Of a DNA stretch of 50,669 nt, positions 1 through 50,669 are shown one piece after another. Numbering within the stretch: the first letter of the stretch is position 1; each line of letters begins with the position of its first letter. Made by a program: the position numbers and the translations under genes. The stretch lies in contig JANYLA010000113.1 in NCBI GenBank assembly GCA_025361485.1, positions 1 to 50,669 on the forward strand, written 5' to 3'. The notes below the pieces were generated by a model. That model made no database searches and was not told the origin of the DNA. It was given only the letters and a program-made list of their open reading frames with translations. This stretch comes from Bacteroidales bacterium (GTDB taxonomy: Bacteria; Bacteroidota; Bacteroidia; Bacteroidales; Tenuifilaceae).

Positions 1-2
1 AA

Positions 3-119
3 ATATTACAAATTCTAAGCATGTCTCTTCTGGATAAAACTCCTGTAAAAGAGTTGATTAACAAACCTATTCTACAAAATTTCAAAGAACCTTTATGTAA
101 TCAGCTGAATATCTTTTAG
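3..119 (+). mobile_element. C-terminal tail of a probable IS4-like transposase, cut by the window edge
   Basis: An open frame enters from the left edge and stops with TAG at 117-119, giving 38 residues that end in NQLNIF. The pattern ILQILSMSLLDKTP followed by a variable stretch and a terminal NQLxIF resembles the C-terminal end of IS4-type DDE transposases common in Bacteroidota. The catalytic residues would lie outside the window. I could not identify a terminal inverted repeat downstream. The call rests on recall of the family's C-terminus, so it is tentative. Confidence 0.4.
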
Positions 120-180
120 TTTTTATGGTATGCTAGTGATTTAAGGTAATAACCCAATACAGCAATACTTAATCGATTCA

Positions 181-290
181 TTCACTATGTGTAACTCTGT
201 GAACCCTCGGTGCTCCTCTGTGTAACCTTAATAATAATTACACAGAGTGGCACAGAGTTAATGTGTGAGATCCACAGAGATTTATAAATT
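181..290. repeat. Intergenic palindromic repeat, word CACAGAG
   Basis: Built from repeats of CTCTGTG on one side and CACAGAG on the other. The core is a perfect 10-bp inverted repeat, CTCTGTGTAA (216-225) and TTACACAGAG (238-247), around a 12-nt A/T loop; the outer arms pair imperfectly. It lies between the transposase tail and the 3' end of the COG0523 gene. No coding potential is evident. Confidence 0.75.
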
Positions 291-314
291 CTCTATAGAC
301 CTAAAAATTATAAT

Positions 315-1406
315 CTATACAACCTCACTAAACCTGAAAGTTGGGTTCGGTCTACCGGGCATCAGACATTTTAGTGCAACAATATCGGCTTTGATATTGC
401 CTTTAGCGTTTTCATCGAGCGTATTGCAAACAATCTTTTCTAACTGTTCAGGGCTCATTTCAACACGGGCATTCAACGTTAATCGGGCGCTATTTCCTGT
501 ACCCGCAGAACCTCTAAAGTTGAGTGTTGAAACAAGTCCAGTGATATTTCCAGTAATGAATTTATTTCCTGATTCTAGCATCATTTTAACATGACCAACG
601 GCTGCGCCCAATTCATCGAACTGCTTGCTTAAGTCTCTCATCAACTTTTCTGAGAAAGCATCCCAATTTACCGATTCGCCAGTAAGTTCAATGGTGCTGT
701 TAAGCCATCCTAAAACGGCTTCGCCTTCGGCGTATCTATCGTAATCAACTTCAACAATGCGTTTGCCAGCATCGGTGCGGTTGAGAACCTCATTTAGCCA
801 TTCCTCTATACCCTTACTAGCTTTTGAGCTGATGGTCATAACCTCGGAGTTTGGAAAAACGATTTTTGTTCGTTCTTTTAATTGAGCGATTTCGCTGTCG
901 GTTAGGGTATCGGTTTTGCTAATAAGGATAATGTCGCTTTCCTCAAGCTGTTTCCAGTAGATGTAAGCTGCGTTAGGGTGCAATCCTGCATTGCCACCGC
1001 TAAGAATATCCGAAAGTTTTTCGGGATCAGCCATAACAGAAAAAGGGCTGACGACCAGTTCGCCTTTCAAATTTTCCTTTAAAGGTTGAAGAATTGTAGC
1101 TGATAAATCGGTGCAGCTGCCAACAGGTTCTGCAATAATGATATCGGCATTTGCCTCACTACGAACCTTTTTCATGGCATCAATCAAACCATTAAAATTG
1201 CAGCAGAAGCAGCTTCCGCTTACCTCGGCAACTTTAACCTCGTGGCGCGAAAGAATGGCTGTATCGACAAGCTCTGATGCTTGGTCGTTTGTAATCAATC
1301 CTACTTTTTTTCCATCGTACATGATGTGCTTGGCTGCCTCCCAAAGCAAGGTTGTTTTTCCGGAGCCAAGAAATCCGCCAACTAATATTATTCGTGTTGT
1401 TTTCAT
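315..1406 (-). CDS. CobW/COG0523-family GTP-binding protein (putative metallochaperone)
   Basis: This is a 363-residue P-loop GTPase of the CobW/YeiR/YjiA (COG0523) group, whose members insert or buffer metals such as zinc or cobalt. Visible motifs are a Walker A (GGFLGSGKTTLL, residues 10-21), the family metal-binding CxCC motif (C66-F-C68-C69), a switch-like IIAEPVGSCTD segment, and the guanine-recognition motif SKTD. Length is normal for the family, but the C-terminal half is divergent and shows no His-rich metal stretch. It is the last gene of a same-strand set with the GlpF-type channel and ArsR-type regulator, 87 nt downstream of the channel gene with a palindromic repeat in the gap. 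Control by the ArsR-type regulator, and a link to metal or metalloid stress, are inferred from position. The metal is unknown. Confidence 0.85.
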   Translation of the reverse strand: MKTTRIILVGGFLGSGKTTLLWEAAKHIMYDGKKVGLITNDQASELVDTAILSRHEVKVAEVSGSCFCCNFNGLIDAMKKVRSEANADIIIAEPVGSCTDLSATILQPLKENLKGELVVSPFSVMADPEKLSDILSGGNAGLHPNAAYIYWKQLEESDIILISKTDTLTDSEIAQLKERTKIVFPNSEVMTISSKASKGIEEWLNEVLNRTDAGKRIVEVDYDRYAEGEAVLGWLNSTIELTGESVNWDAFSEKLMRDLSKQFDELGAAVGHVKMMLESGNKFITGNITGLVSTLNFRGSAGTGNSARLTLNARVEMSPEQLEKIVCNTLDENAKGNIKADIVALKCLMPGRPNPTFRFSEVV

Positions 1407-1420
1407 AGTTTTTGTTTTAT

Positions 1421-1476
1421 GTCATCCTGAGCAAAGCGAAGGATCTATTTAGATGCTTCATTACATTCAGCATGAC
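1421..1476. repeat. Intergenic palindrome of the GTCATCCTGAG...GAAGGATCT type
   Basis: Outer arms GTCATCCTGAG (1421-1431) and TTCAGCATGAC (1466-1476) pair at 9 of 11 positions. Inner arms GAAGGATCT (1438-1446) and AGATGCTTC (1451-1459) pair at 8 of 9 around an ATTT loop. This is a recognisable dispersed intergenic repeat type seen in many bacterial genomes. It separates the channel and COG0523 genes and could form a strong hairpin in their transcript. Confidence 0.85.
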
Positions 1477-1493
1477 AGAATGAATTTAATGTT

Positions 1494-2309
1494 TTATCCG
1501 TTACAATCGCATTTCCCCGATGATCTTTTCATTGCGGGCTCAATTACATAAACAAAGAAAAGGGTTGCTATTGCGCCACCTAATATTGGACCAAGAATAT
1601 ATACAAAGAAAAAGCCACCGCTGGAATCGGGGAAAGTTGCATTGCCCCAACCAAAAATCCAAGCAACCATGCGAGGTGCAAAGTCACGTGCTGGATTTAA
1701 GCCAGCTTGTGTTAAGGGAGCAATTAAACATATAATTGAGGTAACTGTCAACCCTATAAAAAGAGGAGCAAGCGCATCATCAGGGCGACCAACGTTGCAA
1801 CCCTCGGTAAGAGCAAAAATCATTAGGAGCAAAATAAACGTTCCAAAGGCCTCGGCCGCAATTGCCAAAGGCATTGATACTACTGCCGTACTATCCTGAA
1901 CGGAGTAGAATTCGCCAAACATCTTTGCTGTTTGCACCGATTCTGCCGATCCGCGAACAATGCTATGAGCACTCTCGTATGCCGAAATCGATGCTCCGAA
2001 AAGTAGATAAATGGCAAAGCCCGCCAGAATTGCACCAAGGAATTGTCCTAGAATGTAGGTTAACACTTTATTTGCTTTCATCCGCTTGCTAAGTAGCATG
2101 GCTATTGTAACCGCTGGGTTTAGATGAGCGCATGATAGATGACGTGTAAGGTAAATGGCAAGGGTTACACCAATTCCCCAAGCCAAAGCAATTTGCATCA
2201 ACCCTTGGTGAGCATTAAAAAGCACCGAAACGGCCACCGAGCCGCAGCCAAAAAGCACGAGTATAAACGTGCCAAGGGTTTCGCCAATAAACTCTTTTGA
2301 AAATCGCAT
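1494..2309 (-). CDS. MIP-family channel, aquaglyceroporin (GlpF) type
   Basis: A 271-residue inner-membrane channel of the major intrinsic protein family with about six hydrophobic segments. Both pore motifs are present: NPA at 64-66 (in CAHLNPAVT) and NPA at 205-207 followed by R208-D209. Aspartate after the second NPAR is the usual mark of glycerol facilitators rather than water-only aquaporins. Such channels also pass As(OH)3 and Sb(OH)3. The C-terminus carries an unusual CDC pair (C266, C268). The gene sits 40 nt downstream of the ArsR-type repressor gene, so the two are probably co-transcribed. ArsR plus aquaglyceroporin recalls the AqpS arrangement in rhizobial ars operons, so metalloid flux is a reasonable inference; glycerol uptake is the alternative. 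No glycerol kinase or arsenate reductase is nearby. Confidence 0.9.
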   Translation of the reverse strand: MRFSKEFIGETLGTFILVLFGCGSVAVSVLFNAHQGLMQIALAWGIGVTLAIYLTRHLSCAHLNPAVTIAMLLSKRMKANKVLTYILGQFLGAILAGFAIYLLFGASISAYESAHSIVRGSAESVQTAKMFGEFYSVQDSTAVVSMPLAIAAEAFGTFILLLMIFALTEGCNVGRPDDALAPLFIGLTVTSIICLIAPLTQAGLNPARDFAPRMVAWIFGWGNATFPDSSGGFFFVYILGPILGGAIATLFFVYVIEPAMKRSSGKCDCNG

Positions 2310-2349
2310 AGATGTTAATTTTAAATGGTTATTTAATCAGATTTTTAAA

Positions 2350-2721
2350 TTAGATTTCTTGCAATTCTGCTATTTTATATGAATTATATTCACAACAAAA
2401 ACCTTTTGGAAGTTCCATTTCGCTAGAAAATTGTGAAAGTATTGCATTCATCTCTCTGATTCTTTCGGGAACTAAACAGTAAAGAATTTTTCCATCTCTC
2501 TCGTGACCCTCGACCAAACCAGCATTTTTTAGCTCGCACATGTGCTGGTTGAGAGTTGTCCTTGTTAGCGGGAACATCTCCGATAAATCGCCCGAAAGAC
2601 AAATGCGGGTCTTTGCTAGATGAAGCAATATCTGCAAACGCGCTGGGTGAGCCAAAGCCTTAAAAAGTCTTGCCTTCCGCTGTAATTCCTGCTCGAAAAG
2701 GTCTGTCTTTGCTAAAACCAT
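2350..2721 (-). CDS. ArsR/SmtB-family transcriptional repressor
   Basis: A 123-residue winged-helix protein. HPARLQILLHL near residue 25 and the recognition region TRTTLNQHMCELKNAGLV (53-70) are typical of ArsR-family dimers that release DNA on binding metal or metalloid. The classic ELCVCDL metal motif is absent; the equivalent position reads TRICLSGDL. There is instead a vicinal C109-C110 pair near the C-terminus, with C41, C62 and C82 elsewhere, which recalls the C-terminal trivalent-metalloid site of the Acidithiobacillus ferrooxidans ArsR type. It leads the channel-GTPase unit. A perfect palindrome 14-31 nt upstream of its start suggests autoregulation. Family assignment is firm; the inducer is not. 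Confidence 0.88.
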   Translation of the reverse strand: MVLAKTDLFEQELQRKARLFKALAHPARLQILLHLAKTRICLSGDLSEMFPLTRTTLNQHMCELKNAGLVEGHERDGKILYCLVPERIREMNAILSQFSSEMELPKGFCCEYNSYKIAELQEI

Positions 2722-2734
2722 ATCAATTAAATTT

Positions 2735-2752
2735 TGACGTAAATATACGTCA
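2735..2752 (-). promoter_or_regulatory. Probable ArsR operator overlapping the arsR promoter
   Basis: Perfect inverted repeat TGACGTA-AATA-TACGTCA, with 7-bp arms and a 4-nt spacer. On the minus strand it contains TATATTTA (2740-2747), one base from the Bacteroidota -7 consensus TAnnTTTG, so a bound dimer would block the promoter. It ends 14 nt before the arsR start codon. Confidence 0.6.
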
Positions 2753-2866
2753 TGCTTGGTAATAAAAAGCCCATTAAAAAATGAAAAAACAATCTTATTT
2801 TACTTAATGATGCTTTTTAGATTGTAGTGGTTGAGAAAGGTTTAATAAATCATGATTATTAGATTA

Positions 2867-2899
2867 TTGGAAAAACATAAGCATAAAATTTTATCTTTG
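2867..2899 (+). promoter_or_regulatory. Predicted promoter of the ECF sigma operon
   Basis: TATCTTTG at 2892-2899 matches the Bacteroidota -7 element TAnnTTTG. A TTG at 2867-2869 lies 22 nt upstream as a possible -33 element. The predicted start of transcription falls in the hairpin at 2901-2935. Confidence 0.5.
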
Positions 2900-2900
2900 T

Positions 2901-2935
2901 AATACCCTATCTGATAGCCACTCAGATAGGGTATT
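2901..2935. promoter_or_regulatory. Perfect 14-bp inverted repeat at the predicted 5' end of the sigma operon mRNA
   Basis: AATACCCTATCTGA (2901-2914) pairs perfectly with TCAGATAGGGTATT (2922-2935) around a 7-nt loop. It directly follows the -7 element and lies about 70 nt before the sigma factor gene. It could be an operator, an mRNA-stabilising stem or an attenuator. There is no run of T long enough for a typical terminator on the plus strand. Confidence 0.6.
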
Positions 2936-3004
2936 ATTTTGATGATTAAAAAAATCGATACCCTTTTCCAACCATTCACCAACTCGCTGACTCTTTAGTA
3001 CAGA

Positions 3005-3547
3005 ATGATTAGTAATCAGGATAAAATAAAAACGGAAGAGTTAGAGCTAATTGCTGCTTGCATAAGGCATGAGCGTGTAGCCCAGAAAAAGCTTTACGAA
3101 AGCTATTGTAATAGGATGTTTACAGTGGCCTATAGAATTCTGAACAACCGCGATAATGCCAGCGATGCTCTACAGGAGGCGTTCATTGAGGTTTTTGGCA
3201 ACATTCAAAACTTTCGTGCGGAATCGTCGTTGGGTGCATGGATAAAGACAATCGTGGTAAGGAAAGCGTTAAGGCGATTGAAAAATGAAGAGAGATATGA
3301 ATCTATCGATACGGTTGTTAATACAGAGATGTACGATTGGAAGGATGGCCTTACCGCTGAATATCTCGAAAGGGCAATCCAATCGTTACCCGATGGAGCA
3401 AGAGCAGTTTTTACGCTTATCGAAATTGAAGGATATAGCCATAAAGAGGTTGCCAGCATGCTGAATATCTCGGAAGGAACTTCAAAATCGCAGCTTTACT
3501 ACTCAAAACAGCTTCTTCAAAAAAAGTTAAAAGAGCTATACCAATGA
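3005..3547 (+). CDS. ECF-family RNA polymerase sigma factor (sigma-70 group 4)
   Basis: A 180-residue extracytoplasmic-function sigma factor. Region 2 spans about residues 27-95 (LYESYCNRMFTVAYRIL, then DALQEAFIEVFGNIQNF). Region 4 spans about 125-178, with SLPDGARAVFTLIEIEGYSHKEVASMLNIS and the helix-turn-helix EGTSKSQLYYSKQLLQKKL. The order and length match RpoE-like factors; no extra domain is present. Its 3' end overlaps the next gene by 4 nt (ATGA), as is usual for a sigma/anti-sigma pair. The unit continues with two exported proteins, so it probably answers an envelope signal and may transcribe its own operon. That is inferred from layout only. Confidence 0.92.
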   Translation: MISNQDKIKTEELELIAACIRHERVAQKKLYESYCNRMFTVAYRILNNRDNASDALQEAFIEVFGNIQNFRAESSLGAWIKTIVVRKALRRLKNEERYESIDTVVNTEMYDWKDGLTAEYLERAIQSLPDGARAVFTLIEIEGYSHKEVASMLNISEGTSKSQLYYSKQLLQKKLKELYQ

Positions 3548-4158
3548 AAAGGGATGATTTTGAAACGATGTTAAAAAAGAATATTCCAGAATTACCGGAT
3601 TATAAACCCAATGAAAATCTTTGGGAAAGCATCTCTAGCAATTTGGATTTTGAAATAGCGCTTGAAAAGAACAAACCAATTCTTACTAAATATTCACCTG
3701 ATGAGAGTTTGTGGAGTAAAATTGAAATTAGCATTGAAAAAGAGCAAAATTATAGAACTAGGATTATAAGGAATTTAAGAGTTCCTGTAAGTATTGCAGC
3801 ATCGGTTTTACTCGTGGTTACGTTCTATTTCGCTTTCAACAAAAACAATGTAACCCTTATTCATACAGAGGAAGTAGTGTTGGAGTGGCAGGGTAAACCT
3901 GAAACAAATGAAATGATTAATGCAATAAATCCTGAGAAGTTTATCCAAGAAACCTGCCAGAAACACAATTTTATCTGCGAGACAGAAGAGTTTAGGGAGA
4001 AAAGCGAACTTCTAAATGAGCTGAATCAAAATATTGAAAGAATTAATGCTGAAATTAATAGTTATGGAACCTCCGTTCCGCTTGAGAAATCGAAGATAAA
4101 GGTTGAGAATCTGAAAGCACAAGTTGTTAAAGAGTTGATAAAACAGATACTGTCATGA
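3544..4158 (+). CDS. Probable membrane-anchored anti-sigma factor with a duplicated N-terminal motif
   Basis: A 204-residue protein overlapping the sigma factor gene by 4 nt and the next gene by 4 nt. The N-terminal, presumably cytoplasmic, part contains two copies of a roughly 30-residue motif: LPDYKPNENLWESI (about 17-30) and LTKYSPDESLWSKI (about 47-60). One transmembrane helix follows (about 80-97, VSIAASVLLVVTFYFAF), then an outer region that ends in a likely coiled coil (KSELLNELNQNIERINAEI). The zinc anti-sigma motif HxxxCxxC is absent. Gene position and topology support an anti-sigma role; sequence alone does not prove it. The duplicated motif could be the sigma-binding element. Confidence 0.65.
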   Translation: MKRDDFETMLKKNIPELPDYKPNENLWESISSNLDFEIALEKNKPILTKYSPDESLWSKIEISIEKEQNYRTRIIRNLRVPVSIAASVLLVVTFYFAFNKNNVTLIHTEEVVLEWQGKPETNEMINAINPEKFIQETCQKHNFICETEEFREKSELLNELNQNIERINAEINSYGTSVPLEKSKIKVENLKAQVVKELIKQILS

Positions 4159-5063
4159 GTGCAAAATTTAATAGTTGGTCATTAATGAAATATTACATTC
4201 TTATAAGCATTCTTGTGCTTTTCGAAGGAATTGCACTATCGCAGACTAAGATTCAGGTCATTACTAAAACAATTGCCAAAAACATACCCTACACAGCAGG
4301 AAAGACAATAAAAATTGTAGGGGAAAAGGCTGCTATCAATATTCAATCATGGGATAAAGATTATATATCGGCAAATATCTCACTAATAGCAAAGCACCCG
4401 AATAAGAAAACAGCCGAGGATGATCTTAAGTACATCGATTATAAAGTTGCTGAGAGTGCTGACCTTATTGAAATTTCTAATTTCTTTTCCCAAAAATCAG
4501 GCTACAAGGAGATAACAAGCAATCTAACTGCAAGGTTTGAAATAAATTTACCAAGAACTTGTTCATTAAGCATTGTTGATGTTTACGGTTCGGTTTCATT
4601 AAAAAACATCAAGGGTAAAATAAACGTAGATCTCAACTTTGCTCAGCTTAGCATAAATAACATCGAGGGGGATTTAAGCATCAAAACTTATTATGGCGAT
4701 ATTGAAGCCGAAAGTATTAACACTACATTAATACTAAAATCTGAAATGGCGGATATAAGCTTTCGAGATCTGCTTGGAACCTGCCAGTTTGAGACTAATT
4801 ATGGTAATCTTAGCATATCCTCGAATGAGAAATTGACAAGCCTTAGAATTGATGCAATTAGAACCACTGTTCAAATAGAAGTAAGCGATACCAATGCTTT
4901 CAGTTTTAAATTTGAAACACAAAACGGTGATATTACTGTTCCTAAATATTTTAATAAGCAGGTTATTAAGAGTTTATTTAAGGAACAGTTTAACCAAAAC
5001 AATAGTAAACCACTAATTCAAATAAACGGAAAATATAGTCCAATAACACTCAAAAGTAATTAA
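4155..5063 (+). CDS. Exported beta-strand repeat protein, DUF4097-like
   Basis: A 302-residue exported protein. A hydrophobic signal segment follows the internal Met at residue 11 (MKYYILISILVLFEGIALSQ), so translation could start at 4155 (overlapping the upstream stop) or at 4185. The mature part is a series of short beta-strand repeats with G-D/N-I and S-I-x-N patterns (for example VSLKNIKGKINVDLNFAQ and GDIEAESIN). This is typical of DUF4097/DUF2807 adhesin-like beta-helix proteins, often encoded beside anti-sigma factors in Bacteroidota. Molecular function is unknown; an envelope role tied to the sigma factor is inferred from the operon. Confidence 0.6.
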   Translation: MSAKFNSWSLMKYYILISILVLFEGIALSQTKIQVITKTIAKNIPYTAGKTIKIVGEKAAINIQSWDKDYISANISLIAKHPNKKTAEDDLKYIDYKVAESADLIEISNFFSQKSGYKEITSNLTARFEINLPRTCSLSIVDVYGSVSLKNIKGKINVDLNFAQLSINNIEGDLSIKTYYGDIEAESINTTLILKSEMADISFRDLLGTCQFETNYGNLSISSNEKLTSLRIDAIRTTVQIEVSDTNAFSFKFETQNGDITVPKYFNKQVIKSLFKEQFNQNNSKPLIQINGKYSPITLKSN

Positions 5064-5064
5064 C

Positions 5065-5772
5065 ATGAAAAAAGTACTGGTCATTTTGATTTTTGTAATT
5101 GTTTCTCTTAGCAAGACGGATAATGTTTTTTCTCAATCCGATAGTATGAAAGTAGAATATAGGCAAGAGAGTAGTGATAGCTCCGACTATTTCAAGAAGA
5201 TAAAATATAAATACCTTAATATCAAACTTAAAGAAGAGAAGAATTTGATAAAAATTGGTGTTCGACCTTTTAGCCTTGAATTAAAAGAAAATAACATCTC
5301 CGTAAATACCATTATTAGTTTTGAAAAAAAGATTTCGCCTGAATGGTCAATTATCCTTGATGATGTATTCACTTATGGTCGATTTCATTCTAGTAAGGAA
5401 TTTACAAACTCGCTTGATATAGGTACAAGATATTATTATGGAATGAATAGGGCTATTCAGAAAGGGATATCAGGCAATAATTTCAACAGGAACTACTTTG
5501 AATTTAGTGTTAACGGCTTGCCCTCAATTGACAATCAACATCAAGAAAAACCAGATGGGACCAATTACAAGCCAACGAGTAATAGAATCATATTTTTCAA
5601 ATCCGCAGGAATGGCTTGGGGTATTCAACGAAGGTTAAATGACTATACCTACTTTGATACTAAAATATCAGCAGGTTACTTTTATAAGCCTGGAACTTAT
5701 ATTGATAATCGAGGAGTATATGTTGGGGTAAATTTCATAATCGGTTTTGGCTACAACATTAAACACAAATAG
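5065..5772 (+). CDS. Exported hypothetical protein, probably an outer-membrane beta-barrel
   Basis: A 235-residue protein starting one base after the stop of the preceding gene. Residues 1-24 form a signal peptide (MKKVLVILIFVIVSLSKTDNVFSQ). The rest alternates polar and aromatic residues in strand-like stretches (LDIGTRYYYGMNR, TYFDTKISAGYFYKPG), and the last strand VYVGVNFIIGFGYNI resembles an outer-membrane barrel closing strand. I recognise no named family. It ends the sigma/anti-sigma unit and may be its envelope effector or target. Confidence 0.5.
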   Translation: MKKVLVILIFVIVSLSKTDNVFSQSDSMKVEYRQESSDSSDYFKKIKYKYLNIKLKEEKNLIKIGVRPFSLELKENNISVNTIISFEKKISPEWSIILDDVFTYGRFHSSKEFTNSLDIGTRYYYGMNRAIQKGISGNNFNRNYFEFSVNGLPSIDNQHQEKPDGTNYKPTSNRIIFFKSAGMAWGIQRRLNDYTYFDTKISAGYFYKPGTYIDNRGVYVGVNFIIGFGYNIKHK

Positions 5773-5774
5773 CC

Positions 5775-5877
5775 AATGTGTCAACCGAGCGTGCGAGTTC
5801 AGCGTAGCTAATTGCTCAATATGCCAATGAAAGATTGAAATTGTCTCATTGGCATATTGTCGCATTGAATAATTGTC
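5775..5877. repeat. Intergenic palindromic repeat, word CCAATG
   Basis: The core is a perfect 14-bp inverted repeat, CAATATGCCAATGA (5817-5830) and TCATTGGCATATTG (5846-5859). Looser copies of the same word lie outside (GCCAATGTG near 5772, GCATTGAAT near 5862). It fills the gap between two convergent genes and may end transcription in both directions. Confidence 0.8.
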
Positions 5878-7491
<1,614 letters not shown>

Positions 7492-7544
7492 CTAAATATT
7501 TGGTTTGTAAATTATTAAGTTGAGAAAGGCGATTAAAAAGCGTG

Positions 7545-7552
7545 CAAAGGTA
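7545..7552 (-). promoter_or_regulatory. Predicted -7 promoter element of the ABC-F gene
   Basis: TACCTTTG on the minus strand matches TAnnTTTG and lies 53 nt upstream of the start codon. No clear -33 element was found. Confidence 0.45.
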
Positions 7553-7603
7553 TATAAATTATATTTGCTTGAAAGAAAAAGAGAAAAAATTACAGATATG
7601 TTG

Positions 7604-7691
7604 AACCACAAAGGACACAAAGGGATTCACAAAGGTGCTAAAAGGAAAATCCTTTGTAATACTTAGTGTGCACTTCGTGTTCTTAGTGGTT
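7604..7691. repeat. Intergenic palindromic repeat, word CACAAAG
   Basis: Outer arms (7604-7622 and 7673-7691) begin AACCAC and end GTGGTT and pair at 16 of 19 positions. The centre holds a perfect AAAGGA-AAA-TCCTTT stem (7641-7655). The right arm runs into the cyclase gene and supplies two bases of its TAA stop (7690-7692). It can fold as a hairpin at the 3' end of the cyclase transcript. Confidence 0.8.
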
Positions 7692-9489
7692 AAGTTTTTT
7701 CTTCCAAAATTCTTCTCAACGCCTCAACATAAAAAGTTAGCGGGTACAATTTCTCATCGTACCAAAGGGCTGCGAAGTATAATCCTATTGGGCTTGATTT
7801 AAGACCATTGCTATTGTATTCCCTTTCAAGCCATGTAAAACCTTTTAGACAGGCATCTCTATCTTTTTTTGCAAGGGCGCAAATTGCCAATGAGGTTTCC
7901 TCTATGCTACCGATTATCTCTTTGTATCCGCCCCAACTGCCATCATTGTTTTGTTGTTGAATAAGATAATTTTGAGCAGTGGTTAGCATAAGCTGAAATT
8001 CAACTCTAAGCTTGTAATCTATCCATTTGCATTTAAGGCAATCCTGCAAGTAGGTTGCAACCTTTGCTGTTCCGTAAACGGGGTTTTTCTTATCGGCTGT
8101 TTGCTGATTTCCAAACCACAGCGGCATCCACAACCCCAATCGATGCTGATTTTTTTGAAGGTAGATTATTGCCCTTTTAATGCAGTTGATAAATTTTGCT
8201 TTTTGCGTGGTGGTTATTTTATCTCCCAAAACATCTATTGAGCGTGTAAATGCCAAAAGGGTATGTCCTGTTAAATCAGCGCAACTGCTATCGAACGGAA
8301 GTCGTCCCCAACCCTTGCAGAATGTAGGGATTCCTCCATCGCTATTCTGAATATTTGCCAACCAATTACAGCCATCGATAATGGCTTGTTTCTCATCATC
8401 TTTCCCTTGGTACATCTCCAAAAGAGCAAGAATTGCCCCTGATGTATCATCGGCATCAGGCACAGAACCTGAGAAACTAGTCCAACCCCAACCTCCCCGT
8501 TCTGCACCGTTAAAGGGGTGTTTATCCTTATACTGCAATTTCAGAAGATGTTTTTTCATCAACTCAATTGACTCGGGGTTGAACGTGCTGAAAAGATTAT
8601 CGCCTAAAGCCTTTATACTCAAAGTTGTTACCCAAGTGGAAAGGTCGGTATCGATAGGCCAGCTGCCATTCTCCCGCTGCTGTTTGTAGATGAAATCTAT
8701 TCCCTTATCAACAATTGAATTGTCGGCATATCCGCAAGAAATAAGGCACATGCTTACAAATGCGGTTAGAGGAATTGCCTCTAAAAATCCTCCACTTTCG
8801 GGAACTAAACCACTTAGCTTATTGATAGCAGGTTTTATGGATTTGTTTCTAATGGCTTTAGCTAAAAATTTGGAACGTTTCTTCTTAAAAGTATAGATTC
8901 CAACCGCCACAAGGGCAGGGATTGCGTAGCTAACCACCTGCATGTTAATGAAGCGGTAAAACGAAGCGGGTAGGAGCGTAAACTCAAAAGGTAGTTGAGG
9001 AACTCTTAGGATATCTTCTTCACCTAACATCCCGCAAATCATTAGCATCGATAGGATTGGAACCGAAAAAGTGTAATCCTTACCATAATGGCTTAATACC
9101 GATTTTGAAATATCTCCTGATTTTAGGCTGATACCTTGTGATTCGAGGTAATTTTCAATTCCTAGTAAAACAACTGTTCCATGAAACTCTTCGGTATGAC
9201 AAAAGCTAATTGCTGCATAGCTAAGGAATGATGTGCTGACATTGCTCTCGCTTTCGGGAGTATCGCCGTAACCTCCGTCCGCATTAACATTGCTGAATAA
9301 CCAATTAAGTCCTTTATAAACTTTTTCCTCGTGATTTGGTAATCCTTTGAGCTTGATTACAACAATCGATACCGCAACGGCTAAGGCGCTAGAGGAGAGT
9401 TTACCTGTCCAAAAGCCATTGCTATTCTTCTCGGCAATTAGCGTATTGCAGAGGGTTTTATATTGATTTTCGAGTTGAAGTTTGTCCAT
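7690..9489 (-). CDS. Squalene-hopene-cyclase-like class II terpene cyclase (DxDD)
   Basis: 599 residues, near the size of bacterial squalene-hopene cyclases, with the alpha/alpha-toroid fold expected from QW-type repeats (about residues 60-76, 266-286, 314-339, 374-395, 440-460 and 505-521). The proton-donating motif DxDDT is intact as D345-A-D347-D348-T349. The C-terminal SSPIGLYFAALWYDEKLYPL block is also typical of the family. It should protonate and cyclise a polyprene. Linear prenyl diphosphate or another polyprenoid made by the neighbouring synthase is the likely substrate, since no squalene synthase gene is nearby. I place the start at ATG 9489: the frame continues upstream to a TTG, but those codons (LALRNLCELCVK) are translated from the palindromic repeat at 9495-9580. 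It is the last gene of the isoprenoid cluster. The product is unknown. Confidence 0.85.
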   Translation of the reverse strand: MDKLQLENQYKTLCNTLIAEKNSNGFWTGKLSSSALAVAVSIVVIKLKGLPNHEEKVYKGLNWLFSNVNADGGYGDTPESESNVSTSFLSYAAISFCHTEEFHGTVVLLGIENYLESQGISLKSGDISKSVLSHYGKDYTFSVPILSMLMICGMLGEEDILRVPQLPFEFTLLPASFYRFINMQVVSYAIPALVAVGIYTFKKKRSKFLAKAIRNKSIKPAINKLSGLVPESGGFLEAIPLTAFVSMCLISCGYADNSIVDKGIDFIYKQQRENGSWPIDTDLSTWVTTLSIKALGDNLFSTFNPESIELMKKHLLKLQYKDKHPFNGAERGGWGWTSFSGSVPDADDTSGAILALLEMYQGKDDEKQAIIDGCNWLANIQNSDGGIPTFCKGWGRLPFDSSCADLTGHTLLAFTRSIDVLGDKITTTQKAKFINCIKRAIIYLQKNQHRLGLWMPLWFGNQQTADKKNPVYGTAKVATYLQDCLKCKWIDYKLRVEFQLMLTTAQNYLIQQQNNDGSWGGYKEIIGSIEETSLAICALAKKDRDACLKGFTWLEREYNSNGLKSSPIGLYFAALWYDEKLYPLTFYVEALRRILEEKT

Positions 9490-9494
9490 AAATA

Positions 9495-9580
9495 GTTTCA
9501 CGCAAAGTTCGCAAAGGTTTCGCAGAGCGAGCAAAGTCTTTTAATCTTTGCGATTTAACTTTGCGGTCTTTGCGAGATAT
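9495..9580. repeat. Intergenic palindromic repeat, word CGCAAAG
   Basis: The left arm contains CGCAAAGTTCGCAAAG (9501-9516). The right arm contains its complement with a 4-nt insertion (CTTTGCG at 9546-9552 and 9559-9565), followed by another CTTTGCG (9568-9574). It separates the single-domain toroid gene from the cyclase gene and ends 5 nt before the cyclase start codon, leaving no room for a Shine-Dalgarno sequence. Confidence 0.8.
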
Positions 9581-9584
9581 ATTT

Positions 9585-10505
9585 TTATTCCGATAACGCC
9601 CCTAATGCAAGCAATCCATAAAACGTATATTCGATATCGATATCAAAATCCATTTCGGTGGCGCGGAATCCACCATTCAGATATAGATTATCCACAAAGG
9701 TAAGGCAATCGGGTTTGATATCCGTTAAATCGGAATCGATAAAATGCAATGCATACAATGCAACGGCTGTTGAGAGCAAATCTGTAATTGGGGCTCTTTG
9801 CAAAGCGGCGAAATCGCCTTTTCCGCGATAAAAGGACTTCAGCTTAACCTCAACCTCCTTAACCGATTTCCCAAGCACTCTATTTATTACCGCCTCTGCT
9901 GCTGCCAATGAACAGGGCGATTCCTTTGTGTCGCTAAAGTCCTTTATCCTCTTCTTCAATTTCAGGATAGAACGATAATCCTGTAAGTAATATAGTGTTA
10001 ATAATCCAATGAAAAAGGTGTAACCCGAACTAATAGTTTCCTTATTCTTAACCTCAACTTGGTATGCTGAGCCTGTCGAAGCATCAGCCTCTAACTCAAT
10101 CTCAACCTTTTTTCTTAGTTTTTCTGTTGTAGAGTCGAATCCATGAAGTTTTGAGTAGAGTATCGCTCCACAGAACAGATGAATTCTGGTTAATGAATCT
10201 TGGGTTACAGTTTTTTTTACATAATCCTTTAGCGCAGGGAAAATCTCATTAACCGAAAGGGCTTCGGCAACAAAGCATCCAAACATGGAGTAATAGAGGT
10301 CAGTTTTTCCGCCCCTATCGGCAAAACCACCATCTTTGGTAATTGATTTTAGGATATGATTTTTAATCTCCCACTGAATATCAGCATCGAAAATCGAGGT
10401 TGATTTTTGCAGAACCGACTCGATGGATTTTTTCTGATATCGTTTCAGAAATGGCGAGGCGGCCGTTTTATAGGTAATCCTTAAAAATCTTTCCCACAAG
10501 TTCAT
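9585..10505 (-). CDS. Prenyltransferase-like single alpha/alpha-toroid protein
   Basis: A 306-residue protein of the prenyltransferase/squalene-oxidase repeat superfamily, about half the size of the neighbouring cyclase. Diagnostic repeats are DGGFADRGGKTDLYYSMFG near the N-terminus and NGGFRATEMDFDIDIEYTFYGLLALG at the C-terminus. They resemble repeats in the beta subunit of Rab/protein geranylgeranyltransferases and in single-domain bacterial relatives. No DxDD motif is present, and the Asp-Cys-His zinc triad of protein prenyltransferases is not evident, so it may bind a prenyl chain without the standard chemistry, or partner the cyclase. ATG 10505 is preferred over an upstream TTG at 10514; the gene overlaps the end of the fusion gene by 38 nt, implying translational coupling. 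Fold confidence is good, function low. Confidence 0.7.
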   Translation of the reverse strand: MNLWERFLRITYKTAASPFLKRYQKKSIESVLQKSTSIFDADIQWEIKNHILKSITKDGGFADRGGKTDLYYSMFGCFVAEALSVNEIFPALKDYVKKTVTQDSLTRIHLFCGAILYSKLHGFDSTTEKLRKKVEIELEADASTGSAYQVEVKNKETISSGYTFFIGLLTLYYLQDYRSILKLKKRIKDFSDTKESPCSLAAAEAVINRVLGKSVKEVEVKLKSFYRGKGDFAALQRAPITDLLSTAVALYALHFIDSDLTDIKPDCLTFVDNLYLNGGFRATEMDFDIDIEYTFYGLLALGALSE

Positions 10506-12051
10506 GCAGAGCAATTTTTAATCCTAGGTTTTGAAGATTTTCTAGGCTCCTCTTTGCCTCGTTGATATAGCTCATTAGCAGGGCTTCGGTCTCATCCTGA
10601 ATTTTGAAATCTTTGATAAGTTCGAATACCTCAGACGAATTTCCCTTTTTGAATTCGTTATGTAGAGATAATCTTTTATCAGCAGATAATTTTTCAAAGA
10701 CCATCGATAGCAGAATTGAGAATCTTCGAATCTCAATATCTCCATTGTTTCCATGATAATCGCTTAAATCGTCCTTAATTTGATAGGCGATTCCAATATT
10801 ATGGCTGAATTTATCTAGTATTGCAAGAGTCTCTTTGTCTGCACCTCCAGCAGATGCTCCTAGCAAAAGGGAAACCTTGAAAGCCGCTGCAGTCTTATTC
10901 TCAAATATCTTAAGCGTATCCTTTAACGAAGGGATTTCACCGTTAGCAATTGCTGAAAGTTCTGCTCCTTGCCCAACCGATAGCGCTCTATGACCTCGTG
11001 AGGTAATTAGCATACAATCACGAATTGCTTCGGGCGATAATTCGCTTTCGGCAATTAGCCTATAACCCTCACCAATAAGCAAGTCTCCAGTATTTATAGC
11101 AATTGGAATACCATATTCAGCATGGATTGTCTCCTTGCCATAACGGGTATCATCATTATCCTCAATATCGTCGTGAATTAGCGATGCTTTATGGAAGCAC
11201 TCAACCGAGACTGCAATTGAATTTGCAATATCTATGTTAAATGATTTGCAAAAGGCTTCGTAGGTCAACATCGTTAAAAATGGCCTAAAGCGATTGCCTC
11301 CCAATAGAAGCGATTTAAGGGCAATTATTTCAGCCTCATCTCCATTATGGCCAAGTATCTTCGAAAGGGTCTCCTCGTTGAAAATTGAATCGATTTTTGC
11401 CCTTGCTTGGTTGAAATTGAGCAGACGAAAATCTTTTATCTCGCTAATATTATGAATCTCCTCTTTTATCCAATCCAAATCGGCAAGCGTGTCCTTGCAT
11501 CCGCAGGTTAAAAGGGGAATTCCAATACCTGGAATCGAGTATTTACCGATTGAAACAAAGAGTTTTTGCAAAACCTCCATGCAGCCAACACCGATTACCG
11601 CATCGATTTGACCACTTTCGATCATCTGAGCAGTTACAGTTGTGCCTTCGGTAACCAAAACTTCATAGCCTAACTTTTCGGCTTCCTGAATAAAAAATGA
11701 AATATTACATTCCCCGCACTCCCTGCACAGTAGTCCTAGATGGTCGTTCTCGGCTTTGCAAAGATTGCTGTTTCTAAGGCATTGGGGCAGCATCAAGACT
11801 CTGCGATTGTAAGGAATTGCGCCAACTACATTTCTCCATATAGCATTGCCGCAGCAAACCATAGTAAAGGCAAGGTATTTATTTTCCCAACCATTCGCCT
11901 CAACAAGCTTTCCCGCAAACTCAAAAAGCCCCTCGTACGATACGGGTGGAATAACGGTATTTTGCTTAAAATACTCCTCCACTCTACCGCGAATCTCGGC
12001 CCTAGTCTCTTTAACTTCAGGCACTACAAGGTCTAATACTGCTATATTCAT
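10468..12051 (-). CDS. DUF116-polyprenyl diphosphate synthase fusion
   Basis: 527 residues in two parts. Residues 1-215 match DUF116: LMLPQCLRNSNLC, then LGLLCRECGECN, with cysteines 91, 98, 109, 112 and 115 arranged for an Fe-S cluster, plus C67-C68, C157, C183 and C185. Residues about 245-527 are an all-helical trans-prenyl diphosphate synthase: GGNRFRP (251-257), first Asp-rich motif DDIED (294-298), GQGAELS (360-366) and second Asp-rich motif DDLSD (427-431). Both metal-binding motifs are intact, so it should be active. The residues 4 and 5 before the first motif are Ser and Ala, not aromatic, which favours products longer than C15. Only one Arg of the usual RR pair remains (TRYG). Fusion of a putative Fe-S domain to a prenyl synthase is unusual and ties redox chemistry to chain synthesis. 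Confidence 0.88.
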   Translation of the reverse strand: MNIAVLDLVVPEVKETRAEIRGRVEEYFKQNTVIPPVSYEGLFEFAGKLVEANGWENKYLAFTMVCCGNAIWRNVVGAIPYNRRVLMLPQCLRNSNLCKAENDHLGLLCRECGECNISFFIQEAEKLGYEVLVTEGTTVTAQMIESGQIDAVIGVGCMEVLQKLFVSIGKYSIPGIGIPLLTCGCKDTLADLDWIKEEIHNISEIKDFRLLNFNQARAKIDSIFNEETLSKILGHNGDEAEIIALKSLLLGGNRFRPFLTMLTYEAFCKSFNIDIANSIAVSVECFHKASLIHDDIEDNDDTRYGKETIHAEYGIPIAINTGDLLIGEGYRLIAESELSPEAIRDCMLITSRGHRALSVGQGAELSAIANGEIPSLKDTLKIFENKTAAAFKVSLLLGASAGGADKETLAILDKFSHNIGIAYQIKDDLSDYHGNNGDIEIRRFSILLSMVFEKLSADKRLSLHNEFKKGNSSEVFELIKDFKIQDETEALLMSYINEAKRSLENLQNLGLKIALHELVGKIFKDYL

Positions 12052-12057
12052 CTCTCG

Positions 12058-12063
12058 CTCCTT
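12058..12063 (-). promoter_or_regulatory. Strong Shine-Dalgarno sequence before the fusion gene
   Basis: AAGGAG on the minus strand, 6 nt before the ATG at 12051 and directly after the TGA stop of the radical SAM gene. Full consensus sites are uncommon in Bacteroidota, and this one fixes the start of the fusion gene. Confidence 0.7.
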
Positions 12064-13242
12064 TCAACCATAAGCTCCTAAACCAAAAAAGGCACGTTTT
12101 TTCGCCATGCGATAAATCCAGTTTTTCTCTGGAATAACTTTGCATGAACCATGGCTAGGTACAACCTTACCATTGGCAAGCTGCTCGGGCATCCCTTTAC
12201 GATTAGAGGTGTTGATTGCCTGATGGTTTAATGCAAATTCTTGCAACCAATTTGGGTCTTCCATCAGAATGCAGCCCTTAGTTTTTTTCGATATCTCGGT
12301 TTTAAAATCCTTTAGAAAAGTTGAGTTTTCATAGACTGATTTGATATCATCATTGCTGATATTATCGCATGAATATTGGATAACAGGACATGGCTCGATA
12401 TTCCCCGATGGGTTGATATGATGGCTTAGACCCTCTGCTGCTGGGCAGAAAGGATTTCCGTCGGCATCCCAATAGGAATCGATGATTACAATGGGATATT
12501 TTGTTCTGCCATCAACCAAGAAATTCCTTAATCGCTCAATCTCCTCCGAACTCAACGCCAAGTCGTAGCAAGGATTCTCGCCCATTGGGCGGAATATGTA
12601 GTACCACAGATAAACAACCCCTTTATCATGAAGCAGATTGATAAACTCTTCAGATAATGCCATATCAATATTCGATTTGCAAACGCTTATAGCAACACCC
12701 GTAATGAGCTTATGTTTCGATGCTGTTTCAATTGCCTGGATAGTCCGTTGGTAAACACGACTACTTCCTCGTCTAATATCGGCAACCGTTTCGTTGCCCT
12801 CAAAGCTGATAAGCGGGGTTACATTTCCAAGTTTTCTTAACTCTTCAGCAACTTTATCGTTTAGCAAAGTTCCATTTGTAAAAAGTTGAAAGTAGCAATC
12901 GGAGTGGGTTTTGAAAACATCCATCAACGGCTTGTACATCAACGGTTCACCGCCAAGAATACCAAAGAAGTAAGAGCCATATTTTTTACTGCCATTAATT
13001 ATTTTGTTAATGGCAGAAATATCTAGGCTATCAGTTTTTTCGCCCTTGGTAACCCAACAACCTTGGCATTGCAGGTTGCAGTCGTTAGTAACCGAGATAA
13101 ACTGAAAAGCAGGAAACATCTCTCCCCTTTTTTTACGTTTTTGAAACTTGTTAAATCCCATCAACCCTTTCCATCCAAAGGTAAAAATGAATTTGCGCAA
13201 GCACTTGGAATCAGCTCTTAGTATATTTTGTGTTATTGACAT
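12064..13242 (-). CDS. Radical SAM protein with a SPASM-like C-terminus
   Basis: 392 residues. The S-adenosylmethionine Fe-S motif CxxxCxxC is C55-NLQ-C59-QG-C62, within SVTNDCNLQCQGCW. A GGEPL motif follows about 60 residues later, as in the MoaA/PqqE/SPASM group. The C-terminal part has further cysteines (NPFCPAAEG, NIEPCPVIQYSC, GCILMEDP and HGSCKV) suited to auxiliary Fe-S clusters. Length and layout fit SPASM maturases and related enzymes, but no peptide substrate gene is visible; the neighbours are isoprenoid enzymes. It does not look like HpnH, whose cluster motif context differs. It lies 12 nt upstream of the DUF116-prenyl synthase gene with a strong ribosome site between them, so the two are clearly co-expressed. 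The reaction is unknown; modification of the terpenoid is a guess from context. Confidence 0.85.
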   Translation of the reverse strand: MSITQNILRADSKCLRKFIFTFGWKGLMGFNKFQKRKKRGEMFPAFQFISVTNDCNLQCQGCWVTKGEKTDSLDISAINKIINGSKKYGSYFFGILGGEPLMYKPLMDVFKTHSDCYFQLFTNGTLLNDKVAEELRKLGNVTPLISFEGNETVADIRRGSSRVYQRTIQAIETASKHKLITGVAISVCKSNIDMALSEEFINLLHDKGVVYLWYYIFRPMGENPCYDLALSSEEIERLRNFLVDGRTKYPIVIIDSYWDADGNPFCPAAEGLSHHINPSGNIEPCPVIQYSCDNISNDDIKSVYENSTFLKDFKTEISKKTKGCILMEDPNWLQEFALNHQAINTSNRKGMPEQLANGKVVPSHGSCKVIPEKNWIYRMAKKRAFFGLGAYG

Positions 13243-13249
13243 CTATTTA

Positions 13250-13332
13250 AGTGATAAGTGATAAGCGAAAAGTGAAAAATTGGTGTTTTTCATTTTTCAT
13301 TTTTCATTTTTCATTTTTCATTTTTCATTTTC
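13250..13332. repeat. Tandem CATTTTT array with an inverted partner
   Basis: Six near-perfect copies of the 7-mer CATTTTT run from 13291 to 13332. Opposite them, GATAAGTGATAAGCGAAAAGTGAAAAA (13253-13279, shown here only as its word pattern) pairs with the array at its inner end: 12 of 13 bases match between the two arms around a short spacer. The array contains the TGA stop of the ferredoxin gene (13318-13320) and encodes its last few residues. Confidence 0.75.
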
Positions 13333-14085
13333 TTTTGCCCTATCCCTCTCCTCAATCGCTTTTCGCATTGCATCTGCTTTAATTATCGATTGTCGTTTTG
13401 CTTTACGCATTTCAAGTGCTTTGTAAATATCGCTACCTAAAATGGTCTTCAAATCTTGACCTTGACGTTGATGCTCTGCAACCTCATCAATAGAATCAGT
13501 TCCGCTAATCGCTCTGCCCTGTTTGTATTTTGGAAAGATAATTGCCGTTTCGGGACAAATTCGTGCGCAAGCGGGACAATTGTTTTTGCAACCCTTCGGG
13601 TTGACAACCTTTACTGCACCATCAACCTTTTCGTAAACTCCAAACAAACAGAAATCGGCACATTGACCACAAGCAGTACAGCGGGTGTAATCGATAACAG
13701 GATACCACGATGGCCAATTTGACTCGCTAATATGCTCTATTTGCAAGGCAGGCTCATCGTTGCAGAAAGATTCAAGAGTTGATACTAAATCATCCTTTGT
13801 GGTTTCACGAAAGTTGAGGAAAGATACATTTTCGAGGTTCCTTTCAACCCCTGCAAAATCTAATAATTTCTTAACTGCTCTTGGGTGACAGGCAACTACA
13901 AGTGTTGGGTTCTGAGTACTAAAAATTCTTCTAACATCCTGTTTTTCGGAAACGCACAAACCGCATAGGTCGGAGAGTTGAATGGCATCAACCTTTTCTT
14001 TATACAGAAAACTTGATATTGATTCCTTAATTTCTTGACTTACAATCTCGCCACCACAATCACAGTAAATAATTTTTTTATCCAT
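13318..14085 (-). CDS. HdrA-like Fe-S protein with two 4Fe-4S ferredoxin clusters
   Basis: 255 residues. The N-terminal part (about 1-110) resembles the N-terminal domain of heterodisulfide reductase HdrA: YCDCGGEI with C8 and C10, LCGLC with C41 and C44, and [13 protein letters not shown] with C66. The FAD domain of HdrA is missing. Residues about 130-185 hold two ferredoxin clusters, with cysteines 136-139-142-146 and 166-170-173-177. It probably delivers low-potential electrons to the radical SAM and DUF116 proteins encoded next. It is the first gene of the cluster, separated from the radical SAM gene by 75 nt that hold the repeat array. The final KENEK and the stop codon are written in the repeat, so the original C-terminus may have been replaced. 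No convincing promoter was found upstream. Confidence 0.8.
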
Positions 14086-14278
14086 AGAATTTTCGATAAA
14101 TCACAACTATAACATTTGCTCTTGTTCTATTGTTTTATTCGGTAAAAGTAATACAACTATACGATTTTAAATGGTAATGTTAACTCTTGAATGCTAAAGA
14201 AGATTAATTTTTTATATGATTGTTTGATAAAGAATTATGGAAATAGTTTAATCATAATCTTTAGTCATAAAAAAGTTA

Positions 14279-14307
14279 TTGAAGCATTATACAAATAGCT
14301 ACTTTTG
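14279..14307 (+). promoter_or_regulatory. Predicted promoter of the TerC-family gene
   Basis: TACTTTTG (14300-14307) matches TAnnTTTG, with TTG at 14279-14281 18 nt upstream. It lies 47 nt before the start codon. No Mn-sensing yybP-ykoY riboswitch is recognisable between it and the gene. Confidence 0.5.
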
Positions 14308-14354
14308 TGGCTCTTTATTAGCAAATCAGTTACAAATAATATAACTGTTGAAGT

Positions 14355-15077
14355 ATGGATTTTCTTTTTCAACCCGAAACATACATTTCATTGTTTACCC
14401 TTACTCTGCTTGAGATTGTGCTGGGTATTGATAATATTATTTTCATATCGATTGTTACCAATAAACTTCCAAAGGAAGACCGCAAAAGAACAAGAACAAT
14501 CGGATTACTGTTTGCGCTTATATTTAGAATTATCCTTTTATCGTGTATTATATATATTATTCGACTCACCAACCCATTGTTCTCGATCGGGAGCTTTAAC
14601 TTTTCAATCCGCGATTTAATTCTTCTGCTTGGAGGCGTTTTCCTGATTGCAAAGAGCATCACTGAAATGCACGATAAAATTGAAGGTGAGGAGCACACTA
14701 CTAAAAATGGAAAAGTTGCGTCATTTTTTTATGTAATTCTTCAAATTGTAGTTTTGGATATTATCTTTTCATTCGATTCTATCCTTACTGCAATTGGTCT
14801 TTCGAATCAATTGCCAATTATGATTGCCGCTGTTGTGCTATCAATGATTGTAATGATATATTTTTCTGGATTTATTAGCAATTTCATTAACCGACACCCA
14901 ACATTACAGGTTCTTGCATTATCATTCCTCATACTAATTGGTTTTATGCTAACGCTTGAGGCGTTTCATTATGCAATACCGAAGGGTTATATCTACTTTG
15001 CACTATTCTTCTCGGTTATTGTGGAGATTATTAATATGAAGCTTCGGGCACGACATAAGCTAGCTGAAGAGAAGTAG
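14355..15077 (+). CDS. TerC-family integral membrane protein
   Basis: 240 residues with about seven membrane helices. The family hallmarks are TLLEIVLGIDNIIFISI near residue 16 and VLDIIFSFDSILTAIGLS near 134; the acidic residues in the membrane (E-x5-DN and D-x4-FD-S) are thought to coordinate a metal. Members include tellurium-resistance TerC and manganese exporters such as Alx/MeeF, which assist metalation of secreted proteins. No other ter genes are nearby, so a role in metal homeostasis is more likely than tellurite resistance. It is transcribed divergently from the isoprenoid cluster and followed 61 nt later by the PAP2 gene. Confidence 0.9.
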   Translation: MDFLFQPETYISLFTLTLLEIVLGIDNIIFISIVTNKLPKEDRKRTRTIGLLFALIFRIILLSCIIYIIRLTNPLFSIGSFNFSIRDLILLLGGVFLIAKSITEMHDKIEGEEHTTKNGKVASFFYVILQIVVLDIIFSFDSILTAIGLSNQLPIMIAAVVLSMIVMIYFSGFISNFINRHPTLQVLALSFLILIGFMLTLEAFHYAIPKGYIYFALFFSVIVEIINMKLRARHKLAEEK

Positions 15078-15138
15078 TAAATTAATATTCTAAGAGACTC
15101 GATTATCATTATTATTAATGCATGATAAAAATAACTAA

Positions 15139-15870
15139 ATGAAAAATACTAAAGTTGTAGTTGTAATCACTTTTTTAATTCATTTACAAACTTGTTTGTT
15201 TGCACAAGTTGATACTGTAAAAAAGGATTTTGTTCCAAAGCATCGTTTTGCTAAATCGATGATTTTGCCCGTTTCACTTGGTGTTACTGGAATAATTGTA
15301 AAAGAGACAAATTTCAGAGAATACTTTCAGGAGAAAGTTCAGCGCTCAAAATTTCGAACAAATACTCATATTGATGATTTTATTCAATATGCTCCTATGG
15401 CAGAAATGTATGTTGCAGATATATGCTATTCAAAGACTAAAAACGAAGTTTTTCAACAATCAAAAAACTTAGTTATTTCTCAAATTTTCACAGCGGTAAT
15501 TATTCAAACCCTTAAAATAACTACACATACCACCCGACCAAATGGAGCAGCACATTCTTTTCCTTCGGGGCATACATCAGTTGCTTTCACTGGAGCAACA
15601 GCTTTATACCTAGAGTATCGTGATATTAATCCATTCATTGCGTATAGTGGTTATGGCTTTTCGACAGCGACTGGTCTTTTAAGAGTAACCAATAATAAGC
15701 ATTGGCTTTCGGATGTTCTTGTTGGGGCAGGTGTAGGAATTTTTTCTGCTCAATTAGTGTGGTACATCAACCCTCTTCAAAATTGGAAACCATTCAAAAA
15801 TAGTAAGATTGCAGTTTACCCTTATGTTAATGGATTGGCTGGTAATGCAGGGTTGTGCATGGTGTTTTAA
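15139..15870 (+). CDS. Exported PAP2-family phosphatase
   Basis: 243 residues with a signal peptide (about 1-22, ending in LFAQ). The three PAP2 signature blocks are complete: KX6RP (KITTHTTRP), PSGH (FPSGHTS) and RX5HX3D (RVTNNKHWLSD). Such enzymes dephosphorylate lipid phosphates, including phosphatidic acid, undecaprenyl diphosphate and other prenyl phosphates, at the outer face of the inner membrane. Hydrophobic stretches between the motifs support membrane association. It sits 1.1 kb from the isoprenoid cluster on the opposite strand; a link to prenyl diphosphate metabolism is possible but not supported by co-transcription. Confidence 0.85.
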   Translation: MKNTKVVVVITFLIHLQTCLFAQVDTVKKDFVPKHRFAKSMILPVSLGVTGIIVKETNFREYFQEKVQRSKFRTNTHIDDFIQYAPMAEMYVADICYSKTKNEVFQQSKNLVISQIFTAVIIQTLKITTHTTRPNGAAHSFPSGHTSVAFTGATALYLEYRDINPFIAYSGYGFSTATGLLRVTNNKHWLSDVLVGAGVGIFSAQLVWYINPLQNWKPFKNSKIAVYPYVNGLAGNAGLCMVF

Positions 15871-15873
15871 AGG

Positions 15874-16893
15874 TTAGTAAACCCAGGGTGAAGGGTTAAT
15901 ACTTTCATCGGGAATAAAATCGGCATACTTCTCGGCAACTTGATCAAGTAGTGATATCAGCTCATCATGCTCCATTGATGTAACTAATTTTAAACGCATC
16001 TCCTTAAAATGGGGTAGCCCTTTGAAGTAGGACGTTAGGTGTCGTCTTAACTCAAAAATACCTGTTTTATTGCCTTTTATCTCAAGCGATTTTAAAAGAT
16101 GAAATTTGGCAAGTTCAACCTTTTCAGGGATTGAAAAGGGTTTTAGGTGTTTACCTGTTTCGAGAAAATATTTTATCTCTTTAAAAATCCAAGGTCTTCC
16201 ATAGGTTGCACGACCAATCATAATTCCATCTACTCCATAGGTGTCAAAAGCAATTTTTGCTTTTTCGGGGCAATCGATATCACCATTGCCGATAATTGGA
16301 ATGGTCATTCTAGGATTATTCTTAACCTCACCAATTAACGTCCAATCGGCTTCGCCTTTATAAAGTTGTGCTCTTGTACGACCATGAATGGTAAGTGCTG
16401 TAATGCCAACATCCTGCAATCGTTCGGCTATTTCAAATATATTTTTACTGGCATCATCCCAACCCAAGCGGGTTTTAACGGTCACAGGAATATTCGTTGC
16501 ATTCACCACCTGACGGGTCATTTCAACCATTTTTGGGACATCGCGCATCATACCTGAACCTGCACCACGGTTGGCGATTTTCTTCACAGGACAACCGAAG
16601 TTAATATCAATAACATCGGGTTTTGCAGCCGTCGCTACTCGGGTTGCTTCTACCATGCTATCAATCTCATGTCCGTAAAGTTGAATACCAATGGGACGTT
16701 CGTAGTCAAAGATGTCGAGCTTGGCAACGCTCGATTTGGCATCACGGATTAGCCCATCAGCATTGATGAACTCTGTGTACATCATATCTACCCCAAACTT
16801 TTTGCACAATAACCGGAACGAAGGGTCTGTAACGTCCTCCATCGGCGCTAAAAGCAGCGGTCTAAAACCTAAATCTATATTTCCAATTTTCAA
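15874..16893 (-). CDS. dusB: tRNA-dihydrouridine synthase
   Basis: A flavin enzyme that reduces uridines in the D-loop of tRNA. The TIM-barrel start LLLAPMEDVTDPSFR and the active-site block INFGCPVKKIANRGAGSGMM, with the catalytic Cys, are standard for DusB. The helical C-terminal RNA-binding part (ELRRHLTSYFKGLPHFKEMR) is present. I choose the TTG at 16893, giving the family-like start MKIGNIDLGFRPLLL and 339 residues. The open frame continues to a GTG at 16929, but a consensus -7 element (16917-16924) overlaps that region, so transcription probably begins after the GTG. AAGAAG lies just before the TTG, though very close. Confidence 0.9.
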   Translation of the reverse strand: MKIGNIDLGFRPLLLAPMEDVTDPSFRLLCKKFGVDMMYTEFINADGLIRDAKSSVAKLDIFDYERPIGIQLYGHEIDSMVEATRVATAAKPDVIDINFGCPVKKIANRGAGSGMMRDVPKMVEMTRQVVNATNIPVTVKTRLGWDDASKNIFEIAERLQDVGITALTIHGRTRAQLYKGEADWTLIGEVKNNPRMTIPIIGNGDIDCPEKAKIAFDTYGVDGIMIGRATYGRPWIFKEIKYFLETGKHLKPFSIPEKVELAKFHLLKSLEIKGNKTGIFELRRHLTSYFKGLPHFKEMRLKLVTSMEHDELISLLDQVAEKYADFIPDESINPSPWVY

Positions 16894-16916
16894 TACTTCT
16901 TGTTTAAAATAGCATG

Positions 16917-16924
16917 CAAAAATA
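16917..16924 (-). promoter_or_regulatory. Predicted -7 promoter element of dusB
   Basis: TATTTTTG on the minus strand matches TAnnTTTG and lies 23 nt upstream of the TTG start at 16893. If real, it rules out the upstream GTG start. Confidence 0.45.
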
Positions 16925-16976
16925 CACACTCTTTGGGAATCTCTAAGAAGCCTTTGATTATATTTGCGAATAAATA

Positions 16977-17066
16977 AGTGCCTAGAGTACTTGGAGTGCC
17001 TAGAGTACTTCGAGTTAAAGTTTTTTCAACTTTAGGCACTTCAAACTTTAGCGCACTTTAAGTACT
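16977..17066. repeat. Intergenic palindromic repeat with an 18-bp direct repeat
   Basis: AGTGCCTAGAGTACTT occurs twice in tandem (16977-16992 and 16995-17010). After a short AAAG-TTTTTT-C centre, the right side carries degraded inverted copies (CTTTAGGCACTTCAAACTTT, then GCACTTTAAGTACTT). It ends about 5 nt before the CPBP protease start codon. Confidence 0.8.
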
Positions 17067-17071
17067 TCTTT

Positions 17072-17974
17072 ATGATCTCAACCTACTTCAGGGAATCATC
17101 ACCTGCAATGAAAATAACGCTTACGCTTCTTTTTTGTTTAACAGGAATGCTTATTTTCATAATCATCGGTTCAATAGTGGTTTTCTCGGTATATGGCTCA
17201 GCAGCTTTATCCTATCTTTCTAATCCCAATCCATTGGTTCCCGAAGCTTTAGCGGTTTTAAAAATTTTACAAATTTGTCAGGGAATTGGTATGTTCATTG
17301 TTCCGGGATTCATTCTTGCTATGTATTTTTCTGAAAGACCACTTAAATATCTAGGATTTAATCGTATAAATCTGAATCTTGGGATTCTTGCATTGCTCAC
17401 AATAATAGTTGCATTCCCTGCTATAAACCTACTTGCATCGATAAATGAAATGGTAAGCATGCCCCAATGGATGATTGATTTGGAGCAAAAAGCACAAGTT
17501 CTTACAAAAGCATTTATGAAGGTGAATAGTTTTGGAGGGTTGCTTCTAAATATCTTTATGATTGCTGTGCTGCCCGCGTTAGGAGAGGAGTTAATATTTA
17601 GGGGGATATTGCAAAAGATTTTTACCGATTTAACAGGTAAAGTTGTTTGGGGTGTTGTTATATCTGCAATGCTATTTAGTGGTATGCACATGCAATTTCA
17701 GGGTTTTCTTCCACGTTTTGCACTCGGGGTGCTTTTCAGCTACTTTTATATATGGTCGGGTTCATTATGGTTACCGATAATTGCTCATTTTATTAATAAC
17801 TCAATTGCAATCATTGGCTATACTTTGATATATAAAGGGAATCTTCCTGCTGAGGCAGAAAATGTAGGTGGTTTAGGTGTAATGTGGCCTTTAGGAATAA
17901 TGAGTTTCGCACTTGTAATAATTCTTCTATGGAAAATAAAGGGCGAAGGGTTAAGAATTAGCAAAATCGAATAG
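17072..17974 (+). CDS. CPBP-family intramembrane metalloprotease (Abi/Rce1-like)
   Basis: 300 residues with about eight hydrophobic helices. The catalytic blocks are EExxxR (GEELIFRGILQ, about 177-187), FxxxH (FSGMH) and HxxxN (HFINN), which together form the glutamate/histidine active site of CPBP proteases related to eukaryotic CAAX protease Rce1. Substrates in bacteria are mostly unknown. An alternative start is the Met at residue 13. Its last 24 nt overlap the 3' end of the convergent neighbour. The palindromic repeat directly upstream leaves little space for a promoter, which may lie inside or beyond it. Confidence 0.87.
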   Translation: MISTYFRESSPAMKITLTLLFCLTGMLIFIIIGSIVVFSVYGSAALSYLSNPNPLVPEALAVLKILQICQGIGMFIVPGFILAMYFSERPLKYLGFNRINLNLGILALLTIIVAFPAINLLASINEMVSMPQWMIDLEQKAQVLTKAFMKVNSFGGLLLNIFMIAVLPALGEELIFRGILQKIFTDLTGKVVWGVVISAMLFSGMHMQFQGFLPRFALGVLFSYFYIWSGSLWLPIIAHFINNSIAIIGYTLIYKGNLPAEAENVGGLGVMWPLGIMSFALVIILLWKIKGEGLRISKIE

Positions 17975-18688
17975 ACTGCGCTCAAGTAATTGGAGTCCTT
18001 TCAGCTCGTTTTTGCGATAAACATATACCAAACCGTAATCGGTCGACCTCTCTCTTTTTAAATCATCAGGTAAATCCTTGTAAGAGGCTTCAACCTCATT
18101 CCAAATATTTAGTATAATATCGTCAGCTTTTGCTCTAAGCGCATCAAGTTCATTTAGCATACGAGTTGTATTCTGCTGAAGAATTTTTTGATGATTGTAA
18201 GATTCAACAAAATTTTCGAATCGAACTTTTACAACTGCAACTGAAGGATTGGTAATGGGTTGTTGACCGCTCATAATTCGTTTTGCTTCTCCTTCAATAA
18301 TTTTCTTTCCCCATTCAACCATGTCCTTTTCTGTATTTAGAGAAGGCACCTTCTGCTCATCGATATCCATACCATACAAAGTTCTTGTTTTTTCGGGCAG
18401 TTCACCTCTTGTGATTGCCATATTTACCACTTGTATGAAGTGCGAAAGGTAAAGTTTCGCTTTCTTCATTAAAATTACGTAATCCTTATTCTTTTCAATC
18501 TGTATGTTATAAGCAGCCTTATAGTTTATCATCGCTTTTTCAAACGAATTAATAAAGAGCTCAATTTTTGCGTAAGTGCTTTGTGTGAATGCCAGTTTGA
18601 ATGGAGGTAGTTCCTTTCCCTTCTTATAAGCGACGTTTAACGCTTTAATTCTAGCAACATCGGTGTTAGGTAGTCGGCGGTAAGGCAT
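17951..18688 (-). CDS. Conserved Bacteroidota hypothetical protein
   Basis: 245 residues beginning MPYRRLPNTDVARIKAL. No signal peptide or membrane helix is present, and the sequence looks largely helical: an N-terminal half with long amphipathic helices and a central part with EWGKKIIEGEAKRI. The start motif recalls a widespread uncharacterised cytoplasmic family in Bacteroidota; I know of no function. It overlaps the end of the CPBP gene by 24 nt, tail to tail, and is divergent from kbl across a 259-nt gap. Confidence 0.7.
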   Translation of the reverse strand: MPYRRLPNTDVARIKALNVAYKKGKELPPFKLAFTQSTYAKIELFINSFEKAMINYKAAYNIQIEKNKDYVILMKKAKLYLSHFIQVVNMAITRGELPEKTRTLYGMDIDEQKVPSLNTEKDMVEWGKKIIEGEAKRIMSGQQPITNPSVAVVKVRFENFVESYNHQKILQQNTTRMLNELDALRAKADDIILNIWNEVEASYKDLPDDLKRERSTDYGLVYVYRKNELKGLQLLERSLFDFANS

Positions 18689-18802
18689 GGCTGTAAATTT
18701 AGTTGTTAACTAACTGTTGATAACATGCGAATATATCAATTGTTTTTAAAAAAACAACAGTCTTCGTATGATGGTATTATAGATTATTTCTATTGAATAC
18801 TA

Positions 18803-18816
18803 GCAAGTTGACTTGC
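18803..18816. promoter_or_regulatory. Short dyad between divergent genes, possible operator
   Basis: GCAAGT-TG-ACTTGC, a 6-bp dyad with a 2-nt spacer, lies about midway between the divergent hypothetical gene and kbl. It could occur by chance in a region this size. Confidence 0.25.
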
Positions 18817-18902
18817 GAACGATTAATAATACCCTGAAATGCTCATGTCTTCTCAATAATTCTGCTTATCAGCATTTTTAACTTTTTGATAAATAAAAAA
18901 TT

Positions 18903-18910
18903 TACCTTTG
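18903..18910 (+). promoter_or_regulatory. Predicted -7 promoter element of kbl
   Basis: TACCTTTG matches TAnnTTTG and lies 37 nt before the kbl start. A TTTG at 18885-18888 is a possible but closely spaced -33 element. Confidence 0.5.
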
Positions 18911-18947
18911 AAAAAATCTTTAAATAAAACATCTTAATCATATAATT

Positions 18948-20144
18948 ATGTACAATAAAATTAAGGCGGATTTACAGCAGCAGCTCGAAGGTATTCGCAA
19001 CGATGGGCTTTATAAAACAGAGAGAATTATTACCACTCCTCAAAGAGTTGAAATTGAGGCAAACGGCAAAAAGGTGCTAAACTTTTGTGCTAATAATTAT
19101 CTTGGATTATCATCTCATCCACGCGTAATAGCTGCATCTACAAAGGCTATGGGCGAATACGGTTTTGGAATGTCATCGGTTCGTTTTATCTGTGGTACAC
19201 AGAAGATTCACAAAGATTTGGAGAAGAAGTTAAGTGCATTTTTAGGAACAGAAGATACAATCTTATATTCATCAGCCTTTGATGCAAATGGTGGAATTTT
19301 TGAGCCAATTTTAGGTGAGAACGATGCTTTGATCTCCGATGAGCTTAACCACGCGTCAATAATTGATGGCGTTAGGCTTTGTAAAGCTCAACGTTTTAGG
19401 TATAAAAATAATGATATGGCTGACCTTGAAAAGGTACTTCAAGAGGCAAGTCATTGCCGTTACAAGATGATTGTAACAGATGGCGTATTTTCTATGGATG
19501 GTATTATTGCTCAGGTTGATAAGGTTTGTGATTTAGCTGATAAGTATGATGCCCTTGTAATGGTTGACGATTCCCATGCAACAGGTTTTATTGGTAAAAC
19601 AGGTAGGGGAACAGCCGAATACTGCAATGCCATGGGTAGGGTTGATGTAATTTCTACAACATTTGGCAAAGCACTTGGCGGTGCATCGGGTGGATGTATA
19701 TCTGGTCGTGCCGAGATTGTAGATATGCTGCGCCAACGCTCACGTCCATATCTTTTCTCAAACTCTTTAGCACCATCAATTGCAGGGGCAACCTTAGAGG
19801 TGTTAAATATGCTTTCTGAAACAACAGAGCTTCGTGATAAACTATATGAGAATACCCAAATATTTAGAAAGGGTATGACTGAAGCTGGGTTCAAAATCGT
19901 TCCTGGTGTTCACTCAATTGTACCTGTACTTTTTGGCCATTTACCAAATGATGCAAAGCTATCGCAGGCTTTTGCCAACGCACTCCTTGAAGAGGGAATC
20001 TATGTTATTGGATTTTATTTCCCGGTTGTTCCGAAGGGTAAAGCGAGAATTAGGGTACAAATTAGCGCCGCTCATACAAAAGAACATGTTGAGTTTGCGA
20101 TTGAGAAATTCACTAAGGTTGGTAAAATGCTTGGCGCGATTTAA
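18948..20144 (+). CDS. kbl: Glycine C-acetyltransferase (2-amino-3-ketobutyrate CoA ligase)
   Basis: A 398-residue PLP enzyme of the alpha-oxoamine synthase family. It converts 2-amino-3-ketobutyrate and CoA to glycine and acetyl-CoA, the second step of threonine breakdown. Motifs include [16 protein letters not shown] near the start, the cofactor region [11 protein letters not shown], and the PLP lysine K241 in [13 protein letters not shown]. Length and start match E. coli Kbl. The usual partner threonine dehydrogenase (tdh) is not adjacent. It has its own promoter and a strong terminator, so it is monocistronic. Serine palmitoyltransferase and BioF are relatives, but the overall sequence favours Kbl. 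Confidence 0.93.
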
Positions 20145-20166
20145 CCTTATAAGTCATTATATATCG

Positions 20167-20198
20167 AAAACCCCTTGCTAATCAGCAAGGGGTTTTTT
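20167..20198 (+). terminator. Rho-independent terminator of kbl
   Basis: AAAACCCCTTGCT (20167-20179) pairs perfectly with AGCAAGGGGTTTT (20184-20196) around AATC and runs into a T tract. Confidence 0.92.
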
Positions 20199-20787
20199 GT
20201 TGATAGATGGTTTATTTTAAAATTGATTAAATTTTAATTTATTTTTCAGACTAAACTTTTTTACGGTCATTGGCAAGGCTTAAATTCAACGATGACAGTA
20301 CTTTGATGACTTTAAAAAATGATTAAAATCCTTAAATAGCATAAAGGGTCAGGAAATATAATATTAAAAGAAAAAAAGCATGTTAATTCGTAATAATAAA
20401 AGCATATATTCTGTCATAAAAAAAGACATTGCAGTTATGAAAATATAGAACCAAGGTTTGATGAGGGTTTTAATCCGAAAAAATTAGTAATAAATATTTT
20501 CTGCTTACAATTCTATTAAAGGCATAAAAAAATATAGACAATCTCCCATAAAAATTTATAAATATAGCGGTCTGTGAAATCTGAAAGTGCTGTAAAACAA
20601 CAGGTTTTGATTTTTGCTACGGCTTTCAAATTAAAACTTAACAAAAATTAAAAATTTGAATTGACTTGAATTACCCATACCCATATATTGCCTCAGAATA
20701 ATTGAAGAGTTAAAACCGTGAATTAATGATACCTAATCAGATAATTTATTTTTTTAACCTAAACTAACCTACAAACTAACCTAAATT
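20199..20787 (+). promoter_or_regulatory. Long AT-rich leader region of the M6 protease gene
   Basis: This 589-nt non-coding stretch holds no gene I can support. It is very A/T rich with several A tracts. I found no exact TAnnTTTG promoter. The last 30 nt before the start codon are three tandem copies of a 10- to 12-nt unit, AACCTAAACT, AACCTACAAACT and AACCTAAATT (20756-20787), with no Shine-Dalgarno sequence. The length suggests a regulated promoter or structured leader. Confidence 0.4.
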
Positions 20788-23700
20788 ATGAAAAAACTTT
20801 TACAAACCGTTTTTCTGCTCTGTATGCTTTTTGCAGGGCAAATGACTAACCAAGCACTGGCTGTAACAGCATACCCCTATCCGGTGCAGGTAAAACAACC
20901 CGATGGAACTTCAATTACTGTTGTAATGCAGGGTGATGAAAGAGTAAAATGGGCTAAGACCGTTGATGGTTTTACTCTTATGTACAACACCAAAGGTGTA
21001 TTCGAGTATGCAGTACAAAATTCGAATGGAGATCTTACTCCATCTGGTGTTGCTGCTAGCGATATTTCATCAAGAAATAGTGCTGAATTAAGTTTATTAG
21101 CAAAAACACAAAAGGGATTACTTTATACTCAAAGTCAAGTCTCAATGATGAAAAGTATTTATGCAATGAAGGCGACTGAAGCACAGAAAGCATTTCCAAC
21201 AACTGGCTCAAGAAAGCTTATTTGTATTTTAATGGGATATAAAGATAAAGCCTTCACAAAAACTCAAGCTGATTTTAATAACCTTTATAATCAGGTTGGT
21301 TACACAGCGGGTGGTGCAACTGGTAGCGTTAAGGATTTTTATAATGAAAATTCATATGGTCAATTTGATTTAACCGTAACTGTTGCTGGCCCTTATACTG
21401 CAGCAAACAATATGAGTTATTATGGTGGTAACGATGCATCTGGGAATGATAGCAATCCTCGCGCATTAGTCTCTGAAGCAATTAATGCAGCTGATGCAAC
21501 GGTTAACTTTGCCGATTTTGATAATGATGGTGATGGAACTGTTGATGGTGTTTATATTATCTATGCTGGTTATGGCGAAGAAGCCGGAGGTGGCGTAAAT
21601 TGTATTTGGGCGCATGCTTGGAGTCTTGCAACTGCAGTTACTAAAGATGGAAAATCAATAAGTAAATATTCTTGCTCTGCAGAGCTAAGTGGAAGTTCAG
21701 GAACAACAATGACTGCTATTGGAGTTATTTGTCACGAGTTTGGTCACGTTTTGGGTTCTCCAGATTATTATGATGTTGACTATGCAACCGGTGGTCAATT
21801 CGATGGTACCGGTGATTGGGATTTAATGGCTGCCGGTTCATGGAATAATAATGGTATTACTCCTGCAGATCATAACGCTTATACCAAGGTTTATGTTTAT
21901 GGTTGGGCTACAGCAACAACATTAGATGCTGCAACAACAGTAACCGTTAACAATGCTGAAACTAATAAGAGTTTTTATCGCATTAACTCTACAACTACTA
22001 ACGAGTTTTGGTTAATGGAAAACCGCCAACAAACGGGTTTTGATGCAGCTCTTCCTGGTCATGGTTTGATAATATATCATGCTCATAGCGGTTTAGCTGC
22101 TGCTATAACCAGTGCAAATATCAATGCAACCTATCCACAAAAATTTTACCCTGTATGTGCAAATGCAACTTCTAACCCAGGTTCAACGGCTGCAACATAT
22201 GGTACTATAAACGGTGCAGGTTGTCCTTTCCCTGGTTCAGGAGCAAAAACTTCATTTACAGATGCAACTACTCCTTGGATGAAATCATGGGCAGGTGCTC
22301 TTACAGCAAAACCAATAACCAATATTGTTGAGAATACAACTACAAAGACCATTACCTTCACCTTTATGGGTGGCTCAGTAACCCCAACCGCTCCAACCGC
22401 AACAACTGTTGCTGCTTCTGGTGTTTCAACAACTACAGCAACACTTAATGCTTCGGTTAATGCAAATAATGCAACAACAACCGTTACATTTGAGTATGGA
22501 ACAACAACCAGCTATGGAAGCACAATTAATGGAACACCTAATTCAGTAACTGGTGCAACAGCCACAAGTATTACTGCTTCTTTAACTGGATTAACAGCAA
22601 ATACAACCTATAACTATAGAGTAAAAGCCGTTAACTCCGTTGGCACAACTTATGGTAGCAACATGACTTTCACAACTACTGCAAATCCAACTTCATTAAC
22701 ACTTCCTGTTACTGAAAACTTTGCTTCATCTACTCTTCCTACTAACTGGACAACTCAAAATACTGGAACAGGCATTACTGAGCGTTGGAGCATGTCGAAC
22801 ACAGCCAATGCTGGTGGTGCTGCTTACGAGTTGAAGTGTACTTACCAACAAGTTAACCCAGCAACAGCAAGGATTATCACTCCTGCAGTAAACACTGTTG
22901 GTGTTAGCTCAGTTACTTTCTCATTCAAACACATGCTCGATGCTTATGCTGCAGGTGTTACATTGAGAGTTCAAACATCGAATGATAAAACTACTTGGAC
23001 AAATACTAGCTGGTCGGTTGCTTCATCTGCAACAAACATTGCTGCTGCAACTGTTAATGTAACTGTTACAACAAACCTTAATTCTGCAACTACTTATTTT
23101 GCTCTTGTTGCAGTTGGTGATTTATACCAAATCGATTACTGGTATATCGATAACATCTCGATTACAAGTGGTGCTGCAACAACTATTCCTACGGTTACTA
23201 CAACTGCTGCTTCGAGTATTACTTCTAGTTCAGCAACTAGTGGTGGAAACGTAACTGCCGATGGTGGTGCAACGGTTACCGAAAGAGGTATTTGCTATGC
23301 TACAACTCAAACGCCTACAACTTCTAACACAAAGGTTACTAGTGGCACTGGAACTGGCACGTTCACAGCAAATATGACCGGACTTGCTGCAACTACCACC
23401 TATTATGTTAGAGCGTATGCAATCAACGCAAACGGAACGGCTTATGGTGCACAGCAATCTTTAACAACCTTGACCGGTGGTAGTGGTGGAACTGTAATTG
23501 TAGGAACAGGAACTGCAACTCAAAGTTATCCAATCAACTGTTACTATGGGTATGAGAGAAGTGCATCAATCTATACTGCAGCCGAGATTGGTGTAGTTGG
23601 ATCAATAAGTAAGTTGGCTTGGTATCCTACTTTAACTACTACCAACAACGTACCAGTAAAGATTTATATTAAGCACACAACAGCTATTGCTCTGAGTGCT

Positions 23701-24282
23701 ACAACTTGGGCAAGTTCAATCTCAGGTGCAACCCTTGTTTACAGCGGAACAATGGCTGGAACAACAGCGAATGCTTGGAAAGAATTTAGTTTAACAACGG
23801 CCTTTAACTTTACAGGTGGTACCAATAATCTTTTGGTTCTTGTTGAAACTAATTATGGCGGAACAGGCGCTGGTTCAAGTACTGGTCCAGCAGTTCGCTA
23901 CACATCAGCAACTAACCAACATATGTATATTAGAGCCGACAACACCGCCCCAACAGGGAATGGTTCGGTTACAAGTTATCGTCCTAATATTGGAATAACA
24001 ATTAGCGGAGCAGCAGCACCTCAAGCAACCGAGCTGAATGTTGAGAATAATTTCGGAATTATTAGTGCTTATCCAAATCCTACAAGTGGTAGATTAACAA
24101 TACAAAGTGAAGGAGATGTAAGATCAATTGATGTTTACTCAATAACTGGAGCTAAGGTATATTCTAGACCAAATGGCCAAACTTCGAATGAGGTTGATCT
24201 TTCAGATTTCCAAAGCGGAGTGTACGTTTTAGTTGTAAACGATGGGGTTAAGCGTCATACAATTAAAGTTATTAAGCAATAA
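20788..24282 (+). CDS. Secreted M6-family metalloprotease with fibronectin-like domains and a type IX sorting domain
   Basis: A 1164-residue exported protein. Residues 1-26 form a signal peptide. The M6 (immune inhibitor A-like) domain occupies about 100-520, with zinc motif H316-E317-F-G-H320-xx-G-xx-D326. An FN3-like domain covers about 531-632, an adhesin-type beta-sandwich about 637-795 (LPVTENFASSTLPTNW), a second FN3-like domain about 798-895, and another beta-sandwich about 900-1075. Residues 1092-1164 (SAYPNPTSGRLTI to the C-terminal KVIKQ) form a type A sorting domain for the type IX secretion system, which moves cargo across the outer membrane and anchors it to A-LPS or releases it. 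Very Thr/Ala rich. Probable role: digestion of extracellular protein. It is flanked by its own leader and terminator. Confidence 0.93.
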   Translation: MKKLLQTVFLLCMLFAGQMTNQALAVTAYPYPVQVKQPDGTSITVVMQGDERVKWAKTVDGFTLMYNTKGVFEYAVQNSNGDLTPSGVAASDISSRNSAELSLLAKTQKGLLYTQSQVSMMKSIYAMKATEAQKAFPTTGSRKLICILMGYKDKAFTKTQADFNNLYNQVGYTAGGATGSVKDFYNENSYGQFDLTVTVAGPYTAANNMSYYGGNDASGNDSNPRALVSEAINAADATVNFADFDNDGDGTVDGVYIIYAGYGEEAGGGVNCIWAHAWSLATAVTKDGKSISKYSCSAELSGSSGTTMTAIGVICHEFGHVLGSPDYYDVDYATGGQFDGTGDWDLMAAGSWNNNGITPADHNAYTKVYVYGWATATTLDAATTVTVNNAETNKSFYRINSTTTNEFWLMENRQQTGFDAALPGHGLIIYHAHSGLAAAITSANINATYPQKFYPVCANATSNPGSTAATYGTINGAGCPFPGSGAKTSFTDATTPWMKSWAGALTAKPITNIVENTTTKTITFTFMGGSVTPTAPTATTVAASGVSTTTATLNASVNANNATTTVTFEYGTTTSYGSTINGTPNSVTGATATSITASLTGLTANTTYNYRVKAVNSVGTTYGSNMTFTTTANPTSLTLPVTENFASSTLPTNWTTQNTGTGITERWSMSNTANAGGAAYELKCTYQQVNPATARIITPAVNTVGVSSVTFSFKHMLDAYAAGVTLRVQTSNDKTTWTNTSWSVASSATNIAAATVNVTVTTNLNSATTYFALVAVGDLYQIDYWYIDNISITSGAATTIPTVTTTAASSITSSSATSGGNVTADGGATVTERGICYATTQTPTTSNTKVTSGTGTGTFTANMTGLAATTTYYVRAYAINANGTAYGAQQSLTTLTGGSGGTVIVGTGTATQSYPINCYYGYERSASIYTAAEIGVVGSISKLAWYPTLTTTNNVPVKIYIKHTTAIALSATTWASSISGATLVYSGTMAGTTANAWKEFSLTTAFNFTGGTNNLLVLVETNYGGTGAGSSTGPAVRYTSATNQHMYIRADNTAPTGNGSVTSYRPNIGITISGAAAPQATELNVENNFGIISAYPNPTSGRLTIQSEGDVRSIDVYSITGAKVYSRPNGQTSNEVDLSDFQSGVYVLVVNDGVKRHTIKVIKQ

Positions 24283-24301
24283 TTACCTAATGCTATTAAT
24301 T

Positions 24302-24330
24302 AAAACCCGTGAGAAATCACGGGTTTTTTT
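24302..24330 (+). terminator. Rho-independent terminator of the M6 protease gene
   Basis: AAAACCCGTGA (24302-24312) pairs perfectly with TCACGGGTTTT (24317-24327) around a GAAA loop and is followed by T residues. Confidence 0.92.
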
Positions 24331-24428
24331 GTGTAAAAAAGTTGAGAAAATTAAACTATTTCCGATTGTATTTGTCTATATCAACGTGTACAAGCTAATC
24401 AATTAAATATTTTCAAATTAACTTTATC

Positions 24429-24917
24429 ATGATGAAGAGAACGATTATCACCTCAATTTTTATTCTTGCAGCAATTTTTGTTTTTGCTCAAGAGAAACCT
24501 TACAATCCTGCCGCCGATGCAAAAGGTGATTTGAAGATTGCTGTTGCAAAGGCAAAGGCCGAAGGAAAGCACGTGCTAATTCAAGTTGGAGGCAACTGGT
24601 GCTCATGGTGCATGAAGTTTCATAAAATGGCAACAACTGATTTTAAAGTCGATTCCATTATTAAAGCCGATTATGTTTATCTTCTCTTGAACTATAGCAA
24701 GGAAAATAAGAACCTCGATGTTCTTAATACTTTACAAAACCCACAACGATTCGGATTCCCTGTTTTTGTAATTCTTGATGGTAACGGAAAGTTGCTTCAT
24801 ACTCAGGATTCTGGTTTATTGGAACTTGACAAAGGCTATGATCCCAAGAAAGTATCAACTTTCTTAAAACAGTGGAATTTTAAAGCGCTCGATCCAAAGA
24901 GTTATGTGAATAAATAA
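24429..24917 (+). CDS. Exported thioredoxin-like protein
   Basis: 162 residues with a signal peptide (about 1-21, ending VFAQ). The redox motif is CSWC in GGNWCSWCMKFHKM, followed by a thioredoxin-like strand (FPVFVILDGNGKLLHTQDSG) containing the cis-proline. It belongs to the Thioredoxin_7/DUF255-like group of periplasmic thiol-disulfide proteins. It lies between two terminators, so it is probably a single-gene unit. A role in disulfide handling of secreted proteins is plausible; its substrate is unknown. Confidence 0.85.
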   Translation: MMKRTIITSIFILAAIFVFAQEKPYNPAADAKGDLKIAVAKAKAEGKHVLIQVGGNWCSWCMKFHKMATTDFKVDSIIKADYVYLLLNYSKENKNLDVLNTLQNPQRFGFPVFVILDGNGKLLHTQDSGLLELDKGYDPKKVSTFLKQWNFKALDPKSYVNK

Positions 24918-24934
24918 CGCATTTTCTATTTTGC

Positions 24935-24968
24935 AAAAGGGGTAAGATCTATTGGTTTTACCCTTTTT
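24935..24968 (+). terminator. Probable terminator of the thioredoxin-like gene
   Basis: AAAAGGGGTAA (24935-24945) pairs with TTACCCTTTTT (24958-24968) with one bulged G, and ends in a T run. Confidence 0.75.
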
Positions 24969-25003
24969 GTTATATTTACTTAAACATTTAAATAGTTCAA
25001 AAA

Positions 25004-25405
25004 ATGATACATAGGGAAGAGCTAAAATCTAAATTGAAGAAATACAACTATCAGGTTAAAGAGCAATACGGAGATATTTTTGTTAAACTTGATTCTACAA
25101 TCCAGATAAAAATTCACGAAACAGAGGAGGGGCGTGTGCTTATAACCGATAAACTAATAGGGTATAATATGCTTACTGGAGTATGGTGTATGAGTGTTAA
25201 AAATTCGATCGTATTTAATATTGTTGGATCCTTTTTATACTTAATGTTAATCACTTTTGTTACTATTGATTCTGATAAGATGCCTATATCTATTATGGGA
25301 TTGATATTTTTAGTTTTTGCTTTGGGCTGGATTATCTTTTGGACATTATACTATTTAGTCAAAATAGAGAATTTTAAAACCCTTATTCAGATTTGGGATA
25401 AGTAG
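25004..25405 (+). CDS. Small membrane protein of unknown function
   Basis: 133 residues. The first 70 are soluble and charged (KLKKYNYQVKEQYGDIFVKLDSTIQIKIHE, shown in part as a beta-rich stretch). Two membrane helices follow (about 69-86 FNIVGSFLYLMLITFVTI and 93-115 IMGLIFLVFALGWIIFWTLYYL), with a short charged tail. I recognise no family. It lies downstream of a terminator and converges with the next gene, 10 nt apart, so it is transcribed alone. Confidence 0.6.
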   Translation: MIHREELKSKLKKYNYQVKEQYGDIFVKLDSTIQIKIHETEEGRVLITDKLIGYNMLTGVWCMSVKNSIVFNIVGSFLYLMLITFVTIDSDKMPISIMGLIFLVFALGWIIFWTLYYLVKIENFKTLIQIWDK

Positions 25406-25415
25406 TTCCCCATTA

Positions 25416-25766
25416 CTATTCTTTCTCAAGCACAAAAACCCCACAAATATCCTCGCTATCGAAGCCATGCCCAACAATTTTACCTTCGTGGGTTAGTGTG
25501 CCTTCAAGCATATCGAGGTTGTAATCATTTAATGGTGTTCCATCAGGTGTCAACGCCTTTTCCCCTTTTAAATGGATTTGATTATTGTGAATTGTACCCA
25601 CAATTTCCTGCCTGACCATGAATGGTTCATCGTCCTCTATTGATTCTTCGTATTCAAGATAACCTGTAATTGTGTCCTCGTCCTGTGTTAAGAATGCAAA
25701 GCCTTTATCTATGCCGCACTCAAACTCTTCGGTGAAAATCCATTTACCTGAAATATTGTTGTTCAT
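25416..25766 (-). CDS. Small acidic hypothetical protein
   Basis: 116 residues, strongly acidic, with no signal peptide. The start ISGKWIFTEEFECG, later strands such as NQIHLKGEKAL, and the final ICGVFVLEKE suggest a small beta-barrel resembling a lipocalin-like fold. This is a structural guess. A consensus -7 promoter element lies just upstream, and it is divergent from nfo, which supports a real gene. Confidence 0.6.
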   Translation of the reverse strand: MNNNISGKWIFTEEFECGIDKGFAFLTQDEDTITGYLEYEESIEDDEPFMVRQEIVGTIHNNQIHLKGEKALTPDGTPLNDYNLDMLEGTLTHEGKIVGHGFDSEDICGVFVLEKE

Positions 25767-25780
25767 TGCCGTTGTTTTTA

Positions 25781-25788
25781 CAAAGATA
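25781..25788 (-). promoter_or_regulatory. Predicted -7 promoter element of the small acidic protein gene
   Basis: TATCTTTG on the minus strand matches TAnnTTTG, 14 nt upstream of the start codon. Confidence 0.45.
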
Positions 25789-25884
25789 CATTACGAACGA
25801 TAAAGAGTTTAATAAATCAGGGAGAATTTCCTTTTAGAACAATTGTATTCTCTCAATGTTATAATGGTTGAAGTAAAAATTTCT

Positions 25885-25892
25885 TAGATTTG
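25885..25892 (+). promoter_or_regulatory. Predicted -7 promoter element of nfo
   Basis: TAGATTTG matches TAnnTTTG, 20 nt before the nfo start codon, so the leader would be very short. Confidence 0.45.
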
Positions 25893-25912
25893 TTATTATA
25901 GAATACACGAAC

Positions 25913-26752
25913 ATGAAATATATCGGAGCACACGTAAGCGCATCGGGCGGTGTTGAGAATGCACCTGTAAATGCGCATAGCATTGGGGCAACAGCATTTG
26001 CTCTCTTTACTAAAAACCAACGGCAATGGAGTTCAGCGCCTTTAACCAAGGAAAGTATTGTTAAGTTTAAGAAAAACTGTGAGCAGCATGGGTATGCACC
26101 ATTTCAAATACTTCCGCATGATAGCTACCTAATCAATTTAGGGCACCCTGAAAAGGAAGGATTGGATAAATCAAGAGAGGCTTTCCTTGATGAGATGCTA
26201 CGCTGTGAGCAGCTAGGACTTGATAGGTTAAACTTTCACCCTGGAAGTTCGCTAAAAAAAATCAGCGATGAGGAGTGCTTAAAGCGAATTGCCGAAAGCA
26301 TCAATTTTGTCCTGGATAAAACGAAGGGCGTTATTGCGGTTATCGAGAATACTGCGGGGCAAGGAAGTAATCTTGGTTACAAGTTTGAGCATATCAAAAT
26401 GATTATTGATAATGTAGAGGATAAATCGCGAGTTGGCGTTTGCCTCGATACTTGCCACACATTTACCGCAGGCTACGATATTAAGACCGAAAAAGGCTTT
26501 TTGGAGACTTTCTCTAAGTTCGATTCCATAATCGGTTTTAAGTACCTAAAAGGGATGCATATCAACGATTCAAAAAAGGAACTTGCAACCCGGGTCGATA
26601 GGCACGATAGTCTTGGGAAAGGATTTCTTGGAATAGATATTTTTAAAAGAATAATGATCGATTCACGCTTTGATGATATTCCTCTAATCCTTGAAACCCC
26701 CGATGAAACGATTTGGGCCGATGAGATTAAACTTCTGAAATCTTACGTTTAG
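25913..26752 (+). CDS. nfo: Endonuclease IV (AP endonuclease)
   Basis: A 279-residue metal-dependent enzyme that cuts DNA 5' to abasic sites in base excision repair. The family start [18 protein letters not shown] is complete. The other zinc-ligand blocks are visible: [50 protein letters not shown] and PLILETP. Length equals that of the typical enzyme (about 280 residues). It is transcribed alone, from a promoter with a very short leader. Confidence 0.96.
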
Positions 26753-26770
26753 AACTACTTCTAAATACAA

Positions 26771-26805
26771 AAATGAAAAAAGCCTGATATTAAGTGATAT
26801 CAGGC
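26771..26805 (-). terminator. Terminator of the first Cache-GAF-PAS sensor gene
   Basis: GCCTGATAT (26782-26790) pairs with ATATCAGGC (26797-26805). Read on the minus strand, the stem is followed by a T run (the A tract at 26776-26781). It may also slow plus-strand transcripts from nfo. Confidence 0.8.
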
Positions 26806-26823
26806 ATTTAAATAAGTTACAAT

Positions 26824-29166
26824 TTACAAATCGGTAATAATTTTAGTTATTCCAAGCACTCCGATAATACCATCTTTTTCATCAATAAGCGGAAGAATTG
26901 TCACAGCAATTTTATGCTCAATCCCATCGTTCATGGTTTCGAGGTAAACTTTATTAATTATTGGTGTTTTGGTTCTAATTACATCCTGTTCGTCGCGATA
27001 GGTTCTTGCGGCTTGCTCTCTTCCCAAAAGATCGAAATCCGATAATCCGACCACCTCTTCAGGGCTCGATGCATTGAATTGGCTGAGCATGGATTCGCTT
27101 ACATGAACGTATTTTCCACTCGTATCTTTTTGAAAGATAAAATCGGGAGAGTTTTTGAGCAAAGCATCAAGGAGCGATTTATCCTCACGGAGTTCGGCCT
27201 GAACCTGTTCCTGTTCATGTCGCTTGCGCTCCATCTCCTCCTGAGTAGCTTGCAGCTCCTCCATGTTCTGACGCATTTCTTCCTCTTGTGCCGACATCTC
27301 TTCTGCCTGCTGCTGCGATTTTGCAAGTAGCTCGGCAGTGCGGATATTAATGCGAACGCTCGATATTGTAGCAGCAATACTTGTTGCTACCTTCTCGATA
27401 AATTCAATATGATGCTTTTCGTAAATCTTAAAGGTTGCCATCTCAATAACACCGAGTATCTCATCGTTAATCTTTAGTGGAACGAGTAGGAGACATCGAG
27501 GATTTTCTTTTCCCAAACCGGATGTAATGCTGATGTAGTCCTTTGGGATATCAACCATAAAAATCGATTTTCCTTCAGTAAAACATCTTCCAACCAATCC
27601 TTCGCCAACGGCTACATTTTTTTCGAGGAATTTGCGTCTATCGTAAGCATAACAGGCTGTCATCTCAACAACAGGATTGTCCTTATCATTATCATTCAAT
27701 ATAAAAACACCACCTTGTATTGAAGTTGTATAGCTAACTAGATTTCGGATGATATTATAGGACAGCTCGGCAAGGTTATCGTTATTCTGACGCAGAATAT
27801 CACCAAACATTGCTATTCCTTTTGTTGCCCAATTCTGTTTCTCCTCTTCATTCTTCCTTTCAATCTCACTTTCGCGAGCATGCTTTAAACTTTTCTGCAT
27901 CTCAAGTAGGGATTTACCAAGAGTATCCTTTTCCCCGAGCAATTCAAATTGAGCATCAAGATTGCCTTTGCCAATTTCACGAGCGAAATTTTCAGTAACA
28001 TTTAGCCCATCAATTACTTTACTGACAGATTTAGCCACAGCCTCAATCTCATCGCCACTGGTAACAAAAACCTTTTTCGATTTATCAATATCTCCCTGCG
28101 CAAGGTTTTGTAAAAGATCCGTAGTTCTTTGAATAGGCTCCGTTATTGAACGCGCAATCAGCCATATTACAACGCCTAAAATGATTAATCCCAATATGGC
28201 AACAATTAATACGCTAAATAAAGATGAACGTGCCTCGCTCATTATTACGTTAACAGGTATTGATAGCCGAATTGACCAAGGCGAGGGTGTTTGTCCAACC
28301 TGAATTGGGGTATAAATAACAAGCTGTTTTTCACCACCATTACTTGTATAAAAAGTGATGCCTTTTCCGTTTTTTATTTTATCGGATATTTGATTCTCAA
28401 TATCCTCTTCGGGAGCTATTTCCTTAAGAGTTTTTTTAACAAAATCAATATTCGTGTGGGCGATTATAGTTCCATTGTTCGAAAGGAGCGAGACGGTAGT
28501 ATTTGGGAAGGGCTTCGTTTGATCAATAATTTTCTGAAATTTACCTAGTTCAAGATCCACTCCACCTAACCCTTGAAATGTTCCATTCCGATGAACAGGA
28601 ACGCTAACTGTAGTAGCAAGGTAATCCTTTCCTTCAAGCTGAAAGACATACGGATCGAGAACCAATTCACTGTTGAGCGATTTTGAGTGGTAGTATGGAC
28701 TCGTGGTTATATCGCCAGTTACATTTTTGTGTTGAACCTCAATGAATGGAACTCCATTTTTAAGGAATGCCGTAAAAGATCTTCTTCCATAATTTTGAGT
28801 ATAACCCTTTTTTATCAATGAATACTCAAGAGTGCACCAAACAGTCATGTATCTTGGATTTTCTTTCGCTTGATTTTTAAGAGTTGTTACGAAAATAGAA
28901 TCTAACTTTTCAGTATCGTATTTGTTATAAGTTTCTAATGAATTTGCTAAAGAACGGGCAAAACCCAGGTCAAATTCAAGGTCTGCTCTAACAAGGTTAG
29001 CAGTTTTTTGGGCTTCTCCTTGGGCAATCGAGATCGCATTATTTAGCGCCATCTTATTTAATCGATAAGCTACAAATGCACCAACTACTACAAGAACAGA
29101 AATGGTAGTTATTAAAACATAAACCAGCATCTTTGTTCTGATCATATTCTTAAACGCTATCTTCAT
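26824..29166 (-). CDS. Cache-HAMP-GAF-coiled coil-PAS sensor protein without an output domain
   Basis: 780 residues. TM1 is at about 11-33. A periplasmic double-Cache-type ligand domain follows to about 310, then TM2 (about 314-338) and HAMP (about 338-392). A GAF domain lies at about 465-605, a coiled coil with AEEMSAQEEEMRQNMEEL near residue 622, and a C-terminal PAS domain at about 665-780. No histidine kinase, cyclase, GGDEF or MCP signalling tip is present, so output must go through partner proteins or the coiled coil. The protein at 35537-37849 is a paralogue with the same order and the same coiled-coil motif. The TPR-SpoIIE phosphatase is divergently transcribed 238 nt away and is a candidate partner. 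Confidence 0.82.
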   Translation of the reverse strand: MKIAFKNMIRTKMLVYVLITTISVLVVVGAFVAYRLNKMALNNAISIAQGEAQKTANLVRADLEFDLGFARSLANSLETYNKYDTEKLDSIFVTTLKNQAKENPRYMTVWCTLEYSLIKKGYTQNYGRRSFTAFLKNGVPFIEVQHKNVTGDITTSPYYHSKSLNSELVLDPYVFQLEGKDYLATTVSVPVHRNGTFQGLGGVDLELGKFQKIIDQTKPFPNTTVSLLSNNGTIIAHTNIDFVKKTLKEIAPEEDIENQISDKIKNGKGITFYTSNGGEKQLVIYTPIQVGQTPSPWSIRLSIPVNVIMSEARSSLFSVLIVAILGLIILGVVIWLIARSITEPIQRTTDLLQNLAQGDIDKSKKVFVTSGDEIEAVAKSVSKVIDGLNVTENFAREIGKGNLDAQFELLGEKDTLGKSLLEMQKSLKHARESEIERKNEEEKQNWATKGIAMFGDILRQNNDNLAELSYNIIRNLVSYTTSIQGGVFILNDNDKDNPVVEMTACYAYDRRKFLEKNVAVGEGLVGRCFTEGKSIFMVDIPKDYISITSGLGKENPRCLLLVPLKINDEILGVIEMATFKIYEKHHIEFIEKVATSIAATISSVRINIRTAELLAKSQQQAEEMSAQEEEMRQNMEELQATQEEMERKRHEQEQVQAELREDKSLLDALLKNSPDFIFQKDTSGKYVHVSESMLSQFNASSPEEVVGLSDFDLLGREQAARTYRDEQDVIRTKTPIINKVYLETMNDGIEHKIAVTILPLIDEKDGIIGVLGITKIITDL

Positions 29167-29404
29167 AGTTATTGTATTAATAAGAATAATAATGGATTTT
29201 TCTTAGACCGTGGAAAAACACACCAAATTAATCACTGTTTATTCGGTTAAAAATACGAAATGTTTTAATAGAATAAAACTCATTTTAAGCAGGTTGTTTT
29301 TATTCTTTAAATCTTGATAACTTTTTAAAAGAATATTCCAAAATATTATTGCAATAGCATAACTTTAACAGGAATGTTTTAGAGCAATCGCATAGCCAAT
29401 TAAT

Positions 29405-31729
29405 ATGAGTTTAAAGATGAAAAGTTATCGTTTTCTTCTTTGTGCATTAATCGCCTTCGTATTTTCATCCCAACTTTTTTCAGAGAATCAAGTTGCAGTT
29501 AATGATGAAGATAAACTATTTTTTCTTTTTGATAAATGCGAGAAATTACGCGCCACAAATCCCGATTCAGCAGTAATTATTGCGCAGCAAGCCCTCGACA
29601 TAGCAAATGCAATAAACACGGAGTACAGCATAGCTAAGGCCGAGCATCTTCTGGGATACTGCTATTACAGCAGGAACGATTTTGAACTTGCAATAATTCA
29701 CCTCAATAAATCGCTTCAAATCGCTCGTCACAATAATCTCGATGAGTGGACTGCACTAGGTTTAAATCGCATTGGGAATGTATACCAGCTTAAAAGCAAT
29801 AATCTGCAAGCATTTGATGCTTACAAGGAAGCGTTGCAAATAAATCAAAAGGTTGAGAATAAAATTGAAATAGCGCGTTCCTTGGGAAATCTTGGGTCGA
29901 TATATAACCTCTTTGGCAGCTACCAAAAATCTATCGAATATTTTCTTCAGGCGCTTGCCATTTACGAAAAGCTCGATGAACAGGAGGGTATCGCTTGGAC
30001 ATCATTAAGTATAGCACGACTTTTTAAGCGACTTGGTTTATACGAAAAGGCAATACAATACGCAGAACCAGCCTTGCTGAAATACCGAGAAATTGAGCAG
30101 AAAACAGGAAGTACAAATGGTATAACCCTTTCGCTATCCGAATTGGGTAGCATTTATCAACACTTAGGCATTTACGATAAAGCGATTGAGAACACGCAAA
30201 CGGTTCTTGATATTAACATTCGAAATCATAATATCCAAGGACAAGCAGCAAACCATTTGTCGCTCGGAATAATTTGTTTTGAAAAGGGCGATTTAGCAAA
30301 TGCTGAAAAAGATTTGAACCGTGCATTAGAGCTGAAACGTCAGGTTAATGATAGTTTGGACTTATCGATGCTACATCGGTATTTAGGAGAGACAATGATT
30401 CTTAAAAATAATTTACAGCTAGGAATCAGCTATATTGATAAGGGATTACGTATTGCCCAAAAGCACAAGCTTTTATTGGATATTAAGGATTCGTACTTAA
30501 GCTTATCCAAGGCGCAAATTAAACAAAAGAATTACCTCAAGGCGCTTGAATACCAAACGTTGTATTCATCGCTTAAGGATAGCATTAACTCAAGCGAAAT
30601 TGCACGCCTCGAAATGCAGTACGATTTTGATAAACGTGAAAAGGAGCAGGAGCTTATCACCAAGCAGCGGGATGCTGTTCAGCAAGCAAAGCTTGAACGG
30701 CAACAGATGTTTACCATTTTTACTACAATAGCTCTATTTCTAACACTTTTACTCGCATCGGTTATTTTCTACTACTATAAGGAGAAGAAAAAAACGAATC
30801 AGGTCTTAACTGTTCAGAAAAGCGAGATCGAGAAGCAAAAACAGGAGATTGAGAATCAACGCGATATTGCAACCCGCCAGCGCGATCAGATCGCTGATCA
30901 GCAAAAATTGATTACCGATAGTATCCGATACGCCAGCCGCATTCAATCGGCCGTTTTCCCTCGCGAACAGGTTATTGGAAAATTACTAAAGGAGTATTTT
31001 ATCCACTATAAACCCAAAAATATTGTAAGCGGCGATTTTTATTGGGTTTCGGAATTGCACGATGGGCGACTTGTTGTGGCTACCGCCGATTGCACTGGTC
31101 ATGGAGTTCCTGGTGCTTTTATGAGCATGCTTAGCATTACGCACTTAAAGGAGTTAACCGCATTAGCGCACAATGTATCGGCAGGGGATATCCTTTTTAA
31201 ACTTCGAAGTTTAATAATTGCATCGCTAAACCAAACCGGAAACGAGGGCGATTCGGTTGATGGATTAGATTTGTCGTTGGCTATAATCGATAAAAAAACA
31301 GGTACGTTAGAATATGCTGGGGCGTTTATGCCAATCATGATTTGCAGAAAAAAATCTGCCGAATCGAAACCATTGGAGTATTTTAATGATAAGGTTGAAT
31401 CGGAGAGTTTTGAACTTTACGAAATTAAGGCCGATAAGATGCCAATTGGGTACTACGTAATTGGCGAAAAACCTTTTACCACTCACCGGGTTACTCTTAT
31501 TGATACCGATACCATTTACATGATGACCGATGGTTACTGCGATCAGTTTGGAGGAGAAAAAAATCACAAGTTTTTGCTTGCGAACTTTAAAAAGCTATTG
31601 ATTAATCTGCAACACATGACGCTTGGCGAGCAGAAGAAAGTGCTTTCTCAAACCCTCGATACCTATATGGGAAACCAAAAACAGGTCGATGATATCCTTG
31701 TATTAGGTTTTAAAGTGGAAATGCTTTAA
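29405..31729 (+). CDS. TPR-repeat membrane protein with a SpoIIE-type serine phosphatase domain
   Basis: 774 residues. The signal sequence begins at the Met at residue 5 (MKSYRFLLCALIAFVFSS). About eight TPR repeats fill residues 50-400 in the periplasm. One membrane helix (about 437-456) and a long coiled coil (about 460-505) link to a PP2C/SpoIIE domain (about 510-774) that begins DSIRYASRIQSAVFP. Metal-binding aspartates include D544 (SGDFYW) and D562 (TADCTGHGVPGAF), with DD near the C-terminus (VDDILVLGF). Such proteins dephosphorylate anti-sigma-factor antagonists or similar switches; none is encoded nearby. It is convergent with the PHP gene, with 5 nt between the ends. Confidence 0.88.
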   Translation: MSLKMKSYRFLLCALIAFVFSSQLFSENQVAVNDEDKLFFLFDKCEKLRATNPDSAVIIAQQALDIANAINTEYSIAKAEHLLGYCYYSRNDFELAIIHLNKSLQIARHNNLDEWTALGLNRIGNVYQLKSNNLQAFDAYKEALQINQKVENKIEIARSLGNLGSIYNLFGSYQKSIEYFLQALAIYEKLDEQEGIAWTSLSIARLFKRLGLYEKAIQYAEPALLKYREIEQKTGSTNGITLSLSELGSIYQHLGIYDKAIENTQTVLDINIRNHNIQGQAANHLSLGIICFEKGDLANAEKDLNRALELKRQVNDSLDLSMLHRYLGETMILKNNLQLGISYIDKGLRIAQKHKLLLDIKDSYLSLSKAQIKQKNYLKALEYQTLYSSLKDSINSSEIARLEMQYDFDKREKEQELITKQRDAVQQAKLERQQMFTIFTTIALFLTLLLASVIFYYYKEKKKTNQVLTVQKSEIEKQKQEIENQRDIATRQRDQIADQQKLITDSIRYASRIQSAVFPREQVIGKLLKEYFIHYKPKNIVSGDFYWVSELHDGRLVVATADCTGHGVPGAFMSMLSITHLKELTALAHNVSAGDILFKLRSLIIASLNQTGNEGDSVDGLDLSLAIIDKKTGTLEYAGAFMPIMICRKKSAESKPLEYFNDKVESESFELYEIKADKMPIGYYVIGEKPFTTHRVTLIDTDTIYMMTDGYCDQFGGEKNHKFLLANFKKLLINLQHMTLGEQKKVLSQTLDTYMGNQKQVDDILVLGFKVEML

Positions 31730-31734
31730 TCGGT

Positions 31735-32511
31735 TCAGATTCTTTGTGTTTCTCTCTTTCGTTTGGTAAATTTTACAATCTCCTTGTAGCCTAAAGCTTT
31801 AAGTTCAGAAATTGCTTCATCAAAATACTGCCCAATATTCTGCTCAACATGAGCGTCTGAACCTAGGGTAATTGGAACTTTATGCTTGGCCAATTTTTCG
31901 AGAAAAACGGCAGATGGGTAAAATTCTGCACAGGGTTTGTTTCGCCCACTGGTATTAAGTTCAACAACCACGCCCGATTTTTTAAAAACTTTTGCTGTTT
32001 CTTCATAAAGACGCTCCAGACGAAACGTTGGGTAGTAACAAAATTTCTTAGCCAAATCGCAATGTCCAATTACATCGAATAAACCCGACTTTGCCGATTG
32101 CTGTACGAGCTTAAAATAATCGGTATAAAACTTATCAATGCTAATCTGATCGTATGGTCTAATATCAGTATCAAAATTCCAGTCGTTAATGAAATGAACC
32201 GAACCAATAGTGTAATCAAAGGGAATGGAGTTTATCAATGCGGCAATCTCTTTTTCCATACCTAGAACAAAATCGATTTCACCCCCGATTTTCACCAGTA
32301 CAGGATTTTTTTCATCTTGATTTAACGAGTTAACCTTTTCGATCATTACGGGGATATTGTTCAAATCCATAGCCCAACCTACCGGTTTTAAGCAGATATG
32401 ATCGGAAAAACCAATTTCAGGAATACCTTTAAACGCAGCCGATGCCACCATATCCTCGTGGGTATCTTTTCCATCAGATAAATAGGTATGCATATGGTAA
32501 TCGGGCAACAT
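31735..32511 (-). CDS. PHP-domain phosphoesterase, histidinol-phosphatase-like
   Basis: 258 residues of the PHP superfamily. The metal-binding HxH motif is at the start (DYHMHTYLSDG), followed by GFSDHI, EIDF, GSVHFI, IGHCDLAKKF, VVELNTSG and LGSDAHV. All ligand positions look present. Members of this size include HisK-type histidinol phosphatase and other phosphoesterases. No his genes are adjacent, so the substrate cannot be fixed. It is divergent from the exonuclease gene. Confidence 0.85.
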   Translation of the reverse strand: MLPDYHMHTYLSDGKDTHEDMVASAAFKGIPEIGFSDHICLKPVGWAMDLNNIPVMIEKVNSLNQDEKNPVLVKIGGEIDFVLGMEKEIAALINSIPFDYTIGSVHFINDWNFDTDIRPYDQISIDKFYTDYFKLVQQSAKSGLFDVIGHCDLAKKFCYYPTFRLERLYEETAKVFKKSGVVVELNTSGRNKPCAEFYPSAVFLEKLAKHKVPITLGSDAHVEQNIGQYFDEAISELKALGYKEIVKFTKRKRETQRI

Positions 32512-32761
32512 TGTTTTCTTTTATTGATAAAACATTAAATAAATCATATTGTTAACATTCCCACTATAAGAAACTAAAGATATGAAATCAAATCCGAGAA
32601 TAAACAGTTTTTTTTAAATTAGAGAATAAATTAGGTGTTTACAATTTGACATTGAAGTGAATATGGAGTTATTATATAACAGCGAAGCTTCTTTTTAAGC
32701 CAGAATAAAAATTTATACATTTATCGCAATATTAAACTCTCTCTTTTCAAATACTTATTTA

Positions 32762-34150
32762 ATGTACACCATCATCGATATTGAAACCACAGGAGGAAAT
32801 CACCAACGTGATAAGATAACCGAAATAGCCGTTTACGTTCACGATGGGTCGAGGGTAATCGATGAGTTCACCACGCTTATTAACCCCGAACGATCGATTC
32901 CGTACTATATAACCCAAATGACTGGCATTACCGATGATATGGTAGCAAAAGCACCGCGATTCTTTGAGGTTGCCCGTAAAATTGTTGAACTAACCGAGGG
33001 TCGGGTTTTTGTGGCACACAACGCACCGTTCGATTATCGTTTTATTCAAAGCGAGTTTAAGCAGCTGGGTTACGAGTTTGAGCGCGAAACAATCTGCACG
33101 GTTCGTTTGAGTAGGAAGTTAATTCCTGGGAAATCATCGTACAGCCTTGGAAATCTTTGTAATGATTTAGGTATTCGAATTACCGATCGGCACCGAGCAG
33201 CGGGCGATGCCTTAGCAACAGTGAAACTTCTCGAACTCCTTCTTTCAGTTAATAAGAGCTCCGACTCAGATGCCCTAAGCACCATTCCTGATAAAAAAGG
33301 GTTACATCCTAATCTTAATTTATCACTTATTTCGAAAATCCCAGAGGACACAGGTGTTTACTACCTCTACGATGATAGGGGTGTTCTAATTTATGTCGGA
33401 AAAAGCATAAATATTCGTCATCGAATTCAGCAACATCTTGGAACTGCCAAAACAATTCGTGCAGGCGAGATGCGAGCACGAATTGCCGATATTAGCTATG
33501 AAATTACAGGAAGTGAACTGATTGCTTTACTTGTTGAAACGGAGGAGATAAAAAAGAGCAAACCTATTTTTAACCGAGCAGGAAGACGAACTGGCAATCA
33601 GCTGGGAATGTATTATTACGAGAATGAAGGTGGATACCTAAGTTTGAAGATAAAAAGAATGACCTCTGCCGATGATGTTCCTTTAACCACATTTTCAAAT
33701 GCCGATGAATCAAGAGTTTTTCTCGATCGGTTAATGGAGAAATATGATCTTTGCCAAACGCTTTGTAATCTCTACACTTCAGGCGGATCCTGTTTTCACT
33801 ACGAAATCAAAAAGTGTTTAGGTGCTTGTGTTGGTGAAGAGTCTGCTGATGTATATAATATTAGAGTTCAAAAGGCTATTGATAGTATTAGGCTATCGAC
33901 AAAAAGTTTTTTGCTTTTCGATAAGGGTCGGAATAGTACCGAAAAATCGGTGGTCAAGGTGGTTAATGGCGAGCTAATTGGGTATGCATTTTTCGATCCG
34001 AATAGCATTGACGGAAACATTTCGCTACTTGATGATATTCTTATAGCATGCCCCGATAATCGGGATGCACAGCAAATAATACGATCATTTTTGGCTAAAG
34101 CATCACCAAGGAGCGTTATCTACCTTAATGCGGAATCCCCGGAAGATTAA
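32762..34150 (+). CDS. DEDDh exonuclease fused to a GIY-YIG (UvrC/Cho-like) nuclease
   Basis: 462 residues. Residues 1-165 form a DnaQ/epsilon-type 3'-5' exonuclease: D6 and E8 in IIDIETTGG, the Asp in HNAPFDYRFI, and H/D in RHRAAGDALATVKLL. Residues about 195-280 are a GIY-YIG domain (TGVYYLYDDRGVLIYVGKSINIRHRI, in part), like the N-terminal nuclease of UvrC or Cho. A C-terminal part with cysteines (GGSCFHYEIKKCLGAC) is shared with UvrC-like proteins. The UvrC endonuclease-V-like and HhH domains are absent. Such fusions occur in several bacteria and probably act in DNA repair. Its end overlaps the convergent dGTPase gene by 26 nt. Confidence 0.9.
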   Translation: MYTIIDIETTGGNHQRDKITEIAVYVHDGSRVIDEFTTLINPERSIPYYITQMTGITDDMVAKAPRFFEVARKIVELTEGRVFVAHNAPFDYRFIQSEFKQLGYEFERETICTVRLSRKLIPGKSSYSLGNLCNDLGIRITDRHRAAGDALATVKLLELLLSVNKSSDSDALSTIPDKKGLHPNLNLSLISKIPEDTGVYYLYDDRGVLIYVGKSINIRHRIQQHLGTAKTIRAGEMRARIADISYEITGSELIALLVETEEIKKSKPIFNRAGRRTGNQLGMYYYENEGGYLSLKIKRMTSADDVPLTTFSNADESRVFLDRLMEKYDLCQTLCNLYTSGGSCFHYEIKKCLGACVGEESADVYNIRVQKAIDSIRLSTKSFLLFDKGRNSTEKSVVKVVNGELIGYAFFDPNSIDGNISLLDDILIACPDNRDAQQIIRSFLAKASPRSVIYLNAESPED

Positions 34151-35465
34151 TGCCCTGTAAAACTCTAAATTGATCAAGCGCATAGATATCGGTCATGCCC
34201 GAAATATAGTCGAGTATACCCATCAATTTTTCGTAATTAGATCCATTTTTACATCGAAATTGATTCGGGAGTAATCTTAAAATCTTTGCATTGTAGGCAC
34301 TCGTTGGGTTAATAATTGCCTTGCAGTAGTTATCAAGTAAACTTCCTATAATTCGGTAACCGCTTAGTTCAATTTCGATAACTGCTTTATGGTTATAAAT
34401 CTGTTCAACCGAGATTTCCTTTACAACCTTTATCGCTGATAACGACGTGCTGTCAACCAGCTCTATTAAGGGTTTCACTTTATCGCCATTCATTATGGTC
34501 TCGTAATTATTCAAAAAGGCAATTGAGCAATCGGTTACCAATTTTCCGATTACAATTGCCCTTAAAAATGAAATCTGCTCATTGGTATCGGTAACCTCTG
34601 CTAGGGTTCTGTTGATTCGATTGATTTCCTCAGCGTTTATTATTGTGTCAAAAAAGTTAAGGTAAAGCTTTTTCACATACTCAGTGGATAAAATACCAAG
34701 CTTATGAGCATCCTCAATATCCATAATCTGATAGCAGATATCATCTGCTGCTTCAACTAAATATACTAAGGGATGACGACCAAAAACATCCTGCTGATGC
34801 TCTACCAATCCTATTCTTTTAGCAATTTTCGAAAAAATATCTTTTTCCGATTGGAAAAAACCAAACTTTTTTCCGTTAAACGATGATGGGTATGGATACT
34901 TTACCAACGATGAAAGCACTGCGTAGCTTAATCTAAATCCACCACTTCTGCGTCCTTCAAGCTGCTGCGTTAGCAATCTGAAAGCATTTGCATTTCCTTC
35001 GTATCGAATTAAATCAACCCATTCAATATCGCTTACAAGGGGTTTGAGTATTTCAGTATTGTCGATAAAAAACTTGCGGATTGCCTCTTCGCCGCTATGC
35101 CCAAAGGGAGGATTTCCTAAGTCATGTGCCAAGCAGGCTGTTGAAATAATGGTTGGGATTTCAGCAATTAGGCTGTATTCTATTCCTTTTTCTTTTTGAT
35201 GGATCGTATTTACAAGCATATTCCCTAACGAACGGCCAACGCTTGCTACCTCGAGACTGTGGGTTAGCCTATTGTGAACAAAAACGCTACCGGGCAATGG
35301 GAATACTTGAGTTTTATTCTGTAATCGACGAAATGGCGACGAAAAAATTATCCGATCATAATCGCGCTGAAATTGTGTGCGTGTATAATTGGAATCGAGT
35401 ATTTCATCACTTTCAGCTCCTAGCCGGATTGGTGTTAAGAGTTTATTCCAGTTCATGTTATACAT
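34125..35465 (-). CDS. dgt: Deoxyguanosinetriphosphate triphosphohydrolase (dGTPase)
   Basis: 446 residues (443 if translation starts at the ATG at 35456). It removes the intact triphosphate from dGTP or other dNTPs. HD-domain residues are visible in VHNRLTHSLEVASVGRSLG, TACLAHDLGNPPFGHSGEEAI and AADDICYQIMDIEDAH. The start NYTRTQFQRDYDRIIFSSPFRRLQNKTQVF (shown in part) is the hallmark of this group. The length is between the short and long bacterial classes. Its 3' end overlaps the exonuclease gene. A role in dNTP control or phage defence is known for the family; nothing here decides between them. Confidence 0.92.
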   Translation of the reverse strand: MYNMNWNKLLTPIRLGAESDEILDSNYTRTQFQRDYDRIIFSSPFRRLQNKTQVFPLPGSVFVHNRLTHSLEVASVGRSLGNMLVNTIHQKEKGIEYSLIAEIPTIISTACLAHDLGNPPFGHSGEEAIRKFFIDNTEILKPLVSDIEWVDLIRYEGNANAFRLLTQQLEGRRSGGFRLSYAVLSSLVKYPYPSSFNGKKFGFFQSEKDIFSKIAKRIGLVEHQQDVFGRHPLVYLVEAADDICYQIMDIEDAHKLGILSTEYVKKLYLNFFDTIINAEEINRINRTLAEVTDTNEQISFLRAIVIGKLVTDCSIAFLNNYETIMNGDKVKPLIELVDSTSLSAIKVVKEISVEQIYNHKAVIEIELSGYRIIGSLLDNYCKAIINPTSAYNAKILRLLPNQFRCKNGSNYEKLMGILDYISGMTDIYALDQFRVLQGINLPGIPH

Positions 35466-35478
35466 AAGTTGAGACTTA

Positions 35479-35509
35479 AAAAACTAGGCTCAGATTAATT
35501 CTGAGCCTA
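35479..35509 (-). terminator. Terminator of the second Cache-GAF-PAS sensor gene
   Basis: TAGGCTCAGA (35485-35494) pairs perfectly with TCTGAGCCTA (35500-35509). Read on the minus strand it is followed by a T run. It separates the sensor gene from dgt. Confidence 0.85.
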
Positions 35510-35536
35510 TAATTATATGCATTAATAGAAATTGGA

Positions 35537-37849
35537 CTACTTACTAATATTGTTGGCAATTTTTATAATCTTATAAACCAATCCCTGTTCATCTATTAAT
35601 GGTGTGTATGTTTCATCAAAGGTGTACGAAATATCGTCGATGGTGAATTTATTTGTAACCCGCTTTAAAACACCATTACGGAGGTCATTCCAGAACTTAT
35701 CGTATTCCTTTTGCTGCTCAACATTAAACTCCATTTTATAGGAATGATGTGTTCCAACCAATTTCTCGCGAGGTGTGCGTAAAAGGTTTATGTAGGCATC
35801 GTTAATGTAAGTGATGTAACCGTTTGTATCGTACTCAATCAGAAACGATGCGTTGTTAATAGCATCAATATAGTTCTGCATCTCGCTCGTTTTTCGTGCG
35901 GCTTCCTCCTGAGTTGCCTGAAGCTCCTCCATATTTTGGCGCATCTCCTCCTCCTGTGCCGACATCTCCTCTGCTTGCTGTTGTGTTTTAGCTAGCAGCT
36001 GAGAGGTTCTTATGCTTGTTCGAACCGATGTTAGGGTGGATGCTATGCTTTGAGCTAACTTCTCGACAAACTCTATCTGATACTGTTCAATTTCTGTAAA
36101 AGAGGCAAGTTCCAATATTCCGAGCACTTTCTCTTCGATTAGCAACGGAACAATGAGTAAGCATCGAGGACGAGCTTCTCCGAGTCCTGAGGTTAATTCT
36201 ATGTAATTTTCAGGTATCTCTGTAAGATATATGGTTTGTTTTTCAAGAGCGCATGTTCCAACTAACCCTTCACCAAGCAAAATTTGCTTTTTAATAAACT
36301 TCTGGCGACTAAAGGCATAAGTAGCAAGAAGTTCAAAATGAATACTTTCAGTTTCATCATCGTTGTAAATAAATAAGCCTCCTTGATTGGCATTAATGTA
36401 TTGAACAACATTTTTGATAATCTCAGCCGATAATACATCAAGTTTATCGTTATTCTGTCTAAGAATATCACTGAATTTAGCTAACCCCTCATTGGTCCAC
36501 TGACGTTTATTATCTTCGATTTTACGAATATTATCTTCTATTTGAGCCGATTTAAGACTATCACGCATATGAATGAGGGATTTACCCAAAACATCTGCCT
36601 CGCTTAAAAGCACCAATTCAGTTTCTAAATTTCCTTGACCTATGTTGTAGGCAAAGTTTGATTTTTGGGTAAGTCCATCAATTGAAGTATTCAATGCGTC
36701 TGCCATTTGACCAATTTCATCGCTATGGCCATATTCCAACATAATATCATTACTAATATAACCCGATGCTATTTTCTTTAGAGATTTAGTAATGATTTTT
36801 ATAGGGGTTATAATATATGTTAGTGAAGAGAAGAAGATAAGAGATGAAAGAGCAAGCAACCCAATTATTCCAACTATAATTGAGATAATAAAATTATTAT
36901 TTGCCTCCTCAAGCATGCTTGATTTAGGCACAACAACGACTAAAGACCATGGTCGAACTGTTTTACCAACGATAATCGGATTAATAGTGAAATATGATGT
37001 GACCCCGTTTATATCATTATCAAAAAAGGTGGAAGATTCAGCATTCACGATTTTATCTGTGATTCCATTCCGGTTAAAAAGTGTTTCATAGACATCAGTT
37101 GATCTGGTGCCAATTTTATCAATATTAGGATGAGCAACGTATTGAAGATCATTTGCAATTAAAAACGCATAGCTCCCTTTAATGGGTCTAATCTGATTCA
37201 CAATTGGGTGATATCGATTAAGAGAGATATCAACACCAGTAACACCAATGAAAGTACCATTATCTATTATTGGTACTATAAGACTTGTCATAAGCTGCTG
37301 GTCTTTGACATTTCCAGAGTAGCTGTAGAAATATGGATTTTCTAAGCTTTCAACTTTATCACGTTTAATTCTGCCATACTCTAACGCATCGCCGGTTAAG
37401 TCTTTTAGCGAAGCGTTATGTTTTATTGTGCCATTTTCTCGCCAGTATTCACAAACGTATCTGCCATATTCTTTTTTATAATTAGGATCTATTTTGTTAA
37501 GCTCCCAGCTATCCCATATTGATATGAATTGTGAGTTTTCATTGATAATTGTCTCATACATCTTGGCAAATAGTTCTTTCCATTGCTTTTCGGGCATCGT
37601 TTTATACGTGAGAACTGCTTGAGATAAGGTTCTTATGGTAAATAGATCTTCTTCGAGTAAAAATTTGATATCCAATGCACTCTTCTCGGCATAAGTATTT
37701 GTCAAGGCAATCGCTTGATTCAGGGCATGTTTTTTTGAATTAAGGCTTATGTAACCTATGGCAATAGCATAAATGATAATAGAAGCACCGATTACTAGAA
37801 CTAAGATTTTTTTCTGAAGAGAAAATTGTCTAACGAAGATAAACTTCAT
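35537..37849 (-). CDS. Second Cache-HAMP-GAF-coiled coil-PAS sensor protein without an output domain
   Basis: 770 residues with the same plan as the protein at 26824-29166: TM1 (about 13-33), a periplasmic Cache-type domain, TM2 (about 320-345), HAMP, GAF (about 470-605), a coiled coil containing AEEMSAQEEEMRQNMEEL near residue 621, and a C-terminal PAS domain ending in VYKIIKIANNISK. The periplasmic domain differs most from its paralogue, so the two probably sense different ligands and share an output partner. No catalytic output domain is present. It follows the USP gene on the same strand, but a terminator lies between them, so they are probably separate units. Confidence 0.82.
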   Translation of the reverse strand: MKFIFVRQFSLQKKILVLVIGASIIIYAIAIGYISLNSKKHALNQAIALTNTYAEKSALDIKFLLEEDLFTIRTLSQAVLTYKTMPEKQWKELFAKMYETIINENSQFISIWDSWELNKIDPNYKKEYGRYVCEYWRENGTIKHNASLKDLTGDALEYGRIKRDKVESLENPYFYSYSGNVKDQQLMTSLIVPIIDNGTFIGVTGVDISLNRYHPIVNQIRPIKGSYAFLIANDLQYVAHPNIDKIGTRSTDVYETLFNRNGITDKIVNAESSTFFDNDINGVTSYFTINPIIVGKTVRPWSLVVVVPKSSMLEEANNNFIISIIVGIIGLLALSSLIFFSSLTYIITPIKIITKSLKKIASGYISNDIMLEYGHSDEIGQMADALNTSIDGLTQKSNFAYNIGQGNLETELVLLSEADVLGKSLIHMRDSLKSAQIEDNIRKIEDNKRQWTNEGLAKFSDILRQNNDKLDVLSAEIIKNVVQYINANQGGLFIYNDDETESIHFELLATYAFSRQKFIKKQILLGEGLVGTCALEKQTIYLTEIPENYIELTSGLGEARPRCLLIVPLLIEEKVLGILELASFTEIEQYQIEFVEKLAQSIASTLTSVRTSIRTSQLLAKTQQQAEEMSAQEEEMRQNMEELQATQEEAARKTSEMQNYIDAINNASFLIEYDTNGYITYINDAYINLLRTPREKLVGTHHSYKMEFNVEQQKEYDKFWNDLRNGVLKRVTNKFTIDDISYTFDETYTPLIDEQGLVYKIIKIANNISK

Positions 37850-37869
37850 ACAAAATGTGTTTAGAAGTT

Positions 37870-37895
37870 AAAAAAAAAGCATCTCGGAGGATGCT
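37870..37895 (-). terminator. Terminator of the cyclase-USP unit
   Basis: AGCATC (37878-37883) pairs with GATGCT (37890-37895) around a 6-nt loop. Read on the minus strand it runs into nine T residues. It lies between the USP stop and the sensor gene start. Confidence 0.8.
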
Positions 37896-37942
37896 GTTGG
37901 ATAAAACTTTATCCTTAAAAGGAAACATTAATCCTCGAAAAA

Positions 37943-38788
37943 TTAATTGAAACTCTGATATTTACGAGTTCTTGGGTTAACGCACATTACAGGTACTGTT
38001 GTTGTTCCTTGCTTGTTGCCCGGAACATACACATCGTACTTGTCGGCCATTATCAGGATGAGATCAGAGTCTATATTCTGAGCAAATTTGAATACTTCAT
38101 CACGAAAATCGCTTTTCTTCTTTGCTGTTTTAATCCCGTAAATAATCTTATTACCATCAAGCATCTTTTTAGTAAAGTAGATGTTGTTGGCCATGTGTTT
38201 CTTTTTTCCTTCGTCGTAAATAAATGGCTTAATAAGGTTGATATTACATTTATAGTATTTCGAAAGGTAAATTATCCAATGTACGGTTTCCTTATACTTC
38301 CTGTCGTGATCTAGCGGTACAACAATTTCAATGTAATGGCTGTGAGCTGGAGGTCCGTCAATAATAATAAAGGGTACGTTAAAATTCTTAATCACCATAT
38401 TCTTAAGGAAGTTTGGTGCTTGATAAGCGTTTTTTCCGTAGTTGTAAATTTTAGATGATACTACAAGATTAATATCTAAATCTCCTGTAGTAATAAGATC
38501 TTTAACAATTTTACGAGGGTACCCTTCAAGAACTAGTGTTTGTGGTCTAAAGTTGTATTTTGTATAAATATCTTCAACAACTGCTTCTAACTTCTTCCTT
38601 GCATCGTGAATTTCCTTTTGACTACCCTTTTGGTTAAGATATTGATATATAAGAGTGCGGGGTAGGATATGCAAAAGCATAATTTCGTTTTCAGCAGTAG
38701 CAGCTAACTGAATTGCATGGAGCAACGCATTATTAGAGCCTTCTGTGAAGTCCCATGGAACAAGTACTACCTTCTTAACACCATCCAT
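37943..38788 (-). CDS. Tandem-domain universal stress protein, degenerate nucleotide motif
   Basis: 281 residues made of two USP-like domains. The first starts with KKVVLVPWDFTEGSNNALLHA, the usual beta1-alpha1 block. The ATP-binding signature GxxGx9GS/T expected near the end of the first domain is missing; the region reads SSKIYNYGKNAYQAPNFLKN. The second domain (about 150-281, IEIVVPLDHDRKYKETVHWI) is more divergent. It is encoded 89 nt downstream of the cyclase-HD sensor on the same strand, with a terminator after it, so the two form a unit. A paralogue lies on the other side of the cyclase gene. Some USPs bind cAMP, which makes this placement suggestive. Confidence 0.8.
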   Translation of the reverse strand: MDGVKKVVLVPWDFTEGSNNALLHAIQLAATAENEIMLLHILPRTLIYQYLNQKGSQKEIHDARKKLEAVVEDIYTKYNFRPQTLVLEGYPRKIVKDLITTGDLDINLVVSSKIYNYGKNAYQAPNFLKNMVIKNFNVPFIIIDGPPAHSHYIEIVVPLDHDRKYKETVHWIIYLSKYYKCNINLIKPFIYDEGKKKHMANNIYFTKKMLDGNKIIYGIKTAKKKSDFRDEVFKFAQNIDSDLILIMADKYDVYVPGNKQGTTTVPVMCVNPRTRKYQSFN

Positions 38789-38877
38789 AAGGAAAAGTTT
38801 ATTTAGGGATACTGCACTTAAAAATTAGTGTTAAATGTAACAAAAATAATTCAAAAGCGAGAAATTGCAAGGGAAAT

Positions 38878-41800
38878 TTATAATTTATTTTTCTCAATCC
38901 AATTTTTAATGTTCTCGAGCTGGCTGTTTTTATTGACATTTCGGAGCCTTCGTGCTGTATTTGTAAAATACTGATGTTTTTCAATAAATTTGATTTGAAG
39001 CTCATTCCAATCCTGTATAGTACCAATTCGACCATGTTCATGCAGCTCTTTATAGAGCATATTTGACACTGGAATAAAATCGGTTCGTCCGAGATAATCC
39101 AAATCGGCATCGCACATTATTGCTTCCAGTAAATTTTTTGGCTTAGGAGGAAGTTTTGTTATCATTATTAAATTCGATATTATTTCAATCTGTCTTTCGG
39201 AGTACTGGTATTCAGGGAGAATTTCCCTTGCCAGTTTTACCCCCATTTCCTCATGCGTATCGTAGTCGATAAGATGTCCTGCATCATGGAAAAGCGCGGC
39301 AGTTTGTAGCAATAGCTGCTCTTCCTGACTAACATCTTCCGATCTACCGATCAGCTCAACTTGAGTGTAAACGTCAACGGTATGCTTTAAATTGTGATAG
39401 TATAAATTTTGCGGAAGCCCTTTTTCTAATTTTTCAAGGATGAACTCCTCTAAATCCCCGAATCGTAAGAATTGAAGTTGAACTTGGAACTCGTTGTTGG
39501 GTCTGTATAAATCTAGGTTATTAGAAAGTGCCGGTTTAATGCCATCGACAAAATACATCTCAATATCACCTTTATTCTTGATTGGCATTTTACCTCGGTA
39601 GGTGCAAATAAAGTAATCCTGAACAAAAATATGGGTATTTCCTGAGATGTTAATCCTTCCTACCTCGCCTGACGACTCCATACGGCTTGCCGTGTTTACC
39701 GTTGTTCCCCATATATCATACGATAGTTTGTTTCGACCTACTACTCCTGCAATTACGGGTCCTGTATCGATGCCAATTCGTAGGTCCCAGATATCCTGAC
39801 CCGGATTGTGCTCAAGGTTAATTTCACGCATGAAGGATAGCATTTCAAGCGCTGCAAGCACTACTTCAACTGGATTCGTTCTGTTTTTATGGGGTATTCC
39901 TCCGGCGCACATGTATGCATCGCCAATGGTTTTAATCTTCTCTATTCGGTATTTATCCACTACAGAGTCGAAGTAAAGGAAGAATTTATCGAGCTGGTCG
40001 ATTAGATTTTCAGGATTTAGCTCATCGGTTATTTTTGTGAATCCTTGAATATCTGAGAATAGTACGGTTGCCATGTTGAACTTCTGCGTGAGTACTTTTC
40101 CGGTTTCTTTTAGCTCGGCTGCGGTTTCTCTTGGTAAAACTCTTGCAAGTAAATTATCAGTTTTTTCTTTCTCTTTAACCAGTTCGTCGGTTCGTCGGTT
40201 GATAATGCTTTCGAGCTTAAAGCGCTCACGAGAAAAATAAAAGATTCGCCAACGGAAAATGGTATATATTATCAATAAAACAAGGATAATAAATGCGATA
40301 AGCGAAGATCGAGTTTGAATGAAATTTGGGGTTACTGTGATGTTTACTTTTAATTCGGCCGATTCAATTCCGATAGCATCCCGTGCTTTAAAGGTATACG
40401 AATGATTTCCAGGCTTCAACCTATCAAACAGTATTGTTGAAATGGGCGTCCTTTCCGACCATTTTAAATCATTATTATCGGGTTTAAATGAGTATGATAA
40501 ATTATTCCAACCAGTTGTTCCAATTCCGCTTAGGTTGATCTCCGCTGAACGACCCTGCTTTATTCTAATATGGTTTGTTTGGGAGTAAATATTGCTTAGA
40601 ATGGTTGAGACACCATTATTATTTGTGCATGCAGAAAAGAGTATTAAACTAGGTTGATGGGCTTTAATGCGTTTTAAGTATTCAATAGATATTTTTATTA
40701 AACCACTATTGGTTGATAACCATGCAGTAGAATCAGAATCAAGGTAAACCTCATTCACTTGAAAGGAGTTTTCAATAGCGAAATCTGCATAATTATGAAT
40801 GCGATTAAAGACAAATGCTTGAAAATTTGGATGAATACTGCTGAAAATGCCGGTAATGGGTTGATTTGAAAATGTTTTTCCAATTTTTGATCGGTATCCG
40901 GTCTTATTCTTAATTACTATCCTTTCGTTTACAAGGCTTAGAGTATCTCCATTAATAAAAAACTGAGGGCTAAATATTTTCGATTCAATAGGGTTTTCCT
41001 CGGAAAATTTATCGAATTCAGCATTGGTGGTAAACCATTTATCGGTTGATGTATTTAAAAGTAATGTACTATCGGTAGAATAGAAATTGGTGAAGAGGAG
41101 GTTATTATTAATAGATAGTTTTTTTAGAGAAAACGGACGATCTAAGGTTGTGTAATAGACTCCTTGTGAGTTCAGAAATAATGCTTTAGGTTGCTTTGAG
41201 TCAACGATGCACGATTTTTGAAATTCTCCCATTTCAGGAGTAATTCTAACAACTCGATTATCTGAAATATGAAAAAGACCATTTGTGTTTATCGCAAATA
41301 GGTTGTTATTATGTAAGTAGAGGTCTGTAAAGCTACCTTTCTGAAGGATTGTAAAGGAATTGCATCTTGCTAAATCGCTTGCAACATATAGCGCGAATGA
41401 TGTTGCAATAAAAAGTTTTTTATCTAAAACTATTGTCGAGCGTACAGTTCCTTTTAGATTACTGTTGGCGTTGAAAATTTCAACCATTAATGGGTTGATG
41501 AATCGAAAGATTTGAGTGGAGGTTATTGCAAAAAAGTTGATGTCGTCAGATGAGCAAATATTTATAGGCATTTCAGAATTATTATCTCCAAAAGCGGAAA
41601 TGTTCTTGATTGGTTTTCCTTGATTATTAAACATTAGCAAGCGGTTGCTTGATGTTGAAATAAAGAAGTAAGAACCGGCAGTCGAAATCTTTGTAATCAC
41701 CTCATCAGTATTTATGTAGTGACGAATTTCGTTAAAAATGTTATCCTTATTTCCCTTTATACAGTAGAAGCCTTTCTCAATTGAATGAAAAGTAAGGCCG

Positions 41801-42336
41801 TTTGAGGTTGAATAAATAGTGATTTCTTGTTTTGAAGAATCCATCGCAACTGCCTTATCAATGTACTTCCATAGTTTTGAACCTGTTGAAAAATTGATGT
41901 TCTTGGAATCGTCAAAGCCGATACTTGTGATTTGATACTTAAAATGATTTACTACAGGGTCAATCAATTGATTTGCATCGTATCCACCTGATGTGTTTTG
42001 CGTTAATAATGCAAGATAATTATATCCTGCAATTACTATTTTTTCACTTCCATCGTAGGCAACTACTGGTTTGCCGGTTACCTTAATCTGTTGATAATTT
42101 ACTCCATCATAAATAAACACATCATGATCGTTTGTAATAAAAAGCCTATTACCTTTATCGGCTAGAATAGAAGTATAGTAACAAGGAGTGGCTAACGGAA
42201 TTTTTGGAATCTCGAAAAATAAAGGTTGTGCAAAGCCAATTGAAGAATCATTAAAGCCGATAGGTTTAGTCGTATTTGCTATAGAACATAGCAAAAAAAA
42301 GGGGAATGAATATTTAAAAAATCTCGAAAAATTCAT
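38878..42336 (-). CDS. Propeller-sensor adenylate cyclase fused to a phosphodiesterase-like HD domain
   Basis: 1152 residues. A signal sequence or first TM is at 1-21. A large periplasmic beta-propeller-like region follows to about 590, then a Y_Y_Y-type domain (about 590-665), TM (about 675-697), a short coiled coil, and a class III cyclase (about 755-925). Metal aspartates D762 and D806, the adenine-selecting pair K802 and D874, and transition-state N881 and R885 are all present with mammalian spacing, so it should make cAMP. The C-terminal HD domain (about 965-1130) has YHNxxH (980-985), H1017-D1018-xx-H1021 and D1076. The YHNxxHxxDV block recalls class I cyclic-nucleotide phosphodiesterases. 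The protein may therefore both make and hydrolyse cAMP. It forms a unit with the USP gene downstream. Confidence 0.85.
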   Translation of the reverse strand: MNFSRFFKYSFPFFLLCSIANTTKPIGFNDSSIGFAQPLFFEIPKIPLATPCYYTSILADKGNRLFITNDHDVFIYDGVNYQQIKVTGKPVVAYDGSEKIVIAGYNYLALLTQNTSGGYDANQLIDPVVNHFKYQITSIGFDDSKNINFSTGSKLWKYIDKAVAMDSSKQEITIYSTSNGLTFHSIEKGFYCIKGNKDNIFNEIRHYINTDEVITKISTAGSYFFISTSSNRLLMFNNQGKPIKNISAFGDNNSEMPINICSSDDINFFAITSTQIFRFINPLMVEIFNANSNLKGTVRSTIVLDKKLFIATSFALYVASDLARCNSFTILQKGSFTDLYLHNNNLFAINTNGLFHISDNRVVRITPEMGEFQKSCIVDSKQPKALFLNSQGVYYTTLDRPFSLKKLSINNNLLFTNFYSTDSTLLLNTSTDKWFTTNAEFDKFSEENPIESKIFSPQFFINGDTLSLVNERIVIKNKTGYRSKIGKTFSNQPITGIFSSIHPNFQAFVFNRIHNYADFAIENSFQVNEVYLDSDSTAWLSTNSGLIKISIEYLKRIKAHQPSLILFSACTNNNGVSTILSNIYSQTNHIRIKQGRSAEINLSGIGTTGWNNLSYSFKPDNNDLKWSERTPISTILFDRLKPGNHSYTFKARDAIGIESAELKVNITVTPNFIQTRSSLIAFIILVLLIIYTIFRWRIFYFSRERFKLESIINRRTDELVKEKEKTDNLLARVLPRETAAELKETGKVLTQKFNMATVLFSDIQGFTKITDELNPENLIDQLDKFFLYFDSVVDKYRIEKIKTIGDAYMCAGGIPHKNRTNPVEVVLAALEMLSFMREINLEHNPGQDIWDLRIGIDTGPVIAGVVGRNKLSYDIWGTTVNTASRMESSGEVGRINISGNTHIFVQDYFICTYRGKMPIKNKGDIEMYFVDGIKPALSNNLDLYRPNNEFQVQLQFLRFGDLEEFILEKLEKGLPQNLYYHNLKHTVDVYTQVELIGRSEDVSQEEQLLLQTAALFHDAGHLIDYDTHEEMGVKLAREILPEYQYSERQIEIISNLIMITKLPPKPKNLLEAIMCDADLDYLGRTDFIPVSNMLYKELHEHGRIGTIQDWNELQIKFIEKHQYFTNTARRLRNVNKNSQLENIKNWIEKNKL

Positions 42337-42521
42337 ACATTAGACCAATTTTCAGCTCAATGTTATTCAGAAGAAAATCTAAATATCAGAAAAAAAAGGT
42401 TTAATCAAAACAATTTATTAAACCATAATTATTTCTTTTAAACATCGGGTTGGCTAACAGATTTATAAAGTGGGCGTTAGAAGTAACTTATAATACGTTT
42501 TAGATAAAAAGTAATATATCA

Positions 42522-43319
42522 ATGAATAGCTCGAAGAAAACAATATTAGTCCCTACAGACTTTACAGAGGTTGCCGATTATGCATTACAGCATGCAGTTC
42601 GCGTTTCATCGGTGGTTGGCGAAAATATAACCTTATTACATATAGTTGATAGTACAGAAAAAATTGCCGAAGCAAAGGAGCGAATGGATCGATTAGCACA
42701 GGAATCGAATGATAAATACAAAATCCTTCCCTCAACTATTGTCATCCAAGGAGATATTTTTGTTGATATTGCTAGGTTTGCAACAGAGTTAAACTCAAGC
42801 ATGGTGATCATGGGTTCGCATCGTATAAAAAGCGAATCAACCCTGAACGATTCCATTGCGCTTAGGGTTATTACCAGTTCTAAAGTTCCATTTATAACAA
42901 TTCAAGAGCCGCCTATTAATAGACGTTACGATGAAATCATCTTTCCAGTTGATTTTACAGCAGAGAACGTCGAAAAGCATAGCTGGATTTCATACTTCTG
43001 CGATTACTATGTCTCGAGGTTTCATCTGATAAAGCCAAATGTTACCGATCCCAAACTGCTTGCAAAGGTTGATATGAATATGGCTTCGGCTCGTCGGTAT
43101 CTCGACGAGAAAGGCGCTCGATACTATGTTTATACCGTTATGGGAAATAAGCCTTACGCAGAGGAAGTTCTTGAGATTGCGGCCAATATCAGAGCCGATC
43201 TTATCGTAATTATGACTACGAAAGTTGGCAATAAATCAACTTATATCGTTGAACCCCACGAGCAGTATATTATCTCCAATGCTAGTTATATTCCTGTTAT
43301 GAGCATTAATCCCCTATAA
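42522..43319 (+). CDS. Tandem-domain universal stress protein, paralogue of the USP at 37943-38788
   Basis: 265 residues with two USP domains. The first begins KKTILVPTDFTEVADYALQHA. The phosphate-binding GxxGx9GS/T motif is degenerate (GSHRIKSESTLNDSIALRVI). The second domain starts near residue 138 with YDEIIFPVDFTAENVEKHSW. It is transcribed divergently from the cyclase-HD gene across a 185-nt gap and is followed 12 nt later by rdgB, so it probably leads that operon. Flanking of the cyclase by two USPs of the same architecture suggests local duplication or a functional set. Confidence 0.82.
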   Translation: MNSSKKTILVPTDFTEVADYALQHAVRVSSVVGENITLLHIVDSTEKIAEAKERMDRLAQESNDKYKILPSTIVIQGDIFVDIARFATELNSSMVIMGSHRIKSESTLNDSIALRVITSSKVPFITIQEPPINRRYDEIIFPVDFTAENVEKHSWISYFCDYYVSRFHLIKPNVTDPKLLAKVDMNMASARRYLDEKGARYYVYTVMGNKPYAEEVLEIAANIRADLIVIMTTKVGNKSTYIVEPHEQYIISNASYIPVMSINPL

Positions 43320-43331
43320 TAAATCGATTCG

Positions 43332-43922
43332 ATGCTTCAACCATTTCGCGAGTTAGTTTTTGCAACCAACAATGCTCATAAATTGTTTGAGGTTCAGCAT
43401 CTACTCGGTGATTCCTTCAAACTACTCTCGTTACAAGACATTAATCTTATTGAAGAAATTCCTGAAGATTATGATACCTTAGAAAAGAATGCATTGCAGA
43501 AAGCTTGGCATATATATAACAGAACAAATCGTAGCTGCTTTGCCGATGATACGGGTCTTGAGGTTGAAGCCCTTGATGGCAGGCCTGGCGTCTACTCTGC
43601 TCGATATGGTGGCGAGCACAGGAACTCCAAAGACAATATCATTAAGCTCTTAAATGAGCTGCAAGGTGTTAATAATCGGAAGGCTCGGTTTAGAACAGTT
43701 ATTGCCCTAATTTTAGATGGAAAAGATTTCCTATTCGAAGGTATTGTTAATGGAAAAATAGTTGATTCAGAGCGCGGAGTAGATGGATTTGGATACGATC
43801 CAGTTTTTCAGCCCGATGGTTATGCCATAACCTTTGCTGAAATGGCTATTGATCAAAAGAATCAGATTAGCCACAGGGCCAGAGCGGTTAATTGCTTGGT
43901 TGATTTTTTAAGAAAACATTAA
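43332..43922 (+). CDS. rdgB: Non-canonical purine NTP pyrophosphatase (XTP/dITP diphosphatase)
   Basis: A 196-residue HAM1/RdgB-family enzyme that removes ITP, dITP and XTP from the nucleotide pool. Typical blocks are [17 protein letters not shown] at the start, [27 protein letters not shown] (in part), GFGYDPVF and the C-terminal ISHRARAV. Length is normal and all active-site positions appear present. It lies 12 nt after the USP gene and 71 nt before porZ on the same strand. Confidence 0.95.
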
Positions 43923-43993
43923 ATTATCCCCATTTCCCTATAATAATTACTCCAATTCGCTAGTTTAAGGGTTACATTCTAAAATCACTATTG

Positions 43994-46288
43994 ATGAATA
44001 GAATCATTTTTTTGATACTTATCTTTTTTACCCAAACTGTTTTTGCCCAGGTTAAAGTTGGAAAATGGCGCGATCATTTCTCGTACAATAATTGCATTGC
44101 CGTTTGCAAAGGGAACGGAAAAATTTATGGGGCAACATCTACTGGTGTTTTTTGGTATAATTTAATCGATGGCGAGATAGGTAAGATTAGCCGTGTAAAT
44201 GGGCTAACCGATATTAAAATAAGTACAATAGAGTATTCAGAGGTAAATAAAGTCCTTGCCGTTGGATATCAAGATGGTAATATTGATTTTGTGTTCAAGG
44301 ATCGAATTCTTAACATGCCCCAAATCAAGGAAAAAGCGATGCAGGGGAGCAAGAGAATCAATGGCTTTACATTTAATAGCAGTATTATTTTTGTATCAAC
44401 CGATTTTGGAGTCGTAGCTGTCGATATTGCACGTGAAGAGATTAAGGATACCTATTATATTGGAGACTTAGGATCAACAATAAGGGTTAATCGTACCGTA
44501 ATTCAGGGAAACGATATTTTTGCAGCAACCGAAAGGGGTTTACTAAAAGCAGATATAAATGATCCGTTGCTTATTCAGTACCAACGATGGGTTCAACAGG
44601 ATGGCTTTAGTAATTCATTGGCAGAGTGCACCGATATTGCAGTTTTTGGACAGAATTTAATTGCTGTTGAGGGAAATCCAGAAGGACAAAAAGATATAGT
44701 TTGGGTAATTAATGGTTCAAATTGGAGCGAGCTGGGTCGACCGTATAATACTGTTTCGCATGTTAGAGCAGAATTTTATAAGTTAATTATTACATCTAAA
44801 GAGGGAATATCTGCATACGTTACAATAGGATCGATTCCGGTAAACTATACAAAGTATAATTTTACATGGCTTTTTGAACCAGACATGGCAATACCCCTTG
44901 AATCGGGTAAAATTGCAATAGCCGATCACTTTTCGGGAATTGTTTTTGGCGATGCTGGAGGCTTTAACCCTATTCATCCCAACGGACCAACAAACAATAA
45001 TGCTTTTTCGATTGGTGTAAGTAGCGAGCAGGTTATTATCGCCACAGGGGGTTATGATGCTGCTTATGGAAACCTATGGAACCCTCTATCGTTCCATCGA
45101 TTTGCTGACCAGCAGTGGAGCACATTCGAAGAATATGACGACAGGGATGCAATCCGAGTACTTTTCAACCCGACCAATCCGAGCGAGTTTTATATTGCTA
45201 GCTGGGGATCAGGCGTTTTTCAGTTTAGGAATTCTGAAATGATTAATCATTATAAGCCCACTAATAGCACTCTTCAAACAATTTACCCGAATGAACCTTA
45301 TTGTAGAATCGGCGGAGTTGCATTGGATAATAGCGGAAATTTATGGGCAGCAAATGCGTTGGTTCCAAACCCTGTTTCGGTTCGTAAGACTGATGGGACA
45401 TGGCATTCATTCCCATACGCAGGCGTAATAAACTCCGATCGCATATCAAATCTATTTTGTTCGCCATCAGGTCAACTTTGGTTTACACTGCCAGGCGGAG
45501 AAGGATTCTTTGTACTTGATCCTGGAAAAAATATAGAATCGTCTTCCGATGACTTATACCGGAGATTTAGATTAAGTGATAGGAACGGGAATAGCCTGCC
45601 AAGCAATATTTTTTCAACGGCAATCGATAACGATGGATATTTGTGGATTGGTACCAGCGAAGGAGTACTTATCAGCTATAACCCCGAAGATGTTATTAAT
45701 GCTTCGAAGTTTACGGTGCAAAGGGTAAAAATTCCCGATGTGGTTCAGGGATTAGCCGCATATCTTTTACAAACCGAAATGGTTACCTCGATTACGGTTG
45801 ATGGAGGAAATCGGAAATGGTTTGGAACTAGTAAATCGGGTGTTTTTTTGCAATCATCTGATGGTTCTAAGGAATTACAGCATTTTAATACCCAGAATAG
45901 CCCATTGCCCTCGAACAATATTGTCGATATTAAGATTCACCCAACCACAGGAGAAGTTTTTATTGCAACGGAACTGGGTTTAATTGCTTACCACGGCGAT
46001 GCGACTGCCTCAGGAGATAAGTTTGGAAAGGTTTACGCATTCCCAAATCCTGTTAAACCCGACTTTAATGGGCTTATATCAATCGTTGGGCTTGTTGAGA
46101 ATACAACAGTTAAAATTACTGATATTAGCGGTAACTTGGTTTATGAAACGCTGTCGCAGGGGGGACAAGCAACTTGGGATGGAAAAAACTTCAATGGTCA
46201 TAAAGTTTCTACAGGTGTTTATCTAATTTTCTGTTCTGACAGTAAAGGCAAGGAGACCGCCGTAAGTAAACTGCTTTTTATTAAGTAG
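43994..46288 (+). CDS. porZ: Type IX secretion system protein PorZ
   Basis: 764 residues starting at ATG 43994, one codon after an in-frame TTG. A signal peptide (about 1-19, ending VFAQ) precedes two beta-propeller domains built from two-component-regulator-type repeats (for example GKIYGATSTGVFWYN and DNDGYLWIGTSEGVLISYN). A C-terminal CTD-like beta-sandwich covers about 680-764 (YAFPNPVKPDFNGLISI and STGVYLIF). This matches PorZ, the attachment-complex member that hands A-LPS to the sortase PorU in Porphyromonas. It provides the secretion context for the M6 protease in this window. RecO follows after 5 nt. Confidence 0.85.
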   Translation: MNRIIFLILIFFTQTVFAQVKVGKWRDHFSYNNCIAVCKGNGKIYGATSTGVFWYNLIDGEIGKISRVNGLTDIKISTIEYSEVNKVLAVGYQDGNIDFVFKDRILNMPQIKEKAMQGSKRINGFTFNSSIIFVSTDFGVVAVDIAREEIKDTYYIGDLGSTIRVNRTVIQGNDIFAATERGLLKADINDPLLIQYQRWVQQDGFSNSLAECTDIAVFGQNLIAVEGNPEGQKDIVWVINGSNWSELGRPYNTVSHVRAEFYKLIITSKEGISAYVTIGSIPVNYTKYNFTWLFEPDMAIPLESGKIAIADHFSGIVFGDAGGFNPIHPNGPTNNNAFSIGVSSEQVIIATGGYDAAYGNLWNPLSFHRFADQQWSTFEEYDDRDAIRVLFNPTNPSEFYIASWGSGVFQFRNSEMINHYKPTNSTLQTIYPNEPYCRIGGVALDNSGNLWAANALVPNPVSVRKTDGTWHSFPYAGVINSDRISNLFCSPSGQLWFTLPGGEGFFVLDPGKNIESSSDDLYRRFRLSDRNGNSLPSNIFSTAIDNDGYLWIGTSEGVLISYNPEDVINASKFTVQRVKIPDVVQGLAAYLLQTEMVTSITVDGGNRKWFGTSKSGVFLQSSDGSKELQHFNTQNSPLPSNNIVDIKIHPTTGEVFIATELGLIAYHGDATASGDKFGKVYAFPNPVKPDFNGLISIVGLVENTTVKITDISGNLVYETLSQGGQATWDGKNFNGHKVSTGVYLIFCSDSKGKETAVSKLLFIK

Positions 46289-46293
46289 AGATT

Positions 46294-47025
46294 ATGATTC
46301 TAAAAACAAAGGCAATAGCGCTTCACACCGTTAAGTATGGCGATAATAGCCTTATTGCTTATGTTTACTCCGAATCGCACGGACGCCTATCAATAATGGT
46401 TCACAGCGCTTATGGAAAGCAAAAATCATCGGGGAAAGCAGTTTTCTTTCAACCGCTTAACCTTTTAAATATTGTATATTATCATCGCAGGATTCAAACG
46501 CTTTGTAAGCTAAAAGAGGTTTCAACGGAAGTAACTTTTAGCTCCATTCCTTTCGACCCAGTAAAAAGGGCAATCGCCTTATTTGTTGGTGAGGTTGTTT
46601 ATCGAACAATACGCGAGGAGGAATCAAATTCTGCAATGTTTCACTTTCTTGAGAATTCAATCCAGCTACTTGATGTTATGCATAGCGGAATATCGAATTT
46701 TCATCTGATATTTCTGGCTCAGCTAACCCGATACCTTGGTTTTTTCCCAGGGAATCAATGGAGCGAATCATTACCCGTTTTTGACTATAAAAATGGTTTG
46801 TTTGTTCATGGTGAGCCAACCCATCCGCTTTATTTCAATACGGAGAAAAGTAAGCTTATTGGACAAATTTTTTCAACGCCTTTCAGCGAAGCTGAAAACC
46901 TTAAACTTAACCATAAAGTAAGAGCACAAATTATCGATAATCTCTTAGCCTTTTATCAAGTCCATATCGAGAGCGTTTCAGGAATTAAATCGTTGCCAAT
47001 ATTGAGCCAGGTTTTTGAGGAATAA
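46294..47025 (+). CDS. recO: DNA repair protein RecO
   Basis: 243 residues. The N-terminal OB fold has the family start MILKTKAIALHTVKYGDNSLI followed by VYSESHGRLSIMVHSAYG. The helical C-terminal part follows the RecO pattern (IFLAQLTRYLGFFPGN). RecO binds ssDNA and, with RecR, loads RecA. The zinc-binding cysteines of some RecO proteins are absent. It follows porZ within 5 nt, so the two are co-transcribed; this pairing probably reflects chromosome layout rather than shared function. Confidence 0.9.
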   Translation: MILKTKAIALHTVKYGDNSLIAYVYSESHGRLSIMVHSAYGKQKSSGKAVFFQPLNLLNIVYYHRRIQTLCKLKEVSTEVTFSSIPFDPVKRAIALFVGEVVYRTIREEESNSAMFHFLENSIQLLDVMHSGISNFHLIFLAQLTRYLGFFPGNQWSESLPVFDYKNGLFVHGEPTHPLYFNTEKSKLIGQIFSTPFSEAENLKLNHKVRAQIIDNLLAFYQVHIESVSGIKSLPILSQVFEE

Positions 47026-47094
47026 AATTCTCTGCGAACGACTGCTCTTTTTAACTATATTTGGATATTGAACCTGAAATCTTAGCAATAGAAT

Positions 47095-48621
47095 ATGCCC
47101 ATTCTTAACTCAATCTTTAGCTGGTTAAATACTAAGCGATTACACCAAATAGAGCTATTCCGTCAATTTCCCTTTGAGGTACAGCAAGAGGTTCTATTTA
47201 AGCTGATTAACAAAGCAAAGCTTACGGAGTATGGCAAAAAGTATGATTTTGAATCAATAAAGGAGATTAAAGATTTTCAACAACGTCTTCCGGTTTTAGA
47301 CTATGAGGGAATAAAACCATTCATCGACAAGCATCGGGAGGGTCAGCAGGATATTCTTTGGCCCGGAGCAATAAAATGGTTTGCAAAATCGTCGGGAACA
47401 ACTGCTAATAAAAGCAAGTTTATACCCGTTAGCAGCGAGGCGTTGGAGGAGTGTCACTTTAGAGGAGGACGCGATATTCTTGCAATTTATACGAATCAAC
47501 ACCCTGATTCCGAAATTTTTAAAGGAAAAGGATTAACCCTTGGGGGAAGTCATCAGATTGATAATTTTAGTGTCGATTCGTACTATGGCGACTTATCGGC
47601 AATTTTAATAGAGAATATTCCATGGTGGGCTGATTTTATCCGTACTCCAAGCCAAAAGGTTGCATTAATTCCAGAATGGGAAGAAAAGTTAGAAAAACTC
47701 ACCAACGAAACCATCAAGGAGAATGTAACGAGCATTGCTGGTGTTCCATCGTGGAACCTTGTAATGATTAAGCATATACTCAACTTTACAGGAAAAAGTA
47801 ATCTCCTTGAAGTTTGGCCTAACCTCGAACTTTTTACCCATGGTGGTGTTGGCTTCACGCCCTATCGAGAGCAGTTCCATCGGCTAATTCCATCGCCAAC
47901 TATGAATTACATGGAGGCATACAATGCAAGCGAAGGATTCTTTGCCATTCAGGATAATCCTCAAACCGATGATATGCTTCTGATGCTCGACTACGGAATC
48001 TTTTATGAGTTTATTCCGCTCGAAGAGGCTTTTAGTCAAAAACCTACGGCGTTAACAATTAACGAGGTAGAAATCAATCGGAACTACGCCTTAGTCATCA
48101 GCACAAATAGCGGCTTGTGGAGATATATGATCGGTGATACCATCATGTTTACATCAAAACACCCTCATAAAATAAAAATTACTGGACGAACACGCCATTT
48201 TATCAATGTTTTTGGTGAGGAGGTGATAATCGATAATGCTGAGAATGCCTTAAAAACCGCTTGCGAAAAAACGGGAGCATTGGTAAGGGAATTTACAGCA
48301 GCACCAATTTTTATGGACGAAAATACAAAGGGTGCACATGAATGGCTTATCGAATTTGAAAGACCTCCTGCTGATTTAGATTTTTTTACTCAGGTACTCG
48401 ATAATGCGCTCTGTTCTCTTAATTCCGATTATGAGGCAAAACGATATAAAGGGATAACGCTTGGAATGCCAATTGTGAAAAAACTTAATAATGGCACATT
48501 TTTTATGTGGATGAAGGAACGAGGAAAACTCGGTGGTCAGAACAAAGTTCCAAGGTTATCAAACACAAGAGAGTACGTTGAACAGCTTATTGAGTTGAGT
48601 AAAAGATGCTGCAATGATTAA
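47095..48621 (+). CDS. GH3-family acyl-adenylate-forming protein
   Basis: 508 residues of the GH3 auxin-responsive promoter family in the ANL superfamily. The ATP-binding motif is KSSGTTANKSKFIPVS near residue 98, motif II is EAYNASEGFFAIQ, and motif III is LVISTNSGLWRYMIGD, followed by ITGRTRHFINVFGEEV. Plant GH3 enzymes join amino acids to acyl acids such as jasmonate; bacterial members are common in Bacteroidota but their substrate is generally unknown. Full length and complete motifs suggest an active enzyme. It overlaps the next gene by 8 nt. Confidence 0.9.
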   Translation: MPILNSIFSWLNTKRLHQIELFRQFPFEVQQEVLFKLINKAKLTEYGKKYDFESIKEIKDFQQRLPVLDYEGIKPFIDKHREGQQDILWPGAIKWFAKSSGTTANKSKFIPVSSEALEECHFRGGRDILAIYTNQHPDSEIFKGKGLTLGGSHQIDNFSVDSYYGDLSAILIENIPWWADFIRTPSQKVALIPEWEEKLEKLTNETIKENVTSIAGVPSWNLVMIKHILNFTGKSNLLEVWPNLELFTHGGVGFTPYREQFHRLIPSPTMNYMEAYNASEGFFAIQDNPQTDDMLLMLDYGIFYEFIPLEEAFSQKPTALTINEVEINRNYALVISTNSGLWRYMIGDTIMFTSKHPHKIKITGRTRHFINVFGEEVIIDNAENALKTACEKTGALVREFTAAPIFMDENTKGAHEWLIEFERPPADLDFFTQVLDNALCSLNSDYEAKRYKGITLGMPIVKKLNNGTFFMWMKERGKLGGQNKVPRLSNTREYVEQLIELSKRCCND

Positions 48622-49381
48622 CAGAATAGGAAATATTATAGGTGTGTTTCTTACAATCTTAGCATTCTCCATTATCAATGCTAATGGGCAGTGTGGTTAT
48701 ATTCAGTCCGACAAGTTTGATAATGTTTGGGTTGCTAATCGCAATGAGGTAGTTTGCTTTGATAAGCAATTAAAAAAGATTGGGACATACTCCAGCATTC
48801 TTCTTGGAAACCCATCTTTTATTGATGCGCTCGATCCGTTTAGGGTAATTGTTTACTACTCAAGCTCCCAATCAATAGTGTTATTGAATAATCGGGTTGC
48901 CGAAATAGCAAAGCCTATTCCACTCCTTGAAAAAGGAATTACAGATGCTTCAGCGGTTTGTAGAAGTAGTAAAGGAGGATTTTGGGTGCTCGATAGAAAT
49001 AATTGGGAGATTCTGCATTTCGATTCGGGGTTTAACCGCACAGGTGAAAAGATAATGCTCGATATGAGCCTCTCCGGATCAAAACCATTCTACATGCAGG
49101 AGAATAATGGTATTCTTTACATCGCTTTTACCGATAAGGCAATTTGCCGATACGACCAATTTGGTGCTCGTATGGGCGATATTCTTGTAAAAACAAATAA
49201 CTACTTTACATTTATTGATGGTTCAATGGTTTATAAATCAAAAGGGGAAATATATCAATACAATATTGAAAGCAACCAGATATTGCCTTTCGAATTATCG
49301 GTTAAATGTATTCCGGTTAAAGTTCAAGGCCAATATTTCTACTTCGATGGACAGACTTTAGCTGTTAACAAAATAAGATGA
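48614..49381 (+). CDS. Exported beta-propeller-like hypothetical protein
   Basis: 255 residues with a signal peptide (about 1-25, ending NANGQ). The mature part has repeating strands with DNVWVANRNEVVCFD, GGFWVLDRNNWEILHFD and GILYIAFTDKAICRYD, a pattern of propeller blades. No named family is recognised. The start overlaps the end of the GH3 gene by 8 nt, so translation is probably coupled. A role at the cell envelope is inferred from the signal peptide only. Confidence 0.65.
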   Translation: MINRIGNIIGVFLTILAFSIINANGQCGYIQSDKFDNVWVANRNEVVCFDKQLKKIGTYSSILLGNPSFIDALDPFRVIVYYSSSQSIVLLNNRVAEIAKPIPLLEKGITDASAVCRSSKGGFWVLDRNNWEILHFDSGFNRTGEKIMLDMSLSGSKPFYMQENNGILYIAFTDKAICRYDQFGARMGDILVKTNNYFTFIDGSMVYKSKGEIYQYNIESNQILPFELSVKCIPVKVQGQYFYFDGQTLAVNKIR

Positions 49382-49459
49382 AAAAATGACGGTTGAGCAA
49401 CAAACTTTTGTATTTTTAGCAAGCACAAAAGGACTCTTGTAAACCTTAAAAAACATACC

Positions 49460-50074
49460 ATGCATATAGCCGTTGCCGGTAATATTGGATCCGGAAAAAC
49501 AACTCTTACACGTTTGCTTGCAAAGCATTATGGTTGGAAACCCCACTTTGAGGATGTTGATGATAATCCATATTTAAATGATTTTTACGAGGATATGCAG
49601 CGCTGGAGTTTTAACCTCCAAATATACTTTTTGAATAGCCGATTTGGTCAAATCGTCGATATTCGCCGTAAAGGGGATACAGTAATTCAGGATAGAACCA
49701 TTTATGAGGATGCTCATATTTTTGCTCCCAATCTTCATATCATGGGGTTGATGTCAACCCGCGATTTTAACAACTATTTGAACCTATTCAACCTGATGAG
49801 CTCCCTCATTCAACCACCCGATTTGCTCATCTACCTTAGAGGTTCAGTTCCCACGCTTGTTAGCCAAATTCAGAAGAGAGGAAGGGATTACGAAAAGAAT
49901 ATTCGTCTTGATTACCTTCAACGCCTTAACGAGCGATACGAAGCATGGATTGAAACGTACAAACTGGGTAAGATGCTTATTATTGAGGTCGATAATATGA
50001 ATTTTGCCGATAGACCGGAGGATTTACGAATGGTAATCAATAAAATTGATGCAACTATTCACGGGCTGTTTTAG
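49460..50074 (+). CDS. Deoxynucleoside kinase (dAK/dGK type)
   Basis: 204 residues. P-loop GNIGSGKTTL at 8-17, FEDVDDNPYLNDFYED, then YFLNSRFGQI and the catalytic/substrate block IQDRTIYEDAHIF. The LID region is QKRGRDYEKNIRLDYL. These match bacterial deoxyadenosine/deoxyguanosine kinases, which phosphorylate deoxynucleosides for salvage. Length is typical. Substrate preference cannot be told from sequence alone. With dgt and rdgB it gives three nucleotide-pool enzymes in this part of the window. Confidence 0.9.
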   Translation: MHIAVAGNIGSGKTTLTRLLAKHYGWKPHFEDVDDNPYLNDFYEDMQRWSFNLQIYFLNSRFGQIVDIRRKGDTVIQDRTIYEDAHIFAPNLHIMGLMSTRDFNNYLNLFNLMSSLIQPPDLLIYLRGSVPTLVSQIQKRGRDYEKNIRLDYLQRLNERYEAWIETYKLGKMLIIEVDNMNFADRPEDLRMVINKIDATIHGLF

Positions 50075-50129
50075 CCGTTGTTTTTCCTAAACACAACTAA
50101 ATATTACCTAAATAAATAAATTAAACCCA

Positions 50130-50579
50130 ATGAAAAGACTACTAACAGCAATTTTCACATTAGCCTTAATTGGCTTTATTTTCAGCTCATGCAAGAAGGA
50201 TGAAACAACTCCTTTGAGCAATTCAGTTACCATTCAAGGCGAATTCACCATTGGTGATAAAACCTTTACAAACCCTACCTTTGACCTAGGTGAACCCCAA
50301 AAATTTGTTGGGTATTTCAGAAATTTTATCAAGTCAAAAGAATTTAATGGATTTAATTTTTTCCCAACTGATAATATTGATTTGGGGAATAATGTATCTC
50401 TAAGTTTTGATAATGAGATTTATTCTGTAGTGGTTGGGCCTGCAACAATGTTTATCGAACTGCATTTTTATTTCAACGGAAATTCGTCTTTTTCGTTATA
50501 TAGCGAAACAGCTACAGCAACGGTAACTAAGGGTACATTCAAGGTGCTAACGCAACAAAAGTTAAAAATTAGGTTCTAA
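50130..50579 (+). CDS. Small lipoprotein of unknown function
   Basis: 149 residues. The signal peptide ends in a lipobox (FIFSSC, Cys at about 21) followed by KKDETT, the usual pattern of Bacteroidota surface or periplasmic lipoproteins. The rest is beta-rich with polar strands (VTIQGEFTIGDKTF, TMFIELHFYFNG). I recognise no family. After the stop, the last 90 nt of the window hold nothing I can identify. Confidence 0.7.
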   Translation: MKRLLTAIFTLALIGFIFSSCKKDETTPLSNSVTIQGEFTIGDKTFTNPTFDLGEPQKFVGYFRNFIKSKEFNGFNFFPTDNIDLGNNVSLSFDNEIYSVVVGPATMFIELHFYFNGNSSFSLYSETATATVTKGTFKVLTQQKLKIRF

Positions 50580-50669
50580 ATCAAAGGTATTATTTTTTTC
50601 TTTTTATAATGCTTTTTTCATTCTCGGAGTGGTGTTAGCAATGAGAATAAATCCGAATGGGATTTATTT

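Follow-up and report, generated by a model that had tools for sequence, protein, structure and literature searches.

A periplasmic-propeller receptor of Bacteroidales that joins an adenylate cyclase to a compact HD domain, a probable cyclic-nucleotide phosphodiesterase

The window analyzed here, a stretch of 50,669 nucleotides from a bacterium of the Bacteroidales (family Tenuifilaceae; contig JANYLA010000113.1 of assembly GCA_025361485.1), contains at 38878-42336 on the minus strand an ATG-started open reading frame (ORF P0001) of 1152 aa in which internal stops are absent. The parts of the encoded receptor and its two neighbours, both universal stress (Usp) protein genes, are as follows:

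38878..42336, minus strand: propeller-TM-adenylate cyclase-HD receptor, 1152 aa (ORF, Pfam and residue check)
42271..42336, minus strand: predicted signal peptide, residues ~1-22 (hydrophobic sequence and modelled helix 3-22)
40325..42264, minus strand: periplasmic double-propeller and Y_Y_Y-like sensor, residues ~25-670 (beta-rich model, PDB matches, relative L034)
40138..40311, minus strand: TM helix continuing into a coiled-coil signalling helix, residues ~676-733 (single modelled helix 676-733)
39544..40089, minus strand: class III adenylate cyclase domain, residues 750-931 (Pfam, key residues, PDB sequence matches)
38881..39453, minus strand: HD domain of a cyclase-linked family, residues 962-1152 (Pfam, alignment, model, PDB fold matches)
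37943..38788, minus strand: Usp protein, next gene after an 89 bp gap (Pfam Usp, 30.4 bits)
42522..43319, plus strand: Usp protein, divergent upstream neighbour (Pfam Usp, 72 bits)

Elsewhere in the window, a PorZ-like propeller protein carrying a type IX secretion tail is encoded at 43991-46288 (plus strand) beside rdgB-like and RecO-like genes, and many relatives again have this block close to the cyclase-HD gene. Two related sensor proteins are encoded at 26824-29166 and 35537-37849 (minus strand), the second with Cache, HAMP and GAF domains. In the nearest relatives (L113-L115) the receptor gene is likewise flanked by Usp genes, and a homologue of the 35537-37849 sensor comes after the Usp gene. 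A likely isoprenoid cluster occupies 7690-14085 (minus strand) and includes a squalene-hopene-cyclase-like protein, a DUF116-polyprenyl synthetase fusion, and radical SAM and 4Fe-4S proteins.

The full-length AlphaFold model of the receptor is of moderate quality (mean pLDDT 75.8) and contains repeated beta strands up to residue 668 followed by one helix at 676-733, the hydrophobic stretch of the TM segment covering about 676-698. Within the sensor region pLDDT lies for the most part between 65 and 90 and drops to about 30 at 448-502. When the model was compared with the PDB by Foldseek, the periplasmic domains of BT4663, BT4673 and BT3049 ranked first (4a2l, 3ott and 3v9f), with TM-scores to the target of 0.3-0.6. 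The receptor's own periplasmic part gave no Pfam match to Reg_prop, and Y_Y_Y stayed below its cut-off; a phmmer search of the class sample with the sensor part of P0001 as query yielded no relative at E<1e-5, so the evidence for a propeller was drawn from relatives and structure. In a relative of the same layout (L034) both Reg_prop and Y_Y_Y score above the Pfam cut-off, which, together with the fold matches, bears out the periplasmic propeller sensor that had been proposed from the sequence-only reading. In its periplasmic double propeller with a Y_Y_Y-like part and in its single TM helix, the receptor resembles hybrid two-component sensors of the BT4663 type, whereas the output of those sensors is a histidine kinase with a response regulator and that of the receptor is a cyclase with an HD domain.

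The cyclase domain was matched by the Pfam Guanylate_cyc profile over residues 750-931 (E 2.6e-54, 184 bits against a cut-off of 21.9). The metal-binding aspartates (D762 and D806), the transition-state residues (N881 and R885) and the adenine-selecting pair (K802 and D874) are all present, exactly at the six positions that had been read from the letters. A pair of the K802/D874 type is an established signature of ATP selection in class III cyclases, and its presence therefore makes adenylate cyclase the right call. The nearest solved cyclases by sequence in a PDB search are AC8, AC5 and AC9, with Rv1625c further down. The PycC models of PADLOC match the domain weakly (E 8e-16), and the K802/D874 pair points to ATP. 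By profile and residues, the domain is a class III adenylate cyclase.

The C-terminal domain was matched by the Pfam HD profile over residues 983-1078 (E 2.1e-8, 34.9 bits against a cut-off of 22), and belongs to a Bacteroidota family that carries no functional name. It contains YHNLKH at 980-985, HDAGH at 1017-1021 and a later Asp, D1078, within DADLDYLG, so that the metal motif of the HD superfamily (H...HD...D) is provided by H985, H1017, D1018 and D1078. In a 77-row alignment of the family, the invariant positions include H985, H1017, D1018, T1060, D1076, H1121 and T1125, and H981, E1029, D1078, W1110 and Q1114 are nearly invariant. YHNxxH, HD and the later Asp, which the first reading had regarded as phosphodiesterase (PDE)-like, were thus found; its HDxxH signature was dropped, as most members have F in the column of H1021 and a subset has H or Q there.

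PDEase_I (PF00233) gave a sub-threshold partial match over 980-1021 only (E 0.021, 15 bits against a cut-off of 24.8), and the Pfam profile did not assign the HD domain to class I PDEs. Neither a GYP motif nor the paired His of HD-GYP/PgpH-type PDEs was found in residues 960-1152. The HDIG domain scored 18.6 bits against a cut-off of 27.6, and among NCBIfam models nothing exceeded its threshold on this domain, the HDIG and Phn-HD matches being sub-threshold. The model of the 191-residue domain is confident (pLDDT 97.9), all-helical, and matches both HD and PDE folds: ADP-bound YpgQ is the top PDB match, followed by 2pq7 and by numerous class I PDEs, among them PDE2, PDE4 and PDE5 (E-values of the PDEs 1e-3 to 1e-2), so the fold alone cannot choose between a pyrophosphohydrolase and a PDE. 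A profile search against the PDB is led by the HD hydrolases 2pq7, YedJ and BH2835, while PDE9A appears at E about 0.02 and covers the first third of the domain. In a viral structure library, phage HD proteins match the model at TMq up to 0.81; phage HD sequences form very long branches in the family tree.

Class I PDEs have the metal motif H...HD...D, in which the second metal is held by the HD Asp, and use a Gln for base selection (PMC8177086); in PDE4D2 the purine is bound by Gln369 and Phe372 (PMC13095499). The order H...H...HD...D is kept in the window HD and is followed by a conserved Q1114-x-x-F1117, which resembles Gln369/Phe372 of PDE4 in order and spacing. The HD fold is likewise found in the mammalian enzymes PDE2, PDE4, PDE5 and PDE9, as are YHNxxH, HD, a later Asp and Gln-x-x-Phe in this order. 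However, class I PDEs have 300 aa or more, whereas the window HD has about 190 aa and no significant full-length sequence match to them, and its C-terminal part differs from theirs in the conserved W1110, H1121, T1125, R1132 and K1136. Q1114 is present in 39/41 cyclase-fused rows and 13/13 cyclase-adjacent rows of the alignment and in 0/12 rows of a sister clade fused to PycTM, in which N, T or S stands at this position. The split between Q and N/T/S is a lead for base specificity, as judged from the alignment.

The partners of the family point to cyclic nucleotides. A search with the HD domain matched 184 of 295 Bacteroidia genomes. Genome lists were compared by a Fisher test, shared ancestry being uncorrected, and the HD family and a cyclase occurred together in 170 genomes, HD only in 14, cyclase only in 9 and neither in 102. 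The source genome has two cyclases, one HD of the cyclase-linked family and 11 cNMP-binding proteins. Among unfused HD copies, a cyclase gene lies no more than 5 kb away in 17/51, in most cases as the immediate neighbour (P about 3e-12, a rough binomial bound with a deliberately high chance rate), and three HD copies are fused to cNMP_binding and then to SpoIIE or HisKA. Stand-alone HD proteins of about 200 aa also occur, as do fusions to YitT membrane domains and TPRs; four loci (L083, L091, L092 and L095) combine HD with YitT_membrane and DUF2179, each with a nearby cyclase gene. The Pycsar effector PycTM (PF18967) is the fusion partner of a sister HD clade that is found widely in the other classes of Bacteroidota; HD-PycTM ORFs of 400-440 aa were seen in L208, L210, L211, L212, L213, L219 and L221, and in L221 the gene adjoins a divergent cyclase gene. 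These HD-PycTM proteins are without a fused cyclase. Canonical class I PDEs coexisting in the phylum were considered as well and rejected, since PDEase_I scored above its cut-off in 0/247 genomes.

The tree of HD sequences places the window HD within a starred clade; of its 18 rows, 17 are cyclase-fused. The cyclase-fused label requires seven changes on the tree, at least three of them being forced by starred branches, so that fusion or fission has occurred repeatedly. Grouping with an unrelated HD clade, named beforehand as an outcome that would speak against the PDE assignment, was not observed: the window HD groups with HDs that are fused or adjacent to cyclases or fused to cNMP-binding domains, and a cyclic-nucleotide substrate is therefore favoured. 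YpgQ-type HD proteins are relatives outside the cyclase-linked clade. The family is associated with both makers and receptors of cyclic nucleotides.

The same domain order was sought in other genomes, as the sequence-only reading had suggested, and 110 cyclase-HD fusions were found, the order cyclase then HD being frequent; the loci came from the Bacteroidia genomes and the 80 best named genome contigs. Both sites are intact in 70 of them, and all 30 propeller-type fusions keep both the cyclase and the HD site. The cyclase site is altered with an intact HD in 34, and the reverse is seen in six. The HD residues are kept at least as strictly as those of the cyclase, because the metal and acid residues of HD are retained in 104/110 fusions. 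For five of the six altered-HD proteins, a second cyclase-HD gene whose HD is intact lies a few kb away, and the genome of the sixth (G251) has a further HD copy elsewhere (L036). In L130, L153, L155, L167 and L176, two cyclase-HD genes lie a few kb from each other, one having an intact HD and the other an intact cyclase and an altered HD. In every propeller receptor the helical linker between cyclase and HD is kept, with P946 and N947 invariant.

Proximity of a Usp gene to the HD gene is conserved, both where the HD is cyclase-fused and where it is not. Of the 76 class-sample loci, 20 have a Usp gene no more than 400 bp away from the HD gene; in 15 of these the HD gene stands alone (15/51 of the unfused copies), and the probability of this adjacency by chance is below 1e-19 even at a high per-genome Usp count. 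The mycobacterial Usp protein Rv1636 is reported to bind cAMP (PMC11107214), and the Usp proteins beside the receptor are therefore candidate partners.

Taken from its partners in hundreds of related genomes, the HD domain very probably breaks down cyclic nucleotides. The explanation that we consider probable for the whole protein is a receptor in which a propeller signals to a dimeric adenylate cyclase that is fused to an HD cyclic-nucleotide PDE, so that one protein would make cAMP and convert it to AMP. We infer the PDE activity, cAMP as the HD substrate, the roles of individual HD residues and the coupling of the two activities. The periplasmic propeller would pass its signal via one TM helix and the coiled coil to the dimeric cyclase, and the cAMP made there would be turned into AMP by the fused HD. 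The HD family would work like a shortened class I PDE, in which H985, H1017, D1018 and D1078 may hold the metals, H981 may protonate the leaving group, and Q1114 with F1117 may hold the adenine. As one protein would both make cAMP and convert it to AMP, ligand binding might shift the balance of making and breaking, or the HD might keep the cAMP signal local. With a cyclase and a probable PDE in one receptor, one sensor could control both sides of the signal.

The nearest described analogue is the streptophyte protein CAPE (PMC5159850, PMC8115329), known from liverworts among others, whose name stands for combined adenylyl cyclase with PDE. Like the receptor, CAPE joins a class III adenylate cyclase and an HD-superfamily PDE in one membrane protein, both presumably cytosolic. 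However, CAPE has an N-terminal class I PDE and a C-terminal cyclase, whereas in the receptor the cyclase precedes the HD, which has about 190 aa and lies outside PDEase_I; the receptor also differs in having a propeller sensor and in being bacterial. A maker and a breaker of c-di-GMP are likewise fused in GGDEF-EAL proteins, one activity often being lost, but their domains are unrelated to those of the receptor and the messenger is c-di-GMP instead of cAMP. The open-access literature searched contained no description of a bacterial protein in which a cyclase is joined to an HD or PDE domain.

A variant of the preferred explanation, to which we give somewhat less than an even chance, holds that both activities exist but that the HD constitutively acts as a local sink, the propeller controlling the cyclase only, with no reciprocal switching. 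The existence of the stand-alone HD proteins indicates that the domain probably needs no receptor for activity, and CAPE has been proposed to keep cAMP local (PMC8115329); the conserved helical linker would allow coupling, which does not make it evidence of coupling.

It is distinctly less probable that the HD is a phosphohydrolase acting on another ester (ATP/dNTP, 5'-AMP or pyrophosphate) and tuning the cyclase via removal of substrate or product. YpgQ, the ADP-bound top fold match, is a (d)NTP pyrophosphohydrolase (PMC8177086), and YpgQ/BH2835 are the best or near-best PDB matches to the window HD by fold and profile, with an identity of about 18-19%; a plant relative of these proteins, BDPDE1, has been reported to hydrolyze cAMP at nmol/min/mg rates (PMC8431786). 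The fold ranking, the confinement of the PDE sequence match to the first third of the domain, the futile cycle that a fused maker and breaker would create unless regulated, and the fusions to YitT and TPR domains, which are not known to be linked to cNMP, all count against the PDE assignment. COG4339-type action on another phosphate ester had been named as an alternative in the sequence-only reading. A Comamonas protein annotated NMDAR2C, which we take to be of the COG4339 type, has YHxxxH, HDxxY, NE, TK.P, DxDLxxLG and an F-L...T end in common with the window HD. However, the protein is without W1110, Q1114 and H1121 of the family and scores 49 bits with the family model, where most members exceed 200; this one available COG4339-type sequence falls outside the cyclase-linked clade, but on a very long branch. 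Action on another ester also leaves unexplained the cNMP_binding fusions in proteins without a cyclase, the PycTM fusions, and the way in which the split at position 1114 tracks the partner type.

That the HD mainly binds cNMP, regulates the cyclase through product feedback and catalyses little or nothing in vivo is very unlikely: the domain does occur in places where a ligand-sensing module would be expected (fused to cyclase, SpoIIE, HisKA and PycTM) and several copies have lost metal residues beside an intact cyclase, but the metal and acid residues are nearly always kept and all six altered-HD cases have another intact HD in the same locus or genome.

The preferred explanation of a receptor that both makes and breaks cAMP may be part of a broader picture, in which this compact HD PDE family is the main cyclic-nucleotide off-switch of Bacteroidota, residue 1114 reads the base, the propeller receptors are truly bifunctional cAMP switches and Usp proteins belong to the pathway; as a whole, this picture is tentative and rather unlikely. 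The Bacteroidota sample has many class III cyclases and cNMP-binding proteins, canonical class I PDEs being absent, and no description of a route of cyclic-nucleotide removal in the phylum was found in the open-access literature searched. Such a family, compact and linked to makers, to receptors and to an effector of the Pycsar type, would close this gap, and bacteria would then have something comparable to plant CAPE and to the GGDEF-EAL proteins. If the picture is true, Gln1114 would mark cAMP in the cyclase-linked clade and Asn, Thr or Ser another nucleotide in the PycTM-linked clade, so that a single residue would give a direct handle on base specificity. The family also matters for Pycsar defence, where the threshold of PycTM could be set by its fused HD.
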